Below, one piece after another: positions 1 through 64,000 of a stretch of DNA of 64,000 bases (its first letter is position 1; each line of letters opens with the position of its first letter). The DNA is from Chitinophagaceae bacterium IBVUCB2 (GTDB taxonomy: Bacteria; Bacteroidota; Bacteroidia; Chitinophagales; Chitinophagaceae): the NCBI GenBank assembly GCA_002127295.1, contig NFUV01000002.1, positions 372,001-436,000 on the forward strand, read 5' to 3'. The translations under genes were made by a program, and so were the position numbers. The notes under the pieces are model-generated. The model was not told the origin of the DNA. It saw only the letters and a list, made by a program, of their open reading frames with translations, and searched no databases.

Positions 1-1
1 T

Positions 2-523
2 TATCTCACTATCATATTTGCAGTTGTTTACTTGTGGCGGTTCCATGTATCACACACAGGGCCATCCAGTCAACAGGAATATGAAATATCTATAGCAAAA
101 GCTGAATTAAAAACACAGGAGTACCTGAAAGCAAAAGGGGATGCTGTGGATGAAAATACAGTAACACTTCTAAAGGGCACAGAAGATCTTGCTGCAGGTA
201 AAATTATATACATGAAATCATGTGCTTCTTGTCATACAGAGACAGGAGCAGGTAATGTGGGTCCAAACCTTACCGATAATTATTGGATACATGGCAACGA
301 TGTGAAAAGTATTTTCAAAACTATACGCTATGGAATTAATGCGATGCCGCAGTGGCAAAATACTTATTCTAATAAGCAATTGGCACAAGTAACCAGCTAT
401 ATCAAAACACTGGTAGGAACAAATCCTCCTAATGGGAAAGCAGCACAGGGAACTGAAATGAAAGACGAAGTACCAGCAGCTAAACCTGCAGCCGACTCTG
501 CCACTGTAAAAGAGATAAAATAG
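2..523 (+). CDS. ccoP: cbb3-type cytochrome c oxidase subunit CcoP, C-terminal part
   Basis: The reading frame is already open at base 2, so the gene begins outside the window. The visible 173 residues start with the end of a hydrophobic helix (TIIFAVVYLW), followed by a linker and a class I cytochrome c domain with the heme-binding CASCH motif near base 221. The Met in GINAMPQW is the likely axial ligand. The tail is Ala/Pro/Lys-rich. In the cbb3 oxidase complex CcoP passes electrons from cytochrome c to the CcoO/CcoN core at the inner membrane, with its heme domain in the periplasm. Only one CxxCH motif is visible; a second could lie upstream. The ccoG and ccoH genes that follow support the call strongly. 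Confidence 0.85.
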   Translation, partial: YLTIIFAVVYLWRFHVSHTGPSSQQEYEISIAKAELKTQEYLKAKGDAVDENTVTLLKGTEDLAAGKIIYMKSCASCHTETGAGNVGPNLTDNYWIHGNDVKSIFKTIRYGINAMPQWQNTYSNKQLAQVTSYIKTLVGTNPPNGKAAQGTEMKDEVPAAKPAADSATVKEIK

Positions 524-550
524 GGAAGGACAATTGAAAGCTGTAAAATT

Positions 551-1978
551 ATGAGCAACGTTGAAAATGATACTACTCCCTTACAGAACGAATCATTCCG
601 TGATAGAATAGCAACCGTAGATGAAAAAGGTAAAAGAAAATGGGTGTATGCACAAAAACCTAAAGGTCGCTTTTACAATATCCGTACCTGGGTAAGCTGG
701 GGGTTCTTTGCTTTGTTTTTTGCTTTACCATTCATTAAAGTAAATGACCGGCCGCTATTTCTTTTTGATATTACAGAAACAAAGTTCATCATATTCGGAA
801 AAATATTCTGGGCACAGGATTTTTTCATCTTTGGATTGACCATGGTGACATTTATCATCTTCATTGTTCTTTTCACTGCAGCTTTTGGAAGATTGTTTTG
901 TGGATGGGTTTGCCCGCAAACAATATTTATGGAAATGCTGTTTCGTAAAGTAGAATACTTGATAGAAGGGGATGCAGCACAGCAAAAATTATTAAACAAT
1001 TCCCCCTGGACTGCCACCAAGATCAGGAAAAAGATAATCAAACACATTCTTTTTTATTTACTGGCCTTTATAATTGCCAATTTCTTTTTGGCCTATATCA
1101 TTGGTATTGATGATTTAAAAAAGATCATCAGTGAGCCATTGGGTAATCATATTGGTGGTTTTCTTTCCATACTCGGCTTTGCAGGTATATTTTATGGTGT
1201 ATATGCTTTTTTCAGGGAACAGGTTTGCACCGTTGTATGTCCTTATGGAAGATTGCAAAGTGTGTTATTGGATAAAAATTCTATGGTCGTTGCGTACGAT
1301 TATCAACGGGGAGAACCAAGAGGAAAATTTAAGAAGACAATGCAGCCGGCACAAATCGCCGGCGATTGTATAGACTGTTTTCAATGTGTAAAAGTATGTC
1401 CAACCGGTATTGATATTCGAAATGGTACACAAATGGAATGTGTAGGTTGCACTGCTTGTATCGATGCCTGCGACAGGATGATGGAAGCGGTGAAAAAACC
1501 GCTTGGCCTTATCCGCTATGCATCAGAAAATGGAATTACTGAAGGGAAAAAACTTCGCTACACCGGCCGCATGAAATTTTATACCCTTATTCTAATTCTG
1601 TTAACCGGGGTACTAACCGTATTACTTGTTACCAGGAAAGATGTGGGTGGTACAATTGTAAGAGCCAAAGGACAATTATTCCAGGAAAGAGGAACAGACA
1701 GTTTATCGAACCTGTACACTATTAAAGTAATCAACAAAACTATTAAAGACATACCGCTTACACTTCGGTTGGAAAATGCACCCGGCCGCATCATTGAGGC
1801 AGATGGGAAAGATATATTGGTACAAAAAGAAGGACAGGGGAAGGGTTCATTCTTTATCGTGTTACCCAAAAATTTTGTGAACAAAAGAAAAACAAGTGTC
1901 CGGGTAGGATTATACCAGGGCGATAAAAAAATAACCAGCATCAAAACAAATTTTATGGGCCCCTTTAACCGGCTCTAA
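551..1978 (+). CDS. ccoG: cbb3 oxidase accessory protein CcoG (FixG/RdxA), polyferredoxin
   Basis: A 475-residue inner-membrane protein that reduces copper for assembly of the cbb3 oxidase CuB centre (family knowledge). The N-terminal half holds several hydrophobic helices, with a CGWVCPQ motif at about 117-123 and a Cys pair near 226/230. A cytoplasmic two-cluster ferredoxin follows, with cysteines at about 273, 276, 279, 283 and then 297, 300, 303, 307. The C-terminal 150 residues form the periplasmic immunoglobulin-like FixG domain after another helix. It starts 27 bases after ccoP and is followed by ccoH, the usual ccoNOP-GH order. Length and cysteine pattern match the family. Confidence 0.93.
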   Translation: MSNVENDTTPLQNESFRDRIATVDEKGKRKWVYAQKPKGRFYNIRTWVSWGFFALFFALPFIKVNDRPLFLFDITETKFIIFGKIFWAQDFFIFGLTMVTFIIFIVLFTAAFGRLFCGWVCPQTIFMEMLFRKVEYLIEGDAAQQKLLNNSPWTATKIRKKIIKHILFYLLAFIIANFFLAYIIGIDDLKKIISEPLGNHIGGFLSILGFAGIFYGVYAFFREQVCTVVCPYGRLQSVLLDKNSMVVAYDYQRGEPRGKFKKTMQPAQIAGDCIDCFQCVKVCPTGIDIRNGTQMECVGCTACIDACDRMMEAVKKPLGLIRYASENGITEGKKLRYTGRMKFYTLILILLTGVLTVLLVTRKDVGGTIVRAKGQLFQERGTDSLSNLYTIKVINKTIKDIPLTLRLENAPGRIIEADGKDILVQKEGQGKGSFFIVLPKNFVNKRKTSVRVGLYQGDKKITSIKTNFMGPFNRL

Positions 1979-1995
1979 TTAATAAATTATTCAGT

Positions 1996-2433
1996 ATGAA
2001 TTGGGGAAATAAATTGCTGCTCACTTTTATAGTGTTTGCTTCGGGAATGGGCTATCTCGTTTATCGCTCCATGAATGTGAACTTCGAGCTGGTAGAAAAA
2101 GAATATTACAAAAGCGAACTCCGCTATCAACAAGTGATCGATGGCACCAATCGTGTAAATGAACTCACTTCTTTAGTAACTGTTGAACAGACCAGTGATG
2201 GATTTGTGTTACAGTTACCCACTGAAATGAAGGATAAGACTATCGCTGGCGATATTTGGTTTTACTGCGCTTATGATGAGAAAAAGGATAAACGAATCCC
2301 TTTGCGATTGGATGTAAATGCAGCTCAGCATTTTCAACCAACTTTTATTTCGCCGGGGAAATACACAGTTAAAATTAGCTGGACCAGTGAGAACAGAAAT
2401 TTTTATGCTGAAAAATTGCTAACCGTTATATAA
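1996..2433 (+). CDS. ccoH: cbb3 oxidase assembly protein CcoH (FixH)
   Basis: A 145-residue FixH-family protein with one N-terminal transmembrane helix (LLLTFIVFASGMGYLVYRSM) and a periplasmic beta-rich domain. FixH/CcoH proteins are needed for stable assembly of cbb3 oxidase. It lies 17 bases after ccoG, and its stop codon overlaps the next start by one base, so the genes are probably co-translated. Nothing is missing compared with Bacteroidota homologues. The identity rests on family resemblance plus position; the sequence itself is not highly conserved. Confidence 0.85.
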   Translation: MNWGNKLLLTFIVFASGMGYLVYRSMNVNFELVEKEYYKSELRYQQVIDGTNRVNELTSLVTVEQTSDGFVLQLPTEMKDKTIAGDIWFYCAYDEKKDKRIPLRLDVNAAQHFQPTFISPGKYTVKISWTSENRNFYAEKLLTVI

Positions 2434-3146
2434 TGCTATGGCCTGTTCTAATATCGGGATTTGTACTTGGTGCCGCTGGTAGCCTGCATTGCATTGGTAT
2501 GTGCGGGCCACTAAGCCTCGCCTTACCCATTCACCATTTATCTAACATCAGGAAATTTTTTTCTCTGTTGCTATATCAATTGGGTAGAATTATTACTTAT
2601 TCAGCTATAGGGTTATTATTCGGCCTTGCCGGGAGAAGAATTTACATAGCTGGGTACCAGCAATATTTTTCTATAGTAATGGGCATACTTGTACTTGGAC
2701 TTTCTGTAATGTATTTCATGCGGCATACAACAATTCATTTAAAATTTCTTAACAGGTTTTATTTCTTTGTTCAACGTCAGATAGCAATTTTATTAAAATC
2801 GGCTACCCGGCCTTCCGGCTTTTTATTAATGGGCATGGCCAACGGCTTGCTTCCCTGCGGAATGATTTATATTGCTCTTGCCGCTACACTTTCTTTTACA
2901 GAGATATTTCAAAGTGTAGCTTTCATGGCTATGTTTGGTGCTGGTACATTACCAGCTATGATGTTAGCAGGGTTTGCCGGGCAAATGATAAAGCCCGGCT
3001 GGAGAATTTCTATGCAAAAGATGATACCAGTATTTATTTCAGCCATGGGCATATTACTGGTGTTAAGGGGGATGAATCTTGGCATTCCATTTATAAGCCC
3101 GGAATTACAACAGTCTGCAGCTGATCCAATTATTTGTCGCCCTTAA
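2433..3146 (+). CDS. Sulfite exporter TauE/SafE- or DsbD_2-like membrane protein
   Basis: A 237-residue polytopic membrane protein with about six hydrophobic helices. Helix 1 ends in HCIGMCGP (cysteines at 20 and 24), the hallmark of the DsbD-like/UreH family found beside cbb3 oxidase genes in Bacteroidota. A second conserved block, NGLLPCGMIYIAL, lies near residue 135. Members are thought to move reducing equivalents or copper for oxidase assembly, but the function here is inferred only from its position at the end of the ccoG-ccoH operon. The ATG overlaps the ccoH stop by one base. Confidence 0.8.
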   Translation: MLWPVLISGFVLGAAGSLHCIGMCGPLSLALPIHHLSNIRKFFSLLLYQLGRIITYSAIGLLFGLAGRRIYIAGYQQYFSIVMGILVLGLSVMYFMRHTTIHLKFLNRFYFFVQRQIAILLKSATRPSGFLLMGMANGLLPCGMIYIALAATLSFTEIFQSVAFMAMFGAGTLPAMMLAGFAGQMIKPGWRISMQKMIPVFISAMGILLVLRGMNLGIPFISPELQQSAADPIICRP

Positions 3147-3232
3147 GGTCTGATAATAATCATTTAAATGCATAACTGGCCTCATAGCATGCCGGCCGAG
3201 TTGCTTCTATTTTGCGGGAGAACATTTGTTTT

Positions 3233-3880
3233 ATGCGCAAGCTTATAATATTAATAATCCTGTCTTCTTTTCTGCAAAGTTGTGTTACTCCACGGGTAGA
3301 AACGATATGGAAAGCAGAATACCCCTTACCATACCAGCATAAAAAAATATTGGTAGTGGCTATCGTAACGGGCAATAACGATTCATTGCAGGCAGAAATA
3401 GAAAAAGCCATGGTACAACAACTAGTATCATACGGATACGAAGCTGTTTCTTACAGCAATGGGTTTAGTGTATATGAAATGAGTCGCTTTACACAGGAAG
3501 CTGCCTATTTTGCACTTTGTGATAAAGGGATCGATGCTGTGCTTACTTTGGCCAATGTAGACCCATCGCTAACCATCTCCTTAAAAAAAGGTACCCGAAC
3601 AAGGTACCCGGCTAGCTTTTACTACAATCATATTTGGGATTACCGGAATTTAAAGACCGGTCCTATAGATAATAAAAGCAAGCCATCAGTTTGGGAATGT
3701 ATTATGTTTGATTTACCCTCTCTTGAACAACAAAGTGTATTACAAGTCAAATCGCTATCTCCATTAAAGAAACAAAACGAGGCCATATGGTTATCCCAAA
3801 ATATTATTGGTAAAATGGTGGCCGAGAAAATAATCAGAAAGCAAAATATTACTTCGCCGGGCACAATTAAAGGCTTTTAG
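3233..3880 (+). CDS. Putative lipoprotein of unknown function
   Basis: The ATG at 3233 gives 215 residues with a clean lipoprotein signal (MRKLIILIILSSFLQSC, Cys at 17). An in-frame TTG at 3212 would add seven residues and bury the signal, so I reject it. A TATTTTG-like -7 box near 3208 also favours the later start. The mature part has an alternating alpha/beta pattern beginning KILVVAIVTGNNDSLQAEIE, like the DUF4136 or TolB/CsgG-like lipoproteins that start with a strand and a helix, but I do not recognise the family with certainty. It stands alone between the oxidase locus and metal cluster A. Confidence 0.7.
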   Translation: MRKLIILIILSSFLQSCVTPRVETIWKAEYPLPYQHKKILVVAIVTGNNDSLQAEIEKAMVQQLVSYGYEAVSYSNGFSVYEMSRFTQEAAYFALCDKGIDAVLTLANVDPSLTISLKKGTRTRYPASFYYNHIWDYRNLKTGPIDNKSKPSVWECIMFDLPSLEQQSVLQVKSLSPLKKQNEAIWLSQNIIGKMVAEKIIRKQNITSPGTIKGF

Positions 3881-4037
3881 ATCCAGGATTCGAAAATGTG
3901 GCCGCCATATCCCATCTTACTGACTCACTTCTGATTTTATTGAAGAGCTTCGATAAAATAGGAACAGAAATTCAATACAAAAGTAAAGAGGTGCAAATTT
4001 TTTTTCGTTTCGGCTTTAGCTTATTTTTAAATGAATT

Positions 4038-4595
4038 ATGAAATTATACATAAAGAATATGGTTTGTAACCGTTGTATAATGGTTGTAAAACAAGAACTG
4101 GAAAATCTAAAAATACTTCCTGCTTTTGTCAGCCTGGGCGAAGTAGAATTGGCAAAGCCAGCTACAAACAAACAATTACATTCATTATCTAAAAACTTGC
4201 AGGATTTAGGGTTTGAAATACTGGATGATAAAAAGCAAAAACAAATAGAAAAAATTAAGAGTTTGCTGATAAAAAAAGTGCAGTCTGGTAATATAGAAGA
4301 GCATTTCAGCATCACTGCTTATTTAACCAAAGAAATAAACAAGGACTATAGTTATATTACCCGGTTGTTTTCCGAAGTAGAAGGCATTACTATTGAGCAA
4401 TTCTTTATCCTGCAAAAGATTGAGAAAGTTAAAGAGTGGTTGGTATATGGCGAATTGAACTTAAGTGAAATTTCATACCAATTGGGATATAGTAGCGTAG
4501 CTCATCTTTCTGCTCAGTTTAAAAAAGTAACCGGCTTTTCACCCAGTCAATTTAAAAAAATCAGGGGTCAGCGTAAGTTCCTTGATGAAGTATAG
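4038..4595 (+). CDS. AraC-type regulator with N-terminal HMA-like metal-sensing domain (copy 1)
   Basis: A 185-residue protein in two parts. Residues 1-75 look like a ferredoxin-fold heavy-metal-associated (HMA) domain with MVCNRC (cysteines 10 and 13) after the first strand. Residues 85-185 are an AraC-family DNA-binding domain ending in the second helix-turn-helix block (LSEISYQLGYSSVAHLSAQFKKVTG, residues about 145-170). The natural reading is a cytoplasmic metal-responsive activator in which Cu(I) or another soft metal binds the two cysteines. It sits just upstream of the HMA-MauE gene, whose promoter carries a candidate operator. A close paralogue in the same arrangement lies at 35256-35840. 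The metal and the DNA target are inferred. Confidence 0.85.
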   Translation: MKLYIKNMVCNRCIMVVKQELENLKILPAFVSLGEVELAKPATNKQLHSLSKNLQDLGFEILDDKKQKQIEKIKSLLIKKVQSGNIEEHFSITAYLTKEINKDYSYITRLFSEVEGITIEQFFILQKIEKVKEWLVYGELNLSEISYQLGYSSVAHLSAQFKKVTGFSPSQFKKIRGQRKFLDEV

Positions 4596-4611
4596 CATTT
4601 AAATACAATTC

Positions 4612-4658
4612 TTTTCCATAATACTGTAACTCCCGGCAAATCCATCGAAATACCTTTG
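4612..4658 (+). promoter_or_regulatory. Promoter with candidate HMA-AraC operator, HMA-MauE copy 1
   Basis: TTTTCCATAATACTGTAAC at 4612-4630 is followed by exactly 20 bases and then TACCTTTG (4651-4658), a good Bacteroidota -7 box. The TGTAAC part takes the place of the -33 element. The same layout occurs upstream of four other metal genes in this window. Transcription would start near 4664, which excludes the TTG at 4656 as translation start. Confidence 0.6.
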
Positions 4659-4676
4659 TGTTATAAATCTATTAAT

Positions 4677-5390
4677 ATGACACATACCTATAAACTTACG
4701 GGAATGACCTGCGGCAATTGCGAGGCAAAAGTAAAAAGTAGCCTGCTGTTGGTACCCGGTGTAACAGAAGTGGAAGTATCTAAAGAAAAGCAAACGGCCA
4801 CCATCAGCATGGAAAAGCATATTGCTTTGTCTTCTTTTCAAAATGCGTTGGATCCGAAATACATCCTTACTGCAGACCAACACAACGAAGTTGCAGAACA
4901 GACCAAAAACTGGCTAGTTACCTATAAACCCGTGTTACTGATTTTTGCCTATATCACCGGCATTACATTGCTTGTTGAATGGATGCAGGGTGGCTTTTTG
5001 TGGATGCGTTGGATGAACCACTTTATGGCCGCTTTTTTCCTGGTATTTTCTTTTTTCAAGTTGCTGAATATAAAAGGCTTTGCAGAAAGCTACAGCATGT
5101 ATGATATAGTGGCTAAACAATGGAAAGGCTGGGGATATGTGTATGCTTTTACAGAACTGGCTTTAGGTATCGCATTTCTTACAGGCTTTAATCCTATTGT
5201 TACTAATGCAGTTACCTTTGTTGTAATGACGGTGAGCATTGTGGGAGTTTTACAAAGTGTACTAAATAAGAAAAAAATAAAATGTGCATGCCTGGGAGAT
5301 GTGTTTAATCTGCCCATGAGCACTATTACGATAATAGAAGATGCACTGATGATTGGAATGAGTGGCTTTATGTTATTAGCTGTACTGTAA
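4677..5390 (+). CDS. HMA domain fused to MauE/DoxX-like membrane protein (copy 1)
   Basis: A 237-residue protein. Residues 1-70 form a classical HMA domain with MTCGNC (Cys at 12 and 15). Residues 85-237 hold four hydrophobic helices of the MauE/DoxX type, with CACLG at 203-207, the cysteine pair typical of MauE-like redox membrane proteins. It probably takes metal, or electrons for metal reduction, through the inner membrane. The ATG at 4677 is chosen because the upstream in-frame TTG (4656) lies inside the -7 box. The stop overlaps the start of a 27-residue gene (TAATG). A paralogue with the same neighbours is at 35910-36650. The substrate is not evident from sequence. Confidence 0.85.
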   Translation: MTHTYKLTGMTCGNCEAKVKSSLLLVPGVTEVEVSKEKQTATISMEKHIALSSFQNALDPKYILTADQHNEVAEQTKNWLVTYKPVLLIFAYITGITLLVEWMQGGFLWMRWMNHFMAAFFLVFSFFKLLNIKGFAESYSMYDIVAKQWKGWGYVYAFTELALGIAFLTGFNPIVTNAVTFVVMTVSIVGVLQSVLNKKKIKCACLGDVFNLPMSTITIIEDALMIGMSGFMLLAVL

Positions 5391-5473
5391 TGACTACTAT
5401 AAAATCAATAGGACAATTTTTCTGGAAAATCTTTAAATCTATTTTTGTAAGAAAAAAGGATTGTTGTAAGTGA
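5390..5473 (+). CDS. 27-residue microprotein ending KKDCCK (copy 1)
   Basis: A short frame that starts on the TAATG overlap with the HMA-MauE stop and encodes 27 residues: an amphipathic, aromatic-rich stretch (IGQFFWKIFKSIFV) followed by a basic tail with two adjacent cysteines (RKKDCCK). The paralogous module at 36650-36733 encodes the same protein with 24 of 27 residues identical; eight further codons differ only synonymously, and the stop codon differs (TGA versus TAA). That pattern indicates selection on the peptide. The stop-start overlap implies translational coupling. The vicinal cysteines suggest soft-metal binding or transfer beside the membrane partner; this is inference. I know of no named family. 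Confidence 0.75.
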   Translation: MTTIKSIGQFFWKIFKSIFVRKKDCCK

Positions 5474-5485
5474 AAAGCGAAGAAT

Positions 5486-5550
5486 GTCATAATTCTGTAA
5501 CTTTTACCCATAATTCTATCAACTCATTTCCATAAAATAGGCTAATTTTG
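5486..5550 (+). promoter_or_regulatory. Promoter with tandem candidate operators, HYC_CC_PP gene
   Basis: Two copies of the shared element lie in tandem: GTCATAATTCTGTAAC at 5486-5501 and ACCCATAATTCTATCAAC at 5506-5523. TAATTTTG (5543-5550) follows 19 bases after the second copy. A further TTTCCATA half-match is at 5527-5534. The -7 box ends only five bases before the GTG start at 5556, so the message may be leaderless. Confidence 0.55.
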
Positions 5551-5555
5551 ACAAA

Positions 5556-5942
5556 GTGAAGAAAACGGTAGTCATATTATTAATGCTCATTTATGGTTCT
5601 GCAACCATGGGGGCTAATGTACACCTGCACTATTGTATGAATGAATTGGTTGGCTGGAGCTTCCTGCACAGTGAAGATGAAGAGTGCGGAAGATGTGGCA
5701 TGAAAGAAGATTCAACCGGCTGTTGCAAAGACGAACACAAGCATTTTAAACTAAAAGCTGACCACCAGAAAGCTGCGCCGGGATTTATAGCAAACTATGC
5801 GGCCCCCGCAATACTTACTCCCATTCCTGATTTTAATTTTCAACTCCATGAAAAGGATATTGAAAATTATATTACTTGCCATGCACCCCCGGATATTGGC
5901 AATACAAGGCTGCATATTCTTCATAGCGTTTTCCTGATATGA
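5556..5942 (+). CDS. HYC_CC_PP family secreted protein
   Basis: A 128-residue protein with a signal peptide and the three signatures that name this Bacteroidota family: HYC at 25-27, CC at 56-57 within GCCKDEHKH, and PP at 111-112 (CHAPPD). Further Cys and His residues (ECGRCGM, HKH) make metal binding likely. Start is GTG at 5556; the next in-frame ATG (codon 10) would destroy the signal peptide. It follows its own promoter with two candidate operators, right after the microprotein gene. A divergent relative with a His-rich middle is at 47353-47874 behind the same type of promoter. Biochemical function is unknown; a role in copper handling is inferred from context. Confidence 0.8.
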   Translation: MKKTVVILLMLIYGSATMGANVHLHYCMNELVGWSFLHSEDEECGRCGMKEDSTGCCKDEHKHFKLKADHQKAAPGFIANYAAPAILTPIPDFNFQLHEKDIENYITCHAPPDIGNTRLHILHSVFLI

Positions 5943-5962
5943 TTTTACATTGAAAATGATAT

Positions 5963-5986
5963 GCCGACACTGCGCAGTGTATCGGC
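5963..5986 (+). terminator. Possible hairpin after the HYC_CC_PP gene
   Basis: GCCGACACTG (5963-5972) can pair with CAGTGTATCGGC (5975-5986) leaving a two-base bulge. There is no T-run after it, so it may be a transcript-stabilising hairpin or a weak terminator. Confidence 0.3.
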
Positions 5987-6079
5987 TATTATGGCATTCC
6001 CGTACTCAACATTTTATTATCAGATAGTTTAAAGAAAAGGAAACGGAGTTAACAATTCCATTTCATAAAAACAAACATC

Positions 6080-6943
6080 ATGAGTAAAGCAATTATTATA
6101 TTATCAATGGTTAGTTGGCTATCAACTACTGCATCTTATGCACAGATTAAAAATGCCAAAACAGAAACTATAAAAGTATATGGCAACTGTGGTATGTGCG
6201 AAACAAACATTGAGAATGCAGGAAGCAAATCAAAACTCTATAAAACTGACTGGAATGTAGATACCAAAATGGCATCAATTACATACGACAGTAAGAGAAC
6301 AACTTCTGATGCAGTATTAAAAAGTATTGCGCTTTCTGGTTACGACAATGCAAGTTTTTTAGCTCCTGATGATACTTATAGCAACCTTCCGGCATGCTGT
6401 AAATACGACAGGGTAAGTAAAATTGCCGTTGCCAGTAATAACACCATAGCAGGAAATGCGGTGCATACCGGGCATGAGCAGGAGAATAGCATTACGAAAA
6501 ACCAGGAAATAAGCCAGCTAAAAGCAGTTTTTGACAACTACTTTGCATTAAAAGATGCGTTGGTTAAAACAGATGGCAACACAGCATCTGCCAGTGCTGC
6601 GGCTTTACTAATTGCATTGGAGAAAATAGAAATGGACAAATTGAAAATGAATGAGCATACTATTTGGATGAAAGTAGAAAAGGCATTAAAAGCAGATGCT
6701 CAGCATATCAAGGAGAACAAAACTACAGAGCATCAACGGGAACATTTTATATCTCTTTCTAAAAATATGTACGAACTTATTAAAGAAGCAAAGCCTGCGG
6801 AAACAGTCTACTACCAGCATTGCCCGATGGCAAATGACGGTAAAGGGGCAAATTGGCTAAGTAAAGAGAGTGTAATTAAGAATCCCTACTACGGAAATCA
6901 AATGCTTTCCTGTGGAAAAGTGGTAGAAACTATTAAACAATAA
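6080..6943 (+). CDS. Secreted HMA domain plus DUF3347 protein
   Basis: A 287-residue exported protein (signal peptide ending ASYAQ near 21). Residues 28-110 form an HMA-like domain with GNCGMC (Cys 37 and 40) and a distal LPACCKYDR motif that adds a second cysteine pair. The rest is DUF3347, with the usual HCPMA near 246-250, NPYYG and MLSCG blocks at the end. DUF3347 occurs in Bacteroidota CusB-like adaptors and metal-binding proteins. It probably carries Cu(I) in the periplasm. It is followed after 10 bases by another secreted HMA protein, so they are likely co-transcribed. The metal is inferred from domains and context. Confidence 0.82.
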   Translation: MSKAIIILSMVSWLSTTASYAQIKNAKTETIKVYGNCGMCETNIENAGSKSKLYKTDWNVDTKMASITYDSKRTTSDAVLKSIALSGYDNASFLAPDDTYSNLPACCKYDRVSKIAVASNNTIAGNAVHTGHEQENSITKNQEISQLKAVFDNYFALKDALVKTDGNTASASAAALLIALEKIEMDKLKMNEHTIWMKVEKALKADAQHIKENKTTEHQREHFISLSKNMYELIKEAKPAETVYYQHCPMANDGKGANWLSKESVIKNPYYGNQMLSCGKVVETIKQ

Positions 6944-6953
6944 AAATATATAC

Positions 6954-7466
6954 ATGAAAAAAATATTGATTGGCGCAATCCTCCTATTTGCATCTGTAAT
7001 TACAAATGCACAAATCACAAAAGCAGAATTAACGGCCACTGGCCTTACTTGTTCTATGTGTTCAAAAGCTACCTACAAACAGTTAGCAGCCTTACCCGAA
7101 GTGGAAAAAGTAGAAACAGATCTAAATAAAACGGCTTTTATACTTCATTTCAAAAATGGGAGTACTGTAAACCCCGGAAATTTGAAAAAGGCAGTAGAAG
7201 ACGCTGGTTTCGCTGTTGGCGAATTAGTAGTTGTATTCAACTTTAGTAATCAGAAAGCAGAAGATAACAGTTCTTTTACGCAAGATAATATTACATACAC
7301 TTTTATGGAAACTAAGGCCGGTGTTTTAGCGGGTGAAGTAAAAGTTCAAATACTTGACAAAGGATTTATAGTAGAGAAAGAGTATAAAAAACTTTCAAAA
7401 CTGGTAAAGAAATATCCTGGCTATGCAGCAGCAACTAATAATTTCTATCACATCAAAACATTGTAG
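6954..7466 (+). CDS. Secreted HMA-domain protein
   Basis: A 170-residue protein with a signal peptide (MKKILIGAILLFASVITNAQ) and one HMA domain at 22-90 carrying GLTCSMC (Cys 33 and 36). The remaining 80 residues are beta-rich and I cannot assign them. A periplasmic metallochaperone role is likely. It lies 10 bases after the HMA-DUF3347 gene and one base before the next start, which indicates an operon. Confidence 0.78.
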   Translation: MKKILIGAILLFASVITNAQITKAELTATGLTCSMCSKATYKQLAALPEVEKVETDLNKTAFILHFKNGSTVNPGNLKKAVEDAGFAVGELVVVFNFSNQKAEDNSSFTQDNITYTFMETKAGVLAGEVKVQILDKGFIVEKEYKKLSKLVKKYPGYAAATNNFYHIKTL

Positions 7467-7467
7467 T

Positions 7468-8277
7468 ATGAAGAAATTGTTTGTTGTATTTGCTTTTTTT
7501 ATTTCATTGAGTGTTTCGGCACAGGAATTATTTGTTTTTACGGAACCAGCCAGCAATATGCCCGGAAAATCATTAGGTGTTCGGGATATGAATGCTTTTA
7601 TGTTTGAGAAAAATGGAAAGCTTAATTATCACAATATGCCGGAGTTGATGTGGGGCATCAATAAAAAATTGATGGTGCATGTACAGGGCTTTATTAGTAA
7701 CCGGCAGGAAGGTGGATTAAAAGCAGAAGGGGGAAGCTTTTATGCAAAATATCGTTTCTTAAGTAAGGACGATATACAAAGTCATTTCCGAATGGCTGTT
7801 TATGGAAGATTCAGCCTCAATAATGCTGATATACACCAACAGGAAATTGAAACAATGGGTCATAATACAGGATATGAAACGGGTATTATTGCTACACAGT
7901 TATTACATAAGGTGGCTATTAGCAGTTCACTGAGTTATGAGAGGGCTTTGGATAACAAACCCGATTATAAGTTCCCTGCTACTGAAAGTAATAATGCTAT
8001 GAATTATACTTTATCAGTTGGAAAACTCATGTTGCCCAAAGTATATAAAGATTACAAGCAAACAAATATGAACCTGATGCTGGAATTTCTTGGCCAACGA
8101 TTGAACGGTAATGGGAAATCATATCTGGATATAGCTCCTTCGGTACAGTTTATAATAAATAGCCAGGCAAGGGTTGATATTGGCTATCGGCAGGAATTGT
8201 ATTCCACCATGGAGAGAACAGCACCCAACGGAATCGTTTTAAAATTTGAATATACTTTTTTTAATGTTTTTAAATAA
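7468..8277 (+). CDS. Putative outer-membrane barrel protein in the metal operon
   Basis: Starting at the ATG at 7468 gives 269 residues with a clear signal peptide (MKKLFVVFAFFISLSVSAQ); the upstream in-frame start at 7423 lies inside the previous gene and would spoil it. The mature protein has alternating hydrophobic strands (for example MLMLEF-type and VDIGYRQELY segments) and ends in an aromatic-rich strand (LKFEYTFFNVFK), as expected for an outer-membrane beta barrel. I do not recognise a named family. The tight spacing with the HMA genes suggests an outer-membrane channel or scaffold for metal traffic; this is inference only. Confidence 0.65.
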   Translation: MKKLFVVFAFFISLSVSAQELFVFTEPASNMPGKSLGVRDMNAFMFEKNGKLNYHNMPELMWGINKKLMVHVQGFISNRQEGGLKAEGGSFYAKYRFLSKDDIQSHFRMAVYGRFSLNNADIHQQEIETMGHNTGYETGIIATQLLHKVAISSSLSYERALDNKPDYKFPATESNNAMNYTLSVGKLMLPKVYKDYKQTNMNLMLEFLGQRLNGNGKSYLDIAPSVQFIINSQARVDIGYRQELYSTMERTAPNGIVLKFEYTFFNVFK

Positions 8278-8286
8278 TTATTTGCA

Positions 8287-9147
8287 ATGAAGCAATTACT
8301 AACGATAATCTTAGTTGTGTTTTCAACTTTATTATTCTCGCAGGAGAAAGTAAGTTTTTTAACACCGCCTCCCAGTCCTGAAGCATCTTTCACACAACAG
8401 TTGGTGAACGGCGAAATAACAGTTACCTATTCCCGCCCATTAGCAAGAGGTCGGAAAATTTTTGGCGGATTAGTACCTTTTGATAGCATTTGGCGAACCG
8501 GTGCAAGTGGTGCAACTACAATACTTTTATCGGAAGAAATAATAATGGGCAATAAAACTCTTAAAGCAGGGAAATTTGCACTATTTACTATTCCGGGTGA
8601 AAAGGAGTGGACCATTATCATAAATGCTGACACAGCTTTACACGGAGCATTTGGATATGATAGTAAAAAAGATGTACATCGTTTCAAGGTTCAGCCAGTA
8701 AAATCTGAGAAATTTCAGGAAGCTTTTACAATTGACTTGAATGAAATAGCAAAAAATGGAGATGGCTTCCTCTCTCTTAGTTGGGAAAACACTTTAGTTA
8801 AAATACCCCTCAAAAGCCCGGTAGATGAAAAAGTGATGACAGAAATCAATGCCAGGCTTATTAATAGTAGCGAAAAAAATGCAGAACTATTTTACCAGGC
8901 TGCCAATTATTATTACGCTACGGGCCGGGATTTAAAGCAAGCAGCAGTATGGGCAACGGAAGCGGAAAAAGCAGATAAAGAAAATTTCTATTACCCTAAT
9001 CTGCTTCAAAAAATCCTTGCTGACCAGAAAGATTATAAAGCCGCTACTGCTGCAGCCCGACGAGCAATTGTTTTAGGAGAAAAGAAAAATATGACTACAG
9101 CAGTTACAGCACTAAAGAAACGGATTGCAGAATGGGAAAATAAATGA
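8287..9147 (+). CDS. DUF2911 domain protein with C-terminal TPR-like part
   Basis: A 286-residue exported protein. Residues 20-170 match the DUF2911 pattern: VTYSRPLARGRKIFGG, then PFDSIWRTGASGAT and KAGKFALFTIPGEKEWTIIIN. The C-terminal 110 residues are helical and Ala-rich, consistent with tetratricopeptide repeats. The function of DUF2911 is unknown; it is common in Bacteroidota, often as a periplasmic protein. A shorter DUF2911 protein lies in metal cluster B (58024-58596), so both clusters carry one. It probably shares a transcript with the upstream genes, the gap being nine bases. Confidence 0.82.
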   Translation: MKQLLTIILVVFSTLLFSQEKVSFLTPPPSPEASFTQQLVNGEITVTYSRPLARGRKIFGGLVPFDSIWRTGASGATTILLSEEIIMGNKTLKAGKFALFTIPGEKEWTIIINADTALHGAFGYDSKKDVHRFKVQPVKSEKFQEAFTIDLNEIAKNGDGFLSLSWENTLVKIPLKSPVDEKVMTEINARLINSSEKNAELFYQAANYYYATGRDLKQAAVWATEAEKADKENFYYPNLLQKILADQKDYKAATAAARRAIVLGEKKNMTTAVTALKKRIAEWENK

Positions 9148-9194
9148 TGCAGTCTATTCTATATTACGTATAAGTAAACAAAAAAATAATAAAT

Positions 9195-9458
9195 ATGAAA
9201 AGTATAATTTTTACTGCAATAGCTATTGCATTGATCTTTGTTGCCTGTAATTCTAATAGCGAAAAAACAAAGGTAGAACCAGCAACTGAAACAACATCTA
9301 AGCAACCAGAGACAATTGATACCGTAACGAAGCCAGCAACTACGCAACCAGTTACTGAACAATTGTATGCCTGTTCAATGCATCCGGAGGTAATTGGTAA
9401 GAAAGATGATAAATGTTCAAAATGTGGAATGAAGCTTACTGTACCAGTAAAAAAATAG
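9195..9458 (+). CDS. Small lipoprotein with a heavy-metal-binding domain (HMBD)
   Basis: An 87-residue lipoprotein (signal MKSIIFTAIAIALIFVAC, lipid-modified Cys 18) with a Thr/Pro/Glu-rich linker and one C-terminal HMBD: YACSMHPEV, then CSKCGMKL. In this small domain family a Cys-x-Met-His-Pro start and a C-x-x-C-G-M end supply metal ligands. It is one of eight such domains in the window. It probably buffers copper at the membrane surface. A gap of 167 bases with no recognisable gene follows before the ATPase. Confidence 0.82.
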   Translation: MKSIIFTAIAIALIFVACNSNSEKTKVEPATETTSKQPETIDTVTKPATTQPVTEQLYACSMHPEVIGKKDDKCSKCGMKLTVPVKK

Positions 9459-9625
9459 AATTCTGCTATCGAAGCCGTTGATAAATATCAGTATTCCGCC
9501 AGATCGGAAAATCGGGTTATTGTTTTTAACGGGTGGATTGACATAAGGCTACAGTTAATAGAAGAAGTTAAGAATAAAAATGATATTGGATGGAGGGTTT
9601 GAGTTTTGTAAAAACCTAATCAGCA

Positions 9626-12301
9626 ATGGACAACATTCGTAACGACTTTACTTTTCACGCAACAACAATAGAAGAAGCCAATGTATTGCTTTTCAGTAAT
9701 ACCGAACAGGGTTTAAGCGTTGATGAAGCTAAAGCAAGGCTTCGACATTTCGGCTTGAATGCTATCGAAGAAGCCAAACCAATCAGTCCACTTAGAATTT
9801 TAATTAACCAGTTCAAAAGTCCCATTGTTTTTTTGCTTTTATTCGCAGCGGCCATGTCTTTTTGGTTTAAAGAATGGCTGGATGGCATTGCTATTTTACT
9901 TATCCTTGTGATCAATGCAGTAATAGGCTTTTATATGGAGTTTAAAGCGCATAAATCTGTGGCGGCTTTAAGAAAACTCTCTTCTATACCTGCAAAAGTG
10001 CTGCGAAGTGGAAAATTGCTTGAAATTAATGCTGAAGAAATAGTACCAGGCGATATTGTATTTACTGAAGCTGGTGATATGATACCGGCGGATGGCAGAA
10101 TATATAAGTCTTCGCAATTACTGATTGACGAATCAGCACTAACCGGCGAGTCTGTACCCGTTGAAAAAAAAGATGCTGTGCTTCCCGAAGCAACTATCCT
10201 GGGAGACCGCACCAATATGGCTTTTAAGGCTACACATGTATCAAAAGGCAATGCATATATATTGGTAGGTACAATAGGTATGAAAACGGAATTAGGTAAG
10301 ATAGCCAACCTTGTTCATTCATCAAAGCAGTCTGCTACGCCATTAGAAAAGAAACTGGAAGAGTTTAGCAAAAAACTGATAAAAATTACCATTGGCTTAG
10401 TGGTAATCATTTTTGGTATAGGATTGATTAATGGCGAAGAAATTATTAGTATGCTGCAAACTGTGGTTGCTCTTGCAGTGGCAGCTATTCCAGAGGGTTT
10501 ACCTATCGTAGCAACAATGACGTTAGCCCGAGGCATGCTAAAAATGTCCCGTTACCATGTCATTGTCAAAAAACTTTCTGCTGTTGAAACCTTAGGCGGC
10601 ACCAATGTGATTTGTACCGATAAGACAGGTACCCTTACTCAAAATAAAATGGAGGTGGTGTTTGTAGACACTCCTTCTGGTACATGGAAAAAAGATATTC
10701 CCTTTACGGGCAATAAGAAGCAGTTGGAATTAATATCACAATGTGCTGTTTTATGTAACACCGCCCATATTCAAACATCTGGGAAAGAAGCAAAGGAAAT
10801 TGGTGATCCTTTGGAAATAGCCTTACTAAAGTTTTCAAATAATAATGGTGAAGACATCAATAAAGTACGGAAAGAATTTTTAAAAAAAGATGAAGAGCCC
10901 TTCTCCAGCGAAACAAAGATCATGTCTACATTGCATGAACACAATGGTAAGTATTATGTTTTTGCAAAAGGTGCCCCGGAAGAGTTATTGCTGAAGTGCA
11001 CAGGGATTTATGAAGATAGTACCGGGAGTTTTGATACAACAAAAAAGGAACAATGGTTGTCAACAGCGGAAAATTTTTCTGCATCCGGTCATCGCATGAT
11101 TGCCATGGCATACCGGGAAATTGAAAGTGTACCATCTTCATTAATAAATGACCTGATTTTTCTTGGATTGATTGGTATGATTGATCCGCCAAGACCTGAA
11201 GTACAATCGGCCATCAATGATTGTAAAACAGCGGGAATTAAAGTGGTTATGATCACCGGCGATCATCCGGCAACTGCACATTTTATAGGAAATCAATTGG
11301 GTATATCAACAGAAGCCGAATTACCAGTGATAGGGAAGGACATGAAAGAGTATGAAGAGTTGAGTGAAGAAGAAAAGCAGCGTTGGATCAATACTTCGGT
11401 TTTTGCCCGTGTCAATCCAAAGCATAAGCTTGACCTGGTAAAAGTTTTCCAGGAAAAAGGATTTGTGGTGGGAATGACGGGTGATGGTGTAAATGATGCA
11501 CCGGCTATAAAAAAATCTGATATCGGTATTGCAATGGGGCTTAGAGGGACACAAGTAGCCCAGGAAGTTGCAGATATGGTATTGAAAGATGATTCCTTCT
11601 CTTCTATAGTGGTAGCTATCAAACAGGGGCGTATCATTTTTGAGAACATCAAAAAATTTGTAACTTTTCTTCTTTCCTGTAATCTCAGTGAACTACTGGT
11701 AATAGCAACTGTGGCTGTTATGAATCTTCACTTCCAGTTGTTGCCCCTGCAAATACTATTTATCAATCTTATTACAGATTTATTGCCAGCCCTTGCTTTA
11801 GGTCTTATCAAAGGAGGAGCAAATATTATGAAACAGCCGCCCCGGAAATCCTCCGAACCTATTATTGATAAAAGCCGCTGGAAACTCATTTTCTTTTATG
11901 CCATAGTTATTGGGTTGGTAAGTACGGGTGCAGTAATTTTTAATCATTATGCATACCATAATGATGAGCCTTGGGATGCTGCTATGTGTAATAACATACT
12001 GTTTTTTACCCTTATTTTTTGCCAGCTTTTTCATGTATTTAATATGGGTAGTGGGCCGTTCTTTAATAACGAGGTCATTAAAAATAAGTATATCTGGTAT
12101 GCAGTGACAGGAAGCCTTGTTATTTTAATTGCGGTGATACAGATCCCCTACGTCCGTGAAGCATTGAATATTATATCCATGACAATGCAGGAATGGATAA
12201 TTATTGTTTCAGCAAGTGTTTCATCAATACTAATAATACAGGCAGCAAAATCTTTTAAACTATTTAAAAATAAAGTGCAACAGCATCAAATTAAAGTATG
12301 A
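9626..12301 (+). CDS. P-type cation ATPase, PEGLP class (P2-like)
   Basis: An 891-residue P-type ATPase. The N-terminal cation-ATPase domain is at 8-75 and the actuator TGES near 173. PEGLP in the fourth transmembrane helix is near 290, the phosphorylated Asp of DKTGTLT at 332, and GDGVNDAP near 618; six C-terminal helices follow. PEGLP rather than CPC/CPH, and the lack of HMA domains, place it with Ca2+/Mg2+/Mn2+-type P2 pumps rather than P1B copper pumps. Yet its stop overlaps the cusA start (ATGA), so it is the first gene of the RND efflux operon. Its substrate may therefore be a divalent metal, or it may repair ion balance under metal stress. Confidence 0.85.
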   Translation: MDNIRNDFTFHATTIEEANVLLFSNTEQGLSVDEAKARLRHFGLNAIEEAKPISPLRILINQFKSPIVFLLLFAAAMSFWFKEWLDGIAILLILVINAVIGFYMEFKAHKSVAALRKLSSIPAKVLRSGKLLEINAEEIVPGDIVFTEAGDMIPADGRIYKSSQLLIDESALTGESVPVEKKDAVLPEATILGDRTNMAFKATHVSKGNAYILVGTIGMKTELGKIANLVHSSKQSATPLEKKLEEFSKKLIKITIGLVVIIFGIGLINGEEIISMLQTVVALAVAAIPEGLPIVATMTLARGMLKMSRYHVIVKKLSAVETLGGTNVICTDKTGTLTQNKMEVVFVDTPSGTWKKDIPFTGNKKQLELISQCAVLCNTAHIQTSGKEAKEIGDPLEIALLKFSNNNGEDINKVRKEFLKKDEEPFSSETKIMSTLHEHNGKYYVFAKGAPEELLLKCTGIYEDSTGSFDTTKKEQWLSTAENFSASGHRMIAMAYREIESVPSSLINDLIFLGLIGMIDPPRPEVQSAINDCKTAGIKVVMITGDHPATAHFIGNQLGISTEAELPVIGKDMKEYEELSEEEKQRWINTSVFARVNPKHKLDLVKVFQEKGFVVGMTGDGVNDAPAIKKSDIGIAMGLRGTQVAQEVADMVLKDDSFSSIVVAIKQGRIIFENIKKFVTFLLSCNLSELLVIATVAVMNLHFQLLPLQILFINLITDLLPALALGLIKGGANIMKQPPRKSSEPIIDKSRWKLIFFYAIVIGLVSTGAVIFNHYAYHNDEPWDAAMCNNILFFTLIFCQLFHVFNMGSGPFFNNEVIKNKYIWYAVTGSLVILIAVIQIPYVREALNIISMTMQEWIIIVSASVSSILIIQAAKSFKLFKNKVQQHQIKV

Positions 12302-13560
12302 TCAGCAATTTAATTAAATGGGCTTTAAAGAACCGCATGGTTGTTTTGCTGATAGCAGCTGGTGTTACTGCCTATGGTATTTATTCGGTAAACAATACCA
12401 AGGTAGATGCCATACCTGACCTGTCTGAAAACCAGGTTATCATATTTACGGAATGGATGGGCCGAAGTCCGCAGATTATGGAAGACCAGGTAACATACCC
12501 CTTAGTTAGTAATCTGCAGGGCATACCTAAAATAAAAAATATCCGTGCCAACTCCATGTTCGGGATGAGTTTTGTATTTGTAATTTTTGAAGACGATGTT
12601 GACATTTACTGGGCCCGTACAAGAGTATTGGAACGGCTTAATTATGCCCAGCGTTTATTGCCGCAAAATGTTGTACCCACATTAGGTCCAGATGGCACCG
12701 GTTTAGGACATATTTTCTGGTACACATTAGATGCACCCTCTCATGATTTAGGCGAATTAAGAGCCTTGCAAGACTGGTACATCAAATTTGCTTTGCAGAC
12801 AGTATCAGGTGTAAGTGAAGTGGCATCTTTTGGGGGCTTTCAAAAACAGTATCAGATTGTAATTGATCCGCACAAGCTAACCTATTACAACATTCCCTTA
12901 ATGGATGTGATTGAAAAAGTAAGAGCGAACAATAATGATGTTGGCGGAAGAAAATTTGAGATGGCTGATATGGGATATATCATAAGGGGTATTGGCTACA
13001 TCACACAGATAAAGGACATTGAAGAAATACCATTAATAACGCAGGGTTCTGTTCCCATCCGGATAAAAGATATTGCTACCGTGCAAATGGGTGGCGAACT
13101 GCGGTTGGGGATTATAGAAGAAAATGGTGAAGGAGAAAAAGTGGGTGGAATAGTAATCATGCGATATGGAGAAAATGCAAAAAATGTAATTGATAAAGTA
13201 AAAGAAAAAATAAAAGATGTTGAAAAGGGTTTACCACCCGGTGTAAAGTTTCATGTGGCATATGATCGGTCAGATTTGATTCAAGCTACGATTGAGACCT
13301 TAAAAAAAGCAGTGATTGAAGAGATCATTGTGGTGGCAATTGTGCTGTTCATCTTCCTGTTGCATGTACGTAGTGCTTTAGTAGTGATTATAACGATCCT
13401 GATGAGTGTCCTGATTTCCTTCATCATGATGGATTGGTTTAATGTAAGCTCCAACATCATGTCGCTGGCTGGTGTTGCATTGGCAATAGGTGACCTGGTG
13501 GATGCCGGAATTGTAATGGTGGAAAATGCTGTTAAATCTATCTCGGATGACACAGACTAA
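12298..13560 (+). CDS. cusA: CusA N-terminal half (TM1 to TM4)
   Basis: 420 residues with transmembrane helix 1 (MVVLLIAAGVTAYGIYSV) and the porter domains with the CusA-type GPDGTGLGHIFWYTL block. Helices 2-4 follow, including the proton-relay helix GDLVDAGIVMVENAVK with the acidic residues (D, D, E) conserved in heavy-metal RND pumps. The ATG overlaps the ATPase stop by four bases. It ends at TAA just after SISDDTD, inside the loop where homologues continue. On its own it lacks the second repeat of the pump and cannot form a normal trimer protomer. Confidence 0.8.
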   Translation: MISNLIKWALKNRMVVLLIAAGVTAYGIYSVNNTKVDAIPDLSENQVIIFTEWMGRSPQIMEDQVTYPLVSNLQGIPKIKNIRANSMFGMSFVFVIFEDDVDIYWARTRVLERLNYAQRLLPQNVVPTLGPDGTGLGHIFWYTLDAPSHDLGELRALQDWYIKFALQTVSGVSEVASFGGFQKQYQIVIDPHKLTYYNIPLMDVIEKVRANNNDVGGRKFEMADMGYIIRGIGYITQIKDIEEIPLITQGSVPIRIKDIATVQMGGELRLGIIEENGEGEKVGGIVIMRYGENAKNVIDKVKEKIKDVEKGLPPGVKFHVAYDRSDLIQATIETLKKAVIEEIIVVAIVLFIFLLHVRSALVVIITILMSVLISFIMMDWFNVSSNIMSLAGVALAIGDLVDAGIVMVENAVKSISDDTD

Positions 13561-13569
13561 AAAATAGAT

Positions 13570-15462
13570 ATGATTTCTAACGAAGAAAGATTAAAAAGAA
13601 TTGAAAGCTCTTCTGTCCTGGTAGGAAAGGCAGTTTTCAGTTCTATATTGATTACGTTGGTATCGTTTGCGCCAATACTGTTTTTGGAAGGCCAGGAAAA
13701 AAAATTATTTACACCTCTTGTTCTTACCAAGACGTTTGCCATGATAGGTTCTGCTCTTGTAGCAATTTTTTTGGTGCCTGTGCTAATGTCAATGATGTTA
13801 AAAGGTAAAATGCGGTCTGAAAAAAAGCATCCGGTATCCCGATTTTTTCTGTGGCTGTATAATCCTGTGATCCGCTGGTGTCTTCGCTGGAAGAAAACAA
13901 CGATTGCAATTGCTTTTGTCCTGGTAGCTGCAAGTATTCCATTTGTAATGCGGTTAGGTTCAGAATTTATGCCACCGCTGGATGAAGGTTCTTTGTTATT
14001 TATGCCGGTAACACTTCCGGACGTTTCTAATACTGAAATAAAACGTATCCTGCAGGTACAGGATAAATTGATTAAGACTGTACCTGAAGTACATAATGTA
14101 TTAGGAAAAGCAGGAAGGGCAAATACGGCTACTGACAATTCCCCCATCAGCATGATTGAAACCATTGTTCTGCTAAAACCACAATCTGAATGGCGGAAAG
14201 GAATGACGAAAACTAAGATCATTGAGGAACTAAATAGTAAACTGCAAATTCCCGGGGTAATTAATGGATGGACACAGCCAATCATCAATCGTATCAATAT
14301 GCTTTCGACAGGTATCCGTACAGATGTCGGTATAAAAGTTTATGGTCAAAGCCTTGATTCAATCAATGTGCTGGCTCAACAGTTTAAAGTGGCATTAACG
14401 GGTGTGGAGGGAGTAAAAGATTTATATGTAGAACCGATTGTTGGAGGTAAGTATGTTGAAATAAAAATTAAACGGGAAGAAATTGGTCGTTACGGTTTAA
14501 ATGTGGATGATATTAATATGGTAGTTGAATCATCCATTGGTGGAATGAATATTACCACTACCATTGAAGGGCGGCAACGCTTTTCAGTGAATGCCCGTTT
14601 CGCCCAGGATTTTCGCAATAATATAGAGCAGTTAAAAAACCTTTTAGTTACCAGCCCCAGTGGACCCATTCCCCTTTCCGCAGTTGCTGATGTGTATATA
14701 GCCGAAGGTCCACCTATGATTACTTCAGAAAACGCCATGCTGCGGGGCACATTATTGTTTAATGTACGGGAAAGAGATTTAGGAAGTACGGTAAATGATG
14801 CGAAAAACAAATTAGACAGCCTCGTTCAAAAATTGCCAAAAGGATATTTTATAGAATGGAGCGGACAATACGAAAACCAGGTGAGGGCAGAAAAGCGATT
14901 AAAGATTCTGATTCCAGTTGTACTCCTTATTATTATGGTCATTCTATATTTCACCTTCCATACTTACCGGGAGGTATTAATTGTACTCTCAAGTATTCCA
15001 GTAGCCTTAGTAGGCGGTGCTTATTCACTCTTTTTTTTCGATGTAAACTTTTCGGTAGCAGTGGCGGTAGGTTTTATTGCCTTATTCGGCATAGCTGTAG
15101 AAACAGGTGTGCTTATGTTAGTGTATTTAAATAATTCCCTATATAATAAGGTGCGCAAAAAAAAGGAATCCGGCGAGCCTCTAAAAAACAGTGATATTGA
15201 AGAAGCGGTGTATGAAGGTGCGGCTCTCAGGCTACGTCCAAAATTAATGACTGTATTGGTGGACATATTTGGATTGTTACCACTGTTGCTGGCCGCGGGC
15301 ACGGGCAGCGATGTAATGAAGCCCATCGCCATTCCATTTGTATTTGGTTTGGTTACATCTACTTTTTTTGTATTGATTGTTTTACCTGCCATGTATGCAC
15401 TGGTCAGGGAAAATGAATTGAAGAAAAGAGGCAAAGTAATAATTGAAGAATTAAAAGATTAA
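13570..15462 (+). CDS. cusA: CusA C-terminal half (TM5 to TM12)
   Basis: 630 residues in the same frame as the N-terminal half, starting at an ATG 10 bases after the TAA. It begins in the loop (NEERLKRIESSSVLVGKAVF) and continues with helices 5 and 6, the second periplasmic domain and helices 7-12. Met residues in the periplasmic part (RINMLSTG, GGMNITTT, ENAMLRG) are candidates for the Cu/Ag path known from CusA. I see no convincing ribosome-binding site before 13570, although such sites are weak in this lineage. Independent translation would give a split pump. Confidence 0.75.
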   Translation: MISNEERLKRIESSSVLVGKAVFSSILITLVSFAPILFLEGQEKKLFTPLVLTKTFAMIGSALVAIFLVPVLMSMMLKGKMRSEKKHPVSRFFLWLYNPVIRWCLRWKKTTIAIAFVLVAASIPFVMRLGSEFMPPLDEGSLLFMPVTLPDVSNTEIKRILQVQDKLIKTVPEVHNVLGKAGRANTATDNSPISMIETIVLLKPQSEWRKGMTKTKIIEELNSKLQIPGVINGWTQPIINRINMLSTGIRTDVGIKVYGQSLDSINVLAQQFKVALTGVEGVKDLYVEPIVGGKYVEIKIKREEIGRYGLNVDDINMVVESSIGGMNITTTIEGRQRFSVNARFAQDFRNNIEQLKNLLVTSPSGPIPLSAVADVYIAEGPPMITSENAMLRGTLLFNVRERDLGSTVNDAKNKLDSLVQKLPKGYFIEWSGQYENQVRAEKRLKILIPVVLLIIMVILYFTFHTYREVLIVLSSIPVALVGGAYSLFFFDVNFSVAVAVGFIALFGIAVETGVLMLVYLNNSLYNKVRKKKESGEPLKNSDIEEAVYEGAALRLRPKLMTVLVDIFGLLPLLLAAGTGSDVMKPIAIPFVFGLVTSTFFVLIVLPAMYALVRENELKKRGKVIIEELKD

Positions 15463-15465
15463 AAA

Positions 15466-16725
15466 ATGAAACCATTAAAATATATTCCGGCGATTGTCAT
15501 CTTTCTTTCTAATACAATTGGTTCACATGCACAAATGTTAACACTTGAGCAGGTCAAAGATAGCATCCGGCAGATGCATCCTTCATTGCGAATGTATGAT
15601 GCTGAAGTAAAATCTATGGATGCTGCTGCCAAAGGTGCCTGGAGTTGGATGCCACCAGAAGCAGGAACAGGTTTTTTCATGATGCCTTACAATCCGAAGT
15701 ACACACGGAAAAATGATATGGGTGAAGAAGGAATGGGTCAATATGTGTTTGCTGTTCAACAAATGTTTCCCAACCGAAAAAAACAAGCAGCAGAATATGA
15801 CTATATGAATACCATGTCATCAGTGGTAAAAGAAAAAAAAGAAGCTGCATTGAATGAGTTGATTGCCGGTGCAAAAAAAAATTATTACGAGTGGATTGTT
15901 ATTAAAAAGAAGTTCAGTGTATTGGAGCAGAATGAAAAACTGCTGGACTTCATGATAAAAACTGCTGAGATACGGTATAAGAACGGTTTGGGAAAAATAA
16001 GTGCTTATTACAAAGCAAAAGCCGCACTCGGTACTATTCAAAATATGAGGCTGATGTTTGAAAATGGCATCCGCCTCCGCCGCATTAATTTAAACACACT
16101 GATGAACAGAGACAAGGAAACCTTGTTCGATATTGATACTTCTTATACAATAAAAGATTATAGCAACTTTCAATTCGACAGTACAGCTTTGATCAATTCA
16201 AGAAGTGATTTAAGGGTTATCGAAAGAGATATCCAATTAATTGAATTGCAACAACAATTAGAGAGGGCAAAATTAAAACCTGAATTTGGATTTCGTTATG
16301 AGCACATGTTTGGGTTTGGCGGGCAACCGATGCAATATACAGCTATGGCTATGGTGAAGTTACCTTTTGCTTCCTGGTCATCGAGGATGAGTAAGGCAAA
16401 TATTGAAAGTTTAAGATGGCGCCGCGAAAGCATGGGCTTTGAACGCCAAATGGTGATTAATGAATTATCAGGTATGGCCTCTAATATGCGTACAGAGTTT
16501 AACACGAAAAGAAAACAAATAAAATTGTATGAGGAAAACATAATACCGGCACTACGAAATAACTACAGAACGATGCAATTGGGGTATGAGCAAAATACAG
16601 AGGAGCTTTTTGAATTATTTGATGCCTGGGAGAGCTTAAATATGATCCAGTTGGAATACCTGGATCAATTCCAGCAGCTATTGGCCTTACAGGTTGAATT
16701 GGAACGTATTTTACAAATTAACTAA
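15466..16725 (+). CDS. cusC: TolC-family outer-membrane efflux protein of the Cus system
   Basis: A 419-residue outer-membrane factor with a signal peptide (ending GSHAQ near 23) and long amphipathic helices with heptad-like patterns around 100-200 and 300-400, as in the TolC family. It starts three bases after cusA and is followed two bases downstream by the first adaptor, so it belongs to the same operon. It would form the outer-membrane exit of the RND pump. A Met-rich run (GTGFFMMPYNP, EEGMGQ) near 65-85 is unusual and may bind copper. The second TolC-family gene, at 47969-49159, belongs to cluster B. Confidence 0.85.
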   Translation: MKPLKYIPAIVIFLSNTIGSHAQMLTLEQVKDSIRQMHPSLRMYDAEVKSMDAAAKGAWSWMPPEAGTGFFMMPYNPKYTRKNDMGEEGMGQYVFAVQQMFPNRKKQAAEYDYMNTMSSVVKEKKEAALNELIAGAKKNYYEWIVIKKKFSVLEQNEKLLDFMIKTAEIRYKNGLGKISAYYKAKAALGTIQNMRLMFENGIRLRRINLNTLMNRDKETLFDIDTSYTIKDYSNFQFDSTALINSRSDLRVIERDIQLIELQQQLERAKLKPEFGFRYEHMFGFGGQPMQYTAMAMVKLPFASWSSRMSKANIESLRWRRESMGFERQMVINELSGMASNMRTEFNTKRKQIKLYEENIIPALRNNYRTMQLGYEQNTEELFELFDAWESLNMIQLEYLDQFQQLLALQVELERILQIN

Positions 16726-16727
16726 AC

Positions 16728-17987
16728 ATGAGATTTCTTATTACACAACTTATAGTCTCTTTATTACTGTTTTCATCAGCATGTAATAACAATAAAAAAG
16801 TAGATCATACTCAACATACTAATGCTGATAATAAGAAAGAGTTATATACCTGCCCTATGCATCCGGAGATTTTAAAAGATCAGCCAGGACAATGCCCGAT
16901 TTGCGGAATGGAACTGGTAAAAAAAGAAAGGAATGCCGGCTCAATTACCGGTGTGCAATTAGAATCATTATTAAAACCCACAAACCAGTATGTTATTTCC
17001 ACTATTTCAGTCACAGCTATTAAAAAAGAGCAGATAGTGACTGAAATAGATGCACTGGGCAGGGTTGAGTATGATACCCGCATGATTGGAAACATTTCAG
17101 CAAGGATAAATGGAAGAATAGAAAAATTATATGTACGCTATAAATACCAGTACATTAAAAAAGGTCAGAAAATAATGGACATCTACAGCCCGGAATTGCT
17201 TACGGCACAGCAAAATTTGCTGTTCATTCTAAAAAATGATGCAGACAACGCTTCACTAACAGAAGCAGCTAAACAAAAATTATTATTGTTAGGGATGAAT
17301 GCTGAACAGGTACAAAAAATAATCCGAACAGGTGACCCTATTTTTTCTGTAAGTGTTTATAGCAATTTAAGTGGTCATTTGCATAATGCTGGTGATGGAT
17401 TGGCTATGAGTCCGAAAACATCCTCATCATCTATGAGTACTATTAACCTCAGTACAGAATTATTAAATTTAAAAGAAGGTATGTATGTGCAAAAGGGACA
17501 AAATCTTTTTAGTGTTTACAATCCATCAAAGGCATGGGCTTTATTAAATATATACACTGATGGCCAGGCTATGATTCAAAAGGGACAGTTGGTAGTGATC
17601 ACACCTGAATCAGGTTCTGGCAGGTCTTTCCAGGGGCGTATTGATTTTATAGAACCTTTTTACAGGCAAGGAAACCGGACTACTTCGGTAAGGGTTTATT
17701 TTGATAATTCCAGCCTCCGCTTACCAGTCGGAAGCCAGGTGCGGGGTGTGATCATTGCGCATCCTGCAATGGGATATTGGTTGCCGAAAGAATCAGTAAC
17801 CTCACTGGGTATGGACAAAATTGTTTTTTTGAAAGTGATTGATGGATTTAAACCAAAGAAGGTTACTATCGGGATAACAACCGGCAACAACATTCAGATT
17901 ACAGGCGGATTAGCAGAAACAGATTCTGTAGCCACAAAAGCACAGTTTTTAATTGATAGCGAAAGCTTTATTAAAGTAAAGGAGTAG
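16728..17987 (+). CDS. cusB: RND periplasmic adaptor CusB with N-terminal HMBD
   Basis: A 419-residue lipoprotein adaptor (Cys 19 after LLLFSSA). Residues 43-66 are an HMBD (YTCPMHPEI, CPICGMELV). A membrane-fusion-protein body follows: barrel-sandwich halves around 125-150 (GRIEKLYVRYKYQYIKKGQ) and 230-260, a hairpin between them, and a beta barrel plus membrane-proximal domain to the end. It links the permease to the outer-membrane factor and may hand over Cu(I)/Ag(I) from its HMBD. It begins two bases after the TolC-like gene and is followed by a second, different adaptor two bases later. Confidence 0.87.
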   Translation: MRFLITQLIVSLLLFSSACNNNKKVDHTQHTNADNKKELYTCPMHPEILKDQPGQCPICGMELVKKERNAGSITGVQLESLLKPTNQYVISTISVTAIKKEQIVTEIDALGRVEYDTRMIGNISARINGRIEKLYVRYKYQYIKKGQKIMDIYSPELLTAQQNLLFILKNDADNASLTEAAKQKLLLLGMNAEQVQKIIRTGDPIFSVSVYSNLSGHLHNAGDGLAMSPKTSSSSMSTINLSTELLNLKEGMYVQKGQNLFSVYNPSKAWALLNIYTDGQAMIQKGQLVVITPESGSGRSFQGRIDFIEPFYRQGNRTTSVRVYFDNSSLRLPVGSQVRGVIIAHPAMGYWLPKESVTSLGMDKIVFLKVIDGFKPKKVTIGITTGNNIQITGGLAETDSVATKAQFLIDSESFIKVKE

Positions 17988-17989
17988 TT

Positions 17990-19186
17990 ATGCGTTATGT
18001 ACTAATATTTTTTCTTGTTTTTTTGTGGGCTTGCTCTGGTAAAAAGCATGAAGGGCATGTTGAAAATAGCGATGTGTATTATACTTGTTCTATGGATCCG
18101 CAGGTAGTGGAAGATAAACCCGGCAAGTGTCCTATATGTAAAATGCCGCTGACAGCAGTGAAAAAATCAAAAGCGCAAAATGAAGATGAATTACAACTCA
18201 GCGATCAGCAAATTCAATTAGGAAATATTTCGGTTGATACTATTCGTTCCGGTACTATTGGTAGCCAAACTGTATTAACGGCAGTCTTAAATTTTGACCA
18301 GACAAAAATGTCAGCAATTAGTTCAAGAGTTATGGGAAGAGTGGAACAATTGTATTTTAGAAATGTTGGTGATTATATAAGCAAAGGAGATAAGCTTTAT
18401 GATATTTACAGTGAAGAATTAAACAATGCTAAACAGGAATATTTGCTGGCCTTGGAAAGACAAAAAACATTTACCGTCAATGATGTTATTGATTTTAATT
18501 CTTTGCTGCAGAGTGCAAGAAATAAGCTTACGTTATGGGGAATGAGTAGTGCGCAAATTACGCAGCTTGAACAGGCTGGAAAAGGTAATCCCACTACAAC
18601 ATTTTACAGTACTTACAGTGGGTATATCACTGTTTTGAATTTACAGCAGGGCGACTATGTTATGGAAGGAGGTACTATAGTAGAATTAGCAGATCTTTCT
18701 ACATTATGGGCAGAAGCCCAGGTGTATACTTCGCAATTTTCACAATTTCAGCAAAGCGCCTCAGCCATCGTTCGTATTCCGGAACTGGGCGATGAAGCAA
18801 TCAATGGGAGGATCAGCTTTGTCAACCCTGAGATTGTACCCGAATCAAGAATTAACTTAATTCGGGTTTCTATTCCAAATAAAAATAACAAACTTAAACC
18901 AGGCATGTCGGCTTATGTTTACCTCAGTGGCACAAAATATTCTTCTCTTACATTACCCGTTGATGCAGTTATCCGTGATGCGAAGGGGGCAACAGTGTGG
19001 ATACAAACAGGGAAAAATACTTTCCAAAACAAAATGGTTGAAGTGGGAGCAGAGGAAGGTAGTATGATAGAAATAAGAAGTGGATTGATGCCAGGGGATT
19101 TAGTTGTCATTACAGGGGCTTATTTACTTAATAGTGAATATATTTTCAAGAAAGGTGTTAATCCCATGGAGGGAATGAAGATGTAA
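17990..19186 (+). CDS. Second RND periplasmic adaptor, CusB-like, with altered HMBD
   Basis: A 398-residue lipoprotein adaptor (Cys 15 after FLVFLWA) with the same layout as the preceding gene: HMBD at 31-54, then barrel-sandwich, hairpin, beta-barrel and membrane-proximal parts. The HMBD reads CSMDP where the family has CxMHP, and CPICKM where others have CGM. The usual His ligand is therefore Asp and a Gly is Lys, so metal affinity or specificity may differ. It ends in NPMEGMKM. Two adaptors in one operon suggest a mixed adaptor ring or two pump partners. It is the last gene of the operon. Confidence 0.85.
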   Translation: MRYVLIFFLVFLWACSGKKHEGHVENSDVYYTCSMDPQVVEDKPGKCPICKMPLTAVKKSKAQNEDELQLSDQQIQLGNISVDTIRSGTIGSQTVLTAVLNFDQTKMSAISSRVMGRVEQLYFRNVGDYISKGDKLYDIYSEELNNAKQEYLLALERQKTFTVNDVIDFNSLLQSARNKLTLWGMSSAQITQLEQAGKGNPTTTFYSTYSGYITVLNLQQGDYVMEGGTIVELADLSTLWAEAQVYTSQFSQFQQSASAIVRIPELGDEAINGRISFVNPEIVPESRINLIRVSIPNKNNKLKPGMSAYVYLSGTKYSSLTLPVDAVIRDAKGATVWIQTGKNTFQNKMVEVGAEEGSMIEIRSGLMPGDLVVITGAYLLNSEYIFKKGVNPMEGMKM

Positions 19187-19285
19187 ATCAGCCCTACCAA
19201 ATCATAACAGCGATTGTAAATGGATAACTGGTTTAACGTGTCACAATTAAATCTTTGATTCATTCATATTCTTTCTATAAATACA

Positions 19286-19873
19286 ATGAAGAAACTTTTT
19301 ATTAAAAAAATGGAAGCGTTAGTAGATAACATCAGCAATAATCTTCGAAGGCGGACAAACTGGTATGTCATCACCGGTGGACCAAGCTCAGGAAAGACAA
19401 CAACGGTTAATTTGCTAAAAGAAAGAGGATACATAACAACTTTTGAACATGCCCGGCATTACCTCGATACACAACGATTGAAAGGAAGAACTATAGAGGA
19501 TGTTAGAAAACAGCAAAGAGAATTTCAATTGGGGGTATTAAATATGCAGATTGAGCAGGAAGGTCAAATTTCCCCTGAGGTACAAGTCTTTCTTGACCGT
19601 GCAATTCCTGATGCTCTTGCATACTACCGGTTTTTAAATCTTGTGGTCGATGAAAAATTGACAGCCGCATTGCGTACTGTTTCTTACAAGAAAGTTTTCA
19701 TTCTTGATCGCCTGCCGTTGGTGAAAGATTATGCCCGAACCGAAGATGAAGTGGCTCAGAAAAAAATCCATACATTACTTGTTGAAGTTTACGAATCATT
19801 AGGATTTCCTATCGTTCGGGTTCCTGTACTTCCCCCGGAAGAAAGGGTGGATTTTATTTTAAAAAATATTTAG
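19286..19873 (+). CDS. P-loop ATPase/kinase-like protein (AAA_28 type)
   Basis: A 195-residue soluble protein with a Walker A motif GGPSSGKTT at 31-39 and a later hydrophobic strand with conserved Asp (VFLDRAIPDALAYYRF), typical of AAA_28 and NadR-like nucleotide-binding proteins. Such proteins may phosphorylate small molecules, but the substrate is unknown. It lies 100 bases after the RND operon, in the same direction, without obvious metal ligands. A link to metal resistance is not evident. Confidence 0.75.
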   Translation: MKKLFIKKMEALVDNISNNLRRRTNWYVITGGPSSGKTTTVNLLKERGYITTFEHARHYLDTQRLKGRTIEDVRKQQREFQLGVLNMQIEQEGQISPEVQVFLDRAIPDALAYYRFLNLVVDEKLTAALRTVSYKKVFILDRLPLVKDYARTEDEVAQKKIHTLLVEVYESLGFPIVRVPVLPPEERVDFILKNI

Positions 19874-19930
19874 TACTCATGGAAAGTAAATTAAGGATCG
19901 AACAACCGAAAATATAAATAAGTATAAATC

Positions 19931-19977
19931 ATTTCCATAATTGTATAACATGAAATAAATATGATTTATCAATTTTG
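19931..19977 (+). promoter_or_regulatory. Promoter with candidate HMA-AraC operator, CPH-type ATPase
   Basis: ATTTCCATAATTGTATAAC (19931-19949), then exactly 20 bases, then CAATTTTG (19970-19977). This matches the layout before HMA-MauE copy 1 and before the gene at 47353. The leader to the ATG at 20053 would be about 70 bases. Confidence 0.55.
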
Positions 19978-20052
19978 GAATCAAATTCACAGTAAATAAA
20001 AATATGATTTAGCGAATATTCTTTACTGGCTTTACAATTACAAAATTCAAAA

Positions 20053-22329
20053 ATGAAACATCAGGATCATCAACAATACAGCTGCCCCATGCATCCTGAA
20101 ATAAAAAAGGATATGCCGGGCAGCTGTCCAAAATGTGGGATGAATTTAGTTCCGCTGAATTGGAAGCAAAATGAGGGTCATTCAAATCCTCATGAGGATA
20201 CTAAAGCTGATAAACATATAGGACAAGAACAACAACCTGCTAAAGGGAGAAACACTAACGTAGCAAAAGAGTTTCAAAAATACACTTGCCCTATGCACCC
20301 TCAGGTTGTTCAGGATGTGCCGGGCAAATGTCCTTTATGTGGAATGACATTGGTGCCGTTTACAAAATCAAAAGATGGTTCCTCCCATACCTCACATTCT
20401 TCTGGCATTGCCGATTTTAAAAAACGGTTTTATGTTGTATTGATTTTAACTATCCCTATCATGTTGTTATCAGAAATGATTCAGCATTGGTTGAATATCC
20501 ATTTCAGCTTCCCCGGCTCAAAATATGTATTGCTTGCTTTGTCATCGGTTGTTTTCTTTTATGGTGGCTGGCCTTTTTTGAAGGGCCTGGTGGGTGAAAT
20601 AAAGGTGAAAAATCCCGGCATGATGACCCTGATTGGATTTGCTATTTCTGTCGCTTATATCTATAGTGTAGCAACAGTGTTTGGATTGGAGGGCATGGAT
20701 TTCTTTTGGGAATTGGCAACATTGATTTTAATTATGTTGTTAGGTCATTGGATTGAAATGAGATCTGTGGCAGGTGCATCGAGGGAATTGCAATTACTGG
20801 TTCAGTTAATGCCGGATGATGCACATTTAGTAGATGGTGAAAAAGTGACTGATGTAAAAACTGAAACCCTGAAAGAGGGTGATGTTATATTAATAAAACC
20901 GGGAGAAAAAGTAGCAGCCGATGGCATTATATCAGACGGTAAAAGTTATCTGAATGAATCCATGCTTACCGGTGAATCAAAGCCGGTGGAGAAAGCAAAA
21001 GGAGATAAGGTAATTGCTGGTTCTATTAACGGAAACGGTTCTATTAAAGTTACCGTATCTCATGGTGCGAAAGATTCTTATCTCTCACAGGTAATAAAGT
21101 TGGTTGATGATGCACAAAAATCAAAATCTAAAACCCAATTGGTTGCAGACAAAGCTGCAAAATGGCTAACAGCGATTGCAATTATTGCCGGCATTGGTAC
21201 TTTCTTATATTGGTATTTAACCGGGCAAACCTTGGCTTTTGCAATGGAAAGAATGGTGACAGTAATTGTTATCTGTTGTCCCCATGCTTTAGGATTGGCA
21301 GTGCCTTTAGTAGTTGCAAAATCGACTGCCTTATCTGCAAAAAATGGATTACTAATTAAGAACAGAACAGCATTTGAGAATGCAAGAAAAATAACCACCA
21401 TCGTATTTGATAAAACAGGCACTTTAACTGTAGGAAAATTTGAAGTGTCTAAAATAGTTTCCGTCCAAAATGATTTAAGTGAAAATGAGATCATTCGCCT
21501 GGCATCGGCATTAGAGCAAAACTCAGAACATCCTATTGCTACCGGCATCCTGCAAAAAGTAAAAGACTTATCTATCACAATTCCGGCAACAGACAACTTT
21601 AATGCAATAACCGGCAAAGGAGTTGAAGCAACTGTGGAAGGGAAAAAGATATCAGTAGTTAGCCCGGGTTATTTAAAAGAAAAAAATATTACTGTTCCGG
21701 ATGGCTTTACCGCTAATGACACGGAAACGGTTGTGTTTGTAATTATTGATGATCAATTAGCAGGATATATAGCATTGTCAGATGAGATAAGACCCGAATC
21801 CGCTGAAGCAATTAAAATACTGAAAGAAAACAACATCAAATCCATATTACTCACAGGCGACAATAATAAAGTGGCTGCAAGTGTAAGCAAAACATTAGGC
21901 ATGGATAGTTTTTTTGCCGAAGTATTACCTCATCAGAAATTAGAAAAAATAAAAGAGCTGCAAAGTAAAGGAGAGTTTGTGGCAATGAGTGGTGATGGGG
22001 TAAATGATGCGCCTGCACTTGCCCAGGCTGATATTGGCATTGCTGTTGGCAGCGGCAGCGATATTGCAGCAGAAACAGCAGGCATTGTATTGGTGAATAG
22101 TAATCCTAATGATATTGTGAGTTTAGTGTTATTTGGCAAAGCCACTTACCGTAAGATGATCCAGAATTTAATTTGGGCAACAGGGTATAATGTAGTGGCA
22201 TTGCCATTAGCAGCCGGTGTTTTGTATAATCAGGGGGTTTTATTAAGCCCTGCTTCCGGTGCTGTTTTAATGACCGTCAGTACGATTGTTGTGGCCATCA
22301 ATGCAAGTATGCTAAAAGTAAAAAAATAA
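20053..22329 (+). CDS. copB: Copper P1B-type ATPase, CopB class, with two HMBDs
   Basis: A 758-residue copper-translocating ATPase. Instead of HMA domains the N-terminus carries two HMBDs (about 9-35 and 77-102) separated by a His-rich linker. Then follow the eight-helix P1B core, TGES near 317, the ion-site motif CPH at 409-411, DKTGTLT with phosphorylated Asp 453, the SEHP signature with His 493, and GDGVNDAPALAQAD. CPH marks the P1B-3 (CopB-like) class, reported to export Cu2+/Cu+ or Ag+. It has its own promoter with a candidate operator. The HMBDs probably deliver or sense metal. Confidence 0.9.
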   Translation: MKHQDHQQYSCPMHPEIKKDMPGSCPKCGMNLVPLNWKQNEGHSNPHEDTKADKHIGQEQQPAKGRNTNVAKEFQKYTCPMHPQVVQDVPGKCPLCGMTLVPFTKSKDGSSHTSHSSGIADFKKRFYVVLILTIPIMLLSEMIQHWLNIHFSFPGSKYVLLALSSVVFFYGGWPFLKGLVGEIKVKNPGMMTLIGFAISVAYIYSVATVFGLEGMDFFWELATLILIMLLGHWIEMRSVAGASRELQLLVQLMPDDAHLVDGEKVTDVKTETLKEGDVILIKPGEKVAADGIISDGKSYLNESMLTGESKPVEKAKGDKVIAGSINGNGSIKVTVSHGAKDSYLSQVIKLVDDAQKSKSKTQLVADKAAKWLTAIAIIAGIGTFLYWYLTGQTLAFAMERMVTVIVICCPHALGLAVPLVVAKSTALSAKNGLLIKNRTAFENARKITTIVFDKTGTLTVGKFEVSKIVSVQNDLSENEIIRLASALEQNSEHPIATGILQKVKDLSITIPATDNFNAITGKGVEATVEGKKISVVSPGYLKEKNITVPDGFTANDTETVVFVIIDDQLAGYIALSDEIRPESAEAIKILKENNIKSILLTGDNNKVAASVSKTLGMDSFFAEVLPHQKLEKIKELQSKGEFVAMSGDGVNDAPALAQADIGIAVGSGSDIAAETAGIVLVNSNPNDIVSLVLFGKATYRKMIQNLIWATGYNVVALPLAAGVLYNQGVLLSPASGAVLMTVSTIVVAINASMLKVKK

Positions 22330-22538
22330 ATGCTGAGATAAAATTATTAAGCAGATGAGCGATAATAAGCCTATAATTTTTCATTTTTCGGTCTGAAACA
22401 ATTTTTTCCAAGAAAAAATTTTAGTTAAAACAAACAAATAATTATTAACCTCCATGCAATGAGCTTTGAATTGAACTATATAAAACGCATTATCATAAGA
22501 TAAGATGAAATAGGTAAACAACTAGTTAATAATAAAGT

Positions 22539-22868
22539 ATGGTAATTGTTCAGCAGGTTATTCACTATTTTCTCCATTTCATCTTTCCTTTGGGAATTGC
22601 CTTATTCTTTTTCAGGAAGAAATGGAAAAAGACATATCTGGTATTTTTACTCACTATGCTGGTGGATATTGATCACTTATTGGCTAACCCCGTTTTTAGT
22701 GCTTGCCGCTGCAGTATCGGGTTTCATGCATTGCATAGTTATCCGGCTATTGTAATTTATATTTTTATGCTGGGGCATCCAAAATTGATGTTAATAGCAA
22801 TAGGTTTATTAATGCACATGGCCACTGATTACATTGATTGTTTATTTATCAACTTTAACTGTAAATAA
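22539..22868 (+). CDS. DUF6122 family small membrane protein
   Basis: A 109-residue membrane protein with three or four hydrophobic helices. The blocks LVDIDHLLANPVF, RCSIGFHALHSYPAI and MHMATDYIDC carry conserved Asp and His residues like those of LexA-independent DUF457/YdjM-type hydrolase-like membrane proteins. It matches the Bacteroidota family DUF6122. Function is unknown. It is preceded by 210 bases in which I see no gene or clear promoter, and it is followed by a TlpA-like lipoprotein. Confidence 0.75.
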   Translation: MVIVQQVIHYFLHFIFPLGIALFFFRKKWKKTYLVFLLTMLVDIDHLLANPVFSACRCSIGFHALHSYPAIVIYIFMLGHPKLMLIAIGLLMHMATDYIDCLFINFNCK

Positions 22869-22901
22869 AACTAACTCTTAATTTTAGAGAGAAAAAGAAA
22901 A

Positions 22902-23408
22902 ATGAGTAGGATACGAAAGTTTGGTATGATAATGCTTTTTGGAATAGTGGGCTGCAAGAGTGCTAACAAAAATGTTCCTGTTTCTTCCAATGAAGAGAGC
23001 ATGACAATGGATAAAGTCAGGCTAAAGGACTTGAAGGAAAATGCTATTAATATGGGTGAGTATAAAGGGAAAACAGTATTTATCAATTTCTGGGCTACCT
23101 GGTGCAGACCCTGCCTGGAGGAAATGCCTTCGATACAGGCTGCCATAAACAAACTTAAGAATGAAAGTATTGTTTTTTTATTTGCCTCTGATGAAGCCTC
23201 TGAGGATATAGAAAATTTTAAAACCAGCCATAGCTATAATTTTAATTTTGTGAAAGTGGAAAATCTTGAAGAATTAAATATAATGACGTTGCCAACAACC
23301 TATATTTTTGACCAAAAAGGAAAACTTGTTTTCTCAGAAATGGGTTATAAGAAATGGGATGATATACAGAATACTGATTTAATCCTAAATATTATAAAGG
23401 CAAAATGA
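22902..23408 (+). CDS. TlpA-like thioredoxin lipoprotein
   Basis: A 168-residue lipoprotein (Cys 18 after MIMLFGIVG) with a TlpA/ResA-type thioredoxin fold. The active site is WCRPC (cysteines 68 and 71) after INFWAT, and the cis-Pro loop is TLPTTYIFD. Such proteins reduce disulphides or copper-site cysteines outside the cytoplasmic membrane. Its stop overlaps the start of the next gene (ATGA), a lipoprotein with a Cys cluster, which may be its substrate. Reductive copper delivery is a plausible role. Confidence 0.85.
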   Translation: MSRIRKFGMIMLFGIVGCKSANKNVPVSSNEESMTMDKVRLKDLKENAINMGEYKGKTVFINFWATWCRPCLEEMPSIQAAINKLKNESIVFLFASDEASEDIENFKTSHSYNFNFVKVENLEELNIMTLPTTYIFDQKGKLVFSEMGYKKWDDIQNTDLILNIIKAK

Positions 23409-24616
23409 AAAAACTGATAACGTCTTTTGTAGTACTTGCTACACTGGTAGCATGTACAAATAGTAATAATGAAAAAACAACAGGTAAAGATATGAGTGTA
23501 AGGATGCTTTCTTCACCTGCAGGGGATTCCTGTGCTGAGCCATACTTATTTACTGATAAAAATGGAATTGCCTATCTGTCATGGATAGAAAAAAAGGGGA
23601 AAGAAAGTGCCTTGAAATTTTCTGTGTTTTCAAAAGATCAGTGGTCTCCGGCAGTTACCATTGCTGTAGGTAACAATTGGTTTGTTAATTGGGCTGATTA
23701 TCCTTTAATTGCTGCTGATGGTAATAAAAATATGGTGGCTCATTTTTTAGAAAAAAGTGATACTGCAAAATTTACCTACGATATTAAATTAGTGGCATCA
23801 ACTGATGCAGGTAAAACATGGAGCACTCCGGCAACATTGCATGATGATGGTAAGAAAGCAGAACATGGCTTTGTATCAATCTCTCCTTTTAATGATCAGT
23901 TTTTTATTTCCTGGCTTGATGGGAGAAAAACCGCAATGGAACCCGATGCTGGTCAGCATGAGGGTCATCATGGTGAAATGACCCTGAGAGCAGCCCTGCT
24001 GAATAAAAGTGGGACGAAAACTAATGAATGGGAACTGGATGGAAGAATATGTGATTGTTGTCAAACAAGTTGTACCATTACCGCAAATGGCCCGGTATTG
24101 ATATATCGGGATCGGTCAGAAGAAGAAGTCAGGGATATATCAATAGTACGTTTTATTGGTGGTGAATGGACAAAACCTAAAACCATTTTCCCTGATCAAT
24201 GGAAAATTGCCGGCTGCCCTGTTAATGGCCCGAGAATTGATGCCATCAATAATAGTTTAGCTGTTGCCTGGTTTTCAATGCCGGAGAATAAAGCACAAGT
24301 GAAAATTATTTTTTCTGATGATGGGGGGGCTACATTTAAAGTACCGATACAGGTTGATGAAGGCAAACCAATTGGCCGTGTAGATGTTGTAATGCTAAAT
24401 GAAAAAATGGCAATAATCAGTTGGATGGAAGGTTCGACAATAAAAGCATTAAAAGTTAATTCAGATGGAACAAAAGGGGTGGCTATTAATATTGCAACAT
24501 CATCCGATTCAAGATCAAGCGGTTTTCCGCAAATGACAAAAGCAGGTAACAACTTAATCTTTGCATGGACAGATAGTAAAAGTAAAAAAATTAAGTTGGC
24601 AAGTCTGATTTATTAA
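23405..24616 (+). CDS. Sialidase-fold (BNR repeat) lipoprotein with CDCCQTSC motif
   Basis: A 403-residue lipoprotein (Cys 17 after FVVLATLVA). The mature part has repeated blocks such as SSDAGKTW- and SDDGGATF-like Asp boxes, typical of six-bladed BNR/sialidase-fold propellers. In the middle lies ICDCCQTSC with cysteines at 216, 218, 219 and 223, and a His-rich stretch (GQHEGHHGEM) around 183-192. I see no evidence for true sialidase activity. The Cys cluster, the His patch and the translationally coupled TlpA gene suggest a metal-binding or redox-matured extracytoplasmic protein; this is inference. Confidence 0.7.
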   Translation: MKKLITSFVVLATLVACTNSNNEKTTGKDMSVRMLSSPAGDSCAEPYLFTDKNGIAYLSWIEKKGKESALKFSVFSKDQWSPAVTIAVGNNWFVNWADYPLIAADGNKNMVAHFLEKSDTAKFTYDIKLVASTDAGKTWSTPATLHDDGKKAEHGFVSISPFNDQFFISWLDGRKTAMEPDAGQHEGHHGEMTLRAALLNKSGTKTNEWELDGRICDCCQTSCTITANGPVLIYRDRSEEEVRDISIVRFIGGEWTKPKTIFPDQWKIAGCPVNGPRIDAINNSLAVAWFSMPENKAQVKIIFSDDGGATFKVPIQVDEGKPIGRVDVVMLNEKMAIISWMEGSTIKALKVNSDGTKGVAINIATSSDSRSSGFPQMTKAGNNLIFAWTDSKSKKIKLASLIY

Positions 24617-24658
24617 TATAAGGCCTGACTTTCTATGATAATAAACCAAATTAAAGAG

Positions 24659-27370
24659 ATGAAAAGTATATTATTTATAATTTTCGGAATAGCAATATAT
24701 GGGTCTTTGTTTGCACATGAAATGAATGGAATTGATATGTCAAAAAATGATGTAATGCAGGTTCAACCTGTAACCTACACCTGCCCTATGCACCCGGAAA
24801 TACATGCACCGGGGCCAGGTAGCTGCCCTAAGTGTGGAATGAATTTAGTAAAAGAAAAACCCAAGCCTGTAAAAAAGCCGGTTGTAAAAAAACCAAAACC
24901 TGTCACCGTTCCTAAGGATACAATAAAAATCAGCCCTGTTGTTAATGAAGTTAGGGATACAGTGAAGGCGCCAGTAGTAGATGCACAACAGGCGGTAACA
25001 TATACTTGTCCAATGCATCCTGAAATACATGCTGATAAACCTGGCAACTGTCCAAAATGTGGAATGCCACTTGTAAAAGAAAAAGGGAATATGAATTCAG
25101 ATAATCCGGGAAAATCGGATGTGCAAACCGTAGATAATTACAGCGAAAAAATGGCAAAAGCGGGTCTTTCTAAAAAAATTGTCAGCAAGATCCCGCCGAG
25201 AACAGTCCATTATGACTTATATGTGCATGATACTATTGTAAATTTTACAGGAAAACCAAAAAGAGCAATTGCTGTAAACGGGCAAATTCCGATGCCTGAT
25301 CTTACGTTCACAGAGGGTGATACAGCAGAAATTTATGTACATAATAAATTGAAAGAGTCAACTTCTTTGCATTGGCATGGGTTGTTCTTACCCAACAAAG
25401 AAGATGGAGTTCCGAATCTTACCCAAATGCCAATCAAACCCGGCACTACGCATATTTACAAGTTTCCAATAATACAGCACGGCACACATTGGTATCATAG
25501 TCATTCAGGATTGCAGGAACAAATTGGCATGTATGGTTCTTTTATTATGAATAAAAGAGAAGAGTTTGATATTCCAACAGTACCAATAGTGATAAGTGAG
25601 TGGACAGATTACAAGCCTGAAAATATACACCGGATGTTGCACATGGCTACTGATTGGTTTGCTATAAAGAAAAATGCGGTGCAAAGTTATGCAGAGGCCG
25701 CCAAAGCAGGTCATTTTAAAACCAAATTACAAAACGAATGGAAGCGTATGCTGGCAATGGATGTTAGCGATGTGTATTATGACAGAATATTTATGAATGG
25801 TAAGCCAGAGTCTACTATAAGTGAAGTGGAAGGGAAGTTGTTGAAAGCTGGCGATAAGGTTCGGTTACGAATTTCAAACGGTGGGGCATCATCTTATTTC
25901 TGGCTCAGGTATGCCGGTGGTAAAATTGCAGTTGTGGCAAGCGACGGAAACGATGTAGAACCTGTTGAAGTGGACAGGTTAATTATTGCTGTTTCAGAAA
26001 CCTATGATATTGTTGTTACAATTCCTGCTGATGGTACTGCTTATGAATTACTGGCCACTACAGAGGATAGAACAAATTCCGCTTCCGTATATATTGGTAA
26101 TGGAATCAAACAACTCATCTCCCCAATGCCCCGGTTGAAATATTTTGAAGGCATGAAGATGATGAATGGTATGATGAAAATGAATGGAGATCTGGATGAT
26201 ATGGGAATGAACATGAGCCTCAATCAAATGGATATGAATGTGGTGATGTATCCGGAAATTACTGGTGAGGAAAAGAAAAAAGGAAGCATTCCAAAAGATA
26301 CAATGGCAATAAATGATCATGCAAATCATAACCAGTACAACAGTAATGAAATGTCTGACATTGTCACCTTGAACTATGCAATGCTCAAAGCTCCCGGAAA
26401 AACAACATTACCAGAATCTACAGTTAAAACGTTGAAATTTGAATTAACTGGAAATATGAACCGCTATGTGTGGAGCTTAGACAACAAAGTAGTTTCAGAG
26501 GCGGATAAAATTTTGGTTAAGAAAGGAGAAAATTTGCGGCTGATTATTTTTAATGGCTCAATGATGCGCCATCCAATGCATCTGCATGGTCATGATTTCA
26601 GAGTGCTAAACGGGCATGGTGAATATGCGCCATTGAAAAATATTATTGATATTATGCCAATGGAAACGGACACATTAGAATTTAATGCGAACGTTGAAGG
26701 CGATTGGTTTTTTCATTGTCATATCTTATATCATATGATGAGTGGCATGGGAAGAGTTTTCAGTTATGAAAATCAAGCTCCCAATCCGTTGATTCCAAAT
26801 CCAAAACTGGCACAACGGAAATTATTTGCAGATGACAGGAAGTTTCATTTTATGGCCGAAAACGATTTTGCTACCAATGGTAACGATGGAATGTTCATAT
26901 TGCAAAACACCCGGTGGAGTTTAGGTACAGAATGGCGATTGGGCTTTCATAATCACCATGGCTACGAAACTGAAACCCATATTGGCAGGTACTTAGGAAA
27001 GATGCAATGGTTAATGCCATTTATAGGGTTTGATTGGCGGTATCGGAAATTAGAAGAAGGAGAAGTTGAGAAAAATATCTTCGGACAAAAAAGTACCAAA
27101 GACAACAGGGCCCAATTAAGTATAGGTGTTCAATACATTTTACCAATGCTGGTACAGGCACAAGCAGAAGTTTACATGGATGGCAATGTAAGGTTGCAGT
27201 TAATGCGAGAAGATATTCCAATAGCTAAGCGTTTACGGATGAGCTTTATGGTAAACACAGATATTGAGTATATGGGTGGATTCAAATATATATTGGGTCG
27301 CAATATTGCACTTTCTGCACACTACGATAGTGATATGGGTTTTGGCGGAGGAATTACAGTTAACTATTAA
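24659..27370 (+). CDS. copA: Multicopper oxidase (CopA-like) with two HMBDs and C-terminal barrel-like domain
   Basis: Starting at the ATG at 24659 (the upstream ATG at 24635 adds eight residues before the signal peptide) gives 903 residues. Order: signal peptide, HMBD near 39-63, Pro/Lys/Val-rich linker, HMBD near 117-141, then a three-domain cupredoxin oxidase. Its copper ligands are HWHG (about 238), HWYHSHSG (about 277), HPMHLHGH (about 637) and HCHILYHM (about 686). A Met-rich insert lies around 495-560. The last 190 residues are beta-rich, end in an aromatic residue and resemble PcoB/CopB outer-membrane proteins. It probably oxidises Cu(I) in the periplasm. Confidence 0.88.
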   Translation: MKSILFIIFGIAIYGSLFAHEMNGIDMSKNDVMQVQPVTYTCPMHPEIHAPGPGSCPKCGMNLVKEKPKPVKKPVVKKPKPVTVPKDTIKISPVVNEVRDTVKAPVVDAQQAVTYTCPMHPEIHADKPGNCPKCGMPLVKEKGNMNSDNPGKSDVQTVDNYSEKMAKAGLSKKIVSKIPPRTVHYDLYVHDTIVNFTGKPKRAIAVNGQIPMPDLTFTEGDTAEIYVHNKLKESTSLHWHGLFLPNKEDGVPNLTQMPIKPGTTHIYKFPIIQHGTHWYHSHSGLQEQIGMYGSFIMNKREEFDIPTVPIVISEWTDYKPENIHRMLHMATDWFAIKKNAVQSYAEAAKAGHFKTKLQNEWKRMLAMDVSDVYYDRIFMNGKPESTISEVEGKLLKAGDKVRLRISNGGASSYFWLRYAGGKIAVVASDGNDVEPVEVDRLIIAVSETYDIVVTIPADGTAYELLATTEDRTNSASVYIGNGIKQLISPMPRLKYFEGMKMMNGMMKMNGDLDDMGMNMSLNQMDMNVVMYPEITGEEKKKGSIPKDTMAINDHANHNQYNSNEMSDIVTLNYAMLKAPGKTTLPESTVKTLKFELTGNMNRYVWSLDNKVVSEADKILVKKGENLRLIIFNGSMMRHPMHLHGHDFRVLNGHGEYAPLKNIIDIMPMETDTLEFNANVEGDWFFHCHILYHMMSGMGRVFSYENQAPNPLIPNPKLAQRKLFADDRKFHFMAENDFATNGNDGMFILQNTRWSLGTEWRLGFHNHHGYETETHIGRYLGKMQWLMPFIGFDWRYRKLEEGEVEKNIFGQKSTKDNRAQLSIGVQYILPMLVQAQAEVYMDGNVRLQLMREDIPIAKRLRMSFMVNTDIEYMGGFKYILGRNIALSAHYDSDMGFGGGITVNY

Positions 27371-27405
27371 TAGTGGCCGGGAAGAAATTCTAATTATTTA
27401 CGTAG

Positions 27406-27448
27406 AAAATACTCCGCATCTTTATTTTTTTGGGGAGTATTTTTTTCA
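27406..27448 (+). terminator. Rho-independent terminator after the multicopper oxidase
   Basis: AAAATACTCC (27406-27415) pairs with GGAGTATTTT (27434-27443) and the strand continues as a T-run. The loop is long (18 bases) and T-rich. It closes metal cluster A. Confidence 0.65.
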
Positions 27449-27649
27449 TCATTATACCTGCTTACTAATTATTTCCTCTTAATCTACTTTCATTTTATTG
27501 GACAAATCAATAATATGATAAGGGTATTCCCTGATGTTCTTCAAGATAGAAGTGTGCTCTTGTTTATGGTTTTGTTTTTGTGATATTAAATTATTGAGAA
27601 CTAATTTTTTTAATACCTGCAATGAGCAGGCATTGTATAATTTTTTATT

Positions 27650-28054
27650 ATGTTACAACCCATTACTATTTTAATAGCTGACGATAATCATTATATACGG
27701 AAAAGCCTGGCAAACATCCTGGATTACGAACCTCAATTTCAAATAGTAGGAATTGCAGAAACCGGGGAGCAAGCTATTTTTCTGGCAGCAAAGCTTGAAC
27801 CGGACATTCTTCTATTAGATATTAATATGAAGCCCCTCAGTGGGTTTGCTGCCATACAACCAATATTGGAAAATAATCCCACTATAAAAATTATTGGGTT
27901 GTCACTTCACCATGAAAAAGCTTACAGCAGGACTCTTTTTAAATTAGGTGCTCATGGTTATATGGCGAAAAGCGAATCGATCGATGCAATGCTGAATTGT
28001 ATGCGGGAAGTGGCTGCTGGTAATATTTGTATTGCACATAATAAGGCAGCATAA
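27650..28054 (+). CDS. Stand-alone response regulator receiver domain
   Basis: A 134-residue CheY-like receiver with the acidic pair D11-D12, phosphoacceptor D57 (ILLLDINMKP), a Ser at the switch position (85) and Lys 107. The sequence resembles the receiver of NarL/LuxR-type regulators, but it ends after the receiver (REVAAGNICIAHNKAA), where those would go on to a helix-turn-helix. It is therefore either a single-domain regulator or a truncated NarL protein. No kinase is adjacent. The gap upstream (27449-27649) contains no recognisable gene. Confidence 0.8.
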   Translation: MLQPITILIADDNHYIRKSLANILDYEPQFQIVGIAETGEQAIFLAAKLEPDILLLDINMKPLSGFAAIQPILENNPTIKIIGLSLHHEKAYSRTLFKLGAHGYMAKSESIDAMLNCMREVAAGNICIAHNKAA

Positions 28055-28108
28055 TATACTATACAGTATTTTGGCATTAATTTTTAATGATCTGCTCTAA
28101 AAAAGTAC

Positions 28109-28729
28109 ATGGAAAATACAACTCACCGAAGCATACAAATTCCTCCAAACACATCAGGTAAGGCCGTCGATCTTGATTATTCTGTTACAGCCGTTAATGA
28201 AGAAGAGGCAATTAAAACATTTAAAAGAGCCTGTAAGCGGTTGCTGAATCCTCCTGTATGGAAAGAAATATCAGGTTTTTTCAGTGCGACTTTTCATTTG
28301 GAAAATTCCGTAGAATCCAGTCCCCAGCGCCTGGCAATGGAGGGAGATTATCTGAGAATTAATATACCCGGTCCTGGTAATACTGCAGGGGATGGGTACG
28401 ATTGGGTACAAGTTGTAGGTATCACTGAGTATGAAGATGCTGGTATTGGTGAATTTTCTTTGGAATTGCGCCCTTCCATCAATCCCGCTAAACCTGCAGA
28501 AGGTATAGCTCATTTTTTTAAAGAAGGAGCAAGTTCAACGTTCATCATCCGGAGAAATGGAAATGTTGTTACTGCATCCTATCATGGTAGAAATGAAGTT
28601 CCAAACGTTGAAGATGTATCACTGGGTGATAAAGTGAGAAATACCATTGTAGCAACAGGTGCAAGAGCAGGTATATCTGAGTTACAGTGGGCTGCATTAA
28701 TGAAAGGAATATTGGAAAAAGAATTATGA
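28109..28729 (+). CDS. Uncharacterised soluble protein
   Basis: A 206-residue protein without signal peptide or membrane helix. It starts METT-like (MENTTHRSIQIPPNTSGKAV) and has a conserved-looking core GDYLRINIPGPGNTAGDGYDWVQVV, then a beta-rich region ending in a helical tail. I do not recognise a named family. It lies 54 bases after the receiver gene in the same direction and converges with DUF72. No metal ligands stand out, so it seems unrelated to the flanking metal clusters. Confidence 0.6.
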   Translation: MENTTHRSIQIPPNTSGKAVDLDYSVTAVNEEEAIKTFKRACKRLLNPPVWKEISGFFSATFHLENSVESSPQRLAMEGDYLRINIPGPGNTAGDGYDWVQVVGITEYEDAGIGEFSLELRPSINPAKPAEGIAHFFKEGASSTFIIRRNGNVVTASYHGRNEVPNVEDVSLGDKVRNTIVATGARAGISELQWAALMKGILEKEL

Positions 28730-28768
28730 TTCGCATCGGCCACCCTACACTAACGCAGTAGAAAGAAG

Positions 28769-29509
28769 TTAGCTTAGTTTTAATTGCAGGTATTTCGCAT
28801 TCTCAAAAGCATTGCCAGCGGTATTATTAAAATATGCATACACATCTTTCCCTGCAGCAAGGTATTCCTGGATGAGCAGCACCTTTTCATCCAATGCCTT
28901 GTTACTATATGAATCCCGATAATTGCCTGTAGGTCCATGAAATCGTAAGTAAACGAAGCCTGCCTCACCAGGAAAGCTGGAAATTTTTGCTTTGGAAAAA
29001 TCATGCAACACCATCGTCCCATTATACTCATTCAGTAGTTCAATAGTTTCTCTAATATACCAGCTTTCATTCCGGAATTCGATCGCCTTACGCCATTCAT
29101 TGTCTGTATCAAGTTCCTGAATTGCTTTAAGAATACCTTCTACCTGTGTAAAATATTCCAGGTTGATCTTGCCGGGAAATTGGATTAACAGACAACCTTT
29201 TTTATGACCAATTCCGCCTGCAGCTTCCATAAATTTATTAATGCCGCCAAGATTATTACAGAGATCCTTTGCATGGGTAATCTCCCTGCTAAGCTTTAAC
29301 GTAAATTGAAAATCGCCAGGGACATCAGCAGTCCATTTTTTGTAAGTGGTATGAAGAGGGGTTTTATAGAATGAGCTATTTATTTCAATCGTATTAAATA
29401 AGGTGCTATAATAATGAAGACGACTCTTCAATTGAAAATGAGCCGGGAAATTTTTTTTATTACCGGGCATGTATCCGTTACTGATCCCTATCCTTGTTTG
29501 TACTGCCAT
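28769..29509 (-). CDS. DUF72 family protein (YecE-like)
   Basis: A 246-residue protein on the minus strand with the DUF72 hallmarks: the start TRIGISNGYMPGNKKNF, the strand-loop NTIEINSSFYKTP, KWTADVPGDFQFTLKLSREITH, the block LLIQFPGKINL, and the C-terminal VYAYFNNTAGNAFENA. The family adopts a TIM-barrel fold and is widespread, with unknown reaction. It is transcribed away from the SDR gene upstream on the same strand, with an 86-base gap. Its role here seems independent of metal handling. Confidence 0.88.
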   Translation of the reverse strand: MAVQTRIGISNGYMPGNKKNFPAHFQLKSRLHYYSTLFNTIEINSSFYKTPLHTTYKKWTADVPGDFQFTLKLSREITHAKDLCNNLGGINKFMEAAGGIGHKKGCLLIQFPGKINLEYFTQVEGILKAIQELDTDNEWRKAIEFRNESWYIRETIELLNEYNGTMVLHDFSKAKISSFPGEAGFVYLRFHGPTGNYRDSYSNKALDEKVLLIQEYLAAGKDVYAYFNNTAGNAFENAKYLQLKLS

Positions 29510-29595
29510 TGATTACGAATTAAACCTGCTCTCGGTAATTTCTATCTGTAGTTTTTTAAAATAATGACATGACGAAAAGTTATGATCGTAGCAAA

Positions 29596-30465
29596 TCATC
29601 CATTTATTATCTCTCCACCATTGGGATGGATAAATTGCCCTGTAATATAACTTGCATCATTACTGGCTAAAAATAGATAAGAGGGTGCAATCTCCACAGG
29701 TTCCCCGGCTCTTGCCATAGGTGTATCACTCCCATGTTGTGCTACTTTTTTAGCGGAAAAACTCGATGCAATCAAGGGTGTCCAGATCGGGCCGGGTGCA
29801 ACACCATTTACCCGGATGCCTTTTTTAACAAGACTGGCAGATAAACTCCTTGTGAAAGAAACTATTGCTCCTTTTGTTGAAGCATAGTCAATTAAACCTG
29901 CGCTACCCCGATAGGCTGTTACAGAAGCTGTATTAATAATGCAGGATCCTTTCTTCATGAATGTCAGTGCTGCTTTGGTAAGCCAGAAGAAGGAAAAAAT
30001 ATTTGTCTCGAAAGTCTTAAGTAATTCTTTGGTGGTTAACTCTTGCAATGTCTTATTCTCATAGTGAATGGCTGCATTATTTACCAATATATCAATACGG
30101 CCAAATTCTTTTATTGTTTTACTGATCGTCGTTTTGCAAACCTGTTCCTTCCGCAGGTTACCGGGAATCAAGAAGCATTGTTTATTATAAACCTGTTGGA
30201 TAATGCGGGCAGTTTCTTTTGCATCTTTATGTTCATTCCAATAGGCAATGGCAATATCAGCGCCTTCTTTAGCAAAAAGGATCGCTACTGCTTTTCCTAT
30301 GCCACTATCACCTCCCGTAACTAGTGCAACCTTTCCTTTCAATTTATTATTGCCCGGAATGCCGGGGTAATCAAAAACAGGTGAGGGTGTCATTTTTTTT
30401 TCTAGTCCGGGTCTCTTCTGCTTTTGTGGTTGGCGTAATAGTTTTTTTTCACTTCCTTTCTGCAT
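29596..30465 (-). CDS. Short-chain dehydrogenase/reductase (YghA/YhdG-like)
   Basis: A 289-residue SDR oxidoreductase on the minus strand. A basic 40-residue N-terminal extension precedes the Rossmann domain. TGGDSGIG lies at 50-57, NNAA at 129-132, and the catalytic Ser 181, Tyr 194 and Lys 198 (YASTK) are present. VAPGPIWTPL and the C-terminal YITGQ-IHPNGG pattern fit the YghA-type general-stress oxidoreductases. The product probably reduces an aldehyde or ketone using NAD(P)H; the substrate is unknown. It shares its orientation with DUF72. Confidence 0.88.
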   Translation of the reverse strand: MQKGSEKKLLRQPQKQKRPGLEKKMTPSPVFDYPGIPGNNKLKGKVALVTGGDSGIGKAVAILFAKEGADIAIAYWNEHKDAKETARIIQQVYNKQCFLIPGNLRKEQVCKTTISKTIKEFGRIDILVNNAAIHYENKTLQELTTKELLKTFETNIFSFFWLTKAALTFMKKGSCIINTASVTAYRGSAGLIDYASTKGAIVSFTRSLSASLVKKGIRVNGVAPGPIWTPLIASSFSAKKVAQHGSDTPMARAGEPVEIAPSYLFLASNDASYITGQFIHPNGGEIING

Positions 30466-30643
30466 AACATTTTCCTATTATACTGAAAATTTTGTACCAT
30501 AAAAATGCGTCTGGTAAGGCTCATTTTTTTGTTTACTTGCTGAATATTTTCTACAAACTGATTCAACCTTGTAGCAAACAATACTTATTAAAGTAAGGCA
30601 TGGTATTTTCGGTTTTTTTGAAATACCAAACGTTGTTATAATC

Positions 30644-30814
30644 ATGAGACGTTTATCACCTGCATTCTTGATTATTGCTTTTGTAGGAGCAATACTTGCA
30701 TTTGGGAACCTGATTCCAGAATGGGAGCCGGTATCAAAATCCATGTTTTACGTTTTCAGCTCCTTATTCATCATTTCGATTTTATTTGATAAGCCGCCTA
30801 AAAATATTTTTTAA
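30644..30814 (+). CDS. Small two-helix membrane protein, 56 residues
   Basis: A short frame from ATG at 30644 to TAA at 30814. It encodes two hydrophobic segments (AFLIIAFVGAILAFGNLI and MFYVFSSLFIISILF) separated by a polar turn (PEWEPVSKS) and a short Lys/Pro tail. The coding look of the sequence and the five-base spacing to the DUF6496 gene downstream support a real gene. It is divergent from the SDR gene. The family is not recognised; a small stress-related membrane protein is a guess. Confidence 0.6.
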   Translation: MRRLSPAFLIIAFVGAILAFGNLIPEWEPVSKSMFYVFSSLFIISILFDKPPKNIF

Positions 30815-30819
30815 TAGTT

Positions 30820-31023
30820 ATGGCAAAGTATTCAAAAAAGGCAAATGAAAAAGTAGGGCAAGCAATAAAGGAAATGAAAGAGGGTAAATTGCGTGCAGGC
30901 AAATCAGGTAAAAAAGTAACCGATAAAAAGCAAGCTATTGCAATTGGCCTGTCACAAGCTAAAGATGCAGGATTTAAAGTGCCCCAAAAAATGCAAAAAA
31001 ATAAAAAAAGGAGGCCAGTATAG
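30820..31023 (+). CDS. DUF6496 small basic protein
   Basis: A 67-residue, Lys-rich protein beginning MAKYSKKANEKVGQAIKEMK and containing KKVTDKKQAIAIGLSQAK, the signature of DUF6496. Such proteins resemble plasmid- or stress-associated DNA-binding peptides (KGG-like), but the function is unknown. It lies five bases after the small membrane protein gene. The terminator stem begins inside its last codons and spans the stop. Confidence 0.82.
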   Translation: MAKYSKKANEKVGQAIKEMKEGKLRAGKSGKKVTDKKQAIAIGLSQAKDAGFKVPQKMQKNKKRRPV

Positions 31024-31037
31024 CGCCTCCTTTTTTT
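31003..31037. terminator. Bidirectional terminator between DUF6496 and OmpA genes
   Basis: AAAAAAAGGAGGC (31003-31015) is the exact reverse complement of GCCTCCTTTTTTT (31025-31037). A 9-base loop holds the DUF6496 stop codon. A- and T-runs on both sides let it serve both convergent genes. Confidence 0.85.
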
Positions 31038-31056
31038 ATTCAATTAAATTACCGGT

Positions 31057-32424
31057 TTAATATGCTACCCGTAATTCAATTCTACGATTCTTCATTCTTC
31101 CACTCGCTGTATTATTATCAGCAATAGGCTGGGTTTCACCAAAACCTTCTGTTGTGATCCTGTTTTCGCTGATACCTTTACTAATAAGGTAGTCTTTTAC
31201 AGCTATTGCACGGTCCTCACTTAATTTCATATTCGCATCATCATCTCCCGCATTATCTGTATGACCCTCTATCCGAATTTGTAAGCCGGGATTTTCATTC
31301 ATCATTCTAACAACCTGGTCAAGTGATGCATATGATTTTGTGGTAAGCTTTGCATTCGTTGCTCCAAATGAAATGCCTTGTGCGGATGCACCTAATGATT
31401 TACTTACGTTGGCTGGAACTTCCGGGCAACCATTGTTTGAAGATAATCCGGCAATATCAGGACATTTATCTTCGTCATCATTAATACCATCACCATCTTT
31501 ATCTGGAATTGGGCAACCATCATATTTAGCAACTCCTGCCTGGTTAGGACATTTATCCAATTCATCATTTATTCCATCACCATCCGAATCTGGAATTGGA
31601 CAGCCGTCATATTTTGCCAGACCTGCCTGGTTAGGACATTTATCTAATTCATCGTTTATACCGTCACCATCACTATCAGGTACCGGGCATCCATTGTATT
31701 TAGCAAGACCTGGTTGATTAGGACATTTATCTTCATTATCATTTATGCCGTCACCATCGCTATCAGGAATAACTACTGGAGGAGGCGGATCAGCAGCCCG
31801 GTAAGGAGTTGTTTTCTTACCAAATAAGCGAAGCTTAAGTCCCAGTTGTATATTTTGATTTTTATATTCGGTAGTACTGCTATGATCGGCATCTGCCATG
31901 TTGGATAAACCATGAATATATCGGCCAAAGATGGAAACTTTTCCATGAGGGAAAACTTCAAGCCCACCAAAAACAGATAAACTGGTACTGTTGAAATCTG
32001 ATTTATCGGCAAGATTTCTTTCATCATCAACTGCTGTTAGAAAATCAACCTGCGGGCCTAATGAGAAGGCCAGTTTATCACCAGCATGAATTTTAAGTAA
32101 TAAAGGCAATGATATAAACTTAAGTTTACCATCATTCAGCAATTCCGGGGTTGTGCTGTTGGTGAGATAAGAGTAAGAACTATACATTAACTGAGGTTCG
32201 ATGGAGAAACGATGGGTGAGAGGAATGTTAACCCATCCACCTGCGGACCATCCCGCTTTGCTTTCATATTTTAGTCCCGCATTATTATTAGAGACATTGA
32301 ATTTGGTAAGATTTACGGCACCGAGCAAACCTCCGGAAACAGAATATTGCGGATGTTCATCATCCTGTGCCATCAGACTGCTGCATAATAATGCACATGC
32401 AGCTGATAAGAAAATACGTTTCAT
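31057..32424 (-). CDS. OmpA-family outer-membrane protein with thrombospondin type 3 repeats
   Basis: A 455-residue protein on the minus strand. A signal peptide (ending SSLMAQ) leads into an N-terminal beta barrel of about 190 residues (residues 25-205). A Pro-rich hinge (ADPPPPVVIP) follows, then four Asp-rich 29-residue calcium-binding repeats. A C-terminal OmpA peptidoglycan-binding domain follows (GHTDNAGDDDANMKLSEDRA, TTEGFGETQPIADN, RRIELRV). It tethers the outer membrane to the cell wall. It is a general surface protein with no link to metals. Confidence 0.92.
   Translation of the reverse strand: MKRIFLSAACALLCSSLMAQDDEHPQYSVSGGLLGAVNLTKFNVSNNNAGLKYESKAGWSAGGWVNIPLTHRFSIEPQLMYSSYSYLTNSTTPELLNDGKLKFISLPLLLKIHAGDKLAFSLGPQVDFLTAVDDERNLADKSDFNSTSLSVFGGLEVFPHGKVSIFGRYIHGLSNMADADHSSTTEYKNQNIQLGLKLRLFGKKTTPYRAADPPPPVVIPDSDGDGINDNEDKCPNQPGLAKYNGCPVPDSDGDGINDELDKCPNQAGLAKYDGCPIPDSDGDGINDELDKCPNQAGVAKYDGCPIPDKDGDGINDDEDKCPDIAGLSSNNGCPEVPANVSKSLGASAQGISFGATNAKLTTKSYASLDQVVRMMNENPGLQIRIEGHTDNAGDDDANMKLSEDRAIAVKDYLISKGISENRITTEGFGETQPIADNNTASGRMKNRRIELRVAY
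31417..31764 (-). repeat. Four thrombospondin type 3 repeats, 29 residues each
   Basis: Four tandem 87-base units inside the OmpA gene encode DxDGDGINDxxDKCP units followed by GxxxxxGCP. The Asp residues form calcium sites and each unit has two cysteines. The last unit is the most divergent. Confidence 0.88.
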
Positions 32425-32671
32425 AGTTTTTTTTTTAATGATAAATTGTTTTACACTTCCTGAATTGTTATCAGGATTTTAATAAATTAGATTGTTAATA
32501 TTTGAAACTACATTACCCATTTCTCCAAAACCATACCAACGGAATTTACAAGTGAGATGCGAAAAAATATCCACAGCCATGTTTTTTTCTTGCAATTAGG
32601 TCATCATTTTGGGTAAGAATTCACACCATACAATCAAATAGAGTATTGATTCAGCTTTACTTAAGTCTGGC

Positions 32672-34864
32672 ATGTTTTTCAAACAATGCTGTTTGATGAT
32701 ACGATCACCTAAATTTTGTAGAAACTATTTATTAATCTTTCGATGTAGTTTATTGATGTTGATGATTTCCGGGGAGAGTTTTGCCAATAACAGGAACGAT
32801 TTGGGAAATTTCGACACCATTTTTATTACAGAGAAGAATAAATTTATCCAGGCGGTTAAAGTTATGCCCGGCGATACTGCTGTAAGTTATCCGGTAATAA
32901 GAAATTTTGAAGCAGAGTTAAATCGTACCGGTGTTTATGTAGAAAATATTCAATCACTAACTATTATTGAAAAGGAAAAGGCTAAAAGAAGCCTGATGTA
33001 TTTTTTACAGGCTGTTAATAAAAAAATTGAAAAGAATCAATTTCATTTATTTGAACTTAGCGGAGCTTTACTTGCTTATCAAAAAGTACTACGAACAATA
33101 TTACAACACCAACCAATACTTCCCGTAACTGCATCTATCACATTAAGTAATTGCCAGTTGATAACAGCTGCTTTTACTCAATACAATGAAGCGTCCTTGC
33201 TCACAGATATCACCACATTTAAAAGAGTATCAGCATCACCTGAATTTATTCTCCAATTTCTGGAAGCGAATCCTGATTTTAGATTTGCGGACTCATTGTT
33301 GCTTGAGAAAGTATTGCATGATCCAATGAGTGTTGTCTATTATCTCAGAAAGGCAGATCCAATTCTGCAATCGAAGATTAAGCGTTCAGATAATACTTAT
33401 ATCCGGTTACTAGCCTCTCTTTCAGATAATAAATATGCAAAAGACCTTGCTGTTTTTATCCCGCATATGGAAAAAGGAATGATTAGGGAGGAAGTTATAT
33501 TAGAAGCCAGAGCAGAGCCGGCTAAGTACTTTCAATTACTAGTGAATACTTTCTTACAATCCCGGCAATTAATTACTCCGATGTTTTTGCAACCATTAAA
33601 AAATGGTATCCGGGATAAGGCAATTGGTTTTTATGTTAATGAGATAAATCATTTGCATAATGCGACTGACGCAGTCCGTTTTGCATCAGTGAATGGATTA
33701 CGACCCGAAGATCTATATTTTATTATTACTACTTGCGGCGATGAATTATATACGTCCAGCTTCCTGGGATTATATAATAGATTTATTTCACAGCTAACGG
33801 ATCAATCTATAGAAGGATTTTTTGATGTTGTTCAGGGTGAAAAATTTAATGTATTTATTCGCCTTGCTGCTAATTACAATGTCCTTGACCACTTTTTGGA
33901 TAAATTTAGCCCGGAAAAGAAAGTGGAATTATTAAGATCCTATATAAATAATATTGAGAAAGATCCAGCTACTGCTTTAGAAAAAGCCATGGATATTGCT
34001 GATTCTTTTGGTGCATTGAAAGGATCAAGCTCTGCTAGTGAGATAATGTATGCAGAAATTGCGAATAATTTTAATCGTTGTGTTTCAGAAAAAAATTACC
34101 TCGGTAAGAGGCTTTATGGTATTTTGAACGATATGCTCCCCTTGACAAAATCGGAGAATGACCTTCAAAAACTCTGGAGTGTACTTGGAAATTATGAAGT
34201 ATTGGAATATTCTACGCTGAGTAGTCTTGGCAAGCAAATAACAGAAGTTGTATTATTTTATGGAGATGATGATGGTGTTGCTTCTTTCAGCAATTTCTTA
34301 AAGAATTATACAGATAAGACAAAATGGGTTTTAACCCGTAATAAGCAATGGATAAGTATTCAATCCTTAACGAACAATCAATTTACTATCTATGCAAATC
34401 TTCCCCTGGATATTGACCAGCAGGCTGATGTTGGGGCACAGGATAGCTTATTTAATTACCTGGAGAAAAATAGTTTGCAACCTTCTATTGTTATTCACCG
34501 TGGACATAGTTATCATTTAGAAAAAACCCTTAAAAGACTTACACCAACCGTTAAGCTAACAATACTGGGTTCTTGCGGAGGATATAATAAGGCTATCAGT
34601 ATTGCAAGTATCAACCCCGATGTGCAGATAATTGGTTCAAAGAAGACCGGGTCCAAATCCATCAACGATCCAATACTGAACATTACCAATACATTATTGG
34701 CCAATGGGAAAAATCTCTCGTGGCCATCAATTTGGAAAGAACTTGGTGAAGATTTTAAAAAAGACAAATCCTTGCAGACTCAATTCAATGAATATTTTTC
34801 ACCAAGCCAAAACCTGGGGTTATTTGTTCTTAAGCTGTATAACGGAAATAATAAGGTGCTTTGA
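32672..34864 (+). CDS. Large secreted protein of unknown function with possible clan CD-like C-terminal domain
   Basis: A 730-residue protein; the ATG at 32672 or the one at 32696 gives an N-terminal hydrophobic signal (LLIFRCSLLMLMISGESFA). The central 500 residues are helix-rich, repeat-like and unassigned. Near the end, a hydrophobic strand leads to VIHRGHSYHL (His 609 and 612) and the next strand to TILGSCGGY (Cys 635). This strand-His-Gly and strand-Cys arrangement recalls caspase/gingipain (clan CD) peptidases, although the His-Cys spacing is shorter than usual. Peptidase activity is a hypothesis. It is flanked by 247 and 391 bases without genes. Confidence 0.6.
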   Translation: MFFKQCCLMIRSPKFCRNYLLIFRCSLLMLMISGESFANNRNDLGNFDTIFITEKNKFIQAVKVMPGDTAVSYPVIRNFEAELNRTGVYVENIQSLTIIEKEKAKRSLMYFLQAVNKKIEKNQFHLFELSGALLAYQKVLRTILQHQPILPVTASITLSNCQLITAAFTQYNEASLLTDITTFKRVSASPEFILQFLEANPDFRFADSLLLEKVLHDPMSVVYYLRKADPILQSKIKRSDNTYIRLLASLSDNKYAKDLAVFIPHMEKGMIREEVILEARAEPAKYFQLLVNTFLQSRQLITPMFLQPLKNGIRDKAIGFYVNEINHLHNATDAVRFASVNGLRPEDLYFIITTCGDELYTSSFLGLYNRFISQLTDQSIEGFFDVVQGEKFNVFIRLAANYNVLDHFLDKFSPEKKVELLRSYINNIEKDPATALEKAMDIADSFGALKGSSSASEIMYAEIANNFNRCVSEKNYLGKRLYGILNDMLPLTKSENDLQKLWSVLGNYEVLEYSTLSSLGKQITEVVLFYGDDDGVASFSNFLKNYTDKTKWVLTRNKQWISIQSLTNNQFTIYANLPLDIDQQADVGAQDSLFNYLEKNSLQPSIVIHRGHSYHLEKTLKRLTPTVKLTILGSCGGYNKAISIASINPDVQIIGSKKTGSKSINDPILNITNTLLANGKNLSWPSIWKELGEDFKKDKSLQTQFNEYFSPSQNLGLFVLKLYNGNNKVL

Positions 34865-34966
34865 GCACAGAAAAAGCAGCTCTTAGAACCAAGATGTAAA
34901 ACAACCGGGAACTTATAAATAGGGTGAATTTATTTGTATCTATTTGGATGATTTGGGGAAAAGAAA

Positions 34967-34989
34967 ACCGCAAATCATTGATTTGCGGT
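34967..34989. terminator. Perfect hairpin in the 391-base gap 34865-35255
   Basis: ACCGCAAAT (34967-34975) and ATTTGCGGT (34981-34989) are exact inverted repeats around a five-base loop, with an A-run on the left. On the minus strand it would end in a T-run, so it may terminate a transcript from the right. Apart from this hairpin and the tRNA-like segment after it, I see nothing in the gap. Confidence 0.5.
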
Positions 34990-35013
34990 CACTTGCATTT
35001 TGGAATTGATGCT

Positions 35014-35041
35014 TGTCGGGAAGACAGGATTGCACCCGCCA
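35014..35041 (-). other. Possible degenerate tRNA 3' end (attachment-site scar)
   Basis: Read on the minus strand, the segment ends CCTGTCTTCCCGACA. This looks like the 3' half of a T-arm plus acceptor strand, but the T-loop is GTGCAAT instead of TTCGAAT and the 5' T-stem no longer pairs. No complete tRNA can be folded. Integrating elements often leave such partial tRNA copies. It lies just left of the second regulatory module. Confidence 0.25.
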
Positions 35042-35255
35042 TCCTAAATGATTTTTAATCAATAATATACAAAGCTGGTAAGCCGAAAACTCACCCCGTA
35101 ACTCACCAGCATTAATAGTCGAAGAACTTGGCATGAAATTATGCAATAAACCTTGCTTATAAAAAAAAATTTACCCACCTAAACCTGATTTTTTGAATTA
35201 TTCTCCTGCAAAGAATGGCAGGTAAAGCTCTTTTCTTTAGCCGTATTTTTGAGTA

Positions 35256-35840
35256 GTGGAAACTAAAAAACTCTATATAAAAAACATGGTTTGCAACCGT
35301 TGCATAATGGTTGTAAAGCAGGAACTGGAAAAACTAAAGCTGATCCCGGCCTTGGTAAGCATGGGCGAAATAGAACTGTCAAAGCCTGCAACAGATAAGC
35401 AGTTGAAAAATCTGAACGTAAGATTAAATGAATTAGGCTTTGAATTATTAGACGACCAGAAGCAAAAACAAATAGAGAAGATAAAGAACCTGTTGATAAA
35501 AAAAGTACAGTCCGGCGAAGTAGAAGAGCATTTTAGTATCACCAATTATTTAAGTAAGGCTTTGAGCAAAGATTATAGTTATATCACCCGTTTGTTTTCC
35601 GAAGTTGAAGGAATTACTATTGAACAATTCTTTATTCTCCAAAAGATTGAGAAAGTAAAGGAATTGCTGGTATATGGAGAGTATAACCTTAGTGAAATCT
35701 CTTACCAGTTAGGGTATAGCAGCGTAGCTCACTTATCAGGACAGTTTAAAAAAGTAACCGGCCTAACTCCCAGTCATTTTAAAAAAATGGGAGGCAGCCA
35801 TCGCCACCCTTTAGATAATCTTCATTACAATAAAGTATAA
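35256..35840 (+). CDS. AraC-type regulator with N-terminal HMA-like domain (copy 2)
   Basis: A 194-residue paralogue of the regulator at 4038-4595, with the same MVCNRC metal motif (Cys 12 and 15) and the same AraC helix-turn-helix end (LSEISYQLGYSSVAHLSGQFKKVTG). It differs mainly in the HMA surface and has a longer C-terminus ending in HHR-like residues (SHRHPLDNLHYNKV). The start is GTG at 35256, four bases after a TATTTTTG box (35244-35251), so it may be read from a leaderless transcript. It lies upstream of the second HMA-MauE gene. It may respond to a different metal or concentration than copy 1. Confidence 0.84.
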   Translation: METKKLYIKNMVCNRCIMVVKQELEKLKLIPALVSMGEIELSKPATDKQLKNLNVRLNELGFELLDDQKQKQIEKIKNLLIKKVQSGEVEEHFSITNYLSKALSKDYSYITRLFSEVEGITIEQFFILQKIEKVKELLVYGEYNLSEISYQLGYSSVAHLSGQFKKVTGLTPSHFKKMGGSHRHPLDNLHYNKV

Positions 35841-35841
35841 C

Positions 35842-35891
35842 TCTTTCCCATCAGCCTGTAACATTCCCATTGCATTATTGACGGAACTTTG
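35842..35891 (+). promoter_or_regulatory. Promoter with candidate HMA-AraC operator, HMA-MauE copy 2
   Basis: The element TTTCCCATCAGCCTGTAAC ends at 35862, and GAACTTTG (35884-35891) follows after 21 bases. TTTCC, CAT and TGTAAC are kept as in copy 1 while the bases between differ, which points to these blocks as the bound part. Confidence 0.5.
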
Positions 35892-35909
35892 TGTCATTAA
35901 ATAATTACT

Positions 35910-36650
35910 ATGACACATACATATAAAGTTTCAGGAATGACATGCGGCGGATGCCAGGCAAAAGTGCAGGGTTTATTATCAAAACTTGCAGGAGTTAAAA
36001 ATGTAAGCATTGATTTAGCAAAAGGCGAGGCCGCTATTGATATGGAAAAGCACATTGCAACTGCCGATTTGAAAGCTGCATTAAAAGACTATCCCAAATA
36101 CCAGTTAACAGAAACACCTTACCAGCAACCTGCAATTGTACCGATGGCTGATGATAAAGAAACTAAATCATGGATAGAAACTTACAAGCCTATATTGCTA
36201 ATCTTCGGATACATTATTGGTATAACAGTACTGGTTGAGTATATGAACGGCGGGTTTGTTTGGATGCGGTGGATGACTCATTTTATGGCTGGGTTCTTTT
36301 TGGTGTTTTCTTTTTTCAAGTTATTAAATCTGAAAGGCTTTGCAGAAAGCTACAGCATGTATGATATTGTGGCGAAAAAATGGAATAGCTGGGGCTATGT
36401 TTATGCGTTTATTGAACTGGCTTTAGGCATTGCATTCCTTACTGGGTTTAATCCCATTCTTACCAATAGCATTACCTTTGTGGTAATGTCAGTTAGTATT
36501 ATTGGCGTTCTGCAAAGTGTGGCTAATAAACGTAAAATAAAATGTGCCTGTTTGGGTGCAGTGTTTAATTTACCCATGAGTACCATCACCATTATTGAAG
36601 ATGCGTTAATGATAGCAATGAGTGGGTTAATGCTATTAACAATTTTATAA
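35910..36650 (+). CDS. HMA domain fused to MauE/DoxX-like membrane protein (copy 2)
   Basis: A 246-residue paralogue of the protein at 4677-5390. The HMA domain has MTCGGC (Cys 12 and 15), and a longer Pro-rich linker follows. The four MauE-like helices keep near-identical stretches (GFAESYSMYDIVAKKWNSWG) and the KIKCACLG cysteine pair. The strongest conservation between copies is in the membrane part; the HMA domain has drifted more. Its stop overlaps the second microprotein start (TAATG), exactly as in copy 1. The repeated pairing implies that the membrane protein and the microprotein work together. Confidence 0.85.
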   Translation: MTHTYKVSGMTCGGCQAKVQGLLSKLAGVKNVSIDLAKGEAAIDMEKHIATADLKAALKDYPKYQLTETPYQQPAIVPMADDKETKSWIETYKPILLIFGYIIGITVLVEYMNGGFVWMRWMTHFMAGFFLVFSFFKLLNLKGFAESYSMYDIVAKKWNSWGYVYAFIELALGIAFLTGFNPILTNSITFVVMSVSIIGVLQSVANKRKIKCACLGAVFNLPMSTITIIEDALMIAMSGLMLLTIL

Positions 36651-36733
36651 TGACAGCAATTAAATCAATAGGACAGTTTTTCTGGAGAATCTTTAAAGCC
36701 ATCTTTGTAAGAAAGAAAGACTGTTGTAAATAA
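36650..36733 (+). CDS. 27-residue microprotein ending KKDCCK (copy 2)
   Basis: The counterpart of the frame at 5390-5473, again beginning on the TAATG overlap. It differs from copy 1 only at T3A, K13R and S17A, while codons 2, 4, 9, 18, 22, 23, 24 and 27 differ without changing the residue. Retention of the peptide while third positions drift is good evidence for coding. The IGQFFW amphipathic part and the RKKDCCK tail are unchanged, marking them as the functional parts. Confidence 0.75.
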   Translation: MTAIKSIGQFFWRIFKAIFVRKKDCCK

Positions 36734-36791
36734 TGTATTACGAAAGTCATTAAACAATTCAAACTCCTAAGCTTAGCTGACATTAAGTGTT

Positions 36792-36932
36792 GCTGATGTG
36801 AACACAATAATTGAAAGTCCTTTGAAGGGAATGAAACTGACTACCGCCATCAAAGGCCATTAGCGTTTCGCCGTAAATGCAAGATATGGACAGCATTTCC
36901 CTAACCACCTGATGGAAGGCATGAAAATGTAA
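36792..36932 (+). pseudogene. Remnant of a cusA-like RND gene joined to a CusB-like tail
   Basis: In one frame the region reads ADVNTIIESPLKGMKLTTAI, KGH, a TAG stop (36861-36863), then RFAVNARYGQHFPN. This aligns with the intact CusA segment encoded near 14494-14625 (DDINMVVESSIGGMNITTTI, then RFSVNARFAQDFRN). It continues directly into LMEGMKM and TAA, the same last residues as the second adaptor of the operon (NPMEGMKM). Start and most of the gene are missing. It is best read as a deletion scar of a second cus operon. It overlaps no real gene. Confidence 0.7.
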
Positions 36933-36971
36933 AACTACTGGTTGACTGGTGTCTATAATTATAATTTTTTC

Positions 36972-37004
36972 GGGCAACCCTTTTCTGTAACTACTTGTAT
37001 TATT
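36972..37004 (+). promoter_or_regulatory. ECF-type promoter of the sigma factor operon
   Basis: GGGCAACCC (36972-36980), 15 bases, then TGTATTATT (36996-37004). The same two blocks with identical spacing precede the genes at 39074 and 46608. Position before the sigma factor gene suggests autoregulation. The TTG start at 37037 lies about 30 bases downstream. Confidence 0.55.
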
Positions 37005-37036
37005 AAATAACGGCTTTAAAACGTAAAAATCACTAT

Positions 37037-37621
37037 TTGTCATATAGTAACGAGGATTTAAAAAAGTTGCTTGCCGGATGCCGGGAAAACAGCCGTGTGC
37101 ATGAAAGACAGTTTTTTGACTGGCTGAAAGAATTTGCAGCAAACGTATGTTACCGGTATGCTTCAAGCAGAATTGAGGTGCAGGATCTTGTATGCGATGG
37201 TTTTGTAAAAGTCTTTAAAAACCTGCATTTGTACAATGAAGATATTTATGGTTGCAGTGAAGCAGCGTTTAAAGGATGGTTTAAAAAAGTGCTGATAAAT
37301 AATTGCATTAATTACCGTAATAAATTTCATCCCAAACTCCTTTACAGCGATGAAAACACATTGTTGGTGGCTGAGGTTGAGGATGAATCCGAATCTGCTT
37401 TAGATATTATAAGTTATAATGAAATTTTAAGCACCGTTATGGAGTTGCCACCCGGATATAGAATGGTGTTTAACCTTTTTGCGATTGACGGATACACCCA
37501 TGAAGAAATAGGCGGTATTTTGGGTATCAGTGAAGGTACATCCAAATCCAATTTATTTAAAGCCAGGCATTGGTTAAGAAAAGCTCTTCAAAAAAAAACG
37601 ATAATTAAAAAATATGTTTAA
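37037..37621 (+). CDS. ECF-type RNA polymerase sigma factor
   Basis: A 194-residue sigma-70 family protein. Region 2 is around 25-95 (VQDLVCDGFVKVFKNL), and region 4 is at 130-185 with the helix-turn-helix YTHEEIGGILGISEGTSKSNLFKARHWLRKAL. There is no region 1 or 3, so it is an extracytoplasmic-function type. Start is TTG at 37037, since no in-frame ATG precedes region 2. It overlaps the next gene by eight bases. Matching promoter elements upstream of itself, the lipoprotein at 39074 and the secreted protein at 46608 suggest a small regulon. The signal is unknown. Confidence 0.85.
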   Translation: MSYSNEDLKKLLAGCRENSRVHERQFFDWLKEFAANVCYRYASSRIEVQDLVCDGFVKVFKNLHLYNEDIYGCSEAAFKGWFKKVLINNCINYRNKFHPKLLYSDENTLLVAEVEDESESALDIISYNEILSTVMELPPGYRMVFNLFAIDGYTHEEIGGILGISEGTSKSNLFKARHWLRKALQKKTIIKKYV

Positions 37622-39005
37622 CGATAGTGACTATAATTTGGAAGAAAAAAGCAGGAAAGCAGCCGAGCAGTTTTCCGATGCAAGCCTTATTCCGGACTGG
37701 CAACAGCTTGAAACAAAATTAGATATTGAATTGCCTGTAAAGAAAAAGCGTAGAAGGATGTTTGCTTTCTGGATAGTTTCAGCCGCATTACTTGGCAGTT
37801 TTCTTTATATCGGGTATGAAAGCGGTTTCAGTAAGAAGAATAATACAAATATTATTACTGAAACAACATCAGAATCCATAAAATCAAATATTCAGCAGGA
37901 AAAAGCATTGCCAACTCCTGAAACTGTCAATAAGGATAAGCCGAATACCCCTTTAAATCAATCCACTCAATTTATTCCTGACAATGGTAATTACCGGTTA
38001 AGTGACAAGAGAACCACATACAATACTTTAGGTAAACCTTCTGGTAAATCCAATTTAAACTTGGATAAAACTGCTGATATTGACAACGCATCAATTACTC
38101 AAAAGACGGATGCAGCGATACACAAAACCGATACTGAAGAATTGCCTGCGGAAAAAAATGAAACGGGTAATCACATTTTCGTTTCGTCAATAAGTACAGA
38201 AAACAAAGACCTGAAAAAAGAAAAAAATGATAATAACGAAAAAGTTACACTTACAACTGAAACTAATAATAAATTAGGAACTGCTAAATTTTCAGATAGT
38301 TCGTTTTCAGGCAAAGAAAAAATAAGTGCTGTTAAACTTGATACCGATAAACCAATTACAAAAAAAGAGAAACCCAGGCATCCCTTTTCAGTGGCAGCAG
38401 TTGCAGGGGGCAATATAAATAGTGTATGGTTTAATAAATCATCAGGTATTGGATTTGATTACGGACTTTTATTAGGTTACAAGTTATCTCCAACATTAGA
38501 GATTAAAACCGGAGTAATTTTTTCCAGGAAATATTTTACTACAACAGGACAAAACATATCTTTTGATTCTGCAAAACTCAACCTGCCCTCTTACACCAGT
38601 GTTAAACTTGAAGATGCTACAGGGTATTGCAGGTTTTTTGAAGTGCCTGTTATGCTCTATTATTCTTTTCCGGCGAAAAGTAAAACCAGCTTTTATGCCG
38701 GGGCAGGGTTTTCCATTAATAAAATGAGAATGGAAAAAATAGATTACTCTTTTTTAATTAATTCTAACACAATAGTTGAAAGAACCCATACGGGTGCATA
38801 CCATAGTGCTTCCGGGTTTTCAACTTCTGTTACATCAAATTTATCTTTTGGACTAAAGCAAAAACTCTCTGAAAGATGGAATTTTTCTTTTGAGCCTTAT
38901 CTTAAAATACCATTGACAAAGGTTAATGACAGTGATTTAAAGCTTACCACCCTGGGCAGTTCAGCTTCACTAATATTCAATCTTCCAAATAAGAAGAAGA
39001 AATAA
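37614..39005 (+). CDS. Membrane-anchored protein with beta-barrel-like C-terminus, sigma factor partner
   Basis: A 463-residue protein overlapping the sigma factor gene. An N-terminal cytoplasmic part of about 50 residues (with DWQQLETKLD) precedes one transmembrane helix (FAFWIVSAALLGSFLYIGYE). A long Thr/Asn/Lys-rich low-complexity linker (about 75-250) leads to a C-terminal domain of outer-membrane barrel type (GIGFDYGLLLGYKLSPTLEIKTG, FYAGAGFS, ending LIFNLPNKKKK). The position and single helix fit an anti-sigma role; the barrel-like end is typical of Bacteroidota sigma-operon proteins. How a helix and a barrel coexist is unclear. Confidence 0.65.
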   Translation: MFNDSDYNLEEKSRKAAEQFSDASLIPDWQQLETKLDIELPVKKKRRRMFAFWIVSAALLGSFLYIGYESGFSKKNNTNIITETTSESIKSNIQQEKALPTPETVNKDKPNTPLNQSTQFIPDNGNYRLSDKRTTYNTLGKPSGKSNLNLDKTADIDNASITQKTDAAIHKTDTEELPAEKNETGNHIFVSSISTENKDLKKEKNDNNEKVTLTTETNNKLGTAKFSDSSFSGKEKISAVKLDTDKPITKKEKPRHPFSVAAVAGGNINSVWFNKSSGIGFDYGLLLGYKLSPTLEIKTGVIFSRKYFTTTGQNISFDSAKLNLPSYTSVKLEDATGYCRFFEVPVMLYYSFPAKSKTSFYAGAGFSINKMRMEKIDYSFLINSNTIVERTHTGAYHSASGFSTSVTSNLSFGLKQKLSERWNFSFEPYLKIPLTKVNDSDLKLTTLGSSASLIFNLPNKKKK

Positions 39006-39015
39006 AATTATACAG

Positions 39016-39046
39016 GCAACCAACCCTTACTATTTTCTGTACCATT
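39016..39046 (+). promoter_or_regulatory. ECF-type promoter of the beta-propeller lipoprotein gene
   Basis: GCAACCA (39016-39022), 15 bases, then TGTACCATT (39038-39046). It matches the sigma-operon promoter in both blocks and in spacing. Confidence 0.5.
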
Positions 39047-39073
39047 ATTTATAAATCAAAAATTAAATTAAAA

Positions 39074-40141
39074 ATGAAACAATTAAAATCCAGTACAGTG
39101 CTGTTGCCAATTATGGCTGTAATTTTATTAATATCATCCTGCATGAAAAATCATAATATGGATGACATGGAAGAAAAAAATATTAACTACCCGGCCGCTT
39201 ATGTAATTAATGGCGAAAGCAGCAGCATTTCAATAATAAAGTTGAGCAATAATACGGTGTCAGACAGTATAATGTTAATGGGAAGCGGCGGTAGCATGAT
39301 TATGTGGCCCCATCATATTTACAAGCACCCGGTTGCCGGCACTAATAAATTATGTATTGGTGTGCCCGGCATGGATTTAAGTGCAGGACATACAGGTGGT
39401 ATGCCCGGTATGAAAGGTGGAATCGTTGTTTTAGATGCCGTTAAAGGAACAATAAGTAAAAATTTAGAAGTCCCTTTAATGAACCATAATGGAGTATTTT
39501 CCCCGGATGGTTCAGAAATATGGACCACTCAAATGGACATGGCCGGTAAAGTGTTGGTTTATGATGCTTCTACGTATGCATTGAAAAATACAATTACTGT
39601 GGGTGATGAACCAGCCGAAGTTACCTTTAGTGCCGATGGTACTAAGGCTTATGTGTGTAATGGAATGAGCAATAATGTAACTGTCATCAATCCTTTAACC
39701 AAAGCTGTGATTACAACCATACCGGTTGAAGCAAACCCGGTAGGTGCATGGCCATCTTCCATAGGAAAGATGTTTGTGGATAATGAAGATGGGCAAAGTA
39801 TTTCTGTTATTGATGTAGCATCCAACATAAATTTAGCTACCATCATACTTAACTTCAAACCGGGATATGCTGCTTATAACGGTACAAAAAATGAATTATG
39901 GGTAAGTGATGCCACCAACGGAAAAGTAATCTGGTATCTTGACATGGGCGGCAATAACTGGATGAAACATGGAGAGTTTGCAACAGGAGCCGATGCCCAT
40001 GCCATCGCATTTTATGGCAACTATGGATATGTTACGAACCAAGGTGCCAATACGGTGTCTGTAATTGACGTTACTACTCATACAAAGCTTAAAGATATCC
40101 CTGTTGGTAAAAAACCTAATGGAATAGTTTTTAAATTATAG
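39074..40141 (+). CDS. YVTN/YncE-type beta-propeller lipoprotein
   Basis: A 355-residue lipoprotein (Cys 23 after LLISS) rich in Met and His at the mature N-terminus (CMKNHNMDDMEEKN). The rest is a propeller of repeated units such as EVTFSADGTKAYVCNGMSNNVTV and the closing GYVTNQGANTVSVIDVTTH, typical of YncE-like proteins. These bind surfaces, DNA or metals; the role is unknown. It has a promoter of the same type as the ECF sigma operon, so it is probably an export-stress or metal-stress target. It is followed by a strong terminator. Confidence 0.75.
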   Translation: MKQLKSSTVLLPIMAVILLISSCMKNHNMDDMEEKNINYPAAYVINGESSSISIIKLSNNTVSDSIMLMGSGGSMIMWPHHIYKHPVAGTNKLCIGVPGMDLSAGHTGGMPGMKGGIVVLDAVKGTISKNLEVPLMNHNGVFSPDGSEIWTTQMDMAGKVLVYDASTYALKNTITVGDEPAEVTFSADGTKAYVCNGMSNNVTVINPLTKAVITTIPVEANPVGAWPSSIGKMFVDNEDGQSISVIDVASNINLATIILNFKPGYAAYNGTKNELWVSDATNGKVIWYLDMGGNNWMKHGEFATGADAHAIAFYGNYGYVTNQGANTVSVIDVTTHTKLKDIPVGKKPNGIVFKL

Positions 40142-40162
40142 CATTTCTAGTAAGGAGTTCAG

Positions 40163-40210
40163 GTGTTATTGAAATACAGATTTATGCTGAAGTTCAATAA
40201 CACTTTTTTA
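40163..40210 (+). terminator. Rho-independent terminator
   Basis: GTGTTATTGAA (40163-40173) is the exact reverse complement of TTCAATAACAC (40193-40203), and a T-run follows. It ends the propeller transcript. Confidence 0.85.
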
Positions 40211-40304
40211 TTTAAAGGGATTGAATTTTGCCTGCCAGTAAATGTATGCGGCTATAAAAAGAACTTACTGTATTTTACATAGCAACTATTTACCTGAATT
40301 TGTA

Positions 40305-41060
40305 ATGGCATCACCTTTTAAACTGCATATTGATAGCGGCATAGCGTTGTATGTGGGGAGAAATATTCAAACCAAACTGCATACCCATCATGCTGTTGAA
40401 ATTGTAATTGCTTTTAACAAACCATTTCTGATATCCCGTAATGGTTCTGAATTTGAAAAGAGTGATTGCAGTATTATAGCTGCTGACCTGGCTCATCAGT
40501 TTGAAGGACAGGATGACTTTTATATTTTCCTGTATTTTGATGCCGAATTACAACTTGCCCAGCAATTGGAGCAGAAGCTGAAGCTTAACAAAGATGGCAT
40601 CATTCATTATTTTGGCGAAGAAATCGAAACGGCACGGAAGGATTTTATACTATGTTTTCAATCAGATTCGTTTGATGAAAACACCGCTATCTCAATAATT
40701 CAAAACCTTTTGCTGGCTGTAACTGGTGAGGCCCCGGAAAACAATGGCACGGAAACCCGGATAACGGAAGCTATACAACTTATCCAATCCTCACTTCATA
40801 GTGAAATTAGTTTAGAAAATATCGCATCGGCTGTTTTCCTCTCCGAAAGTCGTTTCGCACATTTATTTAAGGAACAGATTGGCATACCTTTTCGCAGATA
40901 TGTACTTTGGTGCCGGATGCAAGCAGCATTAAAGGCAGTTTTAGAAGGAAAATCATTTACAGAAGCAGCTTATGAAGGAGGGTTTGCAGACCTGGCTCAT
41001 CTTAGCCGCACTTTTACACATATGTTCGGGGTTTCTCCTTCAGATGTGCTGAAACAATAG
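40305..41060 (+). CDS. AraC family transcriptional regulator
   Basis: A cytoplasmic protein of 251 residues from ATG 40305, or 272 from ATG 40242. I prefer the later start because the cupin-like sensing domain begins there (MASPFKLHIDSGIALYVGRN, then TKLHTHHAVEIVIAF). The C-terminal 100 residues hold two helix-turn-helix motifs (ISLENIASAVFLSESRFAHLFKEQIGI and FTEAAYEGGFADLAHLSRTFTHMFG), a standard AraC domain. The ligand is unknown. It lies upstream of the desaturase-DUF2147 gene, probably its target. It lacks the HMA-type domain of the other two AraC proteins. Confidence 0.8.
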   Translation: MASPFKLHIDSGIALYVGRNIQTKLHTHHAVEIVIAFNKPFLISRNGSEFEKSDCSIIAADLAHQFEGQDDFYIFLYFDAELQLAQQLEQKLKLNKDGIIHYFGEEIETARKDFILCFQSDSFDENTAISIIQNLLLAVTGEAPENNGTETRITEAIQLIQSSLHSEISLENIASAVFLSESRFAHLFKEQIGIPFRRYVLWCRMQAALKAVLEGKSFTEAAYEGGFADLAHLSRTFTHMFGVSPSDVLKQ

Positions 41061-41123
41061 CAGGTTTGTTCAAACATTTCCATTCTTTATTCTTCATTTT
41101 TGAGTGATAAAATATACCCCTGC

Positions 41124-42365
41124 ATGAAGAAGATGTTTCAATTCAGTATCTATCCTTTAGTAATGTTATCGGCTTCTATCATTATAATCACAGGCATTCA
41201 ATCTGGCTATAATCAATACATCATTACCATTCCGGTAATTACCCTTTTCGGATTACTGATATTACTGCTGGAACGACGGATGCCCTACAACACAGATTGG
41301 GTAACGGGAAAAGGTGACTGGAACTTAGATCTGTCTTATTACATCATCAACTATTGTATTAAACTGATTGCACAATTCATATTTATATGGCTGGCTGGTA
41401 GTTTTAAATTTTTAGCATGGTTTCCCACCCAACTCCCATTTTGGGGGCAGGTAATAATTGCATTGACTATTATTGACTTCTTTTTATATATAGTTCATTG
41501 GCAAAGTCATAAATATAAGTTTCTATGGAATCTTCATGCAATTCATCATAGCTCCGAACGGCTATATTTTTTAAATGGCGAAAAGCGACATGTTTTACAC
41601 CAGCTTTTAGAAGGTGGCCCCGGTATTATCCTGTGCCTGATAATCGGCACACCGCAGCCGGTGGTAGTAGCTGCACTGGCTATTCTTTCCATTAATATGT
41701 TCATGCAGCATACTAATCTTAATTACAGGGCAGGCGTTTTAAAGAAAATATTCTGTGTGGCAGAATTGCATCGTTGGCACCACCGGGCAGATTATAAAGA
41801 TGCACAGGTAAACTATGGTGCCTGGCTTACAATTTGGGACCATCTATTCCGAACTGCATACGATGAACCAAAAATGAAAACTGAATTGGGTGAGATTGGA
41901 ATAGCTGAGGAAAAAAACTTTCCCAAAAATTACTGGAAACAATTCTTATATCCGTTCAGCAAAAAAGTGCAGCAGCAATCTAAAAGCACACTTATAATAA
42001 CAGGATTGCTTGCAATAAATTCAATCTGTTTTTCACAAACCAATGCTGATAATATTACCGGAAACTGGCAACTGCAGGATGGCAGTAAGCGAATAAGTGT
42101 ATATAGGGAAAACGGGAAATATCATGGGAAGGTTTATTGGGTAAAAGATGCAGCAAAGCAATCAGAAATTGGTAAAAAGGTTTTGTGGAATTTAGAGTAC
42201 GATGCTGATGATAAAGAATGGAACAGTGGTGAAATTCAGATGCCGGATATGGACCATTCTGCAAGCTGCTATATAAAATTAAGAGATGTGAATATCGCAT
42301 CCGTGACGGGATATCACGGTATGCGGCTATTTGGGAAAACCAAAACACTTCTACGAATAAAGTAA
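41124..42365 (+). CDS. Sterol desaturase/fatty acid hydroxylase fused to DUF2147
   Basis: A 413-residue protein from ATG 41124; the TTG at 41100 lies within a TTTTTG -7-like box and is unlikely. The first 290 residues are a membrane di-iron hydroxylase with several helices and three His clusters ([28 protein letters not shown]). A segment that looks like a free signal peptide follows ([11 protein letters not shown]), then a DUF2147 domain ([11 protein letters not shown] to the end). The fusion would place the DUF2147 domain outside the cytoplasm. The hydroxylase substrate, a lipid, is not known. An AraC regulator is upstream. Confidence 0.8.
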
Positions 42366-42405
42366 AAATCCTGTAAATACTGTATTTTGCTGTTATAAGA
42401 TACTT

Positions 42406-43653
42406 ATGGACAGCAACCTTTCCAAAATCATTCGCCAATACAAAGATGATAAACAATCTGTTTACAATACCTGGTTTATCAATAATGAAGAAAGGCTTAA
42501 AGCATTTCGTTCTATCCGCCGGGGTGTGATGCAGGTAGTTGATGATATTAAGAGCAAAAAATTTCCCAACGATTTTAAAGGTTCTTCCTTAGAGTTTGTG
42601 CTCACCTGTATTACCGAACAAAAACAGGTATTTGAAGGAGCCTCACATCCCTTTTACTGGAAACCCAAATTAAGAATACCGGATATTTATGAGAACGAAG
42701 CTAACAAACAGGCTTTCGGTCAATTTTTGGAAAACTGTTTGAATGCAAAATCAGAGGAGCAAATAAACAAAGAAATTATCCGGTTAGATAGTTTAAAAAT
42801 TAAAGGACTTGGGCCATCAGTAGCCAGCATTTTGTATTTTCTTCATCCTACTATTATCCCTCCTTTCAATACTGCCATTATCAATGGCTTTAATGCTCTG
42901 TTCAAAGACAAAAAAAAATTGGGTAGCTGGAGTGAATACTTAAAGTTGAGAGAAGTAATGATAGACACAAATAGCCAGAACCGTTCCGAATTATCATCCG
43001 ACCTGGGAGCCATAGCAGGGTTACTTTTTGAAATAGGAACGCAGAAACTGATTTTAGGCAGTGATATATATTTATCAGAACCTGAACGAAAAAAGTTAGA
43101 AAAATTAATAGAAAAAAGACAAGCAGATGTACAACAGGAAAAAGAAGAAGAAAACCTGCATACGGAAATGCAATATCATTTATTGAAGATAGGAAGTGCT
43201 TTAGGCTATGATGTAATTGCTGCCTCCAACGACCGTTCTCGGTCACATTCCGGTAACAGCTTTTCATTTATGAGTTTGCAGCAATTCCCCGAAATAAATC
43301 TGGATAAAGAAACATTGAATACTGTGAAATTAATTGACGTGTTATGGTTTCAGAAAAATACTAACAATGTTATTGCCGCTTTTGAAGTAGAAAAAAGTAC
43401 CAGCATTTATTCTGGCATTTTACGTTTAACTGATTTAAGCTATACCATTGCTGACGGAGATGAAGTATTTTATTTGATAGTGCCAGATAAAAGAGAAAAA
43501 GATGTTTGTTTACAATTATGTCGTCCCGCAATTAAGCAAAACAATGTATTGATTAAATACATTCTGTTCTCAGAACTCCGCAGCCATTGCGATGCCTTAT
43601 GCAAGTTTGGAGAAAGTCATCATATTATGGAGAAGATAGCCAAGGCAGTGTAA
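42406..43653 (+). CDS. PD-(D/E)XK nuclease-like protein, possibly restriction-related
   Basis: A 415-residue soluble protein. The N-terminal 220 residues are helical and include [15 protein letters not shown], a helix-hairpin-helix-like DNA-contact segment, near 131. A charged coiled stretch (about 225-250) follows. The C-terminal domain has a strand ending in Asp 311 (LIDVLWF) and, after a loop, AAFEVEKS with Glu 327, Glu 329 and Lys 330, as in PD-(D/E)XK nucleases. No methyltransferase is adjacent, so a standard restriction-modification role is not supported. It could be an orphan defence or repair nuclease. The assignment is by motif only. Confidence 0.6.
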
Positions 43654-43774
43654 TTATACTCCCCTGACTGGGTTAATGATTCCACACTTTTTATTTCAGC
43701 TGTTGAATCAGGCGGTTCCTTCTGTGGCATGTTTTATGTGGCTGGTTTATTATTTAATCATTAAAATAATAACT

Positions 43775-44110
43775 ATGAGTCATAAGCAAAACCAATCAAT
43801 GATAAATGCACTTTTAAATTGTGCCACAGAATGTCATCATTGTGTAGCAGCTTGTCTTGAGGAACAGGATGTAAAAATGCTTGCTGATTGTATAAAGCTG
43901 GATATTGATTGTGCAGAAATCTGTAGCATGACGGCAGGGTTTGTTGCAAGAGGCTCTGCCCATGCCGGGCATCTACTTGCCGAATGTGCTGAAATTTGTA
44001 ATGCCTGTGCTGAAGAATGTGAAAAACATTCACATATGCAGCATTGTAAAGATTGTGCTGAGGCTTGCAGAAAATGTGCAGAAGCCTGTAAGCAAATGGA
44101 ACATGCTTAA
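43775..44110 (+). CDS. csp: Cys-rich four-helix copper storage protein (Csp family)
   Basis: A 111-residue protein from ATG 43775; the longer frame from 43676 adds an unrelated hydrophobic stretch. Sixteen cysteines and several histidines lie in CxxxC and CxxC spacings along helices (NCATECHHCVAAC, CAEICNACAEEC, CKDCAEACRKCAEAC). This matches Csp proteins, four-helix bundles that fill their core with many Cu(I) ions. No signal peptide is present, so it is cytosolic (Csp3-like). It would buffer copper that escapes the pumps. It converges with the TonB receptor across a strong terminator. Confidence 0.88.
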   Translation: MSHKQNQSMINALLNCATECHHCVAACLEEQDVKMLADCIKLDIDCAEICSMTAGFVARGSAHAGHLLAECAEICNACAEECEKHSHMQHCKDCAEACRKCAEACKQMEHA

Positions 44111-44116
44111 ATTTAA

Positions 44117-44143
44117 AGTAGCGGTAAGAATCTTACCGCTACT
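44117..44143. terminator. Bidirectional terminator between csp and the TonB receptor
   Basis: AGTAGCGGTAAGA (44117-44129) and TCTTACCGCTACT (44131-44143) form a perfect 13-base inverted repeat with an A-rich right flank. Both convergent genes end at it. Confidence 0.85.
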
Positions 44144-44168
44144 ATCAAAATATTATGGACGGGAGTAT

Positions 44169-46367
44169 TTAGAACTTTGCGCCAACGGATATAAAAACGG
44201 TTCTGCCATCGGCAGGTAATGCGCCGGGACCGGGATAGCCACCTGCACGGCGGGTAAAGTATCTTTCATCAAATAAATTATTAATACCGGCCTTTATGTT
44301 GAGGCATTTATTAAATTTATAAGTAGCTGTTAAATCCATTACGGTGTAAGATGGTATTAACCCTGTATTTCCATTTGCAGATGCTGCAACAGTATTATTT
44401 GCATCGCTGAATGTTTCTCCCACACTGCTTATTTGTGTCGTTAACAAAAAGCCTTTATAACCTGCTGTAATACCACCACGAAAAATATTTACAGGTGCAT
44501 TCTCCACTTTCTTTCCTTTTGTATTGGCGTCTTTATGGTCGCCGCTGTATTTAGCATCGGTATTTCCATAAGAAGCAAAAAATATCACATCAGTATGTTG
44601 GCTTTTAGTGAATGCCCGTACCGGGTTAAATTCCACATACCCTTCAAACCCCTTGCTTGTACTTGCTCCTACATTTGTTATTAAACGATAAGTAGCGCCG
44701 GTAGGTGTAATGGTGCCAACACGGTTATTGTATTGCAGGTAGAAGCCGCTTACATCAAACTGAAGATAATTTTTCACTTTTCCACGATAGCCCAGGTCAA
44801 TATTATATCCTTTGGCATCTTTTAAATCAGGGTCAACCAAATCAGTTGTTGGCGGAGCCTGCAGGTTGGCAAATTGAATAGGACGATAGGCCTGCGAAAT
44901 ATTTCCGTAAATCTCTGTTGATTTGGTAATATGATATTCTGTTCCTATTCCTGTCAATAGGAAACTGCGGCTTCGGGTAATGTTTTGCAAAATTATTTCT
45001 GCCCGGCCTGAAGTATATCCGTTTCTTCCGGAGGAGGAACCTTCAAGCCACTCATACCGGATTCCTGGGATTATTAAAAACTTATCAGTTATTCGAAAAA
45101 TATTTTCTGCAAATGCAGCTATGTTTTTTGATTCAAAGGTTATATCACGGGGATAGTTTCCTGTTACCGATACATCATATGTTGTGCCGGTTGTTCCCTT
45201 ACCATCTGCCTGCCTGGTGGTAGTACCTGTATATAAACGAATGCCACCTGACAGTGTATTTTTCATTTTGCCTAAGTGATAGTCAGTGATGATACGGCTT
45301 TCTAAACCATAATTTCTGTATTGGTCAAGGTTCACAACCCTGCTATTATAATTAAGGGTCGTTGCATTGATGCTGTCTTTTGTTGTAATAGACTGTAAAA
45401 AGCCTACGCTGTTTCTGTTGCCAATAGTGCCAAACAGTTTTGTATTCCACCGGGTCTTTTCATTGAATTGATAATTGGCAATTAAAGCAGGTGTTGTCCA
45501 GGTTATGTCAAACCAGTTACGGCTGCGAAAACTCTGTTGAGCATCTTGTTTTATTTGTACATCCGTTAAACCACCCGGCTGCTGACTACGGATATGCGAA
45601 CGCATAACTTCGGCAGTTAATGAAAATTTGTTACTAAAATTATAGGTTACTGTTCCATAGCCTGCATTGGTGTAATAGCGGCTGTTTTGTCTCCAGCCAT
45701 CTCCATTGCGATGGTCGAAAAAAGTATAGTAATGAATTTTCCCTTTTTTACCGCCGATGGCATTGTAACTGTTGAACAACCCGTTACTGCCAACAGTTTG
45801 TTGTGTTTCAAATTCAATAGGTTTATTAATCTCACTGCCATTGCGTAAAATATAATTGATCAATCCCCCAAACTGAGGACCGTACTGCAGAGAGCCTTGC
45901 CCCCGAACAATTTCAATGCGTTGCACAGCCTGTAGTTGCGGATTATAGTATGCTTCAGGATAACCGAATGGGTCGGCAGCGATATCATAACCATTTTGCC
46001 GCACATTAAATTCCCAACTGCGGTTGGGGCTTAACCCTCTTGCAGCAATACCAATTTGAATTCCACTTGGGTCGCTTTCCCATATATGAATGCCCGGTAC
46101 TTTTGCCAGCACCTGGCGCATATTATTTGTTACTATATTTCCCTGCACATTATCCAATACAATCAATGCATTTTTTTTACCAGCATAAATATTAGTGCCA
46201 ACAATTTCCGGCATTTGCTGGTAATCGCTTTTGCTGTTTCTTCCTACTACAGTTACATCAGGCAGGTTCTTTACCTGGGTACTATCTGTTTCTTTTTTAT
46301 TGGTCTGTGCCTGTAAACAATTTGCTGTCGCTACGATAAAACAAAAAATAATTCCGCCTTTACTCAT
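44169..46367 (-). CDS. TonB-dependent outer-membrane receptor (FecA-like)
   Basis: A 732-residue receptor on the minus strand from ATG 46367 (the TTG at 46388 adds seven residues before the signal). A signal peptide (ending NCLQAQ) leads to the plug domain (LPDVTVVGRNSKSDYQQMPEIVGTNIYAGK, RQVLAKVPGIHIWE, IAARGLSPNRSWEF) and a 22-strand barrel ending in aromatic FISVGAKF. The plug resembles FecA-type siderophore receptors. The promoter carries a diverged copy of the metal-gene element, so it may import a metal chelate or copper-linked compound rather than iron. The substrate is unknown. Confidence 0.85.
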   Translation of the reverse strand: MSKGGIIFCFIVATANCLQAQTNKKETDSTQVKNLPDVTVVGRNSKSDYQQMPEIVGTNIYAGKKNALIVLDNVQGNIVTNNMRQVLAKVPGIHIWESDPSGIQIGIAARGLSPNRSWEFNVRQNGYDIAADPFGYPEAYYNPQLQAVQRIEIVRGQGSLQYGPQFGGLINYILRNGSEINKPIEFETQQTVGSNGLFNSYNAIGGKKGKIHYYTFFDHRNGDGWRQNSRYYTNAGYGTVTYNFSNKFSLTAEVMRSHIRSQQPGGLTDVQIKQDAQQSFRSRNWFDITWTTPALIANYQFNEKTRWNTKLFGTIGNRNSVGFLQSITTKDSINATTLNYNSRVVNLDQYRNYGLESRIITDYHLGKMKNTLSGGIRLYTGTTTRQADGKGTTGTTYDVSVTGNYPRDITFESKNIAAFAENIFRITDKFLIIPGIRYEWLEGSSSGRNGYTSGRAEIILQNITRSRSFLLTGIGTEYHITKSTEIYGNISQAYRPIQFANLQAPPTTDLVDPDLKDAKGYNIDLGYRGKVKNYLQFDVSGFYLQYNNRVGTITPTGATYRLITNVGASTSKGFEGYVEFNPVRAFTKSQHTDVIFFASYGNTDAKYSGDHKDANTKGKKVENAPVNIFRGGITAGYKGFLLTTQISSVGETFSDANNTVAASANGNTGLIPSYTVMDLTATYKFNKCLNIKAGINNLFDERYFTRRAGGYPGPGALPADGRTVFISVGAKF

Positions 46368-46402
46368 AAGTCTGATTTTGAGCGGCAAAGTTGTTGATAA
46401 TG

Positions 46403-46453
46403 CAAAGCTTAGCAGTTACCCATTTAGGAAATTGAGTTATACAATCGGGAAAA
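46403..46453 (-). promoter_or_regulatory. Candidate HMA-AraC operator, TonB receptor promoter
   Basis: On the minus strand TTTTCCCGATTGTATAAC lies at 46453-46436, followed after 24 bases by TAAGCTTTG (46411-46403). It resembles the copper ATPase promoter element, although the spacing is longer than the usual 20, so this is the weakest of the set. Confidence 0.35.
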
Positions 46454-46551
46454 ATGATTAAAGATTATCAGGCCATTGTTTTATTTCTGCTTAAACAAAG
46501 CTTGCAATCCCAGGTACATCTCAATATATTTATGACAGAAAGTTTGAAACC

Positions 46552-46584
46552 GGGCAACCCTGATTCAATTTTGTATGTATCATA
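46552..46584 (+). promoter_or_regulatory. ECF-type promoter of the secreted protein gene
   Basis: GGGCAACCC (46552-46560), 15 bases, then TGTATCATA (46576-46584). It matches the sigma-operon promoter block for block. It overlaps the ATG at 46575, so translation must begin at the later ATG at 46608. Confidence 0.55.
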
Positions 46585-46607
46585 ATTATAGCTACCTAAA
46601 GTTTTTT

Positions 46608-47234
46608 ATGAGAATAGTTTTTTTGATTATATCTTTTTTGTGTTTCGGCTTGATTGTAAATGCTCAAAGTTCCGGAACAGATTCCCTGCCTGTCAGGTTA
46701 AGTACTTTGGAAGCAAGGAGCAACGGCAATGACGCAAGGTTAGACTGGAAAGTGGTATGCTTTCTTGATTATGCAAAATTTGAAATTCAGCGCTCCTCTA
46801 ATGGTACAACTTACACAACCATTAATACTTTTGAAGCAGACCAATTGAGGTGCAGGCAGCCTTTTGACTATACAGATGCCAACATCAGCGGCAAGGCTTT
46901 CTACAGGATAAAAGTTGGCGATTTGGATGGAAGAATTTACAATTCCAAAATTGTTGCTGTAACCGGGAAAGAAAAGGGCTTTGAAATTAACAGCCTCACC
47001 CCAACTATGGTAACCACCAATGCTCTTTTAAGCATATCATCAGCCAGTGCAGATAATGCCCAAATAGCCATTGCCAATTTTCAGGGAATGATTGTAAAAC
47101 GGATAGCTGTTAAACTTAATAAGGGAGTAACAGAACTAACCATAGATGTCGCCTATCTGGCGCCGGGGAACTACGTTTTAACGCTAACTAACGGATTTTC
47201 AGACCGGAAAACAGTTCGATTTACGAAATTGTAA
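46608..47234 (+). CDS. Secreted protein with T9SS-type C-terminal domain
   Basis: From ATG 46608 this is a 208-residue exported protein (signal MRIVFLIISFLCFGLIVNAQ). The ATG at 46575 lies within the -10 block of its promoter and is rejected. The sequence LEARSNGNDARLDWKV, with FEIQRSSNGTTYTTI, is the fibronectin type III-like unit common in Bacteroidota surface proteins. The C-terminal 80 residues (ISSASADNAQIAIANFQGMIV, then LAPGNYVLTLTNG) fit a type IX secretion sorting domain. It probably ends up on the cell surface. The target and role are unknown; it is a likely member of the ECF regulon. Confidence 0.75.
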   Translation: MRIVFLIISFLCFGLIVNAQSSGTDSLPVRLSTLEARSNGNDARLDWKVVCFLDYAKFEIQRSSNGTTYTTINTFEADQLRCRQPFDYTDANISGKAFYRIKVGDLDGRIYNSKIVAVTGKEKGFEINSLTPTMVTTNALLSISSASADNAQIAIANFQGMIVKRIAVKLNKGVTELTIDVAYLAPGNYVLTLTNGFSDRKTVRFTKL

Positions 47235-47252
47235 TCCAAAATTTTATAACAA

Positions 47253-47299
47253 TTTTTCATAATTCTGTAAATAATGCCTCTTCCCAGCCCGTACCTTTG
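47253..47299 (+). promoter_or_regulatory. Promoter with candidate HMA-AraC operator, gene at 47353
   Basis: TTTTTCATAATTCTGTAAA (47253-47271), exactly 20 bases, then TACCTTTG (47292-47299). The -7 box is identical to that of HMA-MauE copy 1, and the element differs from it at a few bases only. Confidence 0.6.
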
Positions 47300-47352
47300 A
47301 GACTTCAAAAGGTTATTTTTCAATTAAATAGCCCTACTTTTACAGCCAGTTA

Positions 47353-47874
47353 ATGAACCAAAGATTATCCATACAGCTAAAAGCATTATTTCTGCTCATT
47401 GTATTTGCATCAAATACAGCAGTAGGTTTTGCCTGTTCTTTAGGTGTTGATATGGACTTCAATACTTCCCATCATAATACTGCTGAAGAAGCAACGGAAG
47501 TGCATGTTCATGCCGATGGTAAAAAACATGACCATGGACAGGAACAAACTAATGTTAATGCTCATGATGATAGTACAAAGCACCACCACGCAATTGAAAC
47601 TGCAGGACAACATCAGGATGATAAAAATGCTTTGGAAAAAAATCAGGGAGGATGTTGCAGTGACGAAATACAAAAATTTCAAAATTTAGATAAGAATCTC
47701 AATCAAAATGTGAATCCTGGTATTGATGTACCGGTGTTTGTCGCAATTCTAAATACATTTTTGGGAGTTGATTTATCACAGGAAATTAAAGACTTCCCTA
47801 CAAAATACAAGGCCCGTTTTTTTTATCCTCCCCCGCCTGATATACGCATAGCGATACAAAGTTTCCAGATTTGA
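47353..47874 (+). CDS. His-rich secreted protein, HYC_CC_PP-like
   Basis: A 173-residue exported protein (signal ending VGFACS). A long middle part is packed with His, Asp and Glu (SHHNTAEEATEVHVHADGKK, then HDHGQEQ, HHHAIETAGQH), followed by GGCCSDE and a C-terminus with PPPPDIRIAIQSFQI. The CC and PP signatures and the final helix match the HYC_CC_PP family, and the promoter is of the same type as that of the 5556 member, but the HYC motif is not kept. It probably binds Cu2+ or Zn2+ in the periplasm ahead of the TolC-adaptor genes. Confidence 0.68.
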   Translation: MNQRLSIQLKALFLLIVFASNTAVGFACSLGVDMDFNTSHHNTAEEATEVHVHADGKKHDHGQEQTNVNAHDDSTKHHHAIETAGQHQDDKNALEKNQGGCCSDEIQKFQNLDKNLNQNVNPGIDVPVFVAILNTFLGVDLSQEIKDFPTKYKARFFYPPPPDIRIAIQSFQI

Positions 47875-47968
47875 TTTCAGTAAAACAGGTGAAGTTTTAA
47901 CCACTTCATCCACCTTCATTTTTGCATCCTGCAATGTGAGGTTATTTGTTTTACCGTAATCAATTTTT

Positions 47969-49159
47969 ATGTTCAGAAATAATATCATTGGTTTTCTTAT
48001 CGGAATTATTGCCTTACCGGCTGCTGCACAACAAGTGCTTACCGAAAGTGAAGCTGTAAGTAAATCGCTGGCCAATAATAAAAATATTCAGTCAGCATCG
48101 TTACAGGTAAAGCAACAACAGCAATTGCTGAAGTCGGCTATCAACCTGCCAAACCCGGAATTATTTTGGGAAAGCCCTACGGGTAATTTTTATACGGTAA
48201 GCATTACACAGTCATTTGAGTTTCCTTCCGTTTACAGTAATCAATACCGGTTGCAAAAGCAGCAAATAGGTGTGGCAGAAAAAGAAAAACAACTTACACA
48301 AGCTGAGTTAAAATACCGGGTAAAACTATTGTATCTCGAAGCTCAGTTTACCGACTCCCTGGTAAACCAATTGTATATACAGGATACACTGTATGAAAAA
48401 ATTAAGCTCTCAGCCATCCGCCAGTTCAATGCCGGACAAATAGACTACCTGCAACAAACATTTGCTGAAACACAATACGGCGAAATTCATAATTTATATC
48501 TGCAATCCATTACAAGAGCAAAAGCTTTAAAAGCACAGTTGCAATGGTTAACAGGCGTAAAAGATGCTATTACAGTGACACCCTTGGTAGTTAATGCTTC
48601 GCAATTACAATTCTCATTCATTCCAGATTCAACTGCCTTACTTTTCAATCCAACTGTGCAGCTTTTGCAGCAGCAGCAGGCAGCAGCTAAACAGAATATT
48701 GCCCTCCAGAAAAGCAAAGCCTTACCAGGTTTGGCATTGGGCTATTTTAACCAGGGTGAACGAGATACTAAATGGAACAACCGTTTTCGTTTTGGCATTA
48801 CCATCCCTTTATGGTTTGGCCAGTATAAAGGCAATATCAGTGCAGCCAAAACAGAGCAACAGATTATTCAAAGTAAACAGGAAGGTTTGCAACAGGAATT
48901 ATCCGCACAGGTTATTAATGCAAACAGTGAAATGCAAACTTACTGGCTATCGGTACAATATTATCAGCAAACAGGTTTGCGAAAAGCGCAGGAAGTAATT
49001 ACTGCTTCTCAACGTTTTTTTATTAGCGGTGAAATAGATTATATCAGTTTGATGCGGAACAATAATGATGCCTACAGTATTTATCAAAAATACCTCGAAG
49101 CAGTAAGAAATTTTAATCTAAGTGTCATCAATTATCAATATTTAATGGGTCAGTTATGA
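47969..49159 (+). CDS. TolC-family outer-membrane efflux protein (cluster B)
   Basis: A 396-residue protein with signal peptide (ending PAAAQQ) and long amphipathic helices rich in Gln (SASLQVKQQQQLLKS, QLLQQQQAAAKQ), the pattern of the TolC family. It is the outer-membrane member of the second efflux set. Its stop overlaps the next gene, an adaptor, by four bases (ATGA), so both are translated together. The permease partner lies further on at 54001, separated by small metal-binding protein genes. Confidence 0.84.
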   Translation: MFRNNIIGFLIGIIALPAAAQQVLTESEAVSKSLANNKNIQSASLQVKQQQQLLKSAINLPNPELFWESPTGNFYTVSITQSFEFPSVYSNQYRLQKQQIGVAEKEKQLTQAELKYRVKLLYLEAQFTDSLVNQLYIQDTLYEKIKLSAIRQFNAGQIDYLQQTFAETQYGEIHNLYLQSITRAKALKAQLQWLTGVKDAITVTPLVVNASQLQFSFIPDSTALLFNPTVQLLQQQQAAAKQNIALQKSKALPGLALGYFNQGERDTKWNNRFRFGITIPLWFGQYKGNISAAKTEQQIIQSKQEGLQQELSAQVINANSEMQTYWLSVQYYQQTGLRKAQEVITASQRFFISGEIDYISLMRNNNDAYSIYQKYLEAVRNFNLSVINYQYLMGQL

Positions 49160-50823
49160 AAAGAATAATCATTCAATTTTTATTATGGTTGCCAATCATG
49201 GCATTTGCCCACGGTGGTGAAGATCATGGTGATGCAAAGAAAACTGCTACAGGAAGCATGAATTATTTCTCAGCAGAGGCAGTTTCGGATAAATATGAAT
49301 TGCTGCTCAGGTACAACCCCATTGTTCCGGGAGAAGAAACAACGATGAAATTATTCATCAGTGAATATAATAGCAACAAACCGTTGGATAGTGCCACATT
49401 GAAAATAACTGTTACGGGAAACCCCAATATTAAAGTAACCATTACCAGGATTGATAAGGGAGTGTATGAATTAAAAACAAATTTCCCGGAAAAGAAAGCC
49501 TACAATCTTATCGTGGACTTAAACAGCTATGCAGGAGTAGATTTAATTCAATTGAGTAATATCGAAGTAGGAAAAGAACTTCCTGTAACCACAGCAGAAA
49601 CAACTTCACATTCTCACTGGTACAGCAGCAATTGGTTTTTTGGTCTTATTGGTTTGCTGATTGGCCTAATAGTTATGTTTTTTGTCAATAAAGCCCGCAG
49701 CAGGAAAATAATAGCTATTGCAATTGTTCTTTTTTGCCTGTTACCTACCGCTACTTATAATTCTGTTTCTGCACATGATGGCCACGATGAAGCCGGAGGA
49801 ACAAAAGGCGGTGGTTCATCTACTGTATTTATGGTTGAAAAGGAAACCCAGTTTCTTTTCAATATTCAAACACAAAGAATTGGGACAGGAGATTTTAATG
49901 AATCATCTGTTTTGCTGGGAACTGTTACTGCCGCCCCGCAGGGTAGAGCGGTAATACAATCACCACAGGCTGGTAAAATAGTTTCGCTTCGGGTAGCACC
50001 GGGTCAGCGGGTTGGCAAAGGTCAGGTGGTGGCAGTAATAGAACAACAGGTAGACGCCGGAACACAAATAAGTATTATATCTCAAAGCAACACTGTTAAT
50101 GCTGAATATGAAGCCGCCAAAGCACAATATGAGCGGCTGAAAGCTATTGAAGACATCGCTGCTAAAAAAGATATAACAGAAGCAAAAGCCCGGTATGAAA
50201 GTGCAAAGAAAAATAAAGCACTTTTTGATGCCAACACAGGTAAGAATACAGGGAGTACAAAAGCGATAACACTTACATCACCCGTAAGCGGTGTGGTAGG
50301 TACATTTAATTATGCTATTGGCGCTGTAGTAAGTGGTGGTGAAACATTGTTTGAAATAACCAATCTTGACCAGGTTTTTGTAGAGGCGCAGGTATTTACA
50401 GCAGACGTTGAAAAGATGAAATCGGCAACCTCTTTTACCACAACTTCCAATACAGATACCACCATCTATAAGTTGAAACTGATAAGCACAGCACAATCAG
50501 TAAATGCCGGTAATCAATCACAGAAAGTGGTGTTTGAACTTATCAATCCGAAAGGCCAGTTTAAGATTGGTGAAAATATAAATGTTCGAATGACAGGAAA
50601 TAATGTCATACGACAAGTCGTAATACCAAATGAAGCAATTACAGATGTGAACGGTAAGCCAGCCATTTTTATAAAAGATAAAGCTGAACAGTATAGTATC
50701 AGCTTCGTAGTAAAAGGGCAAAGTAATGACAAGTTCACCGTTATCAGCAAAGGAACAGAGGACGGGGAAAGAGTGGTAACGGCTAATGTTTATCAAATGA
50801 AAATGATGTATTTAAACCAATAA
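49156..50823 (+). CDS. RND periplasmic adaptor with extra N-terminal domain and two membrane helices
   Basis: A 555-residue protein. Residues 1-18 are a signal peptide, then HGGEDHGD starts a His-rich beta domain (to about 150). Two hydrophobic helices (about 157-175 and 182-205) follow. A second His-rich region (AHDGHDEAGG) leads to a standard adaptor (lipoyl-type GKIVSLRVAPGQRVGKGQ near 275, hairpin 310-350, barrel to the end). Usual adaptors lack the first 210 residues. The front domain may catch or sense metal. It is coupled to the TolC gene and precedes a run of small periplasmic metal-protein genes. Confidence 0.8.
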   Translation: MKRIIIQFLLWLPIMAFAHGGEDHGDAKKTATGSMNYFSAEAVSDKYELLLRYNPIVPGEETTMKLFISEYNSNKPLDSATLKITVTGNPNIKVTITRIDKGVYELKTNFPEKKAYNLIVDLNSYAGVDLIQLSNIEVGKELPVTTAETTSHSHWYSSNWFFGLIGLLIGLIVMFFVNKARSRKIIAIAIVLFCLLPTATYNSVSAHDGHDEAGGTKGGGSSTVFMVEKETQFLFNIQTQRIGTGDFNESSVLLGTVTAAPQGRAVIQSPQAGKIVSLRVAPGQRVGKGQVVAVIEQQVDAGTQISIISQSNTVNAEYEAAKAQYERLKAIEDIAAKKDITEAKARYESAKKNKALFDANTGKNTGSTKAITLTSPVSGVVGTFNYAIGAVVSGGETLFEITNLDQVFVEAQVFTADVEKMKSATSFTTTSNTDTTIYKLKLISTAQSVNAGNQSQKVVFELINPKGQFKIGENINVRMTGNNVIRQVVIPNEAITDVNGKPAIFIKDKAEQYSISFVVKGQSNDKFTVISKGTEDGERVVTANVYQMKMMYLNQ

Positions 50824-50838
50824 TTAAAAACAAACAAG

Positions 50839-51288
50839 ATGAGAAAACTAACAATGATGTTTTTGCTGCTTATACCAGGTATTGCAGCATTTTCACAAGC
50901 CGGCGATAAAGAAGCCGTAAAACAGGTCTTGAACAATTATAAAAAAGCAATTGAAAAACTCGATACCGCCGGTGTCGTAAACCTGTTTGTAAAAGATTCA
51001 AAAGTATTTGAACAGGCGAAAGATGAGGGGACTATAGGGCATTACCTGGAGCACCATCTGGGACCAGAGCTAAAGGATTTTAAATCTTTTACTTTCAGCG
51101 ATTATAAAGTGGATGTAACAATAGTTGGTGAGTATGCTTTTTCAACCGAAACTTACATTTATACAATTATCCTAGCAAAAGATAGTAAAGAAATTAAGAG
51201 CCAGGGAGTAGCTACTTCAATACTGAAGAAAACAAAACAGGGCTGGAAGATTTTCCAAACACACTCATCATTTAGAAAAGCCAAATAA
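50839..51288 (+). CDS. NTF2-like (SnoaL/DUF4440-type) secreted protein
   Basis: A 149-residue exported protein (signal ending AAFSQ). It begins DKEAVKQVLNNYKKAIEKLDTAGVVNLF, the start of NTF2-fold proteins with a cone-shaped pocket, and ends in the strand GWKIFQTHSSF typical of DUF4440. HYLEHHL near 70-76 is His-rich and might bind metal. It lies 15 bases after the adaptor and 23 before an HMA protein, so it is part of the same operon. Ligand and role are unknown. Confidence 0.78.
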   Translation: MRKLTMMFLLLIPGIAAFSQAGDKEAVKQVLNNYKKAIEKLDTAGVVNLFVKDSKVFEQAKDEGTIGHYLEHHLGPELKDFKSFTFSDYKVDVTIVGEYAFSTETYIYTIILAKDSKEIKSQGVATSILKKTKQGWKIFQTHSSFRKAK

Positions 51289-51311
51289 TTATTTAAAATA
51301 AAAACAAGACA

Positions 51312-51674
51312 ATGAAACAAATCAAATCAATGATACTGTTGCTGATAGCCACCATTGCTTTCACCGCAACAAAAGCACAGGATACAAAAACTGACAGCTT
51401 TAAGGTGTGGGGAAATTGTGGTATGTGCAAAAAGACTATCGAAAAAGCTGCTAAAGGCGACGGCGTAGAAAAAGGAGAATGGAACAGGGAAACAAAGGTT
51501 TTCACATTAGTTTATAATCCTGTGAAAACAAACAATGAGAAAATTCAAAAAGCCATTGCTGCCGCCGGATACGATACAGAAAAATTTACCGGCGATGACA
51601 AGGCTTATGAAAAACTTCCCGGTTGCTGCCACTACGATAGAAAGAAAAAAGACGACACAAATCATCAACATTAA
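51312..51674 (+). CDS. Secreted HMA-domain protein with LPxCCxYDR motif
   Basis: A 120-residue exported protein (signal ending ATKAQ). The HMA domain has GNCGMC (Cys at about 35 and 38) and is followed by YEKLPGCCHYDRKK and a His-rich end (TNHQH). It is very similar to the front domain of the HMA-DUF3347 protein at 6080, including the extra CC. The extra cysteines suggest an additional metal site or a redox switch. It probably shuttles Cu(I) in the periplasm to the efflux system encoded around it. Confidence 0.82.
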   Translation: MKQIKSMILLLIATIAFTATKAQDTKTDSFKVWGNCGMCKKTIEKAAKGDGVEKGEWNRETKVFTLVYNPVKTNNEKIQKAIAAAGYDTEKFTGDDKAYEKLPGCCHYDRKKKDDTNHQH

Positions 51675-51694
51675 TAATTGGTAAAAAAATAAGT

Positions 51695-52123
51695 ATGAAA
51701 AAGATAATTTCAATGTCCCTGTTTTTCTTTGCACTGGTAATCTCATCACAAACATTTGCCCAGCATGGTGCAAAAGGACATGCCCATGCCGCAGGCCCTC
51801 ATGGTGGAACCGTAGAATCCGCAACAGAAGGCTACCATAGTGAGATGGTAACCAAAAATGCTAAACTGTATTTCTATCTGCTTGATGCTAACGGTAAAAC
51901 TGCAATCAGTAAAGCTGTTACAGGCGAAGTGTTATTGCAATTCGCCGATGGAACTACAAAAACAGTGATGCTTACATCAAGTGGAGAGGGCTTTGTAGTA
52001 AACGACCCGAAGGCCACAACTTTTGCCAATGCCATAGTTACTTTTCAAAACGGTGGGAAAACAGTATCTGTAAAGTTCAAAGCTCCGGCTAAAGCAGCAG
52101 ACAATCACAATCATCAACACTAA
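51695..52123 (+). CDS. His-rich small secreted protein
   Basis: A 142-residue exported protein (signal ending SQTFAQ). The mature start is His-rich (HGAKGHAHAAGPHGG), a beta-rich core follows, and the end is again His-rich (NHNHQH). It is reminiscent of CopC-like or other periplasmic copper buffer proteins but I cannot place it in a named family. It lies between an HMA gene and an HMBD lipoprotein gene with gaps of about 20 bases, clearly in the metal operon. Confidence 0.72.
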   Translation: MKKIISMSLFFFALVISSQTFAQHGAKGHAHAAGPHGGTVESATEGYHSEMVTKNAKLYFYLLDANGKTAISKAVTGEVLLQFADGTTKTVMLTSSGEGFVVNDPKATTFANAIVTFQNGGKTVSVKFKAPAKAADNHNHQH

Positions 52124-52138
52124 AAACAAGAAATAACA

Positions 52139-53128
52139 ATGAAAAAAATAGTTTTCACTATCAGTGCAATTATCGCCGTTGCTATAATAGCGGTAAGCTG
52201 CAACAACAACGCATCAACCTCAAAAGAAACTGCATCACCGGGGACAGACACAGCAGCTCATGCCCACAAGTATCGCTGCCCCATGAATTGCGAAAAAGGA
52301 AAAACCTATGACAAGGAAGGTAACTGCCCGATATGCGGTATGAAGCTGGAACACTTTGACGGTATAGATAATGGACTTACTTATAAAATGGAATATGCTT
52401 CAACTCCTGCGCAGTTGGAAATGGGCAAATCAGCTACAATTTTATTTACCCCAAAAGTTGTAGGCAAAGAAAGTGAAGCGGTAGCGTTAGATGTGCAGCA
52501 TGAAAAGAAAATACACCTGATAGTAGTAAGCAATGACCTTAGCTATTTTGAACATATCCATCCGCACCTGCAGGCTGACGGCTCTTATAAAATTGATGTA
52601 TTAGAAAATGGAAAGTCTTACACAAACGGCCCCGGCAAAAATGAAACCCGTTTTGACAATGGTGGTGATTACACCATGTTTGCTGATTACCTTCCAAGCG
52701 GCGGCAGCCACCAGGTAGAAAAAGTTTCAGTAAATGTGAAAGGCACACCGAGGCCCGCTGTTACCTACAGTGCAGATAAACTCACTGGTAAGTCAGACAA
52801 TTTTACTGTTATGCTGAACGCAACCGGAGGCAAATTAATTACCGGCACACAAATGCACATTTCTGGATTGCTAATGAAAGACGGCAAAGAGATTGATGTA
52901 AATACATTAGAAAATTACCTGGGTGCAAAAGCACACATGGTTGTAGTTAGTCTTAATGATAAAGAGTATTTGCATGTACACCCTGATGTAAGCGGCGCCA
53001 AGTTCGATTTAAACACAACATTTAAGAACCCCGGTATTTATCGTGGATGGATTCAGTTTCAGAGTAGCGGCAAAGTACACACCGTTGATTTTACCATGAA
53101 TGTTAAAGAAGGTACTGCTGATAATTAA
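52139..53128 (+). CDS. Lipoprotein with HMBD and beta-sandwich domains
   Basis: A 329-residue lipoprotein (Cys 21 after AVAIIAVS). A degenerate HMBD (YRCPMNCEKGKTY, CPICGMKLEHF) near 44-75 is followed by two beta domains rich in His motifs (YFEHIHPHLQADGSYK, EYLHVHPDV). These resemble FixH- or CopC-like copper proteins and repeat the same HxHPxxxG pattern. It probably buffers copper beside the efflux system. The HMBD has Asn-Cys in place of His-Pro, so its metal site differs from the others. Confidence 0.75.
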   Translation: MKKIVFTISAIIAVAIIAVSCNNNASTSKETASPGTDTAAHAHKYRCPMNCEKGKTYDKEGNCPICGMKLEHFDGIDNGLTYKMEYASTPAQLEMGKSATILFTPKVVGKESEAVALDVQHEKKIHLIVVSNDLSYFEHIHPHLQADGSYKIDVLENGKSYTNGPGKNETRFDNGGDYTMFADYLPSGGSHQVEKVSVNVKGTPRPAVTYSADKLTGKSDNFTVMLNATGGKLITGTQMHISGLLMKDGKEIDVNTLENYLGAKAHMVVVSLNDKEYLHVHPDVSGAKFDLNTTFKNPGIYRGWIQFQSSGKVHTVDFTMNVKEGTADN

Positions 53129-53197
53129 TCAAAGGAAAACGACCATAGTTCTCATTAAAACAAGTAACATCTTTATTAATCAATTAAAAATAAAAAA

Positions 53198-53875
53198 ATG
53201 AAAAATTTAATTCTGGCTGCATTAGCTGGCTTCGTTGTTTTGCAAGCTTGTAACAATGATAAAAAAGCTACAACCGAATCAACAACAGACAAAGATACTA
53301 CCACTGGTAAGACGGCTGCTACAGACCATTCAAAAATGAATGACATGAACATGAACAATGATTTAATGAATGCCATGAAGCCATCAATGGAGCAGGCCGA
53401 GGCTATGAAAATGACGGGAGATTTTGACTATGATTTTGCCAGTATGATGATTTATCATCATCAGGGGGCTATAGATATGTCGCAGGTAGCACTATCAAAA
53501 GGAAGCGACCCACTTGTAAAAGGCTGGGCACAAAAAATTATAGATGCCCAAAAAGCAGAGATTAGCCAGTTTCAACAATTTACTACCGGCAATAAACCTG
53601 TTGAAATGAAACATGAAGGTGGTGAGCAACATAATGAAATGCACGAAATTCATGAAAAGACTGCAAAGATTATGAATAGTATGACGATGACCGGAAATGT
53701 AGATAAGGATTTTGTAATGATGATGAAAGTGCATCACGAAGCAGCCGTGGAAATGGCCCAAAACGAAGTATCTCATGGAAAAAAATATGATATGAAGAAG
53801 ATGGCTCAAAAGATAATAGAAGACCAGAATAAGGAAATCAAAGAATTCAACGACTGGTTGGCTAAAAACAAATAA
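53198..53875 (+). CDS. DUF305 lipoprotein (periplasmic copper-binding type)
   Basis: A 225-residue lipoprotein (Cys 18 after AALAGFVVLQA). A Thr- and Met-rich linker (MNDMNMNNDLMNAMKPSM) is followed by a DUF305 domain with MIYHHQGAIDMSQVAL and MKVHHEAAVEMAQNE, the double HHxxAxxM pattern of this ferritin-like family. DUF305 proteins often accompany copper resistance genes. It lies before the RND permease. A second, membrane-anchored DUF305 protein is at 61991. Confidence 0.85.
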   Translation: MKNLILAALAGFVVLQACNNDKKATTESTTDKDTTTGKTAATDHSKMNDMNMNNDLMNAMKPSMEQAEAMKMTGDFDYDFASMMIYHHQGAIDMSQVALSKGSDPLVKGWAQKIIDAQKAEISQFQQFTTGNKPVEMKHEGGEQHNEMHEIHEKTAKIMNSMTMTGNVDKDFVMMMKVHHEAAVEMAQNEVSHGKKYDMKKMAQKIIEDQNKEIKEFNDWLAKNK

Positions 53876-54000
53876 ATATTTCCATATTGAAGATTTACTG
53901 CTTCTTCTTTTGCATGATAATACTTGCTGTATGCGGCAGGCTTCTTGACGCTTTAAAATGAAAGGTATAGATAGCGGTAGAAAGACTTAAAAGAACAACA

Positions 54001-57000
54001 ATGCTGAACAAACTCATTCTCTTCTCACTGAAAAACCGGATGCTGGTAGTGTCAATGGCTGCACTGTTGATGGTCTATGGCGTATTTACATTGGTTAGTC
54101 TTCCGGTAGATGTATTACCTGATTTAAACCGCCCGAGAGTAACTATTTTTTTAGAAGCCAATGGCATGGCTCCTGAAGAAGTTGAAAGCCAGGTAAACCT
54201 TCCGGTGGAAACACAACTGAATGGTGCGCCGGGTGTGGAAGTGGTTCGTTCTGTTGCATCACCGGGCTTAGGGATGGTATTCGTAGAATTTGACTGGAAT
54301 ACCGATGTGTATCGGGCAAGGCAATTAACAGCTGAGAAATTGCAGAACATTCAATTGCCTAAAGGCATTACACCGGTAATGGGGCCTATCAGTTCCATCA
54401 TGGGACAGATTATGATGGTGGCGGTAACCAGCGATACCACATCACCTGCTGATTTGCGAACGCTGGCTGATTTTACCATCCGTAGAAGATTGATGAGTGT
54501 AAAAGGCGTTAGCCAGGTAATACCCATCGGAGGGGAAAGAATGCAATACCAGGTTTTGATTTCAAGCGAAAAACTGCGGCAATATAATTTGTCCATTGAT
54601 GATATTGACAACGCATTACAATTAACCAATCAAAACACCACAGGTGGTTTTGTTGATAACAAAGGTTCAGAAACACTGATCCGGAATATTGGCCGGGCAA
54701 ACACTTTAGAAGATTTAGCCAATACTGTTGTCAGCAACCGGAATGCAGCCCCTATCTTATTGAAACAGGTAGCGGAAGTAAAATTTGGGGGCCCCATTAA
54801 AAGAGGCGATGGCTCTTTTAATGGAAAGCCTGCTGTTATCCTGAGTATTGAAAAACAACCTGGTTCGAGTACACTCACAGTAACAGACGAAGCCTTAAAA
54901 GCAATTGAAGAAATCAAATCGTCCCTTCCAAAGAATATTCATATCAATACAGATGTTTTTCAGCAAAAGAATTTTATTGTAAACTCAATTACTAATGTAG
55001 AACATGCATTGAGAGATGGATTTATATTGGTAATCATCATCTTGTTTTTGTTCCTGTTGAATTTCCGTACAACTATTATTACGCTTACAGCTATTCCCCT
55101 CTCTCTTATAATTACAGCTATTGTTTTTAAACTGTTTGGTATCTCAATTAATACGCTAACTCTTGGGGGCCTTGCTATTGCTATTGGCGAATTGGTGGAT
55201 GATGCGATTGTGGATGTTGAAAATGTTTATCGGCGGTTAAAGGAAAACTGGGTTAGCGAGAACCCTAAACCTTTATTGAAAGTAATTTATGAAGCCAGCA
55301 GCGAAGTGAGAAACTCCATAGTTTATGCCACGATTATAGTGGTACTTGTTTTTATTCCCCTGTTTTATTTGCAGGGTATTGAAGGAAGGATATTTGCCCC
55401 ATTGGGTATCGCCTATATTACTTCCATTGTAGCCTCGTTGGTAGTGTCTTTAACAGTTACCCCCGCATTGTGCAGTTATTTGCTGGAGAAGAAAAATCAT
55501 CTGAAGCATATTAACCTTGCATTCTGGAAAAAGGCTCCCTCCCGGAAGGAGAGGGCGGGGGATGAAGCAGTTGATGCAGCACATGAGCCAGACAGTGGCC
55601 TCGTTCGCTGGTTGAAAAAACAAGACCTTAAATTATTGCGTTGGGGACTGAAGCGTACAAAACTTGTAGCAGGTGTTGCCATCGCTTTAATAATTGCAGC
55701 CATAAGTATTGTGCCATTTTTTGGTACTGAATTTTTACCCCCGTTTAATGAAGGGAGTTTTACAGTAAACATGGTGGCTCCCGCAGGTACATCGCTGGAT
55801 GAAAGTAATAAACTTGGGGCGGTTGTTGAGCAGCAAATTCTTAAAGTACCCGAAGTTGCCCTTACTGCCCGTCGCACCGGAAGAGCTGAACTGGATGAAC
55901 ATGCAGAACCACCAAGTTCATCAGAAATTGAAGTTGCCCTCAAGCCGGGCGGCAGAAGCAGGGAGAAAGTGCTGGAAGAAATCCGGAATAATTTATCAGT
56001 TGTAAAAGGGGTATCCATAAATATTGGTCAACCTATTTCTCACCGCCTCGACCATTTACTCTCCGGTGTAAGGGCACAGGTGGCAGTTAAAATTTTTGGG
56101 AACGATTTATTAACGCTTCGTTCCAATGCCGAGCAGCTAAAAGCGGTAATCAGTAATGTACCCGGCGTAGTGGATGTACAGATAGAAAACCAGGTAATGG
56201 TGCCTCAGCTTATGATTAAGCTTGACCGTATGGCTGTGCAGCGATATGGTTTGCAGGTGGGCAATGTAGCAGATGAGCTAGAAATTTTTTACAATGGTAA
56301 AGTTGTTAGCCAGATACTGGATGGCCAAAAAAGTTTTGATATTGTTTTACGAACCGACGACAGCACAAGAAAAAACATAGATGCCATCCGCAATACACAA
56401 ATTGCCGCATCGGATGGTTCGTTAATTCCATTGAGCCAGATTGCAAAAATTGAATTGGAGAACAGTATTAATGCGGTGAACCACGAAAACACCCAACGCC
56501 GGATTGTTGTTTCTGCCAATGTGCAGGGCCGTGACCTGGGCAGCACTGTAAAAGAAATGCAGGAAGTTGTAAAGAAGGATTTGCCGCTGCAGGAAGGTTA
56601 TTACCTGCAATGGGGCGGCCAGTTTGAAAGCCAGCAATCTGCTTCAAAACTGATTACCATTCTGAGTATTTTTTCTATTGCAGGTATTTTTTTAGTGCTA
56701 TACAGTCACTTTAAAAGCAGCCGGATTGCTTTGCAAATCATGCTGAATATTCCATTGGCATTAATAGGTAGTGTAATTGCAGTAATGCTTACAGGCGGAG
56801 TTTTCTCTATTGCAACAATGGTTGGTTTTATTACCCTCACAGGTATTGCATCCAGAAACGGGATAATGATGATAAGTCACTATATACACCTGGTGCAACA
56901 TGAAGGAGAAGTCTTTGGAGATAAAATGATCATCCGTGGTTCATTGGAAAGAATGGTGCCAGTATTAATGACAGCATTGGTAGCGGCTTTTGCCCTGATA

Positions 57001-57186
57001 CCTTTAACGATGGATGCTACGGCTCCGGGAAAAGAGATTTTATACCCCGTTGCAACCGTTATTTTGGGTGGATTGGTAAGTTCTACTTTGTTGGACATGA
57101 TAGTAACACCAGTAGTATTTAAACTATTTGGTGAAAAAGCATTGAAAAAGTATTTGAATGATCAAGGAAAAAAGGAGGTTATTTAA
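54001..57186 (+). CDS. Heavy-metal RND efflux permease (CusA/CzcA family), intact
   Basis: A 1061-residue permease with 12 helices and two large periplasmic domains. The proton-relay helix reads GELVDDAIVDVENVYRRL, with the conserved acidic residues, and an insert-bearing loop (residues about 505-535) follows helix 6. The second half is complete to LMTALVAAFALIPLTMD and the last helices. It has no in-frame stop, unlike its relative at 12298. Its partners are the TolC and adaptor proteins of cluster B. Substrate class (monovalent or divalent) cannot be told by eye. Confidence 0.88.
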   Translation: MLNKLILFSLKNRMLVVSMAALLMVYGVFTLVSLPVDVLPDLNRPRVTIFLEANGMAPEEVESQVNLPVETQLNGAPGVEVVRSVASPGLGMVFVEFDWNTDVYRARQLTAEKLQNIQLPKGITPVMGPISSIMGQIMMVAVTSDTTSPADLRTLADFTIRRRLMSVKGVSQVIPIGGERMQYQVLISSEKLRQYNLSIDDIDNALQLTNQNTTGGFVDNKGSETLIRNIGRANTLEDLANTVVSNRNAAPILLKQVAEVKFGGPIKRGDGSFNGKPAVILSIEKQPGSSTLTVTDEALKAIEEIKSSLPKNIHINTDVFQQKNFIVNSITNVEHALRDGFILVIIILFLFLLNFRTTIITLTAIPLSLIITAIVFKLFGISINTLTLGGLAIAIGELVDDAIVDVENVYRRLKENWVSENPKPLLKVIYEASSEVRNSIVYATIIVVLVFIPLFYLQGIEGRIFAPLGIAYITSIVASLVVSLTVTPALCSYLLEKKNHLKHINLAFWKKAPSRKERAGDEAVDAAHEPDSGLVRWLKKQDLKLLRWGLKRTKLVAGVAIALIIAAISIVPFFGTEFLPPFNEGSFTVNMVAPAGTSLDESNKLGAVVEQQILKVPEVALTARRTGRAELDEHAEPPSSSEIEVALKPGGRSREKVLEEIRNNLSVVKGVSINIGQPISHRLDHLLSGVRAQVAVKIFGNDLLTLRSNAEQLKAVISNVPGVVDVQIENQVMVPQLMIKLDRMAVQRYGLQVGNVADELEIFYNGKVVSQILDGQKSFDIVLRTDDSTRKNIDAIRNTQIAASDGSLIPLSQIAKIELENSINAVNHENTQRRIVVSANVQGRDLGSTVKEMQEVVKKDLPLQEGYYLQWGGQFESQQSASKLITILSIFSIAGIFLVLYSHFKSSRIALQIMLNIPLALIGSVIAVMLTGGVFSIATMVGFITLTGIASRNGIMMISHYIHLVQHEGEVFGDKMIIRGSLERMVPVLMTALVAAFALIPLTMDATAPGKEILYPVATVILGGLVSSTLLDMIVTPVVFKLFGEKALKKYLNDQGKKEVI
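55533..55561 (+). repeat. GC-rich REP-like palindromic insert within the RND gene
   Basis: A 29-base stretch with 23 G or C lies in otherwise AT-rich coding sequence. Its core, CTCCCTCCCGGAAGGAGAGG, is an imperfect palindrome like the CCTCTCC-n-GGAGAGGG repetitive elements found in many bacteria. It is read in frame as APSRKERAGD, in a cytoplasmic loop that tolerates additions. Confidence 0.5.
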
Positions 57187-57234
57187 AAATCATGTTATTA
57201 GAATGAAGAATATTCAGTAAGAATAAATCACATG

Positions 57235-57301
57235 GGTCGGAGCCCTGCTTTTGTTTCCTTATTTATAGTGAAACGCTTTACGGAGCAGGGTTTCCGCACC
57301 C
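57235..57301. repeat. Imperfect inverted repeat after the RND gene
   Basis: GGGTCGGAGCCCTGCT (57235-57250) and AGCAGGGTTTCCGCACCC (57284-57301) are near inverted repeats around a 33-base loop. It may be a terminator, a small structured RNA or a mobile-element relic. Confidence 0.35.
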
Positions 57302-57366
57302 ACCAATTGATGAATACAGTTTAAACCTGGTTTAGTTGAATGTTATTTTATAAATAAATATTTGTA

Positions 57367-58017
57367 GTGGGCAAAAATAAATTCATACCGGCTCTTCGCT
57401 TTAAATGGTTAACACCAGTGTATGATTTTCTTATCGGTGTTACTATGCCTGAAATGCATATAAAACAATCACTGATAGACTTTTCTTATTTAACTGATGG
57501 AGCTACCGTTTTGGATTTTGGTTGTGGTACAGCTACACTTACCATTATGGCTAAAGAACATCGTCCAACTATTAAAATTACTGGCATTGATATAGATAAA
57601 GCCATATTAGTTAAAGCGACGGAAAAAATTAACCAAAAAAATCTCGACATACAATTAACAGGCTATAACGGCGAATCACTTCCGTTTGAAGACAACAGTT
57701 TTGACCGGATAATATCCTGCCTTGTATTTCATCACTTAGCAACACCTGTAAAACAAAAAGCCCTTGTCGAGCTATTCAGGATAACTAAAAGCAACGGGCA
57801 GCTATTTATTGCTGATTTCGGACGTTCTGATTCCTGGCATCAGCGGCTATTATTTAATATGATTCGTGGATTTGATGGATATACACCTACAAGAGCCAAT
57901 GCAAAAGGTTTAATGCTTCCTCTGATTTCTGATGCAGGTTTTGTAAATCCCTCCATTAAGAAAAGATTCAAAACAGTTTTTGGAGAAGTTCAAATATTTA
58001 ATGCAATAAAACAATAA
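57367..58017 (+). CDS. Class I SAM-dependent methyltransferase
   Basis: A 216-residue soluble protein with a Rossmann methyltransferase core: VLDFGCGTATLTIMA (SAM motif I) near 47, GIDIDKAIL near 77, and FDRIISCLVFHHL (motif IV region) near 118. It begins at GTG 57367, shortly after a TATTTG-like box. The nearest types are UbiE/COQ5-like and ArsM-like enzymes, but there is no metal-specific cysteine triad that I can see. The substrate is unknown; it may modify a small molecule or lipid. It precedes a DUF2911 gene by six bases. Confidence 0.82.
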   Translation: MGKNKFIPALRFKWLTPVYDFLIGVTMPEMHIKQSLIDFSYLTDGATVLDFGCGTATLTIMAKEHRPTIKITGIDIDKAILVKATEKINQKNLDIQLTGYNGESLPFEDNSFDRIISCLVFHHLATPVKQKALVELFRITKSNGQLFIADFGRSDSWHQRLLFNMIRGFDGYTPTRANAKGLMLPLISDAGFVNPSIKKRFKTVFGEVQIFNAIKQ

Positions 58018-58023
58018 AGCTAT

Positions 58024-58596
58024 ATGAAGAAATCTTATCTAACAGCAGTCCTGCCGGTATTCTTTTTCCTGATGATTCATTCTGCTTCAGCACAGAAAAC
58101 AGAAGAGGTTTGCTACAACCCTAATCTTGTAAAAGACACCACAAAGAAAAGTATAAAATCTATGGCTGTTGCAGTCATCAATGGCGATAGCGTAAAAATA
58201 AATTATCATTCACCCGGCGTCCGTAAAAGAATAATATGGGGTGGTCTTGTTCCTTATGATGAAGTATGGGTAACAGGAGCACACGATGCAACTACTATTG
58301 AAATCGGAAAAACAATTATTATCAGTGGTAAAGAAATTCCTGCTGGCAAGTATGCCATTTTTACTATTCCTGGCAAATCCGAATGGACAGTTATCATCAA
58401 TAAACACTGGAAACAACACTTGGCAACTGAATACGATGAAAAAGAAGATGTCGTAAGAATAAAAGTCAGGCCAAGGAAAAATACGCATACAGAAAGGCTG
58501 CAATATTTTATAAAGGATGATAAGAATGGAAAAGGAACAATTGCTGTAGCATGGGAGAAACTGAAAATTAGTTTTGAGATATTAATCAGGCCATAA
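58024..58596 (+). CDS. DUF2911 domain protein (short form)
   Basis: A 190-residue exported protein (signal ending HSASAQ) with the same core as the protein at 8287: VKINYHSPGVRKRIIWGG, PYDEVWVTGAHDATT, PAGKYAIFTIPGKSEWTVI. It lacks the TPR-like tail. Two Cys-Tyr residues near the mature start (EEVCYNP) are a possible site. The function of DUF2911 is unknown. It is coupled to the methyltransferase gene. Confidence 0.84.
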   Translation: MKKSYLTAVLPVFFFLMIHSASAQKTEEVCYNPNLVKDTTKKSIKSMAVAVINGDSVKINYHSPGVRKRIIWGGLVPYDEVWVTGAHDATTIEIGKTIIISGKEIPAGKYAIFTIPGKSEWTVIINKHWKQHLATEYDEKEDVVRIKVRPRKNTHTERLQYFIKDDKNGKGTIAVAWEKLKISFEILIRP

Positions 58597-58673
58597 TCAA
58601 CAAATTTGACTCAATGGCCGTAAAGTGGAGTTTCTGAATTTAATTTCTACTAAATGTATAAATACAAAATATT

Positions 58674-59630
58674 ATGTTTAAAGATTTTCCCTCGCTCCAC
58701 CCATTAGTAGTTCACTTCCCGATAGTGCTTATACTGTTAGCTGCTGCTTTCCAGGTAATTGTTGTATGGAAGCCTAATTGGAGGCAAATCCACTGGGCCA
58801 CGCTATTCATTATGGCCGGCGCATTTTTTTCAGCCCTTGCTGCCAGTACGATTTTTCATGCTATGCCTTCTGCGGATGCACCAAAGGCCGCTATGGAAAT
58901 ATTTGAAGAACATGAGAAATATGCCCAATTAACCTTGTGGATGTCAGGTATTACTTTATTGCTTAAAAGTATCGGGATTTTCTTTAAGATTAACAGAAGA
59001 CTATACGAAGTTATCGTTCTGGTTGCCGCAATCATCGCTGCTATTTTTCTATCCATTGCGGGGCATCATGGAGCAAGGCTTACACATGTTGCCGGTGTTG
59101 GCCCAATGGGAAGATATTTAATGAAAGGCCATGGTGGCAGTCATGATGAAAAAGATATGGAAGGCATGGACATGAATGGAGATAGCACGATGCACATGAA
59201 CGATACGCACATGAACGATTCCATGCCGGGGATGAAGAATATGCCAGGAATGGATACGATGAAAGACATGAAGAATATGCCGGGGATGAAGAATATGGCA
59301 GGAATGGATACGATGAAGAACATGAAAGGTATGAAGGAAATGGATAACATGAAGGACATGAAAGGAATGGGCGAGATGAAAGACATGAAGAATATGCCGG
59401 GGAAGGATAAAATGAAAAATATGAAAGATATGCCAGGTATGGATACCATGAAGAATATGAAAGGCATGGACAATATGAAAGACATGAAAGATATGCCTGG
59501 CATGGACAGTACTAAAAAAATGGGTGATATGAAAGATATGAAGATGCCGGTAGAAAATGCAATGGATACACTTCGCTTCCCGGACAATAACCCTGCCCGG
59601 AAAAAATCAAAGAAACCGGTCAAACAATAA
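58674..59630 (+). CDS. DUF2231 membrane protein with long Met-rich tail
   Basis: A 318-residue protein. The first 145 residues have four membrane helices with FPSLHPLVVHFPIVL at the start, the DUF2231 signature including conserved His. The tail of about 150 residues repeats MKNMPGMDTMKDMK-like units and contains roughly one Met per three residues, with few hydrophobics. Met-rich stretches of this kind bind Cu(I). The tail probably faces the periplasm and collects copper for the oxidase encoded 12 bases downstream. The base repeats in the tail make it prone to length change. Confidence 0.82.
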   Translation: MFKDFPSLHPLVVHFPIVLILLAAAFQVIVVWKPNWRQIHWATLFIMAGAFFSALAASTIFHAMPSADAPKAAMEIFEEHEKYAQLTLWMSGITLLLKSIGIFFKINRRLYEVIVLVAAIIAAIFLSIAGHHGARLTHVAGVGPMGRYLMKGHGGSHDEKDMEGMDMNGDSTMHMNDTHMNDSMPGMKNMPGMDTMKDMKNMPGMKNMAGMDTMKNMKGMKEMDNMKDMKGMGEMKDMKNMPGKDKMKNMKDMPGMDTMKNMKGMDNMKDMKDMPGMDSTKKMGDMKDMKMPVENAMDTLRFPDNNPARKKSKKPVKQ

Positions 59631-59641
59631 ATCAGTATACA

Positions 59642-61909
59642 ATGAAACATCTACTTTCCCTTTTATTGTTGATTCCTTTTTGCAGTATAGCACAAATCGA
59701 CCACTCCATGCACAAGAGTATGGGTAAAGATTCGGTGATGCAAAATATAACTTCATACAATTATCCTTTGCAATCAGGTCAGCCAAAATCAGGAATGGCT
59801 TACACCGGAAAAAAAGTTGAATACGACCTGTACGTTACCGACACTATGGTAAATTTTACAGGCAAATCCCGCCATGCCATTGCCATCAATGGACAGATAC
59901 CGGCGCCCATTCTTGAATTTACCGAAGGTGATACCGCCATCATCCGTGTGCATAACCTGATGAAGATGGAAACCTCCATTCACTGGCATGGTATACTGTT
60001 GCCCAATAAAGAAGATGGCGTTCCATACTTAACTACTGTTCCCATCGAAGCCGGGAAAACGCTTACTTTCACTTTTCCGCTTATTCAAAGTGGTACGTAC
60101 TGGTACCACTCACATACCATGTTGCAGGAGCAAAGCGGTTTGTATGGTTCCATTGTAATACATCCGGCGCAGCCCGAACCAAAATTGAAAGAATATGTAT
60201 TGCTGCTGTCTGACTGGACGGATGAAAACCCCCACCAGGTATTGCGATACCTGAAACGTGGCGGCGAATGGTATGCTATAAAAAAAGGCGCACTGCAAAG
60301 CTATGGTGAAGCCATTGCTGCCGGTTCATTTAAAGATAAATTAAAACAGGAATGGCAGCGTATGCCCGCCATGGATGTATCCGATGTGTATTACAATAAA
60401 TTCCTGATGAACGGGCAGGAAAAAAATTATTTTAAAGATGCAAAGCCCGGCGAAGTGATAAGATTGCGCATCATCAACGGTTCAGCTTCCTCTTATTTTA
60501 CACTGCAGTATGGAATGAGTTACATGCGGCTGATAGCAGCTGATGGAATTAATGTTACCCCCATTTCTGTAAGCCAATTAGAAATTGCCACTGCAGAAAC
60601 GTATGATGTTTTAATTACTGTTCCCGAAAGCGGCGCTGCAGAATTAAGGGCTACTTCCTGGGATGTAGTAGGCTTTTCATCAGGTTATTTTGGGAACGGC
60701 CCTATAATGAATGCACCTGATATTCCCAAACTTGACTATTTTAAAATGATGAGGGAAATGGGCAATATGAATATGAGTGACATGAATATGGACGGCATGG
60801 ACATGAAGAACATGGATATGAAAGAAATGAAAATGCCATCGGATACCATACCAACAAAAAAGGACATGGATATGGGGAACATGGATGGCATGAATATGAA
60901 CAATATGCAGGGGATGGACATGGGTATGCCCGGAGATTTTAACTATAATATGTTGCGGGCACTGCATCCCACTACATTGGATTCAACTTTACTGCCAAGA
61001 GAAGTTAAATTAACCCTTACCGGTAATATGCGTAGGTATGTATGGTCTTTTGATTTTAAAACTTTATCAACAGCCGATAAAATTCTTATCCGCAAAGGTG
61101 AAAGAGTAAGGTTTGTTTTAACCAACAATACCATGATGCGGCACCCCCTGCACCTGCATGGCCATTTCTTCCGCTTTATCAATAGCCAGGGTGATTATTC
61201 TCCCCTGAAACATACGTTTGATATAAAACCCATGGAAACCGTTACCATTGAGTTTGAAGCAAACGAAGAGAAGGATTGGTTTTTCCATTGCCATATCTTA
61301 TACCACATGATGGCTGGTATGGCACGAATTGTAAGCTATGAAGGAAGTGAACAGAATGAATTTGCAAAGACAGGGTACAAAACGCTAAAAAAAGAAGACA
61401 ATATACTTTATCCCTGGTTCGACCTTTCGATACATTCTCAGGGAGCATGGTTATCAGGCAATATATCCAATAATAAAAATGCACTGGAGTTTGAAGGAAG
61501 GGTAAACTGGAAAGGTGATTTTGAAACAGAAACACATTTACTCCGCTATTTAGATAAAAATCAATACTTAGCTTTTTATATTGGCTTTGATTATCGGAAA
61601 AACAAAACACTTGCTTTAGCCAATAAGCCCAATTCCAAAGATAATCGCCGTGTATTCGACGCAGGCTTTTACTATTTGTTGCCTCTGCTTATTCGTTCAG
61701 AATGGCGAATAGACCATACAGGCAAATTGCGACTGCAATTGGAAAGAACGGATATACCACTAAGCAATAATTTCTTTTTCGACTTTCGGGCAAATACGGA
61801 TAAGGAATACGCTGTTGGATTCCGGTATATGATTTCAAAACCTTTTTCCATCAGCACAAATTATGACAGTGATTATAAATGGGGAGTTGGTTTGACCTGG
61901 CATTACTAA
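59642..61909 (+). CDS. Multicopper oxidase (CopA-like) with C-terminal barrel-like domain (second copy)
   Basis: A 755-residue exported oxidase (signal ending CSIAQ). Copper ligands are HWHG (about 114), YHSHT (about 156), HPLHLHGH (about 500) and HCHILYHM (about 548), so all four sites are present. A Met-rich segment (NMNMSDMNMDGMDMKNMDMK) occupies about 375-430. It has no HMBDs, unlike the protein at 24659. The last 200 residues form a beta-rich domain ending in WHY, as in the other oxidase. It probably oxidises Cu(I), fed by the Met-rich neighbour. Confidence 0.88.
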   Translation: MKHLLSLLLLIPFCSIAQIDHSMHKSMGKDSVMQNITSYNYPLQSGQPKSGMAYTGKKVEYDLYVTDTMVNFTGKSRHAIAINGQIPAPILEFTEGDTAIIRVHNLMKMETSIHWHGILLPNKEDGVPYLTTVPIEAGKTLTFTFPLIQSGTYWYHSHTMLQEQSGLYGSIVIHPAQPEPKLKEYVLLLSDWTDENPHQVLRYLKRGGEWYAIKKGALQSYGEAIAAGSFKDKLKQEWQRMPAMDVSDVYYNKFLMNGQEKNYFKDAKPGEVIRLRIINGSASSYFTLQYGMSYMRLIAADGINVTPISVSQLEIATAETYDVLITVPESGAAELRATSWDVVGFSSGYFGNGPIMNAPDIPKLDYFKMMREMGNMNMSDMNMDGMDMKNMDMKEMKMPSDTIPTKKDMDMGNMDGMNMNNMQGMDMGMPGDFNYNMLRALHPTTLDSTLLPREVKLTLTGNMRRYVWSFDFKTLSTADKILIRKGERVRFVLTNNTMMRHPLHLHGHFFRFINSQGDYSPLKHTFDIKPMETVTIEFEANEEKDWFFHCHILYHMMAGMARIVSYEGSEQNEFAKTGYKTLKKEDNILYPWFDLSIHSQGAWLSGNISNNKNALEFEGRVNWKGDFETETHLLRYLDKNQYLAFYIGFDYRKNKTLALANKPNSKDNRRVFDAGFYYLLPLLIRSEWRIDHTGKLRLQLERTDIPLSNNFFFDFRANTDKEYAVGFRYMISKPFSISTNYDSDYKWGVGLTWHY

Positions 61910-61990
61910 TTAAACAAGGTGAATAAATATTCGATACTGGTTCAATATTAATAATTATCCATTGTATAAATAACTTTTAAAATATCAATT

Positions 61991-62482
61991 ATGGAAATGG
62001 AACATCAAAAACAACCGCATCAACAAGCATCAGGCAATAAACACTACAAAAAATTATTGCTCATGACTGTTCTATCTTTTATTGCCATGTATTTACTCAT
62101 GTATTCAATGGTAGATATTTTTTCAAATGTAACCCCCAATGTAAACCAGTTTTACATGGCGGGCCTTATGACCATGCCAATGGTAATAATTGAGCTTGCT
62201 TTAATGGGCGGTATGTATGTGAAGAAGAAACTGAATACAGTAATTTTCGCCGCAAGCCTTATTGCATTAGTCGGCTTCTTTTTATGCATCAGGTATCAGG
62301 TAGCTGTAGGCGACAAACAATTTTTGAAAGGAATGATTCCGCACCATGCGGCCGCACTTTTAATGGCGAAAAAAGCAAACATAAAAGACCCGGAAATAAA
62401 AAAATTAACTGAACAGATTATTTTAAGTCAACAGGCAGAAATTGAACAGATGAAGGCTAAAATAAAAGAGATTGAAAAGTAA
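61991..62482 (+). CDS. Membrane-anchored DUF305 protein
   Basis: A 163-residue protein with three hydrophobic segments (LLLMTVLSFIAMYLLMYSM, FYMAGLMTMPMVIIELALMGG, and VIFAASLIALVGFFLCI). The C-terminal domain carries MIPHHAAALLMAKKAN and a second helix QIILSQQAEIEQMKAKIKEI, the DUF305 ferritin-like half. The MIPHHAAA motif supplies His ligands. It is placed right after the oxidase. It could hold copper at the outer face of the inner membrane. Confidence 0.8.
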   Translation: MEMEHQKQPHQQASGNKHYKKLLLMTVLSFIAMYLLMYSMVDIFSNVTPNVNQFYMAGLMTMPMVIIELALMGGMYVKKKLNTVIFAASLIALVGFFLCIRYQVAVGDKQFLKGMIPHHAAALLMAKKANIKDPEIKKLTEQIILSQQAEIEQMKAKIKEIEK

Positions 62483-62584
62483 ATTTTGGCATCAATAATC
62501 TCTTTAATCAATATATAATTTACTTATGGACTATTCACAATTTAGCCGGCTTCCAATTTTGATTGTTAACCAACCTTCCAATTT

Positions 62585-63814
62585 ATGAAAAATGCAAGTT
62601 TTGATAATAGTGATAAAAATGAAACTCCGGCTAAATACACACAGCGCTTTCAGGCATTATTTAATTATGCAAGCATAGGAATTTTATTAACTGATGCAGA
62701 TGGGAATATCATTTTGGTGAATGATTTTGCTCTAAAACAGTTCGGCTATCAATTTAAGGAACTGGTTGAGAAGAAAATTGAAATATTGATACCCCCCAGA
62801 TTTCATCTAAAGCATGAAAAATACAGGGAAGGCTACAATGAGCATCCGAAGAGCAGGCACATGGGTATTGGCAGAGACTTGCATGCCATTAAAAAAGATG
62901 GGACTGAATTTCCCGTAGAAGTAAGTTTGAGCCATTACAGAAATGACGAAGGCGCTTTTGTAATTGCTTTTATTACTGATATTACAGAACGTGTAAATGC
63001 AAGAGAGCAAATTATAAAACTTAATAACGAACTCGAAAAAACTGTAGAACTACGAACACAGCAGTTAGCGGATACATTGCATCAATTAGAACTATCGAAA
63101 GATGAACAGGAAATTATATTGAATAAAGAGAAAGAACTTGGGGAATTAAAATCTAAATTTATTTCCATTGCTTCGCATGAGTTCAGAACTCCCCTTAGTA
63201 CCATCTTATCTTCTATTTACCTTATTAATAAATATCAGGCAGCAGACGAACAGCCGAAAAGAGAAAAACACATTCACAGAATTATCTCATCAGTGAATAT
63301 GCTTACAGATATTTTGAACGACTTTTTATCCCTCAGTAAAATGGAGGAAGGGAAAATGCAGGTTCGAATTTCGGAAATTAATATCAAGGAATTAGTTGAT
63401 GAAATGTCTGACGATATTCAAACCATTTTGAAACCAGGACAAACTATAAAATATGAACACCATGGAAATGAAATTGGGTTTTTAGACCCTTCTTTGCTGA
63501 AACACATTCTTTTGAATCTTTTATCGAATGCCGTAAAGTTTTCACATGATAATGGTTCTATTGAAATATACACCTTTATAAATGAAAGAAATGTGGAGTT
63601 GGTTGTTAAGGATTATGGTATTGGTATTTCAAAGGAGGAACAGCAGCATTTATTCGAAAGATTTTTCCGTGCTGGTAATGCCATGAATATACAGGGCAGT
63701 GGCCTGGGTTTGCATATTGTTGGCCGGTATGTAGAACTAATGAATGGCAATATTGAATTCCTTAGTGAGCTTGATAAAGGGACTGAATTTAAGGTAACTT
63801 TTAATTATCTATAA
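62585..63814 (+). CDS. PAS-domain sensor histidine kinase
   Basis: A 409-residue cytoplasmic kinase. A PAS domain lies at about 20-140 (YASIGILLTDADGNIILVND) and is followed by a coiled coil (about 140-190). The dimerisation helix with His 198 (SHEFRTPLS) and the HATPase domain come next, with LLNLLSNAVKFS, DYGIGIS and GSGLGLHIVG. No membrane helix is present, so the input is a cytoplasmic signal such as redox state or a ligand. It overlaps nothing and precedes a response regulator by one base, forming a two-component pair. A role in copper response is possible but unproved. Confidence 0.9.
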   Translation: MKNASFDNSDKNETPAKYTQRFQALFNYASIGILLTDADGNIILVNDFALKQFGYQFKELVEKKIEILIPPRFHLKHEKYREGYNEHPKSRHMGIGRDLHAIKKDGTEFPVEVSLSHYRNDEGAFVIAFITDITERVNAREQIIKLNNELEKTVELRTQQLADTLHQLELSKDEQEIILNKEKELGELKSKFISIASHEFRTPLSTILSSIYLINKYQAADEQPKREKHIHRIISSVNMLTDILNDFLSLSKMEEGKMQVRISEINIKELVDEMSDDIQTILKPGQTIKYEHHGNEIGFLDPSLLKHILLNLLSNAVKFSHDNGSIEIYTFINERNVELVVKDYGIGISKEEQQHLFERFFRAGNAMNIQGSGLGLHIVGRYVELMNGNIEFLSELDKGTEFKVTFNYL

Positions 63815-63815
63815 A

Positions 63816-64000
63816 ATGCAAAAGAAAATTCTAATCATTGAAGATAATCCTGACATCATGGATAATATTTCAGAAATTCTCCAATTGGACGGTTATGAAA
63901 TCCTGAAAGCGCAAAATGGAAAACAGGGAGTTGAAACAGCGATTAACAATGGACCTGACTTAATTATCTGTGATATTATGATGCCGGTAATGGATGGCTA
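63816..64000 (+). CDS. Response regulator, N-terminal part (runs off the window)
   Basis: Begins one base after the kinase stop. The 61 complete residues show a receiver domain start with acidic residues (EDN at 9-11) and phosphoacceptor D53 (IICDIMMPVMDG). The output domain lies beyond the window, so its type (DNA-binding or other) cannot be told. Confidence 0.88.
   Translation, partial: MQKKILIIEDNPDIMDNISEILQLDGYEILKAQNGKQGVETAINNGPDLIICDIMMPVMDG

Follow-up and report, generated by a model that had tools for sequence, protein, structure and literature searches.

Metal genes and a repeated element in the window

The window, the whole 64,000-nucleotide stretch of DNA that was analysed from Chitinophagaceae bacterium IBVUCB2, carries two HMA-AraC regulator genes together with genes for two HMA-MauE fusions, two proteins of HYC_CC_PP type, a P1B-type metal ATPase and a TonB-dependent receptor. 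The element repeated before its metal genes is genuine and very probably a control switch, with a putative double binding site just 5′ of the predicted start point. The genes and the putative operator-promoters are listed below, the spacer being the distance in bp between the proximal half-site and the −7 box.

4038..4595, + strand: HMA-AraC regulator 1 (185 aa; CxxC at residues 10–13, AraC double helix-turn-helix; Pfam HTH_18, E 1.6e-15)
4589..4658, + strand: putative operator-promoter of HMA-MauE 1 (distal half-site 4589–4609, proximal half-site 4610–4630, spacer 20, box 4651–4658 TACCTTTG)
4677..5390, + strand: HMA-MauE fusion copy 1, predicted target (Pfam HMA and MauE)
5481..5550, + strand: putative operator-promoter of the HYC_CC_PP gene (distal 5481–5501, proximal 5502–5522, spacer 20, box 5543–5550 TAATTTTG)
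5556..5942, + strand: HYC_CC_PP family gene, predicted target (NCBIfam NF047658, 43.2 bits against a cut-off of 28)
19908..19977, + strand: putative operator-promoter of the CPH-type ATPase (distal 19908–19928, proximal 19929–19949, spacer 20, box 19970–19977 CAATTTTG)
20053..22329, + strand: P1B-type metal ATPase with two HMBD stretches, predicted target (TIGR01511 ATPase-IB1_Cu, 588.1 bits; Pfam HMBD)
35256..35840, + strand: HMA-AraC regulator 2 (194 aa, 79–80% identical to copy 1)
35821..35891, + strand: putative operator-promoter of HMA-MauE 2 (distal 35821–35841, proximal 35842–35862, spacer 21, box 35884–35891 GAACTTTG)
35910..36650, + strand: HMA-MauE fusion copy 2, predicted target (Pfam HMA and MauE)
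44169..46388, − strand: TonB-dependent receptor, probable target (Pfam Plug and TonB_dep_Rec_b-barrel)
46386..46456, − strand: putative operator-promoter of the TonB receptor (distal 46456–46436, proximal 46435–46415, spacer 21, box 46393–46386 CAACTTTG)
47230..47299, + strand: putative operator-promoter of the His-rich HYC_CC_PP-like gene (HYC2; distal 47230–47250, proximal 47251–47271, spacer 20, box 47292–47299 TACCTTTG)
47353..47874, + strand: His-rich HYC_CC_PP-like gene, predicted target (NF047658, 20.6 bits, below the cut-off of 28)

The same-strand neighbours of the window sites include DUF3347, HMBD, multicopper oxidase and Cus-like genes. Those 3′ of the HYC_CC_PP gene on its strand are DUF3347, DUF2911 and HMBD genes and a Cus-like RND set, and an OEP-family efflux gene lies at 47969, 3′ of the His-rich HYC_CC_PP-like gene. 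The Cus-like RND pump (12298–15462) appears as two adjacent ORFs, matching ACR_tran 2–415 and 418–1021. The GTG start of the HYC gene is only 6 bases past its −7 box, which makes a true start further downstream probable, unless the transcript is nearly leaderless. The TTG start listed for the TonB receptor coincides with the −7 box, and its true start is therefore probably further in.

Alignment of the six window sites showed that each can be read as a 21-bp tandem direct repeat, with a weak distal copy at MauE1; the distal half-sites of MauE1 and MauE2 overlap the ends of the HMA-AraC 1 and HMA-AraC 2 genes, respectively. The full unit consists of a distal half-site (AAATnTTAYAAa), a proximal half-site 21 bp on (CCAaAATTnTRTAAC), a further 20–21 bp and an NAnnTTTG box. 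The preliminary description had placed a single TTTCCATAAT-n-TGTAAC element, followed after 19–21 bases by TAnnTTTG, before five metal genes, with a weaker sixth version before the TonB receptor. All six sites are present before the genes it named, the TonB site having the lowest score with the held-out matrix described below, but the single element is half the unit: the tandem, which had been noted for the HYC gene only, is found at all six. The positions it gave for the HYC gene (5486) and the TonB receptor (46453–46436) do hold the element, as distal half-sites, and the TonB site is thus complete, though the weakest. The consensus itself had to be loosened, as TTTCCATAAT is exact at MauE1 and CPH only and TGTAAC at MauE1, MauE2 and the distal HYC copy, with TATAAC, TGTAAA, TATCAA and GGTAAC in the remaining proximal copies. 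The spacing narrows to 20 bp (MauE1, HYC, CPH and HYC2) or 21 bp (MauE2 and TonB), and 19 applies to HYC alone in an alternative register. In the box, the A and the TTTG held, whereas the leading T is present in three of the six window sites.

Conservation beside HMA-AraC genes and specificity against chance

Inspection by eye of a first set of family loci showed the motif 5′ of most HMA-MauE orthologues. Conservation was further assessed in 80 HMA-AraC loci, the 80 best out of at least 567 and some of them near-duplicates, from Chitinophagaceae, Flavobacterium and other flavobacteria, Bacteroidales, Cytophagales, Sphingobacteriaceae, Saprospiraceae, Ignavibacteria and others. With a model built from the six window sites, the top match over the whole locus and both strands fell no more than 260 bp after the HMA-AraC gene and on its strand in 44/80 loci, against 0.72 expected. 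A refined model gave a clear site within 280 bp after the gene in 55 of the 80 loci and no clear site within this distance in 25. In 38 of these 55 loci (among L080–L159; e.g. L107, L103 and L125), the HMA-AraC stop codon and the 15-base core of the distal half-site overlap, so that the end of the regulator gene doubles as operator DNA.

Taking the 55 locus sites and the six window sites together (61 sites), the base-preference self-correlation was 0.78 at a shift of 21 and at most 0.29 at the other shifts from 14 to 26, a result that, like the architecture, is possibly circular in part, since it was a tandem model allowing spacers of 19–22 that picked out the sites. Between the proximal half-site and the box there are 20–21 bp in all 55 locus sites (scan range 19–22), as in the six window sites. 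The preliminary description had assigned TGTAAC to the −33 position, as for an activator site, and the proximal half-site does lie there: it covers the predicted −35/−33 region, and its end occupies the place, N17–23 before the box, where TTG was found in only 1 of 61 sites. Within the box, A is at position 2 in 60/61 sites, TTTG is nearly fixed and the first T is present in 19/61. The main Bacteroidota promoter is given as TAnnTTTG at −7 with TTTG near −33 (PMC7366714). Our element shares with this sigma-ABfr type promoter the A at position 2 and the TTTG of the −7 box, whereas the −33 element is absent and the first T is unconserved.

The hexamer TGTAAC alone occurs at chance level (32 versus 31.6 expected), and the 17-bp core, when up to three mismatches are allowed, is only mildly enriched genome-wide (329 versus 223 in reversed controls); both were rejected as a sufficient signal, being too unspecific alone, and the tandem plus the −7 box is therefore needed. 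A pattern that also demanded the −7 box at 20 bp gave 15 matches versus 3, the best three being the MauE1, HYC2 and CPH sites. A held-out matrix, trained on the 55 locus sites with the window sites excluded, scored MauE1 at 36.7, CPH at 36.2, HYC2 at 31.8, MauE2 at 28.8, HYC at 23.3 and TonB at 10.7, and the next match in the window at 3.3. The highest score among 100 dinucleotide shuffles of the window was 22.2, so the five best window sites exceed all 100 shuffles, while scores as high as that of TonB arose 0.18 times per shuffle. With 36 sites of other families (record titles other than Chitinophagaceae, Chitinophagales or unplaced bacteria; Saprospiraceae kept) as the training set, the matrix also puts the six window sites 1 to 6 within the window.

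The profile R1, built from 48 non-window sites, was run on the 4.0 Mb genome, where 150 of 5006 first-look candidates were scored. Among 28 matches (E up to 10), the window sites rank 1 (MauE1, 27.3 bits, E 1.6e-5), 2 (HYC2, 25.1 bits), 3 (CPH, 25.0 bits), 4 (MauE2, 20.3 bits), 8 (TonB, 18.2 bits) and 16 (HYC, 13.2 bits). Ranks 5, 6, 7, 9, 10 and 12 belong to a related GTGAAT-type class, and ranks 11, 13, 14 and 15 are neither window nor GTGAAT sites, 11 and 13 lying inside reading frames. The concern that the element might be equally common before unrelated genes is thus answered for the full architecture by the R1 ranks, although the short core alone is common.

Occurrence across genomes and a second class of tandem sites

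HMA-AraC homologues (best E up to 1e-20 against P0001) were found in 146 of 195 family genomes; absence was taken as a best E above 1e-14, and two intermediate genomes (G183 and G147) were excluded from the two-way count. Searching the genome and its relatives with a profile, as the preliminary description had proposed, bore out the association. In this family-wide search, which used stricter filters, an R1 match at E 0.01 was present in 130/146 genomes with HMA-AraC and 10/47 without it, in a comparison that is uncorrected for relatedness and in which the HMA-AraC-negative genomes are on the whole smaller than the positive ones. At E 1e-5 the counts were 77/146 and 3/47. At E 0.01, 16 of the 146 positive genomes gave no match, and neither did G155, a genome of the same genus that has a P1B-type ATPase and lacks HMA-AraC.

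The ten negative genomes with matches at E up to 0.01 hold 25 of them, 12 of GTGAAT type; at E up to 0.001 the share is 10 of 14, and the other four are in G032 (two), G154 and G033. That these matches are a failure of the model was rejected in part only, most of the better ones being of GTGAAT type. In G033 (790 contigs, 90% complete), in which no HMA-AraC was found, a copper-type tandem (locus L289, G033:C27) precedes an HMA-like reading frame.

Putative targets away from HMA-AraC were sampled as 40 'not adjacent' sites, picked by eye in E-value order while skipping those near listed HMA-AraC matches; the set is non-exhaustive, and several of its sites share a cluster with HMA-AraC, at a distance of a few kb. 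One of them, L249, directly follows an HMA-AraC gene, and two gave no ORF, leaving 38 downstream ORFs to be scanned with Pfam. HMA was matched in 20, E1-E2 (P-type) ATPase in 11, HMBD in 2 and MauE in 2, and HYC_CC_PP-like ORFs follow two sites (L232 and L249). Among the remaining ORFs are some with no evident metal link (for example ice-binding-like, AHSA1 and saccharopine-dehydrogenase-like) and some with no match. For 33 control ORFs (12 of the same genomes), HMA was absent among the 25 of 58 families listed, so at most one control ORF has HMA.

The GTGAAT class has the distal half GTGAATnATRTAA and the same 21-bp tandem as the copper-type sites, from which it differs in the distal half-site (GTGAAT versus AAAT). 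Allowing at most one mismatch, the genome has seven such tandem sites, of which four are within ~3.3 kb around a third HMA-AraC (G000:C2:903281, 50% identical) that lies outside the window; with up to two mismatches the pattern gave 8 matches versus 3 in the reversed control. The sites are at the following places.

G000:C2:895000–912000 (locus L076): GTGAAT-type sites
C2:935361–935394: GTGAAT-type site
C2:991892–991955: GTGAAT-type site
C1:1819007–1819069: GTGAAT-type site

Among the proteins scanned 3′ of GTGAAT sites in this genome there were one histidine kinase and one fatty acid desaturase, the rest having no Pfam match. The class is also found in genomes lacking HMA-AraC, 5′ of a DUF326 gene with a cupin gene behind it and of YtxH-type genes, among others, which indicates that other AraC proteins may read similar sites. 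An example of the former arrangement is found at 2001–2855 of locus L263 (G121:C144), where the DUF326 protein is Cys-rich. No copper ATPase or HMA protein was among the proteins scanned for this class. Cys-rich proteins of DUF326 type may bind or store copper.

HMA-AraC as the candidate activator

The HMA-AraC proteins have a C-terminal AraC-type double helix-turn-helix. In the AF2 model of HMA-AraC 1 (mean pLDDT 89), a ferredoxin-like fold spans about residues 1–62 in the order beta-alpha-beta-beta-alpha-beta (E2–6, H11–23, E28–32, E35–38, H44–56 and E60–62), and the AraC helix-turn-helix domain comes after it. C10 and C13 are invariant in 20/20 proteins picked from 31 window and family proteins, and in 59/59 proteins of a set for which this peptide itself served as seed. 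Pfam HMA gave no match to the HMA-AraC proteins P0001 and P0002 at E 0.001, and the domain is therefore termed HMA-like by fold and CxxC only; residues 1–63 are fitted equally well by ACT domains and by metallochaperones.

On this sequence evidence, the element is probably the operator-promoter of a one-component metal regulon activated by HMA-AraC, with copper as the most likely signal, and the most economical reading of HMA-AraC is as a class II activator of AraC type that senses metal through its HMA-like domain. HMA-AraC, already named in the preliminary description as the obvious candidate for binding, remains the best one, given the 55/80 adjacent loci, the co-occurrence among genomes and the HMA and P-type ATPase targets. 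Such a protein would join an N-terminal Atx1-like domain with the invariant CxxC to the AraC-type double helix-turn-helix, and a pair of them would bind the two direct half-sites 21 bp, or two helical turns, apart. Since the proximal half-site replaces the −33 element, bound HMA-AraC would itself recruit the main-sigma RNA polymerase to the weak NAnnTTTG −7 box, in the manner of AraC at araI1–araI2. The most likely signal would be Cu(I) bound at the CxxC of this HMA-like domain. Several results count against this reading: the GTGAAT class in genomes that lack HMA-AraC, the four matches of other type in negative genomes, the 16 of 146 positive genomes with no match, the 25 of 80 loci with no clear site, and the Pfam HMA and ACT results for the N-terminal domain.

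HMA-AraC could instead repress when metal-free and be released by metal, as the proximal half-site lies over −33, where a bound protein could block polymerase. We regard this as improbable, because 60/61 sites are without TTG at −33 and the position resembles that of AraC at araI1–araI2 as outlined in PMC4760080: a promoter with no TTG at −33 looks weak without an activator, and a repressor would not need a weak promoter. It also seems quite unlikely that HMA-AraC is a mere neighbour and another AraC-type regulator binds, be it the third HMA-AraC or an AraC protein without HMA. The GTGAAT 21-bp tandems near the third HMA-AraC and in genomes without HMA-AraC would fit such a regulator, and the third paralogue has an almost identical second recognition helix region (SSVAHLSTQFKK versus SSVAHLSAQFKK); however, the copper-type sites directly follow HMA-AraC in more than half of the loci and co-occur with it among genomes, and the distal half-sites differ between the two classes.

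The regulon might answer to something other than Cu(I), such as silver, mercury, zinc or thiol stress. HMA domains bind several soft metals, and the window ATPase has CPH rather than CPC. The targets, however, include CopA-type ATPases, small HMA proteins and HYC_CC_PP-like genes, and a multicopper oxidase and Cus-like genes are also in the window, so that we hold another signal to be rather unlikely. Very hard to credit is a mere core promoter with AT-rich upstream DNA: the −7 box is like that of the main Bacteroidota promoter and the short core is only mildly enriched, but the 21-bp self-correlation, the genome-wide specificity, the result of training on other families and the co-occurrence with HMA-AraC all speak against it.

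A broader proposal, which we put forward tentatively, is that HMA-AraC could be the missing general one-component Cu(I) sensor of Bacteroidota, distinct as a class from CueR, CsoR and CopY. Cu(I) would bridge two HMA-like domains, for which Cu-bridged HAH1 dimers offer a precedent, and so set the AraC domains on the 21-bp tandem and turn copper export on phylum-wide, while the paralogous class would read GTGAAT for another stress.

Among known systems, AraC of E. coli at araI1–araI2 has the same 21-bp distance, direct-repeat orientation and −35 overlap. As proposed for our element, its two adjacent operators stand beside the promoter, and promoter-proximal binding recruits polymerase, as described in PMC4760080. 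Unlike AraC, whose sensor is a sugar-binding cupin, HMA-AraC would sense through its HMA-like domain, and the promoter here is of the Bacteroidota −7 type. CueR (MerR family) resembles our reading of HMA-AraC in being a cytoplasmic metal sensor that controls copA-type ATPase genes as a one-component system, whereas its fold and operator are unrelated. YbtA of the Yersinia high-pathogenicity island is likewise an AraC-type protein in a copper response, of which it is reportedly the regulator, and to our knowledge it has no HMA domain. The Yersinia copper response is siderophore-dependent (PMC8725597). CsoR, studied in gut Firmicutes (PMC4938975), also controls copper ATPase genes, but is an all-helical repressor without a typical DNA-binding domain (PMC10141476).

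The last source is a survey of 76 marine bacteria (cut-off 1e-30). CueR homologues are reported there in Pseudomonadota only, and the surveyed Bacteroidota have only two-component and ECF-sigma copper homologues, with no CueR- or CsoR-type sensor; for marine Bacteroidota, our finding thus points at a gap. Among the literature matches listed, which come mostly from outside subscription papers, we found neither an AraC protein with an HMA domain nor this operator.

In summary, our data suggest that a copper-sensing family found across Bacteroidota uses this element to turn on copper-handling genes. The link to the operator gives the HYC_CC_PP and HMA-MauE proteins a functional context. If HMA-AraC reads the operator, a large phylum would gain a named copper sensor and a searchable operator profile, with a predicted regulon of CopA-type ATPases, small HMA proteins, HMA-MauE, HYC_CC_PP and perhaps Cus-like pumps.
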